A stretch of 38,169 nucleotides of DNA from a methanogenic archaeon (GCA_902763685.1 CACWTF010000003.1:1-38169); one strand, 5' to 3'. Positions 1-38,169 are shown, counted from the first letter of the stretch. The notes: generated by a model not told the origin, from the sequence alone. Made by a program: numbers and translations.

Positions 1-185
1 TACAATACTTTATGCCGCTTTGTTCGAGGCTTCTTTGCGCCCCATAAGCAACGCCGACGCGAAACACGCCGCCGTAATAATCAGCACAAAACGACGTCCG
101 CCGAAAAAGCCCAGATATTCCGGCAGTTTCACCGTATGATAGCGGTTGTAGAGGATACCGGCTTCAATACCGCTGACGATACCGG
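1..185 (-). other. Segment resembling bacterial PTS EIIC, probable chimeric junction
   Basis: Read on the minus strand, these bases encode NRYHTVKLPEYLGFFGGRRF and flanking residues. This is the signature of PTS EIIC glucose/N-acetylglucosamine/maltose permeases and is not expected in a FecCD permease. Codons are of enterobacterial type (CTG CCG GAA, CGT CGT, GCG GCG), whereas neighbouring genes use AGG and CTC heavily. The FecCD match stops at about 185-200. The segment is either an assembly or contig-end chimera or a real recombination event; the sequence alone cannot decide. Confidence 0.6.
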
Positions 186-2562
186 CCAGCACGTAATTGA
201 TCGATTTGCCACCCGTCTTCACGGCCAGCAGCATAGTGCATCCGAACGCCAGGAGACCTCCCACGATGGCGGATGCGGCGGTGAGGTAGATGCTCTGGGA
301 AGGGAAAAGTCCGAAGAACGTGAAATCGGCCAGTATCACCGCGACAGCGAAGGTACCGGCACCGGAGGACACACCCATGATGTACGGCTCCACCAGCGGG
401 TTCTTGATGACGGCCTGGTACATCGCTCCTGCCACCGACAGCCCGATTCCCACCGCGATGGTGGCAAGGGCACGCGGGAGCCTCTGGTTGTAGATGAGCA
501 TCTCCTCGTAGGTGAGTCCGTGGCCGCCCTTGCCTATAGCGGATGCCGTGGCGGACAGCGCCTCGCCGACGCCCAAGGTGGTGTGGGATCCGATACACAG
601 GGAGAGGATCGCCATGAAGAGCGTGACCAGGGAACCTATCAGTATAACCGCACGGAGCTTACGCTTGCTCTTTGTGTTGTGGGAATAGTTCTCGCCGAAG
701 AAGTAGACCATTATCCTCCTCTTCAGCTCGGCGAACGGCCTGTCCCACTTCTTTCCGTACTTCAGTACCGCGTAAAGGGCAGCGACCGCTATCACCACGA
801 TTACAACGATTATAAGGAGCAGTTCCCACAGTGGCATGGGCTCGGTTATTTCCGGAGGAGTGTACTCCGCCAGTTTCCCTCCGGAGAAGCCGGTCACACC
901 GTTGTCATCGCTGCGGAACACATAGTTGTCGACCACGGTGACGATGGCCATCGCATACCATTTGTTGTCGAAGGAGAACTTTCCGATGATCTCGCCGGAA
1001 AGGTTCATCTCGTAAAGTTCACGCGAAGAATAGGTCGAAATGTACAGTACTTCGTTGTTAACGAGCGTGGGTGTGGCGTGGGTGGCTCTTAGATATCCCA
1101 CTGTGGAAGAAATCTGTGAATAATTGGCGTCCGTATCGATTTTGAAAATACCTTTGTTACACGCCAGTATTACACCGGTAAAATCATCCGTTACATAACG
1201 TGTCAGCATATTGCATGCATATCCCAGATCGGGCTCATCCATGAAATCTTTGATCTTCGTGAGGGTGTTGCTTGTAGTTTCGAACTTATATAGCATCACA
1301 CTGGATTTGGTGGCATTCATCCCCTGCCCGTCAGAATAGGTCATGAACAGATAGTACCCATCAGCATATCTTACGGGAAGCGGCACATTGCACGCACCTA
1401 TCACATTGCCTTGGGAATCGGTTGTCTGATACACTTTTTCCGAGAGGATCAGGCTTCCGTCCTCACGATTGAGAACGTACATGTAACCATCGTACGCTCC
1501 CGCAAACACATAGTCGTCAATAACTGTCAGAGGCGTGTAATATGCAGGACCCTGCATCTGGTATGACCAAACTAAATCAAGGTTCTGATCGAAACAATAC
1601 ACCATTCCGTTATGGGCCTTGAAGAAGATGCATCCTGAATTGAAAACAATCGCCGCAGGGCCACGACCGTAGGATGATGCATAATCCAAATCCTTTTCGG
1701 GAATGTGTGCGGTCTGAATTACATTGGAGTTGCCTGATCCGGGGCCGATGTGAATGTCAAAAGAAAATACATAGCCTGCGGTCGTCGGGATATAGACTCT
1801 ATCTCCGGCTATGGCAGGGCAAGCCATCTCCATCTGCTGGGAGGTGTAGGTGAAATCCCAAACCACACTTCCTGTTGCAGCATTGAATGCCTTGAGGTGC
1901 CCACCCGTTTTGATAATGGCCATGCCGTCAGCGTATAGCGTACCGCAATAGCACCCATACGCACTCATCGCAGAACCGTCTCCGTGAGTAGCCCATAAGG
2001 GCACCACCTCCTGCGGATTCCGCTCAACGGTCTGATTCACCGAATTCTCTGAATCTCCTGCAATCATGACCCATGCTGTTTTGTACTCGGGACTGACCGT
2101 AGGGACCATACCATCGGGATAGAACCCTACTGCCAATTTGTTCATTGCGTAGAGCCCATCATACTCCGAAGAATCGACAACAATCCATTTGGAGAGGTTG
2201 TTACTCCAATAGTACATGTGCCAGTACGATTCCACGATTACTCCCGTGGTGCCAGGTTCGGTAATGGATCCCCCCGTGACTGCTTTACCGGTCGTACGTA
2301 CAGAAAGGCCATCGATCGTAATCGTGCTGCCGGAGATCGAGCAGGTTTTCCCCGCATCATTCAATGTAGCAATCACAGTAGAGGACAGTTTTGATGACAC
2401 ATGTGTGGGCACCCATTCCGTATGTCCGTTTCCGTAATCTATCAGGAAATCGCCGTGCACATATTCGCTAGAATCAGCATCTGTTTCCGATGAACAATAT
2501 GACACCGCCACTACAGTAAAGACGATGAGCACGGCCAATATAGGGAATGGGCTTACTTTCAT
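10..2562 (-). CDS. Secreted beta-propeller fused to FecCD-type permease, with foreign C-terminal tail
   Basis: About 850 residues. A signal peptide or anchor (1-30) precedes a beta-sandwich-like region (about 35-170) resembling the DUF4430-like modules in the two upstream genes. A PQQ/YncE-like propeller follows (about 180-590, blades with repeated V-W-x-Y and G-x-V-Y/F motifs), then a membrane helix near 600-625. From about 650 there is a FecCD/BtuC-type permease with the family motif RLPRALATIAVG and NPLVEPYIMGVSSGAG, so the gene probably imports an iron chelate or corrinoid. The permease stops about halfway, after NYVLAGI. The last ~55 residues (LYNRYHTVKLPEYLGFFGG, RRFV) look instead like a PTS EIIC glucose-family permease, with bacterial-looking codons, so the end is probably chimeric. 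ATG at 2562 is preferred over GTG at 2571 because GGTGA lies just before it. Stop is TAA. Base composition is more AT-rich than the rest of the window. Confidence 0.75.
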   Translation of the reverse strand: MKVSPFPILAVLIVFTVVAVSYCSSETDADSSEYVHGDFLIDYGNGHTEWVPTHVSSKLSSTVIATLNDAGKTCSISGSTITIDGLSVRTTGKAVTGGSITEPGTTGVIVESYWHMYYWSNNLSKWIVVDSSEYDGLYAMNKLAVGFYPDGMVPTVSPEYKTAWVMIAGDSENSVNQTVERNPQEVVPLWATHGDGSAMSAYGCYCGTLYADGMAIIKTGGHLKAFNAATGSVVWDFTYTSQQMEMACPAIAGDRVYIPTTAGYVFSFDIHIGPGSGNSNVIQTAHIPEKDLDYASSYGRGPAAIVFNSGCIFFKAHNGMVYCFDQNLDLVWSYQMQGPAYYTPLTVIDDYVFAGAYDGYMYVLNREDGSLILSEKVYQTTDSQGNVIGACNVPLPVRYADGYYLFMTYSDGQGMNATKSSVMLYKFETTSNTLTKIKDFMDEPDLGYACNMLTRYVTDDFTGVILACNKGIFKIDTDANYSQISSTVGYLRATHATPTLVNNEVLYISTYSSRELYEMNLSGEIIGKFSFDNKWYAMAIVTVVDNYVFRSDDNGVTGFSGGKLAEYTPPEITEPMPLWELLLIIVVIVVIAVAALYAVLKYGKKWDRPFAELKRRIMVYFFGENYSHNTKSKRKLRAVILIGSLVTLFMAILSLCIGSHTTLGVGEALSATASAIGKGGHGLTYEEMLIYNQRLPRALATIAVGIGLSVAGAMYQAVIKNPLVEPYIMGVSSGAGTFAVAVILADFTFFGLFPSQSIYLTAASAIVGGLLAFGCTMLLAVKTGGKSINYVLAGIVSGIEAGILYNRYHTVKLPEYLGFFGGRRFVLIITAACFASALLMGRKEASNKAA

Positions 2563-2563
2563 C

Positions 2564-4006
2564 TCACTCACCGAATCCCAAATGGCTTGTATATTTCAGA
2601 TAGTCCTGATAGTCATCACCGATGGCGTTGGGGATTACGACACCATCCGTAAACGCATCAGGGTTGACGATCCTGGCCACGAGTTCGGTCAACTGTGCGA
2701 TCCTCGGGCCGGAACGCTGTGCCATCTCCCCTAGTCCGTCAGCGAAAAGGTAGATTTTGCCGTTGGTATAAGCATCCGTGTTCTTCCACTCATCGGATAA
2801 AGCATTAAGCATCTCATCATAGCTACCAACGGGATATTTCCCATAATCGAATATGATTATGCAAGAGGGGTTCGTGTCCATTATTATGGATGGAGTTACG
2901 TTACGCCATCCAGTCTTAGGTGTTTTGCTTGGCCATACAGGATCGTTGATGGCATTAGAACCATTCATTTTGTACAGCATATCGTTCACATAGGTCCCTG
3001 TACCCGCAATGAACGGAGAGGGGTCTGAACTCAGCGTAACGAGGGTCTTGTATCCCTCGTTCGCATTGGTTAGTGCGATAAGGGTATCGAGTGCGATGTC
3101 GATCTGTGAGGCCAGATATGCTGCACGCAATTCGTAATTCATCGCAGTTCCCACGATGAATATGTTATTGAGAACGGTCTCGAGGTCGGCCCCATCATAG
3201 ATAACCACGGAATTGACATTGGAATTCCGCAAAGAACTCGCCACGGTTACATGAGAATATGCTGAAGCATCGCAGAATACCATGTCAGCATGAGCATGCA
3301 GAATAGCTTCGTAACTAGGATCCGTATATGTTCCTACAACATCAATCGTATGCTCTGCCTTCCCCTTAGCTATGATTGATGGATAATTGCTGGAGTCGTC
3401 CGTACCGATGATGATATCTGCAGCATCCATGGCACCAACCAATTCAGTACATACGGGGGACAGGGTTACTAGGGAATGAGGCATGGAATAACCGTAGATC
3501 GAAGTTGCGGTAGCATCCACGCCGATGGTGGGTTTACCATCCGTTTCGGTATATGCCCATGAAATCAGGGTGTAATCGGATGCGTTTATTGAATAGGTGT
3601 CGCTCTTCACATAATCGTACTTGCCTTTCTCGATGTACCAAAGGTCCCAGGTATGCTGGGCATCGTTGGAAGTCACGGTTTCTCCATCATCTATACCGGT
3701 CAGAACCCCATCTGTGAAGATAGGCGTTGTACTGTAGTGGGAATCGCAGGCCTTATTCAGCAATTCGACCGGATCGTCTGTCTCGCTGAAACTGATGTTT
3801 GTCCAAACAGTTTTGTAATTCCCGAAATCTATAACGACTCCCTCAGATTGGTATTGGGTCGCATTTGCTCCCAAACCATGTATAAGAAAAGTCGTACATC
3901 CCCCGATTAATATGACCGCGATGGTTAGTAACACCTTTACGCGAATGATACGGTTTCCAGCATCCGTCGAAACACGGTCCCTACTAATCCAGGAATTGTC
4001 CACCAT
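2564..4006 (-). CDS. ABC transporter substrate-binding protein (BtuF/FecB-like) with N-terminal DUF4430-like domain
   Basis: About 480 residues. An N-terminal hydrophobic segment (around residues 25-45) directs export or anchoring. Residues ~55-165 form a beta-rich module that starts GVVIDFGNYKTVW, like the modules in both neighbouring genes. Residues ~170-450 match class III periplasmic binding proteins of the BtuF/FecB/TroA fold, with SLVTLSPVCTELV, DIIIGTDDSSNYP, and ADMVFCDAS followed by the long linker helix. It would capture a corrinoid, haem or iron chelate outside the membrane and hand it to the permease encoded next. The upstream GTG at 4015 is an alternative start to the ATG at 4006. 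It overlaps the start region of the downstream gene by a few bases. The ATPase subunit is not in the window. Substrate is inferred from family only. Confidence 0.75.
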   Translation of the reverse strand: MVDNSWISRDRVSTDAGNRIIRVKVLLTIAVILIGGCTTFLIHGLGANATQYQSEGVVIDFGNYKTVWTNISFSETDDPVELLNKACDSHYSTTPIFTDGVLTGIDDGETVTSNDAQHTWDLWYIEKGKYDYVKSDTYSINASDYTLISWAYTETDGKPTIGVDATATSIYGYSMPHSLVTLSPVCTELVGAMDAADIIIGTDDSSNYPSIIAKGKAEHTIDVVGTYTDPSYEAILHAHADMVFCDASAYSHVTVASSLRNSNVNSVVIYDGADLETVLNNIFIVGTAMNYELRAAYLASQIDIALDTLIALTNANEGYKTLVTLSSDPSPFIAGTGTYVNDMLYKMNGSNAINDPVWPSKTPKTGWRNVTPSIIMDTNPSCIIIFDYGKYPVGSYDEMLNALSDEWKNTDAYTNGKIYLFADGLGEMAQRSGPRIAQLTELVARIVNPDAFTDGVVIPNAIGDDYQDYLKYTSHLGFGE

Positions 4007-4024
4007 CTTTTTCACAACAAGTGG

Positions 4025-4046
4025 ATGACGGTCTTGCGACCGTCAT
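4025..4046. promoter_or_regulatory. Perfect 9-bp hairpin between surface-protein and binding-protein genes
   Basis: ATGACGGTC, loop TTGC, GACCGTCAT. It fills the short gap between the stop at 4054 and the next start at 4006/4015. There is no T-tract after it, so it looks more like an RNA-processing or partial-attenuation element that would let the first gene be expressed above the two downstream ones. Confidence 0.6.
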
Positions 4047-4053
4047 TAAATGT

Positions 4054-5136
4054 TTAATGGCTCTTCGGCTTTGCAGCGAACACTACTGCAATGAGCACAG
4101 CCACGAAAATGGCAACTGCACCGACAATAAGTATGTTGTTGTTCTCGGAGGAGTCGTCAGAACCGCTGGGAGATTCGGAAGGTGCAGGGATCCAATAGTA
4201 CCCATACATCGAATCTCCGGCCTTGGAGTACTTGCTGACTTCCTCAGCAGGAGGTTCTGTGAATAAGTATTCGCCATAAGTAACTGAACATACCTTGCCC
4301 TCAGTTGCAGAATTGGTCTGCTCCCATGAAGAACCGTCAGCGTAGAACTGACCGAAGGTATAATGTCCAGGGGATCCCCAAGTTCCGACGTCGGTGTAAG
4401 TAAATCCGCCTGCAGTTATGGAGACGATTCCCCAGTTAGAACCCCACTTTCCAACGGTAACAGTGAATCCCTGTGCCTCTGCCCCTTTGATCATAGCACT
4501 GGAGTATGAATCAGCACTTATGTCGAACTGTGTAGAGGTTACCCATTTGCTGAAGGAGTGTCCGTCGCCATCTTTGAGATCGAAGAAGATGCGGTACTCG
4601 ACAGGGTTAAAAGTCGGTGCAACAGTCCAATATGAAGCACTTGCACCCATAGCGTTCTCCAGGTACTTTCCAACCTCATCGCCGGTAGGGGCGGTGAATT
4701 TGTACTCATTGTAGGAAATCACATATGCAGTGGACTCGCCCAGACTGGAAGGTTTCCATCCGTTATCATAATGTGCGACGGAGAAGGTCTTGTATCCATC
4801 GGTCTGGAAGGTTCCGGTCTTTGCATAAGTATGTTCACCATCGTTCAGAGAGACAAGCATCTTGCTGGTTGGTGAAGAGTATTCGAAAGTGTAGCCGACT
4901 GCGGTTAACGCAGCAGTTAGTGCTTCCTTGTATAGAGCACTACTGGGTTCTGTTCCGGCGACCTCTACATCGGGAAGACGTTTGGAGAGGCTGCTCGAAC
5001 CATCCTTAAGTTCAAGGTAAAATGAATATGTAAGTGTACTGTCGGTTGCTGCAGACTCATCAGATTCTGCCATAACCACAAATGATGAAATGCAGAACAT
5101 CGCCACTGCAGCGATTGCGAGTGTTTTCTTAAACAT
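4054..5136 (-). CDS. Exported twin-repeat (DUF4430-like) surface protein with C-terminal anchor
   Basis: About 360 residues from ATG 5136, chosen because GGGAGGAAA lies just upstream; the longer open frame has no such site. It has a signal peptide (FKKTLAIAAVAMFCISSFVV), then two related modules: residues ~30-170 starting YSFYLELKDGSSSLSKRL, and ~180-315 starting YRIFFDLKDGDGHSFSKWV. Each module ends with a Y-N/G-E-Y-x-F-x-E/A-P motif. A Ser/Asp-rich linker and one hydrophobic helix follow, ending in AAKPKSH, so the protein is anchored facing outward. The modules resemble DUF4430 (transcobalamin C-terminal-like) domains, which suggests ligand binding, perhaps a cobamide. First gene of the operon. 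Function is inferred from the module and the transporter neighbours. Confidence 0.75.
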   Translation of the reverse strand: MFKKTLAIAAVAMFCISSFVVMAESDESAATDSTLTYSFYLELKDGSSSLSKRLPDVEVAGTEPSSALYKEALTAALTAVGYTFEYSSPTSKMLVSLNDGEHTYAKTGTFQTDGYKTFSVAHYDNGWKPSSLGESTAYVISYNEYKFTAPTGDEVGKYLENAMGASASYWTVAPTFNPVEYRIFFDLKDGDGHSFSKWVTSTQFDISADSYSSAMIKGAEAQGFTVTVGKWGSNWGIVSITAGGFTYTDVGTWGSPGHYTFGQFYADGSSWEQTNSATEGKVCSVTYGEYLFTEPPAEEVSKYSKAGDSMYGYYWIPAPSESPSGSDDSSENNNILIVGAVAIFVAVLIAVVFAAKPKSH

Positions 5137-5142
5137 CAAATT

Positions 5143-5150
5143 TCCTCCCT
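5143..5150 (-). promoter_or_regulatory. Strong ribosome binding site deciding the 5136 start
   Basis: On the minus strand GGGAGGAAATTTG precedes the ATG. It is one of the few textbook Shine-Dalgarno sequences before a first gene in this window, where most first genes look leaderless. Confidence 0.75.
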
Positions 5151-5167
5151 TTGGACTTATTGTCCAA
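5151..5167. promoter_or_regulatory. Inverted repeat in the leader of the surface operon
   Basis: TTGGAC-TTATT-GTCCAA sits just upstream of the ribosome binding site and downstream of a minus-strand TATA-like stretch (around 5190-5203, ATATTTTTATAAG). Its place near the start of transcription suits a repressor operator or a small leader hairpin. Confidence 0.5.
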
Positions 5168-5250
5168 TGGATAAAACGAAAACAACGAGAACTTATAAAA
5201 ATATTTGGAGAACCCATCCAATAGTTAAAAATTAACCCTTATAAAATGTA

Positions 5251-5276
5251 CCTGCACACCATCCAAGGTGTGCAGG
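5251..5276 (-). terminator. Perfect 10-bp hairpin downstream of ramA
   Basis: CCTGCACACC, loop ATCCAA, GGTGTGCAGG, nine bases past the ramA stop. On the minus strand a T-rich stretch (TACATTTTAT) follows. It probably ends or stabilises the ramA transcript and insulates the surface operon. Confidence 0.65.
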
Positions 5277-5285
5277 TTTTTGGTT

Positions 5286-6911
5286 TCACATCAGGATTTC
5301 GAATCCGTCGAGGTGAAGGAGCTTGTCCTTGCACTCCCTCTCGCAGTGCCTGCATGCGGTTCCTGCACACCTGTCGGACATCACGGTGGCGATGGACCCT
5401 CCGTCGCAGGGATCGAGGGACAGTGCCTTCTCGGGACACCTGCGTACGCACTTGCCGCAGAGGTGGCAGCCCTCGACCTTCCCTTTCAGGAAGGTACCGG
5501 TGGGCACGGTCTTGACGGGTGCGACCTCTGTATCGGGCAGGTCGGCCTTGGCGAGCCTCTTGACGGTGACGTTCTCCTTGGGCTTACCGAGAGGAGGCAG
5601 CTGGTACATCTCGAGCATCTCGTCGTACATGGACATCGGCATACCGGTGCACCAGACGGAGTACTCGATGGAGTAGAGGTTCTTGAAGACCTCCGAGGTG
5701 GCGAACATGCAGTGCTCCGCCTTGAGCTTCTCGGCGAAGGCACGGAGGGTGTCGAGATCCATCTGTCCCAGAGCGATCTTACGGGCCATCTCGATGGAGG
5801 TGTTTCCGAACTGGATGAGGTGCTCCGCTCCGGGAACGACCATACCGATTCCGAGTGCCTTGATGGCATCCACGTAGAGTCCGGACGCTCCGGACATGTA
5901 GGCGGTCTTGACGTCGCCGGTCCACATGCCTGCGGTCCTGAGGAGGGTGAGGAATCCTGCCCTCATGGCTCCGATAGCCTTTCCTGCCTCGTCCACGTCG
6001 TGGGAGTTGATGTAGATGCCATCCTGCAGGTGGAGGAGTCCGTCGGCGGTCTTGATCTCGGGAGGCACGATGATGCCTGCCTTCATACCGCAGTCGAGGG
6101 CGGCGACGGTTCCGGTACCGGTGATTCCGATGGCCTTCATCTTTCCCTTCCTTACGACCTTGCCGGTGAGGGGGTCGATGACATCTCCCTTCTGGGGGAT
6201 CATGGACTCGTCGAGAACTGTGCACTCCCATCCGTCCTCCACGATGTTGACGTCGGAGATGGCTCCGGGTGCAGCGAGCATTCCCTTCTCGATCTCCTGT
6301 CCCTCCATGGCGGGTCCGGCGGCCGCGGAACCGGTGAAGATCCTTCCGTCGCCGCAGATGAGTGCCATTTCGGCGTTGGTTCCGTAATCGACGACCAGAG
6401 CGGGCTCCTTGGATTCGTGCACGTTGGTCATGAGGAGCATGGCGATCGCATCGGCTCCGATCTCGTGCCTAACTGCGGGAGGGATGATGACCTCGGCGTT
6501 GGGCATTCCCTTGAGACCCATGTCGCTTGCTTTGAGGACCGCTCCGTTCCTCTCGATCTTCTTGACGCCGAGGGTCTTGAGCATGTTCTCCCCGGCGAAG
6601 GCGAGGTCCCTGATCTCGATGTTCTGGAAGAGGGACATCTGGAAGGTGTTACCGCAGACTCCGACCCTCTTGACCTTGGAAAGGTCGATGCCCAGGTTGG
6701 CGAAGAGTGAGTTCGCACAGGTGACGATGAGCTTGTTGGCCACATCCGCTCCGGATTTCATGGCGAAGTTGACGTGGTCGATGACGTTCATTCCGGGGAT
6801 AGGGTGCCTCTGGGTGATGGCGGTGGCAACGGTCTTGCCGGTGTCCATTTCGATTGCCTGACAGCGGAGACCGCTGGTTCCGATGTCGAGTGCGATTGCG
6901 TAATCGGTCAT
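5286..6911 (-). CDS. ramA: RamA-type corrinoid protein reductive activase
   Basis: 541 residues from ATG 6911. RamA uses ATP hydrolysis to reduce inactive Co(II) corrinoid proteins of methylamine and methanol methyltransferases to Co(I), in the cytoplasm. The N-terminus is an actin-like ASKHA ATPase fold (AIALDIGTSGLRCQ), followed by the DUF4445-type core with VVDYGTNAEMALICGDG and FTGSAAAGPAMEGQEI. The C-terminal ~60 residues carry two ferredoxin-like motifs: CHLCGKCVRRCP, then a second cysteine set CAGTACRHCEREC. A minus-strand TATA box at 6931-6942 lies about 26 nt from the ATG, so the transcript is probably leaderless; the longer upstream frame is not needed. The methyltransferase genes it would serve are outside the window. 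A related corrinoid activase of another methyltransferase is possible, but the 2x[4Fe-4S] tail fits RamA well. Confidence 0.9.
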   Translation of the reverse strand: MTDYAIALDIGTSGLRCQAIEMDTGKTVATAITQRHPIPGMNVIDHVNFAMKSGADVANKLIVTCANSLFANLGIDLSKVKRVGVCGNTFQMSLFQNIEIRDLAFAGENMLKTLGVKKIERNGAVLKASDMGLKGMPNAEVIIPPAVRHEIGADAIAMLLMTNVHESKEPALVVDYGTNAEMALICGDGRIFTGSAAAGPAMEGQEIEKGMLAAPGAISDVNIVEDGWECTVLDESMIPQKGDVIDPLTGKVVRKGKMKAIGITGTGTVAALDCGMKAGIIVPPEIKTADGLLHLQDGIYINSHDVDEAGKAIGAMRAGFLTLLRTAGMWTGDVKTAYMSGASGLYVDAIKALGIGMVVPGAEHLIQFGNTSIEMARKIALGQMDLDTLRAFAEKLKAEHCMFATSEVFKNLYSIEYSVWCTGMPMSMYDEMLEMYQLPPLGKPKENVTVKRLAKADLPDTEVAPVKTVPTGTFLKGKVEGCHLCGKCVRRCPEKALSLDPCDGGSIATVMSDRCAGTACRHCERECKDKLLHLDGFEILM

Positions 6912-7246
6912 ACGGCGAGTATCGGAATCCCTTATTATAGAATTAACTGGGCTGGGTGTGGGGTATGCTGAGGACGACCGCTGTATCGGACGTGTGACCC
7001 ACGCCCGGGATCCCCCGCAACGATGCATGACCTCCAGCTTCTGGAAAACAGGGCCTCCCGCTTCGGGAAAACGGTGAATCGCAGATTGTTCCTGTTCTCG
7101 ATCTCGGGATTCGACCGGGATCTAACAGACTGTGTTGATCCCAACAGGGTCATCCTCGTCGGTCCCGAGACCATCCTGCCGTGCAAACCCCTGCCCAGCC
7201 TCCGCTGACCGCCATTGCCAAATATCCATATCGGGATACCCGCGGC
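6912..7246. other. Divergent intergenic region between ramA and aminopeptidase
   Basis: 335 bases. The ramA end has a minus-strand TATA box (TTCTATAATAAG, 6931-6942). The other end has a plus-strand AAATATCC at 7220-7227, about 25 nt before the aminopeptidase ATG. The ~270 bases between hold only short open frames with no recognisable product. No tRNA or riboswitch fold was recognised. Confidence 0.6.
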
Positions 7247-8668
7247 ATGGTAAAGAAAGACGACAAGACCAAAGGTCAGAAACTGGAAGAGGAGCTCCTC
7301 ATCAAATCGGAGATCGTCGGATCCAAGGACGACGGCCTCCTGGAGGAAGCCCAGGGCTACGGGGAGGAATACAAACAGTTCCTCTGCCACAAGACCGAAC
7401 GCGAGATCGTGGACTACACCGTGCCGATCGTCGAGAAACTCGGATACAAGAAGTTCGTGCCCGGCACCAAATACAAACCCGGCCAGAAGGTCTATTTCGT
7501 CAACAGGAACAAGAACCTCATCACCATGACCTTCGGAAAGAGGCCGCTGGTCGAGGGAGTCAGGATCAGCGTCGCACACGCCGACAGCCCCCGTCTCGAC
7601 TTCAAGCCCAATCCCCTTTTCGAAGCGGACGACATGGCCTACTTCAAGACCCACTACTACGGCGGCATCAAGAAGTACCAGTGGACCACCATCCCCCTCT
7701 CCCTGCACGGAGTGGTCACCCTCACCAACGGCAGCACCGTGAAGGTCACCATCGGCGAGGACGATTCCGATCCCTCCTTCTGCATCACCGACCTGCTCAT
7801 CCACCTCGCCTACGACCAGGTGCAGAAACCCGCCGCCAAGGTCATCGACGGAGAGCAGCTCAACATCCTCATCGGTTCCTGGCCCTTCAAGGACGACAAG
7901 GTCTCCCAGAAGGTCAAGCTGAACATCATGAACATCCTCCACGAGAAGTACGGCATCACCGAGGCCGACTTCCAGTCCGCGGAGCTGTGTGCCTGCCCCG
8001 CGTACCGCCCCCGCGACTTCGGACTCGACAGGTCGCTCATCGGTGCGTACGGTCAGGACGACAAGGTCTGCTGCTTCGCACAGTTCAAGGCCGAGACCGA
8101 GACCCAGAAGCCCGAGTTCACTTCCATGATGGTCTTCGCCGACAAGGAGGAGACCGGTTCCGACGGACCCACCGGGATGAGGTCGGTGTTCTGGAGGGAC
8201 TTCCTCGAGGATGTCGCTTCCGCATGGGGATACCCCATCAGGCACGTGCTCAGGAACTCCCTCTGCCTCTCCTGCGACGTCAATGCGGGAGTGGACCCCG
8301 CATGGCCGGAGGTATTCGAGAGCAGGAACTGCTCCTACATCGGAAGGGGTCCCGTCGTTTCCAAATATACCGGAAGCAGGGGAAAGTACTCCACCAACGA
8401 TGCTTCCGCCGAGACCATGAGCTACCTCAGGAAGATCCTCGAGGATGCCAAGATCCCCTGGCAGGTAGGCGAACTCGGCAAGATCGACGTCGGAGGCGGA
8501 GGAACCATCGCTTCCGAGATATCCGTCCACAACCTGGATACCATCGATATGGGTGTCCCCGTGCTCTCCATGCACGCACCCCTCGAGGTCACCTCGAAGG
8601 TCGACGACTATCTCCTCTACAAGGCCATGAAGGCGTTCTTCGCCTGCAAGGACCCCAAGGATTTCTGA
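7247..8668 (+). CDS. M18 family zinc aminopeptidase
   Basis: 473 residues. It is a cytoplasmic metallopeptidase that removes N-terminal (often acidic) residues from peptides. Family features are VAHADSPRLDFKPNP (metal-binding His and Asp), DKEETGSDGP (the catalytic Glu pair) and a C-terminal VPVLSMHAPLEV with the last metal His. Length fits M18 (about 430-480). ATG 7247 was chosen because the TATA-like element at 7220-7227 places transcription start right at it; the upstream in-frame extension has no family content. Monocistronic, divergent from ramA, with its own terminator. Exact substrate preference cannot be read from sequence. Confidence 0.88.
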   Translation: MVKKDDKTKGQKLEEELLIKSEIVGSKDDGLLEEAQGYGEEYKQFLCHKTEREIVDYTVPIVEKLGYKKFVPGTKYKPGQKVYFVNRNKNLITMTFGKRPLVEGVRISVAHADSPRLDFKPNPLFEADDMAYFKTHYYGGIKKYQWTTIPLSLHGVVTLTNGSTVKVTIGEDDSDPSFCITDLLIHLAYDQVQKPAAKVIDGEQLNILIGSWPFKDDKVSQKVKLNIMNILHEKYGITEADFQSAELCACPAYRPRDFGLDRSLIGAYGQDDKVCCFAQFKAETETQKPEFTSMMVFADKEETGSDGPTGMRSVFWRDFLEDVASAWGYPIRHVLRNSLCLSCDVNAGVDPAWPEVFESRNCSYIGRGPVVSKYTGSRGKYSTNDASAETMSYLRKILEDAKIPWQVGELGKIDVGGGGTIASEISVHNLDTIDMGVPVLSMHAPLEVTSKVDDYLLYKAMKAFFACKDPKDF

Positions 8669-8678
8669 AACCTCAAAG

Positions 8679-8705
8679 GGGGGTGCAAACCCCCTATCAT
8701 TTTTT
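8679..8705 (+). terminator. Intrinsic terminator after the aminopeptidase
   Basis: GGGGG, loop TGCAAA, CCCCC, then TATCATTTTTT. It lies between two convergent genes. Confidence 0.8.
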
Positions 8706-8714
8706 ACATCTGGC

Positions 8715-9974
8715 TCATCTGAGCCTGGGAGTGAACAGACCGTTGAACACAGCGTCGAGGACCTGTTCCGTTCCGCCCGTACCGAGTATGGGCCTCTCCA
8801 CGAAACCGTACCTCTTCAAGTAGGGAAGCTGCATCTCGATGCCCGCTCTGCACCGGCCGCTCTTCTCATAGATACCCGCGGTCATCCCGTCGGAAAACAG
8901 CAGATCGCAGCGTTCATCGGTCAGCTCATCCGACAACGCGTTCCCGCAATGGATGGAGTCCAGGAAACTTTCCAATTCCTCCGTGAACTCCGGCGACCAC
9001 CATCCGCACCTGCGGATGCAGCGGGGGAACATGCTGAGGTAGGAATGCATCCATTTCACCAAAGGCAGGACGATCTCCGAATCGAGACTGACGGAGTATG
9101 TCTTGCCCCGGGTCAGCGATGCACCGTGGGTGAAACTCATCATGATCCTGGTCGACCTGACCCTGCGTTCGGCGGTACATTCCAATGCCGTATCCGGGGA
9201 TGCCCCTGCCCTTTCCGCCACTGCCCTTATCCAGTCATCGGTACCTCTGAAACCGAACGGTACCGGTGCGAAAAGGGTGGGCACGCCCAGCGACTCCAGG
9301 GTCTCCGCCGTGTGCCTGCAGAACTCCGGAAGGACGGAGATGTTGAATTCGGCCGAAGGGCATCTCAGGAGTTCGTCGTAGGTGCACCCGGCACCGATCC
9401 ATGCGGTTACCCTGAGGCCCATGCTCTCCAGATATCCGGTCAGTTCCCGTTTCGTCTCCTCCCATCCGTTCATCAGGATGGGCAGACCCATAACGTTGAC
9501 CGTACCCTTTACCTTCTCACGCCTGGCACATACTGCCCGTATGATCTCCGAGAGCGTGACATCGTAGCCCGCCGAGGCAGGCATGGACATCTGACAGACC
9601 CTCTGCACGACCTTCGGGCCCTTGTAATCGGAACGTGCCAACGCCCCTGTCAGGTCATCGCCGATGAGGGAGGTGCCCGGGGTCTGTATGACCGTGACGA
9701 GCTTCACATCGCCCACCGTGGCCAGGAGTTCAGTCAGTTTGTACTCCGAACCGTTGATGTAATCGTTCGTGTCGAGATAGGTGCAGGGGACCCTGCAGTT
9801 TCCGTAATAAAAGGGGCCCTCGCGGGGGACGTAATCCCTGCGGATGAGATGTTCTGCCATCGTACTGTTCATGGCACGGCATGCTCCCGGTCCGTGGAGG
9901 ACCGTGAAACCGTCCGCTATGCTCTCTGAGGCCTGTATCGAGGCCATGAATCCGTCATAATTCACCGGGATCAT
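8715..9974 (-). CDS. Nitrogenase component 1-like protein (NifK/BchB-like partner subunit)
   Basis: 419 residues. It has the NifD/K/E/N fold: VLHGPGACRAM near residues 26-36 (Cys32 at a cluster-ligand position), a VKLVTVIQTPGTSLIGDDL segment, and later GLPILMNGWEET and GLRVTAWIGAG as Rossmann-like repeats. Where its fused partner has Cys (SACVAGIIGDD), this protein has TPGTSLIGDD, and the first cluster Cys is also missing. A heterodimer could therefore bind one [4Fe-4S] with three Cys from the partner and Cys32 from here, as in DPOR/COR-type reductases. The gene follows the fused gene with no gap (TGAATG), so they are co-translated and surely partners. Not CfbD, which is a single homodimeric subunit. 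Reaction unknown. Confidence 0.8.
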   Translation of the reverse strand: MIPVNYDGFMASIQASESIADGFTVLHGPGACRAMNSTMAEHLIRRDYVPREGPFYYGNCRVPCTYLDTNDYINGSEYKLTELLATVGDVKLVTVIQTPGTSLIGDDLTGALARSDYKGPKVVQRVCQMSMPASAGYDVTLSEIIRAVCARREKVKGTVNVMGLPILMNGWEETKRELTGYLESMGLRVTAWIGAGCTYDELLRCPSAEFNISVLPEFCRHTAETLESLGVPTLFAPVPFGFRGTDDWIRAVAERAGASPDTALECTAERRVRSTRIMMSFTHGASLTRGKTYSVSLDSEIVLPLVKWMHSYLSMFPRCIRRCGWWSPEFTEELESFLDSIHCGNALSDELTDERCDLLFSDGMTAGIYEKSGRCRAGIEMQLPYLKRYGFVERPILGTGGTEQVLDAVFNGLFTPRLR

Positions 9975-12068
9975 TCACTCCCTCCATTCCTCTGTCAGCG
10001 GGGAATCGAACATGTACCCCAGCTGCTCCGCGTAATCCATCAATCCCTCGAACCCGGGATTCGGAGTACCGATGTATCTCCCGAGGACCTTCAGATTGAG
10101 GTCCGAGAAACTGTCGGTGAGTATCGCGTCCGGATGGTACTTCTCCACCGCCTCGGAGGTATCCGAACGGTGATGGACCTTCTTCCCCTGTGCGGCATCG
10201 TATCCCACCAGGGATATGCGGTAGGTGTCTTCCATACTGTAAACCACCTCGATACCCAGATCGTCGAGGAGATCTGTGAACCACTCGCGGTCGGATGCGG
10301 GGGACAGTACCAGGACCACCTTCTTCCCGACGGTCCTTTCCCTGATGGGGGCCAATCTTTCCCTGTATTCCGATGCATAGCGTTCCTTCGCCTCCGAGAG
10401 ATCGCGGCCGGTGAGCGATTCGACCTCCGACAGCCATTTCTCGATCGCGGCCATTCCCCTGGGCAGCGGATTCTTCATCAGTGTCGAACCGATCATATCG
10501 TTCAGACGGCTCCCGAGTTCACGGAAACGCTTGCTGCCGTTAGACAGGACCGAATACTTCGCTCTGGGCAGTCTCTTCAGGGTTTCTATGTCGGTCCATC
10601 CGGGATAGATCGCGTTGATCTCGAATCCCGCGGAACGTATCAGATCGACCACGGAATCGTCCATGAACGAGTGGAACTCGTCCAATGCACGGAAATCGCC
10701 GATGACGTTGATCAGCCGATCGTCCTTCTCCGAACACGGCTCGGTCATTTCCAGGATGCTCTCGAGGACGTATTCTCTGCCTGCGGAGAGATCCCCCTGT
10801 GCGATGCCGTCGACCTTGACGGGAACTATGTGGATTCCGCATTCCTTGGACATGCTGGTACATATCGCATCTATGTCATCACCGATGATTCCTGCCACAC
10901 AGGCAGACACGACGAAGATGTGTTCATCCCCTTTCTCGGCACGTTCGCGGATGAGCCTCTCCAGCTCCTTCCTCCCGCCGTAGATGGAATTGGAATCGGT
11001 AAGATTGGTGCACGAAACAGAGTCCCATACCGACCTCATATCATCGCGATGGGAACGGTTCAGGTTACGCATATCGACGAAGCTCACCATCTCGTATGCA
11101 CAGCAGGTGGGACCGTGCACTATGATGTGTACGCCCTCGATCCTGGAGAGCATGGCCAGTGCCCCGCAGAATGCACATGTGTGTATCGCCGAGGGCTCGG
11201 TAGTGGGCGATCGGATCCTTTTGTAATCCAGTTTGTTGGCCTCGGTGACGTCCAGTCCTTTGGCCACCAGATCCATCCCCGCATCGTCAAGCGGATGCGG
11301 GTGATACAGCTTGGAGGAATCGGCGGATTTGGACAGGATGTCCTCGGCGATCTTCGCCATGGCTTCGGCGGGTTCCGAACCAGGGAACGCCTGGGACACG
11401 GTCCTGCCCATCGCCTCGGACTCCCTGAACCTGTGGTCGCGGGGGATGACAGAGATTATGGGGAGCCCTACGGATTTGGCGAAGTTCTCCACATAACGGT
11501 ATTCGTCCTGCAGACCGCGGCAGTTGAGGATGATCCCGCCCACACGCGGTGTCCCGTCATCGAAATTCAGCATTCCCTTGAGGATGTTGTTGGCGGCATA
11601 CAGGGACATGAACTCCCCGGAGGTCACGATGTAGACGGCATCGGCATAATCCTTCCTCATCGGGACGGCGAAACCGCCGCATACCACATCCCCTAGGACA
11701 TCGTAGATATGGTAATCGTAATCCCTGTCCATTATCCCGTTGGATTTCAGGAAGTCGAACATGGTGAGGATCCCCCTGCCGGCACATCCGACGCCGGGTT
11801 CGGGTCCTCCCGCTTCTATGCATTGGATGTTGCCCGCACCGTTCATCACGACATCGTTGATGTTGCGGTGTTCCTTCGGGGTATCGCGGAGATAATCCAG
11901 GACCGTGGTCTGGGACTTACCTTCCAGGAGCAGCCTGGTGGAATCATGCTTGGGATCGCAGCCTATCTGGAGGATCCTCTTCCCCTTCTCGGACAGCTGG
12001 TATGATACATTGGCGGATACGGTGGATTTACCGATACCTCCCTTGCCGTAAAATGCGATGTGGAACAT
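9975..12068 (-). CDS. Fused NifH-like ATPase plus NifD-like subunit of a nitrogenase-like reductase
   Basis: 697 residues. Residues 1-~270 are a NifH/BchL/CfbC-like iron protein: P-loop YGKGGIGKST, bridging cluster cysteines Cys95 (GVGCAGRG, with Arg98) and Cys130 (DVVCGGFAVP). Residues ~290-697 are a NifD-like catalytic subunit with cluster cysteines in HTCAFCGA (298/301), GPTCCAYE (322/323) and SACVAGIIGDD (390). The family normally makes these as separate proteins, so this is a reductase and its electron donor in one chain. It would pass ATP-driven low-potential electrons to a substrate bound with the partner encoded next. Candidates from family knowledge are tetrapyrrole, sulfur compound or other unsaturated substrates. 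It has its own TATA-like box (GGTATATACATCC, about 12093-12105). The downstream partner makes a simple F430-type CfbCD assignment unlikely. Confidence 0.85.
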   Translation of the reverse strand: MFHIAFYGKGGIGKSTVSANVSYQLSEKGKRILQIGCDPKHDSTRLLLEGKSQTTVLDYLRDTPKEHRNINDVVMNGAGNIQCIEAGGPEPGVGCAGRGILTMFDFLKSNGIMDRDYDYHIYDVLGDVVCGGFAVPMRKDYADAVYIVTSGEFMSLYAANNILKGMLNFDDGTPRVGGIILNCRGLQDEYRYVENFAKSVGLPIISVIPRDHRFRESEAMGRTVSQAFPGSEPAEAMAKIAEDILSKSADSSKLYHPHPLDDAGMDLVAKGLDVTEANKLDYKRIRSPTTEPSAIHTCAFCGALAMLSRIEGVHIIVHGPTCCAYEMVSFVDMRNLNRSHRDDMRSVWDSVSCTNLTDSNSIYGGRKELERLIRERAEKGDEHIFVVSACVAGIIGDDIDAICTSMSKECGIHIVPVKVDGIAQGDLSAGREYVLESILEMTEPCSEKDDRLINVIGDFRALDEFHSFMDDSVVDLIRSAGFEINAIYPGWTDIETLKRLPRAKYSVLSNGSKRFRELGSRLNDMIGSTLMKNPLPRGMAAIEKWLSEVESLTGRDLSEAKERYASEYRERLAPIRERTVGKKVVLVLSPASDREWFTDLLDDLGIEVVYSMEDTYRISLVGYDAAQGKKVHHRSDTSEAVEKYHPDAILTDSFSDLNLKVLGRYIGTPNPGFEGLMDYAEQLGYMFDSPLTEEWRE

Positions 12069-12074
12069 CCTATA

Positions 12075-12084
12075 CCCGTACGGG
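12075..12084. promoter_or_regulatory. Palindrome at the start of the nitrogenase-like operon
   Basis: CCCGTACGGG, a perfect 10-bp palindrome between the minus-strand TATA-like box near 12093-12105 and the ATG at 12068. The position around the expected transcription start suits a repressor site. Confidence 0.5.
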
Positions 12085-12153
12085 CATACAATTGGATGTA
12101 TATACCATAATGCCTCGGTTAAGACATGTTACGCGAATGGATACTGTCCGGAT

Positions 12154-12918
12154 TCACTCCTTGACGGCTTCGTAGATGTTCACGGCACCGAAGTTCTTGC
12201 TGTGGACCTTGACAGTCTTGAAACCGGCCTGTCTGAACTTCTCGGCCATGACCTCGCCGTGCGGGAATCCGCGGATGGAGTTGACGAGCCAGTCATAAGC
12301 GGGACCGTGCCCGTCGATGCTCTCGCCCTTGTCGTACTTCCTTCCGATCTTCTGTACGCGGTGTTTCATGTACAGGTTGTAGAAGTAGCGGATGAACCTG
12401 TTGTCGGGAGTGGCCATCTCCGCGATGACCGCCTTCCCTCCGTGCTCCAGGACACGATAGAACTCGTCGATGGCCTTCTGCACATCGGTGACGTTCCTGA
12501 GCATGTATCCGGAGGTGACGACCGAGAACGAACACTCAGGGTACTGGAGATCCAAAGCATCCCCGACCTCGAACCTCACCGGATTGGGGAGGTTCCTCTC
12601 GGCTTGTTTCATCTCGGCGTATTTCAGCATCTCGGGGGTGATATCGATTCCGACGACCTCCCCCTCGGCTCCGACCTTCTCGGCCAGCATGTACGCGATC
12701 TCGCCGGTACCAGTACCGATGTCGGCACACCTCTTCCCGGAGATGTCGCCAGCGAGCTTCATCATGTACTGGTGCCAGCCCTTGATCATCTTGAGGGACA
12801 TGATGTCGTTCATCTCGTCGTAGTAGGAGGCGATCTCGGTGAACACGTCCTTGACGTATTCCTCTTTGCCCTCGAACTGGGTTCCGTTGCTCTTGATCTC
12901 TTCCTCTGCCATTTTCAT
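12154..12918 (-). CDS. UbiE/MenG-like SAM-dependent C-methyltransferase
   Basis: 254 residues. The family methylates prenylated quinone or related rings with S-adenosylmethionine. Seen here: the UbiE signature YYDEMNDIMSLKMIKGWH (residues ~32-49), SAM motif I ADIGTGTGEIAYML, GIDITPEMLKYAE, and the post-motif CSFSVVTSGYMLRNVTD. It follows the prenyltransferase gene by 3 bases, so the two probably act in sequence: prenylation of an aromatic or polar head group, then methylation. No other quinone biosynthesis gene is in the window, so the product (menaquinone-like, phenazine-like or another lipid carrier) is open. A second in-frame ATG at 12912 is also possible. Confidence 0.85.
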   Translation of the reverse strand: MKMAEEEIKSNGTQFEGKEEYVKDVFTEIASYYDEMNDIMSLKMIKGWHQYMMKLAGDISGKRCADIGTGTGEIAYMLAEKVGAEGEVVGIDITPEMLKYAEMKQAERNLPNPVRFEVGDALDLQYPECSFSVVTSGYMLRNVTDVQKAIDEFYRVLEHGGKAVIAEMATPDNRFIRYFYNLYMKHRVQKIGRKYDKGESIDGHGPAYDWLVNSIRGFPHGEVMAEKFRQAGFKTVKVHSKNFGAVNIYEAVKE

Positions 12919-12921
12919 GCC

Positions 12922-13827
12922 TCAGATTACGCAGTTTCCGACTATGTAGCCGATGACCAGCAGCAGACCGAACTGCCAATTGTGTTTGAATGCCATCGGG
13001 ACCAGCAGCCTGCTGCACCCCGCGTCGGTGGGGGCCTTCTTGCTGTTCGCGTACAGTTCGTGAGCGTCGACCAGACATATAAAGGCCAATGCACAGAAGT
13101 AATGGACGGTGCCGAACATCAGCAGTGCCATCAGGATGGCGTATCCAACGAAGTTCTCGAACAGGTAGAGCTTCATACCGTTCTCGTAGGACATGCGTCC
13201 CGCCAGGGTACCTACGTTGGACTTCCTGTCCTCGTAGTAGTCCCTCATCTCGTTCCCGCACAGGACGGCGGTGATCATGAACGCGTTGGGGAGGGAAATG
13301 AGGAACACCTCGGCAGAGAGTTCCCCGGTCATCACGTAATATGTGCCGAGGGGCATCAGGATACCCATGAGTATGAATACCCCCACCTGTCCCAGACCGT
13401 GGTATTTGTAAGACACTCCCACGGTGTACATGGCGGCTCCTCCGAGTCCCAGGATACCGAAGATGAGGATTCCCCAACCTATGTACCAAATGAACACGAG
13501 ACCGCAGAGGGCGACGATTCCGAGACATGCCAGACCCGCATAGAGGACCTTCTTGGCACTCAGGGCACCGGTGACGAGTTCGGGGGAACGGGTGTGGTTC
13601 TCTTCGGTGTCGGTACCTCTCACGAAGTCACCGTAGGTGTTTAGGATGTTGGCTGCTGACTGAAGGAGGATGCAGCACGCCACTGTCATCAGGAAGATCC
13701 ACCAGCAGAATTCGCCGTCGTTGTATGCCACGGCTCCTCCGAGGAGTGCCGGTATGACCGCACCGTGGAGCGTCCACGGGCGGAACACGTTGAACCATCC
13801 TGCCTTAACGGGTTTGACATCGGCCAT
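12922..13827 (-). CDS. MenA/UbiA-family prenyltransferase
   Basis: 301 residues, about 8-9 membrane helices. It would join a polyprenyl diphosphate to an aromatic or other acceptor in the membrane. The first Asp-rich motif is NTYGDFVRGTD (residues 63-73); the second is NEMRDYYEDRKSNVGTLA (about 192-209), close to the MenA pattern. The paired UbiE-like methyltransferase directly downstream supports a lipid-soluble redox carrier pathway. Archaeal UbiA members also make ether lipids (digeranylgeranylglyceryl phosphate synthase), but the motifs and the methyltransferase favour the MenA side. Its 5' region is shared with the divergent DUF2975-like operon and contains the TATCGATAA operator-like repeat. 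Confidence 0.85.
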   Translation of the reverse strand: MADVKPVKAGWFNVFRPWTLHGAVIPALLGGAVAYNDGEFCWWIFLMTVACCILLQSAANILNTYGDFVRGTDTEENHTRSPELVTGALSAKKVLYAGLACLGIVALCGLVFIWYIGWGILIFGILGLGGAAMYTVGVSYKYHGLGQVGVFILMGILMPLGTYYVMTGELSAEVFLISLPNAFMITAVLCGNEMRDYYEDRKSNVGTLAGRMSYENGMKLYLFENFVGYAILMALLMFGTVHYFCALAFICLVDAHELYANSKKAPTDAGCSRLLVPMAFKHNWQFGLLLVIGYIVGNCVI

Positions 13828-13863
13828 GCATGCTCATGTAAGATGTGGTTAAAATGGATTTGC

Positions 13864-13883
13864 ATATCGATAAACGATAAATT
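13864..13883. promoter_or_regulatory. Operator-like repeat, copy 1
   Basis: ATATCGATAAACGATAAATT: TATCGATAA followed by a second CGATAA. It lies just upstream of and overlapping the AT-rich promoter of the membrane protein/XRE operon, in the 60-bp gap divergent from the prenyltransferase gene. A near-identical sequence occurs at 14661-14691. Confidence 0.65.
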
Positions 13884-13887
13884 AATA

Positions 13888-14430
13888 ATGATTTTCGAGA
13901 ATGAACCATCGATGAAAGGAGACCTTTCCACCCTGAAGAAAGTCTGCATGTACGGATCCAAGGTCATGCTTGCCGGGACCGTCATACTGATGGCGGTCGT
14001 CATTCTGTTGATCGCCCTCGGGATCTCCGCCGCCGTGTGGGACGGGGGGAAGGATATCCTGTCGGATATACTGGAATTCGATACCGATTCCGCATCCTCG
14101 GTGAGGACCGTCTCCTGCCTTGCCGAACTGGTGTGCGTGTTCCTCCTCGCCACCGAGACCGTGAGGAGGATCTATCTCGTGATGGTTTCTATCCACACCG
14201 AGCACAGCCCTTTCACCGAGGCCAACACCGCCATCGTGAAAACACTGTCCCAGATATACCTGGTCGCATCCGTTGTCCTGTTCGTATTGGACATCCTCGG
14301 AGAACGCGGCATCGCCTCCGCGGCATTCATGTTCTTCGGCTGCATACTCCTTTCTGTCGTCCTGTACATATTCGCCCTGATCGTCCGCTACGGTGCAGTT
14401 CTCCAGAACGAATCCGACCACACCCTGTGA
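13888..14430 (+). CDS. DUF2975-like membrane protein
   Basis: About 180 residues with four predicted helices: roughly residues 25-48 (MLAGTVILMAVVILLIAL), 75-95, 115-135 and 145-170. The pairing with a ~70-residue XRE regulator immediately downstream is the usual DUF2975/YozG-like arrangement, in which a membrane protein is encoded with its small repressor; the biological role is not established. ATG 13888 follows an ATTAATA promoter-like stretch directly; ATG 13912 is an alternative start. The longer open frame upstream runs into the divergent gene and is unlikely. The gene ends 4 bases before the regulator. Confidence 0.7.
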   Translation: MIFENEPSMKGDLSTLKKVCMYGSKVMLAGTVILMAVVILLIALGISAAVWDGGKDILSDILEFDTDSASSVRTVSCLAELVCVFLLATETVRRIYLVMVSIHTEHSPFTEANTAIVKTLSQIYLVASVVLFVLDILGERGIASAAFMFFGCILLSVVLYIFALIVRYGAVLQNESDHTL

Positions 14431-14434
14431 TACC

Positions 14435-14656
14435 ATGGCCATAATCCTCAGACTGGACAAGGTGATGGTGGACCGGAAGATCAACCTCACGCAGCTGGCG
14501 GAACAGGTGGGCATCAGCAATGCCAATCTCTCCAACATCAAGACCGGCAAGATCTGTGCCATCAGGTTCTCCACCCTCAACGCCATCTGCAAGGCACTAA
14601 AATGCCAACCGGGAGACATCCTCGAATACGTAGAGGATGACGGCCAGAAAGAATGA
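14435..14656 (+). CDS. Small XRE/Cro-type regulator (YozG-like)
   Basis: 73 residues, almost entirely a helix-turn-helix domain: LDKVMVDRKINLTQLAEQVG, then ISNANLSNIKTGK as the recognition part, then FSTLNAICKALKCQPGDILE. This is the pattern of one-domain repressors linked to DUF2975 proteins. Start ATG 14435 directly begins MAIILRLDK, typical of the family. It is likely to bind the TATCGATAA repeats that flank its operon and control itself and the transporter downstream, by inference from position. Confidence 0.88.
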   Translation: MAIILRLDKVMVDRKINLTQLAEQVGISNANLSNIKTGKICAIRFSTLNAICKALKCQPGDILEYVEDDGQKE

Positions 14657-14660
14657 ACGT

Positions 14661-14691
14661 ATATCGATAATCGATAATTGTTTATCGATAG
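14661..14691. promoter_or_regulatory. Operator-like repeat, copy 2
   Basis: ATATCGATAATCGATAA at 14661-14677, then TTTATCGATAG at 14681-14691. It contains two TATCGATA palindromes plus an overlapping CGATAA, matching the copy at 13864-13883. It sits immediately before the ATATATTAATA promoter-like stretch of the transporter gene. Confidence 0.7.
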
Positions 14692-14728
14692 TCAATATAT
14701 TAATAGCACCGACCTATTCCGTTCCACT

Positions 14729-15742
14729 ATGAAACTAGCAGTGAAGCTGCTTACCAGTACCGCATTCATGATGGGGATCGCCGTAGTCATATCGCTCCTG
14801 ACGAACGACTTCATCACCGGACTGTTCCCTGATTTCCTCGCGGGAAAGGATAACGCGGGTCTCCGCAGCAATATCACCATCATACTTCTGGCATGTATGC
14901 TGACCATCACGCTGTCACGCATACCTTACACCGATCTCAACCCCCTGAAGAACTCCAAATCCGTTCTCAGGGCCACCCTTCTCGGTCTCGTGATCGCATC
15001 CACTGTCCCCCTCGTCGCATACTTCCTGCTGAAGGACATGGACGGCTACAGCCAGTACGCTCCCGGACTCGTGTTCATCGCCGCCACCCCCTTCGCGGCC
15101 TCCGTAGGGCCCCTGTCCCTCATCCTCCGCGGGGATCTCCAGCACGCACTGCGTTCCACCATCGTGGTGTATGTCATTGCCCTCGCGTGGATCCCCTTCA
15201 TCATCTGGGCCACCATGGGAAAATCCGTGGACATGATGACCGTCGTGAAGACCGTCATCGAGATCATCGGTATACCCCTCGTGGTCTCCAGACTGTTCAC
15301 CAAGGTGAAGATCGACAAGACCCACATGTCGATCATCCTGAACATCACCATCGCATTCCTCGTATGGCTCTCCGTCGGTTCCACCAACTTCGGCAGTGCG
15401 GGACTCACCGTCCTCGCCGTCTTCATGATCATCGCCGCCCTCAGGGACATCGGACTCGGACTGGGTGCCGAGGTCACCGAGAAGAAGATGGCCATCCCCT
15501 GGTCCCAGAGGGTCACCGACATCCTGATGATCTCCTACAAGAACAAGGGAATCGCGATCGCACTCTGCGGTGCGGTCATGGGCCCCCTCTCCGCTGTCGC
15601 CATGGTGCCCATCGCGGCATCCATCGTCGTGGAGGTCTGCTGGGTCGCATTCATGGACTCCGTACTGTTCTCTAAGAAGAGGATGGAGAAGGAGCTCAGC
15701 CAGGAGAGTGCGGCAGGCATCCACCAGGTATGGGAGAACTGA
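14729..15742 (+). CDS. BASS-family (bile acid:sodium symporter / ACR3-like) transporter
   Basis: 337 residues, about ten membrane helices in two inverted halves. Family cues are PGLVFIAATPFAASVGPLS and NKGIAIALCGAVMGPLSAVA, with Pro/Gly/Ser-rich broken helices at the two crossover positions. It would move an organic anion or arsenite-like solute, driven by Na+ or H+. ATG 14729 was chosen because ATATATTAATA lies about 30 bases upstream; the longer frame begins within the operator repeats. The operator suggests control by the XRE regulator next door. Substrate cannot be read from sequence. Confidence 0.75.
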   Translation: MKLAVKLLTSTAFMMGIAVVISLLTNDFITGLFPDFLAGKDNAGLRSNITIILLACMLTITLSRIPYTDLNPLKNSKSVLRATLLGLVIASTVPLVAYFLLKDMDGYSQYAPGLVFIAATPFAASVGPLSLILRGDLQHALRSTIVVYVIALAWIPFIIWATMGKSVDMMTVVKTVIEIIGIPLVVSRLFTKVKIDKTHMSIILNITIAFLVWLSVGSTNFGSAGLTVLAVFMIIAALRDIGLGLGAEVTEKKMAIPWSQRVTDILMISYKNKGIAIALCGAVMGPLSAVAMVPIAASIVVEVCWVAFMDSVLFSKKRMEKELSQESAAGIHQVWEN

Positions 15743-16699
15743 TCATCCCATACGCGATACGTTCCCGTATTGGGTGTAATCGAAATAATCCTCAAGGCGG
15801 GGCATGTCCCTGCCAAGGAGGGGGACCACCGTATCCCCTTCCTCCAGCTTCCCATACAGCATCTCACCTTCTGGGTCATATATCTTGGCGGCACGGTCCG
15901 AACCGTCCGAACGGTTCGCATAACAGTAAAGGCAGTCGTGTCCGCAGGTATCGTAGCTGCCGATGTCGATATTCTTCACGCAGCGGCAACCCTCCCTGAG
16001 CGGGGAGTTCATCTCCTCGAAGGGTATCCCGAGTTTCCGCATGTACTGACGGTCGATGCAGCCGCGGGGTTCCACTCCCCATCTTGATAAATCATACTTC
16101 CCGCAGCAGTAACTGAGAGACATCCCGTACCTCTCGGCGATGGGGACCATCATCTCCGCCATGGCGTCCATCTCCGCGTGGGATACCGAACGGAGCACGT
16201 CCCTGTGCTTCTGCAGCTTGCCGTACATCTCCAGGAAACTGAACGTGCAGCGGTTCGTATAACCTTCCAGTTCCCTGCAGAGGAGCTCGAACTTACGGCG
16301 GTGGAATTCCAGGTCGTACCGGTCGTTGAGGATGATCGGGTCGTACCTCCATATCATACGGTCCGCACCCAGTCTGTCGGATATAGCCTTGAACGCATCG
16401 GCCACATCCGCCTTGAAAGGTACCCTCGGTTCCATATCCCTGCCGTACGGGGTGATGGTGACCTGGAACAGTGCCAGATGACCCATCGATGCGATCTCTT
16501 TCAGATGCGGGACGGCGGGAGCGGGATTCTTGCTCACGAAAATTATGGCATCGACGTTCTTCGGATTCAGATCGATGCGGTAGACGACGTTGCCGACCAT
16601 CGGGTTGCGGACCAGGCAGTAACCGGCGCGCAGACGGTTCATCATCCATTCCATGTGGAATGCGGGGATGTCCGTCCGTCTGCTCGCCGAGATTATCAT
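15743..16699 (-). CDS. DUF1848 family protein, putative radical-SAM-like
   Basis: 318 residues. The N-terminus MIISASRRTDIPAFHMEWM and the following LRAGYCLVRNP are hallmarks of DUF1848. A C-terminal cysteine cluster, DTCGHDCLYCYAN (CX3CX2C), resembles the radical SAM [4Fe-4S] motif but lies near residue ~275 rather than at the N-terminus; CRCVKNIDIG adds two more Cys just before it. It may be an iron-sulfur enzyme of unknown reaction. It is convergent with the BASS transporter, with the stop codons touching (15742/15743). Confidence 0.85.
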   Translation of the reverse strand: MIISASRRTDIPAFHMEWMMNRLRAGYCLVRNPMVGNVVYRIDLNPKNVDAIIFVSKNPAPAVPHLKEIASMGHLALFQVTITPYGRDMEPRVPFKADVADAFKAISDRLGADRMIWRYDPIILNDRYDLEFHRRKFELLCRELEGYTNRCTFSFLEMYGKLQKHRDVLRSVSHAEMDAMAEMMVPIAERYGMSLSYCCGKYDLSRWGVEPRGCIDRQYMRKLGIPFEEMNSPLREGCRCVKNIDIGSYDTCGHDCLYCYANRSDGSDRAAKIYDPEGEMLYGKLEEGDTVVPLLGRDMPRLEDYFDYTQYGNVSRMG

Positions 16700-16730
16700 G
16701 CCGTTCCGATGGCGGTTCCGATTAAAGTGT

Positions 16731-17114
16731 TTACTCCGTCGGAGGCTCGTGGCCCTCGATGTACTCGACGGGGGTCAGCTTGAGTCCGACCACTCCGGCG
16801 ATGATCAGCATCAGGCAGAGTCCCATTCCGAGGGTGAACTCGTTGTCCTCCAGACCAAGGGCATATGAGACGACCACGGTGAAGAACACTCCGATTCCGA
16901 TCCATACCGCATAAGCGGTGGTGAATGCCACCCCGAGCCTCATCGGGTACTCGAGACATATCATGCTGAGCACCAGGAAGATGATGGTGATGGCGTCCCA
17001 CATGGGATCGGTGAACTCATTGGTATACGCGAGTCCGACGGACCATCCCAGCTGCAGGAATCCTCCTGCTATGATCAGGATCCATGCCAATACAGTGTTG
17101 TTCATTTCCATCAT
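16731..17114 (-). CDS. SMR-family transporter subunit lacking the conserved Glu
   Basis: 127 residues, four helices, SugE/Gdx-like. The first helix reads AGGFLQLGWSVGLAYT; family members have Glu where this has Gln21 (E-x-x-W). That Glu is the substrate/proton site in SMR dimers, so alone this subunit should not transport normally. It is encoded one base after the companion gene, whose Glu is intact, so a heterodimer is likely. It has an extra polar tail, EYIEGHEPPTE. Start may be 17114 or the in-frame ATG at 17105. Confidence 0.82.
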   Translation of the reverse strand: MMEMNNTVLAWILIIAGGFLQLGWSVGLAYTNEFTDPMWDAITIIFLVLSMICLEYPMRLGVAFTTAYAVWIGIGVFFTVVVSYALGLEDNEFTLGMGLCLMLIIAGVVGLKLTPVEYIEGHEPPTE

Positions 17115-17115
17115 A

Positions 17116-17451
17116 TCACCCCGCGATAAGCCTCACTCCGACGATTCCTACGACGATCATCACGATGAAGACCATCTTCCTCACAGTCAGTTTCTCCTTG
17201 TACAGCACGCGTCCGGCCAATACGATGCCGGCCGCACCGATTCCGGCCAGGATGGAATACGATACCCCGGGCCCGATGTTGTCGGGGCTGGAGGGGATGG
17301 AGAGCAGGTACAGGCACAGGAGCACCAGAACCACTGCCGAGATTCCCCATCCGACCTTCTTGAAGTTCTCGGATTTATCAAGGCAGATGACCCAACAGGG
17401 TTCGATGATACTCGCTATGATCAGAATGATCCATGCGGTTCCGACATCCAT
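17116..17451 (-). CDS. SMR-family transporter subunit (SugE/EmrE-like)
   Basis: 111 residues, four helices. AWIILIIASIIEPCWVICL places the conserved Glu at residue 17 and Trp at 20. SMR proteins export guanidinium or toxic cations by proton exchange. Paired heterodimeric SMR genes are known (for example EbrAB and YkkCD types), and here the downstream gene has lost the Glu. AGGTG precedes the start. No guanidine riboswitch was recognised upstream. Substrate not determined. Confidence 0.85.
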   Translation of the reverse strand: MDVGTAWIILIIASIIEPCWVICLDKSENFKKVGWGISAVVLVLLCLYLLSIPSSPDNIGPGVSYSILAGIGAAGIVLAGRVLYKEKLTVRKMVFIVMIVVGIVGVRLIAG

Positions 17452-17462
17452 GATAACACCTT

Positions 17463-17477
17463 GCCGGCTTAACCGGC
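17463..17477. promoter_or_regulatory. Small hairpin in the SMR operon leader
   Basis: GCCGG, loop CTTAA, CCGGC, 12 bases upstream of the 17451 start on the minus strand. It could be a leader hairpin or operator. Confidence 0.35.
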
Positions 17478-17638
17478 GTAATGTGCCAATATCGACAATT
17501 TACAATGTATAGGATTTTACGAACATGTACGGCCCAGACGGAAAATGTTGGATGTCGGTTGGATGAATGGAGGCGGGATAAAGCATCCCCGGACAGAACA
17601 AGTCATTACCCAAATACTAGCAGCGTAATCATTCCGCG

Positions 17639-18100
17639 ATGGCATACTCCGGAAGCATCCGCTCGGTACTCGGGACCGTCCACGTCCTCAGCGACGGGGA
17701 TATGATCACAGGTATACTCATATCGGGCGACCCGCCAGCAGATACGATTCCCCGCGAAACCGATCTCATCTCAGAGTCCAAAGCCCAGCTGGAGGAATAC
17801 CTCTGCGGCAGAAGGAGGACCTTCGACTTCCCCTACGGACAGAAAGGAACACCTTTCCAGGAATCGGTTTGGGAAGCACTGTCGGATATCGGATACGGGA
17901 AGACCCTGACCTACGGGGAGATCGCCGAAAGGATCGGACATCCGAAAGCATACCGGGCGGTGGGCACCGCGTGCGGGATGAACAGTCTCCCGATCGTCGT
18001 ACCCTGCCACAGGGCGGTCTCCTCCTCCGGGATCGGAGGCTTCTCCTGCGGCATCGATGTTAAGAGGAAGCTGATGGATATCGAAGGGATCAGGATATGA
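17639..18100 (+). CDS. ogt: O6-methylguanine-DNA methyltransferase
   Basis: 153 residues. It repairs O6-alkylguanine by transferring the alkyl group to its own Cys. The active-site motif is IVVPCHRAV (Cys123), preceded by the DNA-binding AYRAVGTACGMN. Most members read NPxPI before the motif; here it is MNSLPI. An alkyltransferase N-terminal ribonuclease-like domain is short but present. The stop overlaps the start of the next gene (ATGA, 18097-18100), so it is translationally coupled to a second alkylation-repair enzyme. Confidence 0.9.
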   Translation: MAYSGSIRSVLGTVHVLSDGDMITGILISGDPPADTIPRETDLISESKAQLEEYLCGRRRTFDFPYGQKGTPFQESVWEALSDIGYGKTLTYGEIAERIGHPKAYRAVGTACGMNSLPIVVPCHRAVSSSGIGGFSCGIDVKRKLMDIEGIRI

Positions 18101-18801
18101 ACGGTGACGAGATCGATGCGTATCTGAGGGAACTCGCTGAACCCGACTTCCGCGAATTCACCTGCAAACTCATGCCGGGGACCGACAACGTACTCGGTGT
18201 GAGGGTCCCCGAACTCAGGAAGATAGCGAAACAGATCTCCAAGGGGGATTGGAGGGAATTCCTCGGATACCCTTCGAAGACCTTCGAGCATACCATGGTC
18301 CGGGCGTTCGTCATCGCAACCGCCCCTATGGACATGGACGAAAGGCTTTCTCTGACCGACGGATTCATCCCCGAGGTCACCAACTGGGCCATCAACGATT
18401 CGTTCTGCAACTCATGGAAGATCGGCACCAAAGACGATCCCGAGAAGCTGTGGGATTACTGTCTGGCACTTGTCGACAGACATGAGGAGTTCCCCTCCCG
18501 CGTAGGTGCGGTGATGATGATGACCCATTTCATCGACGAGGCACACATCGACAAGATGCTCGACAAACTCGTGTCCTGTCCCCGCTGCGGTTACTACCTC
18601 GACATGGGGATCGCCTGGGCACTGTCGTTCTGTTACATACGGTTCCCGGAGAAGACCGAACAGGCGATCTTCGACGGAAGACTGGAATACGAAGTGCTGA
18701 ACATGACTGTACGCAAGATACGCGACTCGTTCCGTATCAGCAAAGAGGACAAGGACAGGCTGAAGGACCGTCTGAAAGGGATCACTCGGAGATCTTCCTG
18801 A
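18097..18801 (+). CDS. AlkD-like DNA alkylation repair protein (HEAT repeat)
   Basis: 234 residues, nearly all helical. The family consists of HEAT-like repeats that bind alkylated DNA and excise positively charged bases such as 3-methyladenine. Recognisable features are VRVPELRKIAKQISKGDWREF, WAINDSFCNSWKIG (the conserved Trp/Asp region) and SRVGAVMMMTHFID. Coupled to ogt by a 4-base overlap, giving a two-gene repair operon. The 3' end runs 20 bases into the convergent gene. Confidence 0.85.
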   Translation: MNGDEIDAYLRELAEPDFREFTCKLMPGTDNVLGVRVPELRKIAKQISKGDWREFLGYPSKTFEHTMVRAFVIATAPMDMDERLSLTDGFIPEVTNWAINDSFCNSWKIGTKDDPEKLWDYCLALVDRHEEFPSRVGAVMMMTHFIDEAHIDKMLDKLVSCPRCGYYLDMGIAWALSFCYIRFPEKTEQAIFDGRLEYEVLNMTVRKIRDSFRISKEDKDRLKDRLKGITRRSS

Positions 18802-19348
18802 CCTCTTCGAAGATGATGTCGGCGTTCTCGCTGCCGACACGGGGACCGTTCCTCTCCAGGAACATCCAATCCCTCTTCTCGCATTCCGCCTTGAGTTCGG
18901 GACTGGTGACGGCGATGACCCTTCCGTCCGGAAGGACGTTGGCGTCCATGATCATCTTCATCATGTGCTTGGGAACGCAAACCACTATCCTGTCGAAGAG
19001 CTTGCAGGTGTAATCGATCATACCCAGATAGTTCTTCTTCTCCTGCACGGCCTCGTAATCCTCGGGGGAATCCATGACCTCCTCCTTGGGGTAGGGCATG
19101 ATGGTGTAATCGGCAGGGACGTACCCGAACCTGCTCGAGATAATTCCGAAGGATACCTCGCAGAGCTTCTTGGAGGGATCGTTGGTCATCGATGCGGTAT
19201 CGAGCCTCGCCACCAGCTTCTTGACCTCGGTGCACCTGCCGCCGAACATCTCGAAGGCGCTGGAGACGCCGGTCTTCAGGAAGACGGTGGAATCGTTGGT
19301 GATTACACAAACCAGGGTGGGGGCATTGGGATATGCCTTGGCCTGCAT
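18782..19348 (-). CDS. Uncharacterised protein in the hypAD operon
   Basis: 188 residues, not recognised. It appears soluble, alpha/beta, with a hydrophobic N-terminal strand (APTLVCVITNDSTVFLKTG), a Cys-containing EMFGGRCTEVKK, a repeated MPYPKEE-type loop and a central FDRIVVCVPKHMMKMIM. No transmembrane helix. It starts 2 bases after hypD, so it is co-transcribed with hypA and hypD, and its 3' end overlaps the convergent alkD by 20 bases. A link to hydrogenase or nickel metabolism is inferred only from position. Confidence 0.7.
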   Translation of the reverse strand: MQAKAYPNAPTLVCVITNDSTVFLKTGVSSAFEMFGGRCTEVKKLVARLDTASMTNDPSKKLCEVSFGIISSRFGYVPADYTIMPYPKEEVMDSPEDYEAVQEKKNYLGMIDYTCKLFDRIVVCVPKHMMKMIMDANVLPDGRVIAVTSPELKAECEKRDWMFLERNGPRVGSENADIIFEEVRKISE

Positions 19349-19350
19349 GC

Positions 19351-20433
19351 TCAGAGCCTCCCCCTGAACCTGTAGGCGATGTTGCAGTTACCCTCCGCCG
19401 AGACCATGCAGGGCCCCTTGGGGGAGTTGGGCTTGCAGGCGGTTCCGAACATGGGACACTCCTCGGACTCGATGAGACCCCTCAGGACCAGACCGCAGCT
19501 GCATCCTTTCGCCTCTCCCTCGACGGAGGGGGTCTTGGCGAGGATGTCCTCGTGTACCTTGGTCGCGTCGAACGCTGCGAACTCGGGTTTCAGGGCCATT
19601 CCGGACTGCTTGATGACGGGGAATCCCCTCCATTCCTTATCCACGGGGGTGAACACCTCTTCCAGGATCTTCTTGGCCTTGGGGTTGCCGTGCTCCTTCA
19701 CGAGACGGGTGTACTCGTTCTCGATCTTGATGTCGTTGTCGTAGATCTGTTTGGTGAGCATGTAGCAGGCCATGAGCATGTCGAGGGGCTCGAATCCGGT
19801 GACGACCTGGGGGATGTGGTACTGGGTGGTGAATTTGACGAAGGGATCCAGTCCGGTGATGACCGCCACGTGTCCGGGCATGATGAATCCGTTGATGGTG
19901 TTCTCTCCGAGTCCGATGATGGCCTCCACGGCAGGGGCGGTGTACCTGTGGCAGCTGTAGATGCTGAAATTCTCGGGGAGTCCGCCCTTGAGAAGGGGGT
20001 ATCCGGTGGAGGGGGCGGTGGTCTCGAAACCGACACCGACGAACACCAGGGGCTTGGTCTGCTCGGAGGCCATCCTCACGGCATCCTCGACGGAGTAGAC
20101 GATCCTGACGTCCGCACCGTCCGCCTTGGCATCGAACAGGGAACCGATGGTGGTCGGCACCCTCATCATGTCGCCGAATGCACAGATGGTGACGCCGTTA
20201 CGGGCAAGGGTGATGGCATCGGCGACCTCTTTGCTGGTGGTGACACAGACAGGACATCCGGGGCCCTGGTGCACCTCCACACCGGCATCCGCCAGCATCT
20301 GGGTGAGTCCGAAACGGACGATGGTGTCCTGGTGGGTCCCGCAGATGTGCATGAACTTGCTCTTGATTCCCATATCCTTGATTGCCGCCACGATCTTCTT
20401 GGCGGTCTCCTCATCCCTGTACTTGAACATCAC
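19351..20433 (-). CDS. hypD: Hydrogenase maturation protein HypD
   Basis: 360 residues. HypD, with HypC, carries the iron that receives CN- and CO ligands for the [NiFe]-hydrogenase active site. Seen motifs: HICGTHQDTIVRFG, GPGCPVCVT, VGFETTAPSTG, and near the C-terminus CPMFGTACKPNSPKGPCMVS, which holds the [4Fe-4S] ligands. Full length for the family. It overlaps hypA by 4 bases (ATGA). HypC, HypE, HypF and HypB are not in the window. Confidence 0.96.
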   Translation of the reverse strand: MMFKYRDEETAKKIVAAIKDMGIKSKFMHICGTHQDTIVRFGLTQMLADAGVEVHQGPGCPVCVTTSKEVADAITLARNGVTICAFGDMMRVPTTIGSLFDAKADGADVRIVYSVEDAVRMASEQTKPLVFVGVGFETTAPSTGYPLLKGGLPENFSIYSCHRYTAPAVEAIIGLGENTINGFIMPGHVAVITGLDPFVKFTTQYHIPQVVTGFEPLDMLMACYMLTKQIYDNDIKIENEYTRLVKEHGNPKAKKILEEVFTPVDKEWRGFPVIKQSGMALKPEFAAFDATKVHEDILAKTPSVEGEAKGCSCGLVLRGLIESEECPMFGTACKPNSPKGPCMVSAEGNCNIAYRFRGRL

Positions 20434-20813
20434 TCATCACCGGTCTCGATATCCATGGATTTGACACAGCAGGACTGACCCTCGAGGATCTCGACCTCGC
20501 CGCCGCACCCGGGACAGCTCAGAATAGGGATCTGGTGTCCGGAATAGTCTCCCTGGTCCAAAGTCTTGGCCGGCCCCTGGTACCCACACTTATCGCATTT
20601 CAGTACGACAGGTTCGGCCTCGATAATCAATTCGGAACCCTTCAGGATGTTGCCTTCGGTAAGGATCTCGTAGGCGAACTGCATCTGTTCGGTTCCCAGC
20701 TGCGTGAGGTCACCTATCTTGAGAGTGACCGAATTGACCTTCTTCACATCGTATTTCTTCAGTTCCTCAAGAACCGCATCCACGATATTGGCGACGACGG
20801 TAGCCTCATGCAT
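20430..20813 (-). CDS. hypA: Hydrogenase nickel incorporation protein HypA
   Basis: 127 residues from ATG 20813, which gives the universal MHE start (His2 binds nickel). The zinc site is formed by Cys73/Cys76 (CDKCG) and Cys100/Cys103 (CPGCGG). HypA delivers nickel, with HypB, to the hydrogenase large subunit. A minus-strand TATA box (GTTTTATATG, 20834-20843) lies about 25 nt from the ATG, so it is probably leaderless. First gene of hypA-hypD-unknown. Confidence 0.95.
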   Translation of the reverse strand: MHEATVVANIVDAVLEELKKYDVKKVNSVTLKIGDLTQLGTEQMQFAYEILTEGNILKGSELIIEAEPVVLKCDKCGYQGPAKTLDQGDYSGHQIPILSCPGCGGEVEILEGQSCCVKSMDIETGDE

Positions 20814-20892
20814 CACGCACGTATCGTCGCGCGCATATAAAACGGGGTGGGATTGGTTTCTCCCTGGAAACAAGGTACGGATGGCCAGCAGG

Positions 20893-21549
20893 TCAGTGCG
20901 ACATACCGTATTCGCACTGGTCGCGTACCATGCAGCGGTCGCAGTGGGGACGGTTGGGCTGACATATCTCCTGCCCGTGGCGTACGAGATAACGATTGAT
21001 GTCCGACCAGCGGTCGACGGGCGTTATCTCCATCAGGGCGAATTCCGTCTCGGTAGGATCCTTCGTCTTCACTAGACCCATGAGGTTCGATATGCGGTGC
21101 ACATGGGTATCCACGCAGACCGAGGGGATGTTCATCGCATAGGAACGCACGCATGCCGCAGTCTTCCTTCCCACCATCGGCAGCTTGATCAGTTCGTCCG
21201 TATCCTCCGGAACCTCGTTATCGTAGTCGTCGCGGAGCACCTTGCAGCACTCCACTATGGCCTTCCCCTTCTGCTTGGGGAAACCCGCGGGACGGATCAG
21301 TACGGCCACATCCTCGGGGTCGGCATCGGCGATCGCATCTATGGTGGGATACCTATGGAAAAGGTTATCGGAGGCCTTACGGGTATTGTCATCCTTGGTG
21401 CGCTGGGACAGTATGGTGGCGATGAGCACGTGGAACGGATCGCACGGCCATTCGGGGTTGAGTCCCTCCGAATTGCGTCCGGGATACGCTCCCCCGGTGT
21501 AGACCTCTGCCATCCTGTCGAGGATCACAGTGATGTCCTGCCCATCCAT
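20893..21549 (-). CDS. nth: Endonuclease III, DNA glycosylase/AP lyase
   Basis: 218 residues. It removes oxidised pyrimidines and cuts abasic sites. The helix-hairpin-helix LPMVGRKTAACVRSYA has the catalytic Lys129; the catalytic Asp147 is in CVDTHVHRISN. The [4Fe-4S] ligands are Cys196, 203, 206 and 212 (CX6CX2CX5C). Overlaps the end of folC by 25 bases, so it lies in the same operon. Confidence 0.95.
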   Translation of the reverse strand: MDGQDITVILDRMAEVYTGGAYPGRNSEGLNPEWPCDPFHVLIATILSQRTKDDNTRKASDNLFHRYPTIDAIADADPEDVAVLIRPAGFPKQKGKAIVECCKVLRDDYDNEVPEDTDELIKLPMVGRKTAACVRSYAMNIPSVCVDTHVHRISNLMGLVKTKDPTETEFALMEITPVDRWSDINRYLVRHGQEICQPNRPHCDRCMVRDQCEYGMSH

Positions 21550-22799
21550 CTCAGAGCCTCCTCTGCCATATAGAACGAACCGCAGATCAGGACCTTCTCG
21601 CCCTCCCCTCTCAGCTCGTCCGCACGTTCTATCGCCTTTGCCACGCCATGGACGGATTCGGCATCGGGGAAGTACTTCCTGACGACTTCGTACGTCTTCT
21701 CCATGGGTTTCGCACGGGGGCAGTCGGGAGCGGTGACGACCATCTTCGATGCGACGGCTGACAGGTTCCTGCTGATGTCCTCCACGTCCTTATCGTCCAG
21801 CAGACCGAATACGATGACCACCTTGCCGTAGATCTCCGATATGTCCGCAGCCAGTCCCACGGAACCGGCATTCGTATGGGTGACATCCACGAGATATCCG
21901 TTGCCCATATCCTGGAGGCGGCAGGGCCACACCACATCGGAGAAGCCTTCCGCGACATGCCCGGAGATACGCTCGCCGTAGTCCGGCAGCATGCGGAGGG
22001 CGGTGAGCGCTATGACCGCGTTCTTCGCCTCGTTCCTGCCCGGGATCGCCACATGATACCTGCTCCCTTCCCAGACGAACGAAGGGCCGTCGGGGAGATT
22101 CTCGGTGACCTCTATATCCGAAGGCACCACGGTCAGAGGGGACCCGTTCTTCTCGGCCACGTCGGCGATTACCCCGAGTGCGGGTTCGGGATTCATGGTC
22201 ACCACAGGGACGCCGGGTTTGATGATGCCCGCCTTCTCGAAGGCGATCTTCTCGATCGTATCCCCGAGATACTCCCTGTGCTCCAGGCTGATGTTGTTGA
22301 TTACACAGACATCTGGCACTATCGTGTTGGTGGCATCGAAACGCCCGCCCATGCCCACCTCGACGACGGCGATGTCCACCTTGTTCCTTTCGAAATAATC
22401 GAAGGCCATCGCGGTGGTCACCTCGAAGAACGTACAGTTGATGTCGCTCTCCCTCATGTCGTCGGCGAAATGCCTCACGCGGGATGCGAAGAACGCCATG
22501 TCCTCGTCGGAGATCGGAACGCCGTCGATCTGTATGCGTTCGTTGAAGCGGATGATGTGCGGGGACGTGTAAAGTCCGACTCTGTATCCTGATGCACGGA
22601 GCACCGAAGCGAGGATGGCACACGTGGAGCCTTTCCCGTCGCTGCCCGCCACATGTATCGTACGGAAGTTCTTCTGCGGATCGCCCATACGGCGGAGGAG
22701 ATGCCTGATGTTGTCCAATCCCAGCTTGACCCCGCTGGACTGCAGTCCGTACAGCCATTTCAGCTGTTTCTCCGCACTCTGGGCGAACATCTTGGCCAT
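21525..22799 (-). CDS. folC: FolC-like folylpolyglutamate/dihydrofolate synthase (Mur ligase family)
   Basis: 424 residues from ATG 22799. It adds glutamate to a pterin cofactor using ATP. Motifs: HVAGSDGKGSTCAIL (P-loop), GLYTSPHIIRFNERIQIDG, VEVGMGGRFDATN and NISLEHREYLGDTIE, all typical of FolC. Start follows a SD-like region and the stop of the upstream gene (22801); the longer frame overlaps that gene and is not family-like. Whether its substrate is folate or a methanopterin-like pterin cannot be told. Confidence 0.85.
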   Translation of the reverse strand: MAKMFAQSAEKQLKWLYGLQSSGVKLGLDNIRHLLRRMGDPQKNFRTIHVAGSDGKGSTCAILASVLRASGYRVGLYTSPHIIRFNERIQIDGVPISDEDMAFFASRVRHFADDMRESDINCTFFEVTTAMAFDYFERNKVDIAVVEVGMGGRFDATNTIVPDVCVINNISLEHREYLGDTIEKIAFEKAGIIKPGVPVVTMNPEPALGVIADVAEKNGSPLTVVPSDIEVTENLPDGPSFVWEGSRYHVAIPGRNEAKNAVIALTALRMLPDYGERISGHVAEGFSDVVWPCRLQDMGNGYLVDVTHTNAGSVGLAADISEIYGKVVIVFGLLDDKDVEDISRNLSAVASKMVVTAPDCPRAKPMEKTYEVVRKYFPDAESVHGVAKAIERADELRGEGEKVLICGSFYMAEEALRWMGRTSL

Positions 22800-22800
22800 C

Positions 22801-23595
22801 TCACACCCCCAGTTCCCTGCACATGCCTGCCACCAGTTCGTTATAGGTCGTGCCTTTGGATCTGCATATCCTGCGTACGGCATCCATGGTCCCGGAACCG
22901 TACTGTGCCGCCTTCTTCTTGCGGTCGGCCAGGAAATCATAGCCCAGGTCGACGGCCGCATCGGACAGGAGTTTCTTCCTTACGTCCTCGTCGATGGGCC
23001 TGAGTGCTTCCGTGGGGGCATTGCGGGACAGTGCGACTATGTCCTTGTCCAGGAAAGCGTACCTCACAGTCTTGCCAAAATGCTGCCCCATCTTCGATTC
23101 GTGGGTCTTGGTGGAGGTGTAAAGCTTAGCCAGATCCTTGGCCATCTCGTCCCTCATCTGCAGATCCTTCATCCCCACGTACTTCGAGTATCCGGCGAAG
23201 AGCTCGTCGGCACCCTGCCCGCCCAGGATGATGCTCTCCGAACACGTCCTCATGACGCAGAATAAGGGCATCTCGAACGCAAGCGTCAGCGGACTCATGG
23301 TACCTGTGATCTCGATCTCCCTGCGGAGGTTCTCCAGGATCGCCCTGTCGTCTATCTCGATTATCTCATGGGGTATCCCCAGGAGAGGTGCGACCTCGGA
23401 TGCCGCCTCCACATCGTGCGAACCCCTGGTCCCGACAGTGTAAAGACGGACACTCTTCGCATGCCTCTTGGCCAACGCGGCCACCAGGCCGGAGTCTATG
23501 CCGCCGGAGAAAGCTATGGCCACATCGCACCCTTCGGTACATTTGGCGACGGATGCATCAAGGAGTTCCGCGAGACGCTGAGAGAGTTCGGACAT
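22801..23595 (-). CDS. Asparagine synthetase-like PP-loop ATPase without glutaminase domain
   Basis: 264 residues. It has the PP-loop SGGIDSGLVAALAKRHA near residues 30-46 and ILGGQGADELFAGYSKY (adenylate site), as in the synthetase half of AsnB. The N-terminal glutaminase half is absent, so ammonia or a separate donor would be needed. Archaeal members of this short type are uncharacterised. It starts an operon with folC and nth. A TATA element (TTTATAG, 23619-23625, minus strand) lies ~27 nt from the ATG, so the transcript is probably leaderless; an 11-bp element shared with nikR overlaps this start. Confidence 0.8.
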   Translation of the reverse strand: MSELSQRLAELLDASVAKCTEGCDVAIAFSGGIDSGLVAALAKRHAKSVRLYTVGTRGSHDVEAASEVAPLLGIPHEIIEIDDRAILENLRREIEITGTMSPLTLAFEMPLFCVMRTCSESIILGGQGADELFAGYSKYVGMKDLQMRDEMAKDLAKLYTSTKTHESKMGQHFGKTVRYAFLDKDIVALSRNAPTEALRPIDEDVRKKLLSDAAVDLGYDFLADRKKKAAQYGSGTMDAVRRICRSKGTTYNELVAGMCRELGV

Positions 23596-23604
23596 AACAC
23601 TGAG
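23594..23604. promoter_or_regulatory. Shared 11-bp element at the PP-loop gene start
   Basis: ATAACACTGAG on the plus strand, i.e. CTCAGTGTTAT on the minus strand, running into the ATG at 23595. It is the exact reverse complement of the copy at 23698-23708 near nikR. Confidence 0.65.
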
Positions 23605-23697
23605 GGAATCCCGTCCGCCTATAAAGGGATGTTCGCGTGTTACGGATTGGGAATCCCCGTATATTGTTCGTATGTGTTCGGAGTAGGTTTATTAACG

Positions 23698-23708
23698 CTC
23701 AGTGTTAT
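23698..23708. promoter_or_regulatory. Shared 11-bp element at the nikR start
   Basis: CTCAGTGTTAT, ten bases before the nikR ATG. A GTAACAC lies at 23727-23733 and a GTGTTAC at 23637-23643. GTGTTAC-type half-sites are known for some NikR proteins (Geobacter), but the spacing here (18 bases between GTGTTAT and GTAACAC) is wider than the known 13-14. Confidence 0.6.
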
Positions 23709-23717
23709 TCACGATGT

Positions 23718-24161
23718 ATGGACGGAGTAACACGCATCGGTGTTTCCTTAGAGCCTGAGCTCCTCAACGAATTCGATAAGATCATCCAGAAAAAAGGATA
23801 CGTCAGCAGATCCGAAGCGATCCGTGACCTGGTTCGCGATTCCCTCGCCGAGAACGAATGGAAGAACGACAAGGACTTCATGTGCGGTGTCATCACCATG
23901 GTCTACGACCACGACACCAACGGACTGAGCGACAAACTCACCGAGATCCAGCATGCGGCACTCCAGACCATCGCCACCACCATCCACATGCACCTCGACC
24001 ACGACAAGTGCCTCGAGATCATCGCGGTACAGGGAGAACTCGGCCAGCTGAAGCAGCTGACGAGCGACCTCGGGGCCATCAAGGGCGTCCTCAGATGCAA
24101 ACTCACCATGGCCGCCAAATCCACCGGACACCTGCATTATATCGGTGTCAGGGGCGACTGA
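23718..24161 (+). CDS. nikR: Nickel-responsive regulator NikR
   Basis: 147 residues. Ribbon-helix-helix N-terminus (RIGVSLEPELLNEFDKIIQ, then SRSEAIRDLVRD) binds DNA; the ACT-like C-terminus senses nickel. The four Ni ligands are present: His79, His90, His92 and Cys98 (IHMHLDHDKCLEI). TTTATTAA at 23688-23695 lies ~26 nt from ATG 23718, so it is probably leaderless; the longer upstream frame is excluded by this promoter. Divergent from the PP-loop gene. Confidence 0.94.
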   Translation: MDGVTRIGVSLEPELLNEFDKIIQKKGYVSRSEAIRDLVRDSLAENEWKNDKDFMCGVITMVYDHDTNGLSDKLTEIQHAALQTIATTIHMHLDHDKCLEIIAVQGELGQLKQLTSDLGAIKGVLRCKLTMAAKSTGHLHYIGVRGD

Positions 24162-24171
24162 AACCTTCACT

Positions 24172-24196
24172 CCGGGCCATGCCCGGGCCCCTTCTT
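24172..24196 (+). terminator. Hairpin after nikR
   Basis: CCGGGC, loop CAT, GCCCGG, followed by the pyrimidine-rich CCCCTTCTTCTTC. It separates nikR from the convergent paralogue pair. Confidence 0.55.
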
Positions 24197-24248
24197 CTTC
24201 AAACCGTTATTGTTCCTCCTGAACTACACTGACACATGTGCCAGACAT

Positions 24249-24791
24249 TCACAGGTTGTTGAATGAGACTATCGTCGTGGCCAGGGAGCGGTCCGTTGTG
24301 ATGCCGTACTTCCTGCGGATCATGGAATCCACCGGCGGCGAGGGGAACATGGATATCGCATCAGCGATTCCTTCATCCTTGCCGATCACCTGAATGGGTG
24401 CGGGATGCATGACGATTGTCAGGTCGCCGGGATACGGGATGGGCTCCATCGCGAAATCCGAGGATATCCAGATCAGATTATCGCGTCCCTCGACCTCATG
24501 GCGGAGATCCGGCGGGACATCAAAACCTATCACCATGCCCTCGGGGGTGACCCAGGTCATCGAATGATGGGGGACACGGTCGAAATAGGGCTGATCCTGG
24601 AGGACGATCAGATGTCTGGAACGTTTCTTCGATTCAATGAGGGCCTCGTTGCGGATGAGGAACCCGGAACCGGATTTGACCTTCGACTCCGCATCGAACA
24701 CATCCTGCACGTCAACTTCATCGGGAACGATCACGTCGACCACGTGAGGCAGCGATTTCAGCTTCGGTACCACCGTGTCCGACCAACCCAT
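24249..24791 (-). CDS. Uncharacterised protein, paralogue B of a tandem pair
   Basis: 180 residues, soluble, not recognised. It aligns by eye with the upstream gene: ALIESKKRSRHLIVLQDQ matches GLEESRSRDLKVCVFSDG, and GFDVPPDLR, WISSDFAM and ADAISMFPS match GHDVPFGMS, WVTSTFVM and KDVIAFNPS. AGGTGGTG precedes the start. Both end with a short -T-I-V/I-x-x-N- segment. No catalytic motif is evident. Duplicated and co-transcribed. Confidence 0.75.
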   Translation of the reverse strand: MGWSDTVVPKLKSLPHVVDVIVPDEVDVQDVFDAESKVKSGSGFLIRNEALIESKKRSRHLIVLQDQPYFDRVPHHSMTWVTPEGMVIGFDVPPDLRHEVEGRDNLIWISSDFAMEPIPYPGDLTIVMHPAPIQVIGKDEGIADAISMFPSPPVDSMIRRKYGITTDRSLATTIVSFNNL

Positions 24792-24804
24792 GGTGCACCA
24801 CCTG

Positions 24805-25341
24805 TCAGTCGGTATAGTTCATGGCGATGATGGTCGACATCGAATTGGCAGGGCCCTTGAAACCGAAGGCCTCGCGGAGGTAGTGGTCGGTCCCGCGTGA
24901 CGGGTTGAATGCGATGACATCCTTCACACCGTCCGCTTCCCCCAGGAAGGAAAGTTTGTGGGGGACGACGACGAATCTCAGTTCCGATTTGGGGATGATA
25001 TCGGGATACATCACGAACGTGCTGGTGACCCAGACTCCTCCCTCGCGTACCTTGCTGCGGGACATTCCGAAGGGGACGTCGTGCCCGTAGATTTCGCCGG
25101 TATCATCCGTCATCACGGTCATCATTTCCGTAGGTGTCTCAAGGAAACCGTCGGAGAAGACGCAGACCTTCAGGTCACGGCTCCTGCTCTCTTCGAGACC
25201 GCGGTTCTCGTATCTGCAGCCAGGGCCTGAGTTCTTGGACTCCTCGAGTTCCATGCGCACCGAGACGGCACCGTCCATGATGAAAACATCGTACACGCCT
25301 TCCTGCGCGAGAATCTTGTTCAGTGCCTTGTTGAGCTGCAT
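24805..25341 (-). CDS. Uncharacterised protein, paralogue A of a tandem pair
   Basis: 178 residues, soluble, not recognised. Shared with its neighbour: a middle E-S-x-x-R-x-L segment, G-x-D-V-P, W-V/I-x-S-x-F, and a late D-G-V/I-x-D-x-I plus L/I-R-x-x-x-G. The pair is a tandem duplication followed by divergence (roughly 25% identity by eye). A TATA-like TTAATATAG lies about 25 bases upstream of 25341. Confidence 0.75.
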   Translation of the reverse strand: MQLNKALNKILAQEGVYDVFIMDGAVSVRMELEESKNSGPGCRYENRGLEESRSRDLKVCVFSDGFLETPTEMMTVMTDDTGEIYGHDVPFGMSRSKVREGGVWVTSTFVMYPDIIPKSELRFVVVPHKLSFLGEADGVKDVIAFNPSRGTDHYLREAFGFKGPANSMSTIIAMNYTD

Positions 25342-25464
25342 TTTGCTTGGAATATATCTCCATCTATATTAATGCGACTTTGACGAACTCAGTCGGCTGA
25401 GGGTAAATCTATTCATGACCGATTGAAAACGGACACTTCGAGGGGTCTCCGGAAATCCCATCCA

Positions 25465-25480
25465 TTAATATAATAAATAT
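25465..25480 (+). promoter_or_regulatory. topA promoter region
   Basis: TTAATATAATAAATAT, followed by GGATGAAGGTGCA before the topA ATG, the latter acting as a plausible ribosome binding site. Confidence 0.55.
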
Positions 25481-25494
25481 AGGATGAAGGTGCA

Positions 25495-27891
25495 ATGAAA
25501 ATCCTGATCATCACCGAAAAGGCCAACGCTGCAAGGAGGATCGCAACCATCCTTTCCGACGGCAAGCCCCACTCCGCTTCCGCGGGAGGTGTCACCTCAC
25601 TCACATTCAACGTAGGCAACGATGATTACAACGTGGTCAGTCTCCGCGGACACATCATGGAGCTCGACTACTCCGAGAAATACAGCGACTGGAAGGCGAC
25701 CTCCCCCGTAGAACTCGTCCGTGCCCCGCAGATCAAGAACGTCCGTGTGAAATCGATTCTTTCCAAGATCACGGATCTGTCCCGCGAATCCGACGAGATC
25801 ATCATCGCGACCGACTACGACCGCGAGGGAGAACTCATCGGTATGGAGACCGTCAAGGCCGCCAACGTGGACATGAGCAAGGTCAAGAGGGCGAAGTTCA
25901 GCGCACTCACCAAGGGCGAGGTCGAGAATGCCTTCGCCAACCTCGTGGAACCGGACGAGAAGCTCGCCAACGCCGCAGAGGCAAGGCAGGTCGTGGACCT
26001 TTCCTGGGGAGCGGTCCTCACCAGGCTCATCTCACTGTCATCCGGACAGGTCGGTAAGAACTTCATGTCCGTCGGACGTGTCCAGAGCCCCACCCTCAAA
26101 CTCCTCGTCGACAGGAACGAGGAGATCGAGAACTTCGTACCCGTCCCCTACTGGACCATCGAGGGAAGGTTCGGCATGCTGGCATTCAAAGGTACCCACG
26201 AGAAGGGTCAGATCTGGGACGAGAAGGAGGCCCAGGCCATCTTCGATAAGACCCGCAACTGCAAGGAGGCGGTCGTCAGTTCCTACGAGAAGGCCATCAA
26301 AGAGGAATTCCGTCCCCCGCCCTTCGACACCACCATGATGCAGGTAGAGGCCAACAAGATCGGTATCCCCCCTTCCGCCGCAATGAAGATCGCAGAGGAC
26401 CTCTACACCGGAGGATACATCTCCTACCCCCGTACCGAGAACACGGAGTACCCCAAATCGCTCAGCCTGAGGAGCGTCCTTGAGAAACTGAAGGATTCCG
26501 ATATGCGCGAAGAGGCCGAGGAACTCCTCAAACAGGAAAAGATCTCCCCCTCCAGGGGAAAGAGGAGGACGACAGACCACCCCCCTATCTATCCCACCGC
26601 AGGTGCCACGGAAGCCAAGCTCAAGGGTGACAAATGGAAGCTCTACGAGCTCATAGCCAGGAGATTCATGGCCACCGTCGCCCCCAACGCCACCGCGGAG
26701 ACCACCGACACGGTCATCGATGTGAACGGCGAGAAATTCAAGGTCAACGGTTATGTGCAGAAGGAACTCGGCTGGAAGAAATACTACAAGAAGTACCTCC
26801 GCTCCGCAGAGACCCGCGTACCCGAGATGAAGGTCGGCGATACCATCGACGTCAGGAGCGTCGCGAAGGAGGAATCCCAGACCAAGCCGCCCTACAGATA
26901 CAACCAGGGTTCCCTCATCCAGGAGATGGACAGGCTCCAGCTGGGAACCAAGTCCACCAGGCACGACATCATAGGCAAACTGTTCTCCAGGAACTATGTG
27001 CAGGGTAACTACCTCGTCCCCACCGCCAGCGGAATCGCGCTGACCAAGGCACTGGAGAAACACGGCGGAGGCATCACCGAACCAGAGATGACCGCCAAGC
27101 TCGAGAGGGACATGCTGTCCATCACCGACGGCGAGAGGACCCTCGAGGAGGTCGTGGAGGAGTCCCAGAACATGCTGCATGACGTAGCTGTTAAACTGGA
27201 AACCGACAGCACCGCCATCGGCGACGAGATCAAATCCGCCCTGAAGAAGCAGCAGTACGTGGGATTGTGCCCCAGCTGCGGCAACAGCATGACCGTGAAG
27301 AAATCGAAGAACGGCAACTTCATCGGATGCAACGGCTACCCCGAGTGCACCCGTGCCTACCCTCTTCCCAAAGGAGCCCTCGTCCAGATGACCGACACCG
27401 TGTGCCCGGTCTGCGGTCTGGCACAGATCAAGGTTGTCAGGAAGGGAGTACCTCCTTCCACACAGTGCATCGATCCCAAGTGCAAGAGCAACACCGACAA
27501 GAACGATCTCGGCCCCTGCCCCACCTGCAAGAAGGGAACCATCAGACTGATGTATTCCAAGGCAGGGAAGAGGTTCGCAGGCTGTTCCGAATGGCCAGCA
27601 TGCACCCAGACCTATCCGCTCAGGCCCAGGGGTTCCATCGTACCCACCGGCAACACCTGTCCTGAATGCGGGGCCCCGGTCATCTCCCTCGGAAGCATGA
27701 CCGAATGCATCAACATGGACTGCCCGACCCGCGGAAAGAAGACCGTGTCTGCCCCCAAGAAGGAAGGCGACAGTCCCGCCCCCGCTACCGAAAGGAAGGT
27801 CTACACCGTGGTCCTCGGTGACAAAAAGAAGAAGTCTGGCACTGCGAAAAAGACGACTTCGAGGAAAACAGTGAAGAAGAGCTCAGACTGA
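25495..27891 (+). CDS. topA: DNA topoisomerase I (type IA)
   Basis: 798 residues. It relaxes negatively supercoiled DNA by single-strand passage. The TOPRIM domain begins MKILIITEKANAARRIA; the metal-binding ATDYDREGE has Asp107/Asp109/Glu111; the catalytic Tyr311 is in GYISYPRTENTEYP. After residue ~585 there are four C4 zinc fingers (CPSCG, CPVCG, CPTCK, CPECG repeats), then a Lys-rich tail (KKTTSRKTVKKSSD). Full length for archaeal TopA. The 3' end overlaps cobY by 9 bases convergently. Confidence 0.96.
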   Translation: MKILIITEKANAARRIATILSDGKPHSASAGGVTSLTFNVGNDDYNVVSLRGHIMELDYSEKYSDWKATSPVELVRAPQIKNVRVKSILSKITDLSRESDEIIIATDYDREGELIGMETVKAANVDMSKVKRAKFSALTKGEVENAFANLVEPDEKLANAAEARQVVDLSWGAVLTRLISLSSGQVGKNFMSVGRVQSPTLKLLVDRNEEIENFVPVPYWTIEGRFGMLAFKGTHEKGQIWDEKEAQAIFDKTRNCKEAVVSSYEKAIKEEFRPPPFDTTMMQVEANKIGIPPSAAMKIAEDLYTGGYISYPRTENTEYPKSLSLRSVLEKLKDSDMREEAEELLKQEKISPSRGKRRTTDHPPIYPTAGATEAKLKGDKWKLYELIARRFMATVAPNATAETTDTVIDVNGEKFKVNGYVQKELGWKKYYKKYLRSAETRVPEMKVGDTIDVRSVAKEESQTKPPYRYNQGSLIQEMDRLQLGTKSTRHDIIGKLFSRNYVQGNYLVPTASGIALTKALEKHGGGITEPEMTAKLERDMLSITDGERTLEEVVEESQNMLHDVAVKLETDSTAIGDEIKSALKKQQYVGLCPSCGNSMTVKKSKNGNFIGCNGYPECTRAYPLPKGALVQMTDTVCPVCGLAQIKVVRKGVPPSTQCIDPKCKSNTDKNDLGPCPTCKKGTIRLMYSKAGKRFAGCSEWPACTQTYPLRPRGSIVPTGNTCPECGAPVISLGSMTECINMDCPTRGKKTVSAPKKEGDSPAPATERKVYTVVLGDKKKKSGTAKKTTSRKTVKKSSD

Positions 27892-28488
27892 ACCGAAGAG
27901 CTTACGTGCGCGGTCAAGCTCGCCGGGAGTGTTCACATTCACGGCGAGTTCCCGCCATTTTGTGAAGAGGCATTCCTCGTTGAGGTAATCGCCTCTCAGG
28001 GTGGCTTTCCTGTCCATGACGGATATGCCGGAAAGCACCCATTCCTTCCCGTCGATTTCCCTCGAATACGAAGGGGTTATCCCCAGCTCGCGGACGATAG
28101 GAGCCTCGATCATGACCACCATGGATTCCATGGACGGTTTGAAAGAAGTCACCACGTCATCGATGACAGATGATGTCAGAAGGGGGATGTCAGAAGGACA
28201 GGTAAGGACATAATCCCCGCGGAGGACCGCAAAGGATTCGTGGAGATCCATCATGAAGTCCTCGCCCGAGGTACGGATGGTCTCTATCCCGATGTCCTTC
28301 AGATAACGTTCGGTCTCCAGGGTGTTGTGGCTGACCGACACGACGATCTTATGAATGTGTTTGGCGGCCCGCATGGCATCCACCACATGACGGATGGCAG
28401 GCAGACCGCCGATGATCTGCATGGGCTTCTCGATGCCGCAGGCTCCCATACGGGTACCTTTGCCTCCGGCATTGATCAGCGCCTCCAT
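27883..28488 (-). CDS. cobY: CobY, adenosylcobinamide-phosphate guanylyltransferase
   Basis: 201 residues. It transfers GMP from GTP to adenosylcobinamide phosphate, the archaeal non-orthologous substitute for CobU. The nucleotidyltransferase start is MEALINAGGKGTRMG, and the sugar-nucleotide-like core includes TCPSDIPLLTSSVID. It is the last gene of the cobamide operon, after cobS. A general MobA-like NTP transferase is an alternative, but context makes CobY clear. Confidence 0.9.
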   Translation of the reverse strand: MEALINAGGKGTRMGACGIEKPMQIIGGLPAIRHVVDAMRAAKHIHKIVVSVSHNTLETERYLKDIGIETIRTSGEDFMMDLHESFAVLRGDYVLTCPSDIPLLTSSVIDDVVTSFKPSMESMVVMIEAPIVRELGITPSYSREIDGKEWVLSGISVMDRKATLRGDYLNEECLFTKWRELAVNVNTPGELDRARKLFGSV

Positions 28489-28492
28489 CTGT

Positions 28493-29617
28493 TCACCACA
28501 GCGATACTGTAAGCAGGATCAGGGTGATCAGCAGGATGGCTGCCCTTGAGATCTCGTTCGTTGCTCCCAGGACATCGCCGTTGACGAATCCGAAGGTCTT
28601 GTTGGAGACATATGCCATGAGGTATCCGACTCCCACGGACATGAGGATCGCCACGAGCATCAGGAGGATGACGACCGCCAGAGGCAGTTCGGTGTGGATG
28701 GGACACAGACTTCCGATACCCCAGGAGATGAGGGAGGTGATGATCACCAGAACGGTGGTCATGGCGGTGGAGAGGAGCACGTCGTTGAGCTCGGTGTTGC
28801 CGACCTGGTTGGCAGCCATTCCGTTCCCGGGCTTACCGAATGCTGCGGCGGCCACCTGGGCGTTCTTGATGAGGATCTCGAGAGGCCATACGATGAAGGC
28901 CACGGTGATGAACTTGGTCCAGGTGTTGTCCACCTGGGCCCCGACATCCCATGAGAGGGAGGACATGCAGTAGAGACTCAGGAGGATGACAATAAGCGAC
29001 ACACCGTATCCGCCAGCACCGATGAGGCTGTCCTTCAGGGCACGCACATGGTCCTCCTGTTTGTCGGAGGATACGATCAGACCGTCCCCGAAATCCACCA
29101 GTCCGTCGAAATGCAGGAACTTGGAGAAGATGAAAACAGTCGCCATAGCGATAAGTGCCAGAAGTGCGGTGTTAGTCTCCAGGCACAGTCCCAGGACGAG
29201 CACCACGAGGAACACTACGAATCCGTTTATCGCTCCCAGGGCGGGTGCGAGCCAGAAGTTGCGTTCCATGGCGTTGCATTCCTTCTCTCCCACGGAGAGG
29301 GGGATGATCGTGAAGAACGAGATCATCGCCTTAATGGCATCTACCATGTTACCTATGTGGAGTTCCTTGGGTTTGTGTTCGGGTTCTCCCGCAACGACCA
29401 CTTCCTGACTCTCAACGACGGTGAGTTTGTTTCCGTCAGGACTCGTTACGGTCTCTTCGCTGCCCTGCTCGGCAGGCTGCTCTTCGGCGGTCTCCTGCTC
29501 GGCAGGTTTTTCCTCGACAGCCTCCGCCGTCACAGACTGCTCTTCGGCGGTCTCCTGTACGACAGGCTGTTCCTCAGCAGTCTCCTGCTGTCTGTTGTCT
29601 TCGTTGTTGTCACTCAT
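28493..29617 (-). CDS. cobS: CobS, cobalamin-5-phosphate synthase with acidic N-terminal extension
   Basis: 374 residues. The core (from about residue 86) is the integral-membrane CobS fold, which joins adenosyl-GDP-cobinamide to alpha-ribazole(-phosphate); the key motif is LHFDGLVDFGDGLIV. Residues 1-85 are an extra hydrophilic Glu/Gln/Ala-rich arm with repeated QETAEEQ(P/S) units (residues 11-18, 21-28, 41-48). Such an arm is absent from ordinary CobS. The start overlaps the cbiS stop by 8 bases. An internal start near residue 91 would give a conventional-length protein. Confidence 0.9.
   Translation of the reverse strand: MSDNNEDNRQQETAEEQPVVQETAEEQSVTAEAVEEKPAEQETAEEQPAEQGSEETVTSPDGNKLTVVESQEVVVAGEPEHKPKELHIGNMVDAIKAMISFFTIIPLSVGEKECNAMERNFWLAPALGAINGFVVFLVVLVLGLCLETNTALLALIAMATVFIFSKFLHFDGLVDFGDGLIVSSDKQEDHVRALKDSLIGAGGYGVSLIVILLSLYCMSSLSWDVGAQVDNTWTKFITVAFIVWPLEILIKNAQVAAAAFGKPGNGMAANQVGNTELNDVLLSTAMTTVLVIITSLISWGIGSLCPIHTELPLAVVILLMLVAILMSVGVGYLMAYVSNKTFGFVNGDVLGATNEISRAAILLITLILLTVSLW
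29465..29595 (-). repeat. Acidic repeat encoding QETAEEQ units in CobS
   Basis: The trinucleotide-rich GCTCTTCGGCGGTCTCCTG (plus strand) recurs with variants inside the N-terminal extension of CobS, giving three to five related heptad-like units. Confidence 0.7.
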
Positions 29618-30722
29618 CTGAATACCCCGTGATGTATCCCACGACGCCGGCCACCAGTCCGTAGACTGTGAGCTCGACGTATTCGGGCAGTCCGCTGTCC
29701 TTCAGCGGTTTCATTCTCATAAGATCGATCGTTGCGTCGCTCCCGCGGGTCTCGGATATCCTGCCGGCCAGGAACATAGCCAGGGTCCCGTCCACCAATA
29801 CCTCAGGCGGTTCCCCGTACATCTGGTTCGAGATGCATTCCTTCTCCGCCAGGCTCCCGGCCTCGAATGCTGCATATACCAGTGCACTGACGTCGGCATC
29901 CGAACCCATGGTCTCGAAGGTCTCCTCGAACTGTGTTCTCACGGACTCGTCCATTCCGCACGCGGAAGCACAGTCCCAGATCATCTCGTCCGTTACGCCC
30001 CTGTCTTTCAGCATCATGCCGGAACTGAGCGGTTCGGCGGACTCGCCCCTCTTGCGGAGACATTCCCTGACGGTCTCCCTCACACCGCGTGCGAGGGCCA
30101 TTCCCGCGGGAGTCCCGGTGCAGACGAAGGGCACCCTTTCCTCCCCTACGGGCGATACGATCGCCATGGCGTCGGAGGTCGTACCGGTCTCGGTATAGCC
30201 CCTGTCGCGCATGGCGAGGGTCTTGGCCTCCACCAGCGGGATGAACGCATTGACCTTCCCGGACTCGGTCAAAGGGAACGGGAGCACCGCGACGATGTTT
30301 ATCGTCCCTGCGATAAGCTTCCTGTAGATCTCCATGGAACGGGCGGACTTCCTCTCCCAATCGGTGAGTTTCTCCCCCGCACGGACGCAGTTGGTCACAC
30401 CGGCGGTGGACGCCACATACACGGTATCCCCGTCGACGGTCTGCTCCGACTCCGAGAACACATATTTCACCTCGGCGGCGGTCATGAACCCCACCGAATC
30501 CTCCGGGAGACCGTACTGGGCCACCTTGCCGCGCAGGACCGCCATGTAGTCGACACATGCGAAATCATGCGGAACCTGCATGATAAAGACGGTATCGGTG
30601 ACAGTACTGCCCCCGTTGTACGGGGCACTGCTCAGGACCTCCATCCTCTCCGTGAAACGAATGATTGCCGTGGCCTCGTGTTTTTCCTCCTCGCGGACCT
30701 CGGCGGATTTTACGTACTTCAT
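29610..30722 (-). CDS. cbiS: CbiS, fused cobinamide amidohydrolase (CbiZ) and alpha-ribazole phosphatase (CobZ)
   Basis: 370 residues from ATG 30722. Residues 1-~225 match CbiZ, which cuts off the lower ligand arm of salvaged cobamides to give cobyric acid: TAGVTNCVRAG, FIPLVEAKTLAM, TGTTSDAMAIVSP and TGTPAGMALARGV. Residues ~228-370 match CobZ (PgpA-like), which dephosphorylates alpha-ribazole phosphate: GVTDEMIWDCASACG, LAMFLAGRISETRG, YGLVAGVVGYITG. The same fusion, called CbiS, is known from Methanopyrus. It overlaps cbiB by 4 bases. Its presence implies salvage of external corrinoids. Confidence 0.85.
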   Translation of the reverse strand: MKYVKSAEVREEEKHEATAIIRFTERMEVLSSAPYNGGSTVTDTVFIMQVPHDFACVDYMAVLRGKVAQYGLPEDSVGFMTAAEVKYVFSESEQTVDGDTVYVASTAGVTNCVRAGEKLTDWERKSARSMEIYRKLIAGTINIVAVLPFPLTESGKVNAFIPLVEAKTLAMRDRGYTETGTTSDAMAIVSPVGEERVPFVCTGTPAGMALARGVRETVRECLRKRGESAEPLSSGMMLKDRGVTDEMIWDCASACGMDESVRTQFEETFETMGSDADVSALVYAAFEAGSLAEKECISNQMYGEPPEVLVDGTLAMFLAGRISETRGSDATIDLMRMKPLKDSGLPEYVELTVYGLVAGVVGYITGYSDE

Positions 30723-31759
30723 AGTACACCAATGATACGGTAGATGAAGTCCTCGAATATAATCTGAACGTGGATTCCCAGGAACATTAGGAGAGGGACG
30801 GCGATTATAAGAAGGAACAGCACCGAGGCGGCCTCTATGAGGCGGTAGCACCTCCCGATGTCATCGATGGTGGGTAACGGGCCTTCGCCCATGACATAGA
30901 CCCCTTCCTTCTCGAAGGACACACCCATCGCCGCCGCGGTGGCGGTCATCGGCCATCCGCTGTTTGGACTGGGGGTCTTGGTATGCTCTTCGATAGCCGC
31001 CCTCATGGCGGGCCTGCGGTTCTTCAAACGCATGAGCCAGGCGGCGAATCCGACGAACAGGGGGGATAGTCTCGAAGGGATGAATCCGAGCACGTCGTCC
31101 CACCTGGCGGGGAAATGTCCGATGTCCTTGTACTTCTCGTTGAGGCGCCCCCACATGGCATCCATGAGGTTGGCACACCTGAACGCCACCGCTCCGGGCA
31201 GTCCGAAGATACCGAAATACATCAGCGGGGAGACCACGCTGTCCACCAGATTCTCCGAGATGGTCTCGCAGCAGGAGGAGGTGATGTGGGGCAGATCCAT
31301 GCCTGCCATCTTCCTGTTCACCATCATCTGGGTCTTCGCTGCCGCGGCCTCGGTATCCCCGTTGCGGAGATCATCCTCTATGGGCCTGCAGAACCTGCGG
31401 AAGGCGAAAAGGGCGAAGGATAGCTTGGTGAGGTAGGCGGTGGCGAAGATCCATAACAACTCGCCCACGCTGAGGTCCACACCCAACACATCGAAGGGAT
31501 AGGCATCGCCCATCAGGATGCGGATGCCGCCCGTGACCAGGAGTGCGATTCCGCCGAACAGCAGCAGCACGAAAAGGTACGAGAAGAAACCCATCAGCAC
31601 CGCGGTCTTCGACTGCCTCCTCTTCACACGGTTGTCGATGGCGTTGAGCAAATTGCCCATCCACCGGAGGGGATGGTATTTGTTGGAGGGGTCTCCGAGA
31701 CAGCGGTCGATGACAAGTGCCAGCACGGCAATGAGAACTGCGTCCGCCCAAAGCTGCAT
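30719..31759 (-). CDS. cbiB: CbiB, adenosylcobinamide-phosphate synthase
   Basis: 346 residues, multi-helix membrane protein. It couples adenosylcobyric acid with aminopropanol phosphate. The CobD/CbiB family start is IDRCLGDPSNKYHPLRWMG; further cues are ITSSCCETISENLVDSVVSP and FRCANLMDAMWG. One base after the cobD stop, so in the same operon. Confidence 0.92.
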   Translation of the reverse strand: MQLWADAVLIAVLALVIDRCLGDPSNKYHPLRWMGNLLNAIDNRVKRRQSKTAVLMGFFSYLFVLLLFGGIALLVTGGIRILMGDAYPFDVLGVDLSVGELLWIFATAYLTKLSFALFAFRRFCRPIEDDLRNGDTEAAAAKTQMMVNRKMAGMDLPHITSSCCETISENLVDSVVSPLMYFGIFGLPGAVAFRCANLMDAMWGRLNEKYKDIGHFPARWDDVLGFIPSRLSPLFVGFAAWLMRLKNRRPAMRAAIEEHTKTPSPNSGWPMTATAAAMGVSFEKEGVYVMGEGPLPTIDDIGRCYRLIEAASVLFLLIIAVPLLMFLGIHVQIIFEDFIYRIIGVL

Positions 31760-31760
31760 A

Positions 31761-32879
31761 TCAGATTCCCAGCGATTTCAGTGCATTCGCCATGGCTTCG
31801 ACAAACCGGTCGTTCCTTTCCCTGTCCTTGACACAGAAACGGATGTATCCTTTGAATTCGGGGCCGAACGATGCACAGTCGCGGACCATGATGCCGCTCT
31901 TGAGCATTAGCTCGGTCATCTTGGCACCGTCGATCCCGAACTTGTCCACGGGGACGAAGTAGAAGAACGAATCGGTGGGGAAGTCTATGTGCAGGCCGAT
32001 GTCGTCCAGAGCCGCACGCATGACGTCCCCTTCCTTCTCCAGAAGGTGTGCGGCGTTGCGGATGTGGTCGATTTCGAACTCGGTCAGTCTGACCGCCACG
32101 GCCTGTTCGAGCGTACCGAGGTTCCAGGGAAGTCTGGCCTTCTCCAACTCTGCGATTATGGTAGGGTTGGATACCGCATATCCGATCCTCAGACCGGGGA
32201 TCGCGAAGCTCTTGGTGAAGGATTCCGCGATGAGGAGGTTCGTGAAATCGTTGACCTCCCTGATGAGCGTGGTAAGACTGTATTTGGTACAGAGGGGCAG
32301 CAGGGTCTCGTCCAGGAATACCATGGTATCCTCCTCCTCGCAGAACCTGATGATCTCCCGGAGCTTGTCGCGGGATTCGATGCGGCCCGTGGGGTTGTTG
32401 GGGTTGCAGATGTACAGTGCACGGTAGTGCTTGCTCTTGAGCTTCGCGAAGAGCTCGTCGAGGTCGATATGGAAGTCGTTCTTCGCCTTGAGGTGGATAT
32501 AATCGATGTTCGCCCCCGCAAGCCTGCACTGCTGGGTGTACTCCGCGAAGGAAGGGGTGAACATGAGAACGTAATCCCCGGGATTCACAAAGACATATGG
32601 GAAATTGCGGATGATCTCGGAGGATCCCGCTCCGATGGCGATGTTCTCGGAGGTAAGTCCGTAATGGTGGGCGATCTTCTCCTTCAGGACGGTGCTGTCC
32701 GCATCCGGATAATGGCCGCAGTCCCCGATGGCATCGGAGATTATCTCCTCGAGATCCGCAGGAGGTCCGAGGGGATTCAGATTCTGACTGTAATCCTCCA
32801 CGCCTTCCAATCTCCAGGCCTGCCCTCCGTGGACAGTCTTGGGGAGGTCTGCGAATTCTTTCCTGGGCGATATCTCCAT
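31761..32879 (-). CDS. cobD: CobD, L-threonine-O-3-phosphate decarboxylase
   Basis: 372 residues, PLP-dependent aminotransferase fold I. It makes (R)-1-aminopropan-2-ol phosphate for the CbiB step. VHGGQAWRLEGVEDYSQNLN and NPLGPP fit CobD; the PLP lysine is in ESFTKSFAIPGLRIGY. Histidinol-phosphate aminotransferase is the close relative, but neighbours settle it. First gene of cobD-cbiB-cbiS-cobS-cobY; GGGGGTGGG precedes the ATG. Confidence 0.9.
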   Translation of the reverse strand: MEISPRKEFADLPKTVHGGQAWRLEGVEDYSQNLNPLGPPADLEEIISDAIGDCGHYPDADSTVLKEKIAHHYGLTSENIAIGAGSSEIIRNFPYVFVNPGDYVLMFTPSFAEYTQQCRLAGANIDYIHLKAKNDFHIDLDELFAKLKSKHYRALYICNPNNPTGRIESRDKLREIIRFCEEEDTMVFLDETLLPLCTKYSLTTLIREVNDFTNLLIAESFTKSFAIPGLRIGYAVSNPTIIAELEKARLPWNLGTLEQAVAVRLTEFEIDHIRNAAHLLEKEGDVMRAALDDIGLHIDFPTDSFFYFVPVDKFGIDGAKMTELMLKSGIMVRDCASFGPEFKGYIRFCVKDRERNDRFVEAMANALKSLGI

Positions 32880-32904
32880 TGTAATCCCACCCCCATGTCA
32901 ATAG

Positions 32905-32916
32905 ACGTATTTAATC
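32905..32916 (-). promoter_or_regulatory. Cobamide operon promoter
   Basis: GATTAAATACG on the minus strand, about 30 bases from the cobD ATG. No cobalamin riboswitch sequence was recognised in the short leader. Confidence 0.5.
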
Positions 32917-32957
32917 GGAATCAAGAATAATTACAGTAAAAATGCTTTAATCGAAAA

Positions 32958-33464
32958 ATGGATACATCCCGTATGGCAGTTCTATCGGACAGGGACATCC
33001 TCTTCGGAATGGAGAGCGGACGCATCGGGATCACAGACTACAGCGAGAAGAGCCTCACACCCAACGGCTACGACCTCCGCGTGGCAGAGATTTCCGTCAA
33101 CGGCGTGATCCACGGAAAGGAAGAGGGAATCGTGAAGATCCCTCCGAAGACCATGTTCTTCGTCTCCACCATAGAACGCGTCAGGATGGCCGACGACATC
33201 TGCGGCAATCTGTGGCTCAGGACCTCATGGATAAGGAAGGGCACCATCGCCGCCTTCGGCATGGTGGATGCCGGTTTCGAGGGCACCCTCACCCTCGGCT
33301 CGTACAACAGCTCGGACGAGACCCTCGAGATCCCGATCGGGGAGAGGTACTGCCAGCTCGTCTTCCAGACCATGACCTCCGCTTCCGAAAAGAGCTATGC
33401 CAAGAGGAGCGGACACTACCAGGGTCAGACCGGGGTCACTCTGAAACCCGTCGAGAAGAATTGA
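32958..33464 (+). CDS. dcd: dCTP deaminase / dUTPase family protein with altered catalytic residue
   Basis: 168 residues. The family converts dCTP to dUTP or hydrolyses dUTP. LTPNGYDLRV and the nucleotide-binding LRTSWIRKG, VDAGFEGTLTL and GQTGVTLKP are seen. In dCTP deaminases a Glu follows TL (TLE); here it is Gly114 (TLGSYNS), and Ser111 of E. coli Dcd corresponds to Thr89. Asp104 is kept. The loss of the Glu argues for dUTPase-only activity. ATG 32958 is used; Met6 is an alternative. Divergent from cobD. Confidence 0.8.
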   Translation: MDTSRMAVLSDRDILFGMESGRIGITDYSEKSLTPNGYDLRVAEISVNGVIHGKEEGIVKIPPKTMFFVSTIERVRMADDICGNLWLRTSWIRKGTIAAFGMVDAGFEGTLTLGSYNSSDETLEIPIGERYCQLVFQTMTSASEKSYAKRSGHYQGQTGVTLKPVEKN

Positions 33465-33490
33465 GGGGAACGGGAGCTTACTCCCGCCCC
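33465..33490. terminator. Bidirectional hairpin between dcd and the Rpn gene
   Basis: GGGG-AA-CGGGAG, loop CTTA, CTCCCG-CCCC. It also contains the TAA of the 54-codon minus-strand extension. Confidence 0.6.
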
Positions 33491-33642
33491 AAATCGGCAC
33501 TGGCTCTTGCCGCTACTATTGCTCTGCACCCTGGATAAACGCAGCATTCATCCACGGCCTCTTCAACAGGGATGCCTTTGGTTCTGATCAGGCAGACCAC
33601 TTCTCCCACCCAGTATGTGACGAAATCCTCCCAGGCGGACAT
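33478..33642 (-). CDS. 54-codon continuation after the Rpn TAG (separate small gene or C-terminus)
   Basis: ATG at 33642 follows the TAG directly and in the same frame, ending at TAA 33478. The protein is MSAWEDFVTYWVGEVVCLIR, TKGIPVEEAVDECCVYPGCR, AIVAARASADLGRE. The middle, with T-K-G-x-x-x-E-E-A, looks like the C-terminal tail of Rpn proteins (helix-turn with -GMSPEEA-like text). Either UAG is decoded as pyrrolysine or otherwise read through, or this is a separately started small protein, as with the short C-terminal products of some Rpn genes. Contains four Cys in a short span (CC, then C). Confidence 0.55.
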   Translation of the reverse strand: MSAWEDFVTYWVGEVVCLIRTKGIPVEEAVDECCVYPGCRAIVAARASADLGRE

Positions 33643-34476
33643 CTAGCCTTTCTTGAAGCCGGAGGCTTCGCCCTTCTCGTATGCAGAAGCTAACCCCTTC
33701 TTGAACCCGGCGGCTTCGCCCTTCTCATAAGAAGATTGCATGAGATACTCGTACTCATCCGCCAAAGCACCCATCTTCTTCACTTCCCCGATTAATGATT
33801 CCTCTATCACAATATCATACTTTTCCCTTAATTTGGACTGGGTGGCCCCGGTATCCAAATCCTTGGTGAAGAGAAGATTGAGCATCCCCACGGGGGATTC
33901 CTCCCTCTCGGAGTATCCTCCGATGTTGATCTCGTATATCTCCATCTTGTTCAGCGGACTCTCGAAAGGCTCGCCGGGGGCATCGAGATAATGACGCATC
34001 CTGTAGTCGCGGACCACCCTGTTGCGTGCCTCGGGCGATGCGTTCAGCCTGACCCATATGGACACTGTCCTCTTCATGTTCTCATACAGCTGCTGTTTGG
34101 TGGTACCCTTCTCCTGCTCGGTTATCATACGGCTGGAATACAGCAACTGCCTGTTGGCCAGGACATCCCCGCGGATGTAGTTCTGACCCTCTACCCCCAC
34201 GATTATCTCTATGCCCTTCCCTGTCCCGGGGAGCGTTACGTCGAACACCGAATCGAGATGTACTGGAGTCGAACCTTTGGCTCCCAATTCCGTTCCCCTC
34301 CCCTTTACGTGCCTCCTATCTCCGTCCAGCTCGAGACAGGTCAGGATCTCCTCCCTGCTCCTGTCCCTGAACTCCGGCATCACCCTGAGGATCTCTGCCA
34401 GGACATGTCCGTCATGTACAAGGGCTTTGAACCATTGGTCGTCGATCATAGTTTTGTCATGCGTATCGGATTGCAT
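33643..34476 (-). CDS. Rpn-family PD-(D/E)XK nuclease, ending at TAG
   Basis: 277 residues to a TAG at 33643-33645. Rpn proteins are recombination-promoting DNA nucleases of the PD-(D/E)XK superfamily. The nuclease core is near residues 60-100 (VHLDSVFDV, then IIVGVEGQNY, whose E-x-Q is the usual motif), with LANRQLLYSSRMI following. A tandem C-terminal repeat, YEKGEA(A/S)GFKKG twice, resembles the charged linker repeats seen before the tail in Rpn proteins. All other complete genes read here stop with TGA or TAA. Translation may continue through the TAG (see 33478-33642). The SD in the leader is inside a hairpin. Confidence 0.8.
   Translation of the reverse strand: MQSDTHDKTMIDDQWFKALVHDGHVLAEILRVMPEFRDRSREEILTCLELDGDRRHVKGRGTELGAKGSTPVHLDSVFDVTLPGTGKGIEIIVGVEGQNYIRGDVLANRQLLYSSRMITEQEKGTTKQQLYENMKRTVSIWVRLNASPEARNRVVRDYRMRHYLDAPGEPFESPLNKMEIYEINIGGYSEREESPVGMLNLLFTKDLDTGATQSKLREKYDIVIEESLIGEVKKMGALADEYEYLMQSSYEKGEAAGFKKGLASAYEKGEASGFKKG
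33647..33732 (-). repeat. Direct repeat encoding YEKGEA-x-GFKKG
   Basis: Two imperfect ~38-bp copies 48 bases apart near the 3' end of the Rpn gene. Confidence 0.8.
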
Positions 34477-34480
34477 GGCA

Positions 34481-34498
34481 CCCTCTTCCGCAAGAGGG
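34481..34498 (-). promoter_or_regulatory. Leader hairpin sequestering the Rpn ribosome binding site
   Basis: CCCTCTT, loop, AAGAGGG, perfect 7-bp stem ending 4 bases before the ATG. On the mRNA the 3' arm AGAGGG with the following TG forms the SD, so the stem would limit translation. TATA-like GGTATAATTG lies upstream near 34516-34525. Confidence 0.6.
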
Positions 34499-34533
34499 GA
34501 TTAAAAGGAAAAAGTGTACAATTATACCGTACG

Positions 34534-35538
34534 TCACGACGTCCTGAGGATGTCGAAGACGTATACGCTCATGGTGGGGGAATAGGTCTTCAGTTCGGTC
34601 ACCCCGGTGACCTCCATGCCGAATCCCTTGGCCTTCATGGCATCCTTCAGCTTCTGGCTGTAACCGGGCAGATCGGCACGCTCCATGATCCTGTGCATGT
34701 GCACCGTACCGCCGACCTTCGCCTTCGCTAATGCGACGTCTAAGAATCTATCAGCAATCTGCGGGAGGTTCATCAGCACGCGGTCCGCCTGGGGGAGACC
34801 CTTCACGACCTCGGTGGAATCTCCGATGAAGCACTCCATGTTCTTGATGTGGTTGAGGCGGATGTTCTCCCTCATGAAGCGTTCGCACTCGGGATTGAGG
34901 TCGATGGAATAGACCATGGACGGCGAGGCGTTCCTGCAGATGACCGAACCGAAGGGTGCGACACCGGCGAACATATCGATGATTATCTCACCGGGCTTCA
35001 CCAGCGAGGCTATGCGCGATCTCTCGTTGGCGAGACGCGGGTTGAAATAGACTATGGACGGATCGGTGAGCATGCGGGTGCCGAACTCCTTGTGCATGGT
35101 CTCGGAGGTCCCGGTCCCCGCTATGCGTTCGAGTTCGCGGATGCGGAACTCGCCCTTCACACCGCCGTCGAGGAAGACTGCACGGATGTTGGGGGATGCC
35201 TTCATCATCGCCTCGCCGATCTCCCTGCGGTAGGGGAGGAGGGGTTCCTCCAGCTTGGTGATGGCGATATCCCCGACTACGTCGTGAGAATTAGGAAGCA
35301 GTTCTTTCAGCTCTGCTGGCACTTGTACAATGTTACGGTAATCGCCCTCTCCGCGGTTCTGCGGACGAAGCTCCGCCTCCTCGGCCTTGATACCGTTGTA
35401 CTCGTCACAGAGACAGGGGATGAGGATATCACTGCCGTCGCTGCCGATACGGTATTCGAGGTCCAGGAGACCCTCCTCGATGAGGGCCCGCCTTACGGGT
35501 TCGCCCTCGGATTTGGGCACACGGAGGCATTTGGCCAT
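34534..35538 (-). CDS. trm5: Trm5-type tRNA (guanine-37-N1)-methyltransferase
   Basis: 334 residues. It methylates G37 next to the anticodon using SAM, preventing frameshifting. The Rossmann core has MFAGVAPFGSVICR, YSIDLNPEC and the MNLPQIADRFLD motif of the family; the preceding HKEFGTRMLTDPSIVYFNPR is the Trm5 connector. The N-terminal ~90 residues are the D1 tRNA-recognition domain. Overlaps the dphB stop by 1 base (TGATG). A Taw2-like wybutosine enzyme is a less likely alternative. Confidence 0.88.
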   Translation of the reverse strand: MAKCLRVPKSEGEPVRRALIEEGLLDLEYRIGSDGSDILIPCLCDEYNGIKAEEAELRPQNRGEGDYRNIVQVPAELKELLPNSHDVVGDIAITKLEEPLLPYRREIGEAMMKASPNIRAVFLDGGVKGEFRIRELERIAGTGTSETMHKEFGTRMLTDPSIVYFNPRLANERSRIASLVKPGEIIIDMFAGVAPFGSVICRNASPSMVYSIDLNPECERFMRENIRLNHIKNMECFIGDSTEVVKGLPQADRVLMNLPQIADRFLDVALAKAKVGGTVHMHRIMERADLPGYSQKLKDAMKAKGFGMEVTGVTELKTYSPTMSVYVFDILRTS

Positions 35539-36347
35539 CAGTCGTCGTCCTCTATGATCTCTTTGGGTGCACCCGCGAAGTCGACCAACGCCTCGGCTTC
35601 CATGAAGTGGAGCTTACCGGGCAGGATGAGGGACTGCAGGGGCGAACCGAGGTCCATCTTGAGAAGGTCCTGAGGATAGCCTGCGACCAGTTTCATGTCC
35701 TCCGCTCCTGCATGGGATACAACGCAGAGCAGGGTCTTGTCGGTGATCAGGCCCTCACCCCACTTCTCCTCGCCGGCCAGCAGCCACTCGATGGCCTGCT
35801 GGGCGGTCATGTACCTGAGCTCCTCCGCCCTGATGTCGAGAAGTATGAGGGTGTGGAGTCCGAGCTTGTAGTTGGCCATGATGTGGTCGTAGGGGGACTT
35901 GGGCTGGTAGCCCATCTCGAGGAAGGGCAGGGTGACGGTCCTGCCGAACTTGTAGGGTTGGAGTCCGAAGACCGCGGGGGCGGCGGTGAAGATGGATACG
36001 CCGGTGAACATCCTGACGGGGATGCCCTCGTACATGGCCTGGATCCTGAGATCCACGTGGGTGGTGGCCAGCATGGTGTCGCCGGCGGTCACGAAGGCCA
36101 CACGCATCTCCTTCGCGTCACGGATGATGTTGGGGAGTTCCTTGTCCTCCTCCACCTGGGCACGGTACTGGACCGTGATCTTCTTGCCGAGCGCCTTCTC
36201 CAGGTCCTCGATCTCGGTGCCGATGAGGGTGGAAGTGTAGAATTCCGCATAGATCTTGTCGCATTCTTTGAGCGCATTGAAGGCCTTCACGGTCATTCCG
36301 TCAACACCGCTGAGGCCGAGTCCTACGAAGATGAGCTCGGATGTCAT
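35538..36347 (-). CDS. dphB: Diphthine synthase
   Basis: 269 residues. It trimethylates the modified histidine of elongation factor 2 on the way to diphthamide. Features: LIFVGLGLSGVDGMTVKA, VAFVTAGDTMLATTHVDL and GVSIFTAAPAVFGLQPYKFG, matching the tetrapyrrole-methylase fold of Dph5. A minus-strand TATA (ATTTATAAATACG, around 36369-36379) lies ~27 bases from the ATG, so leaderless. Coupled to trm5. Confidence 0.95.
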   Translation of the reverse strand: MTSELIFVGLGLSGVDGMTVKAFNALKECDKIYAEFYTSTLIGTEIEDLEKALGKKITVQYRAQVEEDKELPNIIRDAKEMRVAFVTAGDTMLATTHVDLRIQAMYEGIPVRMFTGVSIFTAAPAVFGLQPYKFGRTVTLPFLEMGYQPKSPYDHIMANYKLGLHTLILLDIRAEELRYMTAQQAIEWLLAGEEKWGEGLITDKTLLCVVSHAGAEDMKLVAGYPQDLLKMDLGSPLQSLILPGKLHFMEAEALVDFAGAPKEIIEDDD

Positions 36348-36393
36348 GATGACTGCGGTATGCCCGCGTATTTATAAATGTGCGTGCCCGGGA

Positions 36394-36708
36394 TCAGAAG
36401 AGGAACCGGATCGCGAGTCCCGCCAAGGTGCCCAGCATCGCACCTACCAGGAACATGCTGAACCTGCTCTGTCTGCCTCCGAGGAAGAAGATGGGGATGA
36501 ACAGGAACAGGAAGTAGAATCCCAGCACATAGGTGAGGGCGAATGTCGCCACGAATCCTATGATCAGATACAGGATGTACTGCAGGTTGGAACCGGGCTC
36601 GTACTCACGCGACAGGACGGGAGCGGCCTCCAGCCGTGCACCGCATTCGGGACAGAACCTCTCGGTACCGGAGAGGTTCGCACCGCAATGGGGACAGAAG
36701 TCTTGCAT
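36394..36708 (-). CDS. Zinc-ribbon membrane protein
   Basis: 104 residues from ATG 36708. The N-terminal zinc ribbon is FCPHCGANLSGTERFCPECG (two CX2C pairs). Two to three hydrophobic segments follow (roughly residues 42-72 and 80-100). Soluble zinc ribbon plus membrane anchor is a common archaeal architecture of unknown function. The longer open frame upstream is not needed. Confidence 0.75.
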   Translation of the reverse strand: MQDFCPHCGANLSGTERFCPECGARLEAAPVLSREYEPGSNLQYILYLIIGFVATFALTYVLGFYFLFLFIPIFFLGGRQSRFSMFLVGAMLGTLAGLAIRFLF

Positions 36709-36732
36709 GGATAACCCGGCGTGCAGGAAGGT

Positions 36733-36752
36733 GCCGGGGATCGCTCCCCGGC
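36733..36752. terminator. Hairpin downstream of the acyl-CoA synthetase gene
   Basis: GCCGGGGA, loop TCGC (GCGA on the mRNA), TCCCCGGC: an 8-bp stem with a GNRA-type tetraloop, just past the 36762 stop. No T-tract, so it may be an mRNA 3'-end stabiliser. Confidence 0.5.
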
Positions 36753-36761
36753 GTGATGGTT

Positions 36762-38169
36762 TCAGTGCTTGAGGACGCAGAGACAGTCGACAGCCCAGCA
36801 TCCCTGGCCTTCTCTGCCGGCGATGATGGGGTTGATCTCGAGCTCGGTGATCTCAGGGTTCTCGTTGATGATGTGCACGATCTTCCTGATGACGTCCTTG
36901 ATGGCATCGATGTCGCACTTGGGCAGTCCGCGGGCTCCGGAGAGCAGCTTGTAAGCCTTGGTGGAGGTGATCATCTCATCGAGGTCCTCCTCGGTCATGG
37001 GGACGTGCCTCTGGGATATCTCGCGGAGGATCTCGACGTAGATTCCTCCGAGACCGAAGGATACGACGGGTCCGAACTGTGCGTCCCTCATCATGGAGAG
37101 GATGACCTCAGGACCGTTGAGCATCTGCTCGATGGCGATTCCGACGATCTGTGCCTTGGGGGCCTTCTCCTTGACGGAGGTCATGATCTGGTTGAACGCT
37201 GCCTCAGCGGCCTCGGCGTTCTTGACGCCTACGACGACTCCTCCCACATCGGTCTTGTGGGCGATGTCGGGGGAGACGATCTTCATGACGACGGGGAATC
37301 CGATCTTGGATGCCTCCTTTGCCGCGTCTGCCGCGGAGGTGACGACGGCCGCACCGGGTACGGGGATTCCGTAGGCGGCGAACATCTTCTTACCCTCGGC
37401 CTCGGTCAGGGTGTGGCGGCCCTCGGAGTAGGCCTTGTCGATGAGTGCCTTGACCTGCTCGCGTCCGCTTGTCTTGGGCAGCTGGAGCGGGGTGTGGGCC
37501 TTCTGGAGGTTGACGGTGTATTTCCTGAGGATGTCCAGTGCACGGACGGCTCTGTCAGGGGTGGGGTAGCAGGGGAACTTTCCTGCCTTGAGGATCTCGA
37601 TACCCTCGTTGCACTTCTTACCGCCTGCGAGACAGACGACAGCGGCCACGGGGATGGTATCCTTGATCTGGACGAGCACCTTGGAGACGGCTGCGAGATC
37701 GGCGGTATCCAGGGGGGATCCCATGATGACGAGTCCGCCGACCTGGGGGTCCTTGACGACCTCGTTGATGGCGATGTGGAAGTCCTCGGGTGCCGCGTCT
37801 CCGCGGATGTCGATGGGGTTGGTGATTCCCGCGACCTTGGGCAGACCCGCCTTGATTCCCGCGATGGTCTCGGGGGTGAGCTGGGCCGCGTGGCAGTACT
37901 GTGCGGTGTAGGCCGCGTCCGCGGACATGACTCCGAGACCGCCTGCATTGGTGATGATTCCGATCTGGTCCTTCTCCATGAACTTGCAGGTGGAGAATAC
38001 CATGAGTGCGTCGAAGAACTCGTCGAGGTCGAATGCCCTGTGGATGTTGAGCTTCTTGAAGACGACGTTGTTCACGGCATCGGAACCCGCGATGGATCCG
38101 GTGTGGGAGGATGCGGCCTTGGAACCGGCTGCGGTCTTTCCCGACTTGAACATGACGATGGGCTTCTTG
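36762..38169 (-). CDS. ADP-forming acyl-CoA synthetase (acetate-CoA ligase), 5' end cut off
   Basis: About 469 residues visible; the frame stays open to the right edge (KKPIVMFKSG), so the start lies outside. The family converts acyl-CoA + ADP + Pi to acid + CoA + ATP. The phosphohistidine loop is KAASSHTGSIAGSD. A CoA-ligase-like region follows (GIITNAGGLGVMSADA), then the ATP-grasp beta part from about residue 230 (LTEAEGKKMFAAYGIPVPG, KIVSPDIAHKTDVGGV, PEVILSMMRDAQFGPVVSFG). Alpha and beta parts are fused in one chain. The acyl substrate is not determined. Confidence 0.92.
   Translation of the reverse strand, partial: KKPIVMFKSGKTAAGSKAASSHTGSIAGSDAVNNVVFKKLNIHRAFDLDEFFDALMVFSTCKFMEKDQIGIITNAGGLGVMSADAAYTAQYCHAAQLTPETIAGIKAGLPKVAGITNPIDIRGDAAPEDFHIAINEVVKDPQVGGLVIMGSPLDTADLAAVSKVLVQIKDTIPVAAVVCLAGGKKCNEGIEILKAGKFPCYPTPDRAVRALDILRKYTVNLQKAHTPLQLPKTSGREQVKALIDKAYSEGRHTLTEAEGKKMFAAYGIPVPGAAVVTSAADAAKEASKIGFPVVMKIVSPDIAHKTDVGGVVVGVKNAEAAEAAFNQIMTSVKEKAPKAQIVGIAIEQMLNGPEVILSMMRDAQFGPVVSFGLGGIYVEILREISQRHVPMTEEDLDEMITSTKAYKLLSGARGLPKCDIDAIKDVIRKIVHIINENPEITELEINPIIAGREGQGCWAVDCLCVLKH

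Follow-up and report, generated by a model that had tools for sequence, protein, structure and literature searches.

A nitrogenase-like reductase with a fused electron donor in methanogens and anaerobic bacteria that may act on imported tetrapyrroles

A two-gene locus in a methanogenic archaeon raises the question of what is reduced by a nitrogenase-like enzyme whose electron donor is joined to its catalytic subunit. The locus lies on contig C3 (CACWTF010000003.1, 38,169 nt; hereafter the window) of assembly GCA_902763685.1, a genome of 1.54 Mb in 89 contigs that is 94% complete. Among named records, the window is nearest to Methanomassiliicoccales and Methanomethylophilaceae MAGs, and the host is a methanogen related to gut species.

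The fusion gene HD (9975–12068, minus strand; 697 aa, stop TGA) joins a NifH domain to a NifD/E-like domain. Its electron-donor domain, H (11253–12068, minus strand; residues 1–272), contains the P-loop GKGGIGKST at residues 8–16 as well as the cluster residues Cys95 and Cys130, all of which the first-pass annotation had read correctly; its D domain (9978–11201, minus strand; residues 290–697) carries the candidate ligands Cys298, Cys323 and Cys390 and lacks the cofactor Cys. Pfam places PF00142 (Fer4_NifH) on residues 3–265 (E = 2.8e-91) and PF00148 (Oxidored_nitro) on residues 298–654 (E = 1.2e-50) of this one ORF. The partner gene K (8715–9974, minus strand; 419 aa), NifN/K/BchB-like and matching PF00148 over residues 12–412 (E = 1.8e-37), opens at the base directly after the end of the HD ORF (12068–9975, then 9974–8715), in agreement with the earlier description of a gapless NifK/BchB-like partner. 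Read-through of the TGA to give a single HD and K protein found no support, as K lies in another frame in nearly all relatives (113 of 118 pairs, usually overlapping). AlphaFold2 models of HD and K, each predicted separately, were of good quality, with mean pLDDT values of 89.4 (pTM 0.65) and 94.6, respectively; a low-confidence stretch at HD residues 284–287 is consistent with a flexible linker joining two domains. In model comparisons, H matched solved NifH structures with target TM-scores near 0.9, and K matched nitrogenase beta subunits and BchB at 0.75–0.81.

Scanning 84,980 species, each represented by one genome, yielded 77 loci from the best 80 of 232 matches. In 64 of these 77, H and D share one ORF, among methanogens as well as anaerobic bacteria, ruling out a frameshift or assembly artefact as the origin of the fusion. 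Among the same 77 loci, separate H and D genes occur in an intact-looking pair, or nearly so, at L059, L061, L077 and L101; L083 looks broken, and the remaining non-fused loci are ambiguous or cut by contig ends. Hosts among the matches listed include the archaea Methanomassiliicoccales, Methanospirillum, Methanoregula, Methanoculleus, Methanosarcina, Methanococcoides and Methanolobus, and the bacteria Desulfocicer vacuolatum, Syntrophaceae, Chloroflexi and termite-gut Spirochaetes; the named strains with HD-K are Methanospirillum stamsii, Methanococcoides vulcani, Methanolobus psychrotolerans and Desulfocicer vacuolatum. L109, recorded as Accumulibacter, may be a MAG with the wrong label. Carriage of the pair by five Spirochaetes loci (L120, L123, L127, L131, L135) suggests transfer between gut archaea and bacteria. 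Stops reported within some K matches fall, in the loci examined (e.g. L021, L026), at the end of the K frame.

All HD-K scores lie under every curated family cut-off, including those of TIGR03282, NF033200 and the Bch models: H reaches 317 bits with CfbC (cut-off 402) and 316 with NifH (394), D 106 with NifE (505) and K 58 with BchB (490), and the CfbD model gives 30 bits (268). In the H tree, 25 fused-family H parts lie on one side of a branch with support of 99/97, apart from CfbC, NifH and BchL/X. In a joint D/K tree, which took in separate group IV-like proteins and left out MarD and MarK themselves, the 25 D parts form one group and the 26 K proteins another (100/100 each). The H, D and K clades lie outside Nif, Bch, Cfb and the separate group IV-like proteins included, the exact Bch position being unsure because the Bch rows are few and form single long branches.

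The pair has the hallmarks of the nitrogenase superfamily, namely a NifH-type P-loop, two cluster Cys and two PF00148 proteins with P-cluster-type Cys. It departs from nitrogenase (NifHDK) in lacking the cofactor Cys in D and the set of six P-cluster Cys, and in its clade. With DPOR/COR (BchLNB, BchXYZ) it shares a ligand pattern without a FeMo-type cofactor, BchY/BchZ having 3+1 Cys in the same alignment, whereas it scores below the Bch cut-offs, forms clades apart, has H fused to D, occurs in non-photosynthetic hosts and has importer and CbiZ genes in its operon. From these sequence comparisons, HD-K is supported as a distinct, cluster-only member of the superfamily with its electron donor built in, as had been proposed for an ATP-type reductase: it stands outside the CfbC/CfbD clades, its host has a separate cfb set, and the fusion is conserved.

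That cfb set, cfbA-cfbC-cfbE-cfbD, lies on contig C11, and its CfbD is the genome's only PF00148 protein besides HD and K. Because this cluster is present on another contig, the reading of HD-K as the F430 enzyme fails, and with the clades apart a fused F430 enzyme is ruled out; the proposed search for cfbC and cfbD elsewhere in the genome thus recovered both. CfbC/CfbD does reduce a tetrapyrrole, and the H part is about equally similar to CfbC and NifH, whereas CfbD is a single D-type subunit acting as a homodimer, and the cfbC and cfbD genes of this genome are separate. HD-K is also very unlikely to be an additional enzyme of F430, for instance one for a modified form of it: CfbC is the top-scoring model for H, by a very small margin, and many hosts are methanogens, but cfbC and cfbD are already present, the clades lie apart, the CfbD model gives a mere 30 bits, and HD-K occurs in bacteria (e.g. 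Desulfocicer, Treponema) and is missing from many CfbD-bearing genomes of the order.

Cys95 and Cys130 of H are both invariant across an alignment of 60 relatives. Ligand positions of D and K were read from an alignment of the HD-K family with NifD/E/K/N, BchN/B/Y/Z, CfbD and separate group IV-like D/K proteins. In D, each of the three P-cluster-type columns holds Cys, in 24/25, 25/25 and 25/25 members; in the window these are Cys298 (codon 11175–11177), Cys323 (11100–11102) and Cys390 (10899–10901, all minus strand). The earlier claim of three cluster Cys in D holds, as these are the NifD/NifE columns, except that it took Cys322 as the middle ligand; position 322 is Ser in most relatives, and it is the second Cys of GPTCC, Cys323, that serves as the candidate ligand. 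In K, the middle cluster column alone has Cys (26/26 members; Cys32 in the window, codon 9879–9881, minus strand), matching the single retained Cys reported before, and the third column is Pro in 26/26. Cys64 of K is common without being invariant, and none of the reference families shown has Cys in that column. The cofactor-binding column has Cys in 6/6 NifD, 5/6 NifE and 5/5 separate group IV-like D proteins and in 0/25 of the HD-K family, in which acidic residues are frequent just past it.

Cys298, Cys323 and Cys390 with Cys32 of K are therefore 3+1 candidate ligands for one [4Fe-4S] cluster. NifEN also has 3+1 Cys for a [4Fe-4S] cluster. Given this pattern and the missing cofactor Cys, catalysis beside a [4Fe-4S] cluster, in the style of protochlorophyllide reductase, appears more likely than use of a FeMo-type cofactor. 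The same columns bear on whether HD-K could be a scaffold for the assembly of an iron-sulfur cofactor, like NifEN, which we regard as most improbable. D is nearest to NifE in profile and structure-sequence searches, and the 3+1 ligands are those of NifEN; against this, the Cys with which NifE holds its cofactor is missing in 25/25 family members, D and K fall outside the NifE/NifN clades, NifH is a separate protein in the NifEN system, and the genome offers no client, CfbD being the sole other PF00148 protein.

HD-K might instead reduce a small molecule other than a tetrapyrrole, at a C–S, C–O or C–N bond, in the style of methylthio-alkane reductase. MarK is the first match of K among solved structures in a sequence-profile search, the superfamily fold is shared, and many paralogues occur per genome. 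We nevertheless consider this quite unlikely: MarDK uses FeMo-type clusters (PMC12552129), whereas HD-K lacks the cofactor Cys, which the separate group IV-like D proteins compared do have; HD-K lies outside the group IV D/K clade, as represented by those separate proteins with MarD and MarK absent from the tree; and its neighbours are tetrapyrrole genes.

Gene neighbourhoods in relatives supply these tetrapyrrole genes. In Methanospirillum, Methanoregula and Methanoculleus (Methanomicrobiales), the genes form a single operon of the order cbiZ-chlI-chlD-btuF-btuC-(btuD)-HD-K, with cobN and an ABC-2 exporter nearby on the opposite strand. Methanomassiliicoccales loci have the same parts in varied order, and a Chloroflexi MAG has cobN-cbiZ-x-HD-K with divergent btuF, btuD, btuC, chlD and cobN. 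Close relatives of the window pair with an importer/CbiZ/chelatase setting are found at L059, L061, L062, L067 and L068. Over 39 long loci, the neighbours were FecCD (25), CobN (18), ChlD (15), ChlI (14) and CbiZ (12); at least one of CobN, CbiZ, ChlD, FecCD and CbiK was present in 28 and none in 11. These figures are well above those that gene counts would lead one to expect (p 1e-9 to 1e-16), in loci that share ancestry and are not independent. A CbiK-like chelatase gene occurs in six loci, and TonB receptors adjoin HD-K in two bacteria, Desulfocicer and Syntrophaceae.

Import or chelation genes are thus found near HD-K across lineages. Because genes for the uptake of B12-like rings and for insertion or removal of their metal lie beside HD-K in many microbes, such a ring, rather than nitrogen gas, is probably reduced. 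Among tetrapyrroles, CbiZ, the main corrin hint (12 of the 39 long loci), and BtuC-type import point to corrinoids, within importer families that are broad. The reading we lean towards is that HD-K would be an ATP-driven, [4Fe-4S]-only reductase of an imported tetrapyrrole, most likely a corrinoid, tied to import and metal chelation; the substrate left unnamed in the first-pass annotation would be narrowed to this extent by the neighbourhoods of relatives. Weighing against this reading are the 11 long loci with no such neighbours, the looser arrangement in the window, a complete genome with K relatives and no CobN, and the numerous paralogues in some genomes.

The breadth of the importers also bears on whether HD-K reduces the metal of an imported chelate, a metallophore or metal-macrocycle, for release, the ligand itself not being reduced. 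FecCD/Peripla_BP_2 importers serve siderophores too, the Desulfocicer TonB receptor scores similarly with siderophore, heme and B12 models, and some loci have an importer without a chelatase. This is unlikely all the same, as CobN-ChlI-ChlD and CbiZ have no siderophore role and most of the iron in such anaerobes is Fe(II).

Parts of this setting occur in the window. A Peripla_BP_2 substrate-binding protein (2564–4015, minus strand) is probably an importer part, of a family found after HD-K in Methanoplasma (L074, L080, L082), by which it would be linked to HD-K. Next to it, a beta-propeller protein with a FecCD permease domain (10–2571, minus strand) belongs to the same family as one in Methanoplasma loci, its FecCD shortened near the contig end; full-length versions in Methanoplasma have about 970 aa. 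The closest of these importer genes lies 4.7 kb downstream of HD-K, with other genes intervening. As context, an operon with cobY-like, cobS, cbiZ, cbiB and cobD-like genes for corrinoid loop assembly/salvage (27883–32879, minus strand) lies 16 kb from HD and includes the genome's sole CbiZ (29610–30851). The contig also encodes a NikR-type nickel regulator (23637–24161). A RamA-type corrinoid protein reductive activase (5286–7028), two genes downstream of K, was rejected as a partner, being near HD-K in none of the other 77 loci (best 80 of 232 matches). Side-by-side UbiE-like and MenA/UbiA-like genes directly upstream of HD (12154–13827), possibly for synthesis of a quinone-like lipid in this methanogen, were likewise set aside as HD-K-linked, since the cluster does not recur in relatives.

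The host's chelatase genes are on contigs other than that of HD-K; of the three CobN genes, two are on contig C6, where they and a ChlI-like gene are set between hemL/hemB-like and cbi-like genes, names that, except for CbiC, were read directly from the sequence. Among 147 genomes from the window's order, 81 have both K and CobN, 11 K only, 3 CobN only and 52 neither (Fisher p 5e-25, shared ancestry ignored), so that 81 of the 84 CobN-bearing genomes have K; the complete genome G071 has K relatives and no CobN. In eight CobN-like genes from related genomes (L199–L206) that are otherwise open, all 11 in-frame stops are TAG, at mostly variable positions with one common to three genes, which suggests pyrrolysine read-through. 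K relatives occur in 92 of the 147 genomes, as many as 12 in a single one, although some few of the lowest-scoring matches may be other family members. G090, G092 and G015 are among the genomes with expanded K-type paralogues; a maximum of 12 in one small genome is unusual, and the expansion suggests more than one substrate.

For tetrapyrrole reduction by HD-K, we propose that reduced ferredoxin would charge a [4Fe-4S] cluster held between two H domains, and that ATP hydrolysis would drive single electrons to the [4Fe-4S] cluster held by Cys298/323/390 and Cys32 of K. By analogy with protochlorophyllide reductase, the electrons would then reduce a double bond, or the bound metal, of a macrocycle sitting between D and K, and the chelatase would put in or take out the metal before or after reduction. 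Nitrogenase and DPOR use two H monomers per catalytic half. As H is fused 1:1 to D, (HD-K)2 would hold a single H dimer, against two in known relatives; this dimer might serve the two halves in turn, or larger assemblies might form. A tentative and rather unlikely extension is that HD-K with CobN-ChlI-ChlD carries out anaerobic remodelling of scavenged corrinoids, ATP-driven single electrons reducing the ring or cobalt and the chelatase removing or exchanging the metal to give a metal-free or new metallo-corrinoid. We are aware of no enzyme able to take cobalt out of a corrin.

Meheust in 2020 is said to have associated group VI nitrogenase paralogues with radical SAM genes. A tetrapyrrole role has been predicted for these paralogues, as cited in a later paper (PMC9391474). 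The fused architecture itself has been mentioned before: Dos Santos 2012 (PMC3464626) noted a fused nifH-nifE followed by a nifN-like gene, with data not shown and excluded from trees, and fused nifH/nifE genes are mentioned by Borrel 2014 (PMC4153887) and a 2024 fusion survey (PMC11237513). The passages on it in these three papers describe the same architecture in overlapping taxa (Methanomassiliicoccales, Methanosarcinales, Methanomicrobiales, Deltaproteobacteria) and, unlike the present analysis, give no function, tree or ligand analysis for the fused gene. We found no published function for the family in the literature searched, and the papers searched do not describe its gene setting; that setting, in which BtuCDF-type importers, CbiZ and CobN-ChlI-ChlD, a class I chelatase, lie beside HD-K, is what is new here.

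Chlorophyll synthesis is the known case of a class I chelatase, the Mg chelatase BchHID, being coupled to nitrogenase-like ring reductases of H and D/K type, and the genes are neighbours there too. HD-K with CobN-ChlI-ChlD repeats this pairing in non-photosynthetic anaerobes. A 2025 HmuS/chelatase study (PMC12583661) found the use of CobN/ChlH/HmuS homologues in archaea unclear and the archaeal homologues annotated as CobN not near cob genes, whereas the archaeal CobN genes described here have HD-K in their vicinity and, on C6, cbi genes. This link offers a testable answer for the archaeal homologues: a nitrogenase-like reductase, together with a B12-type importer, may be their working partner. 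If true, it would add one more tetrapyrrole reduction to a superfamily known for those of chlorophyll and F430, and the donor–acceptor fusion, which provides a single H for each catalytic half, would lend itself naturally to testing half-site control of electron delivery in enzymes of the nitrogenase type.
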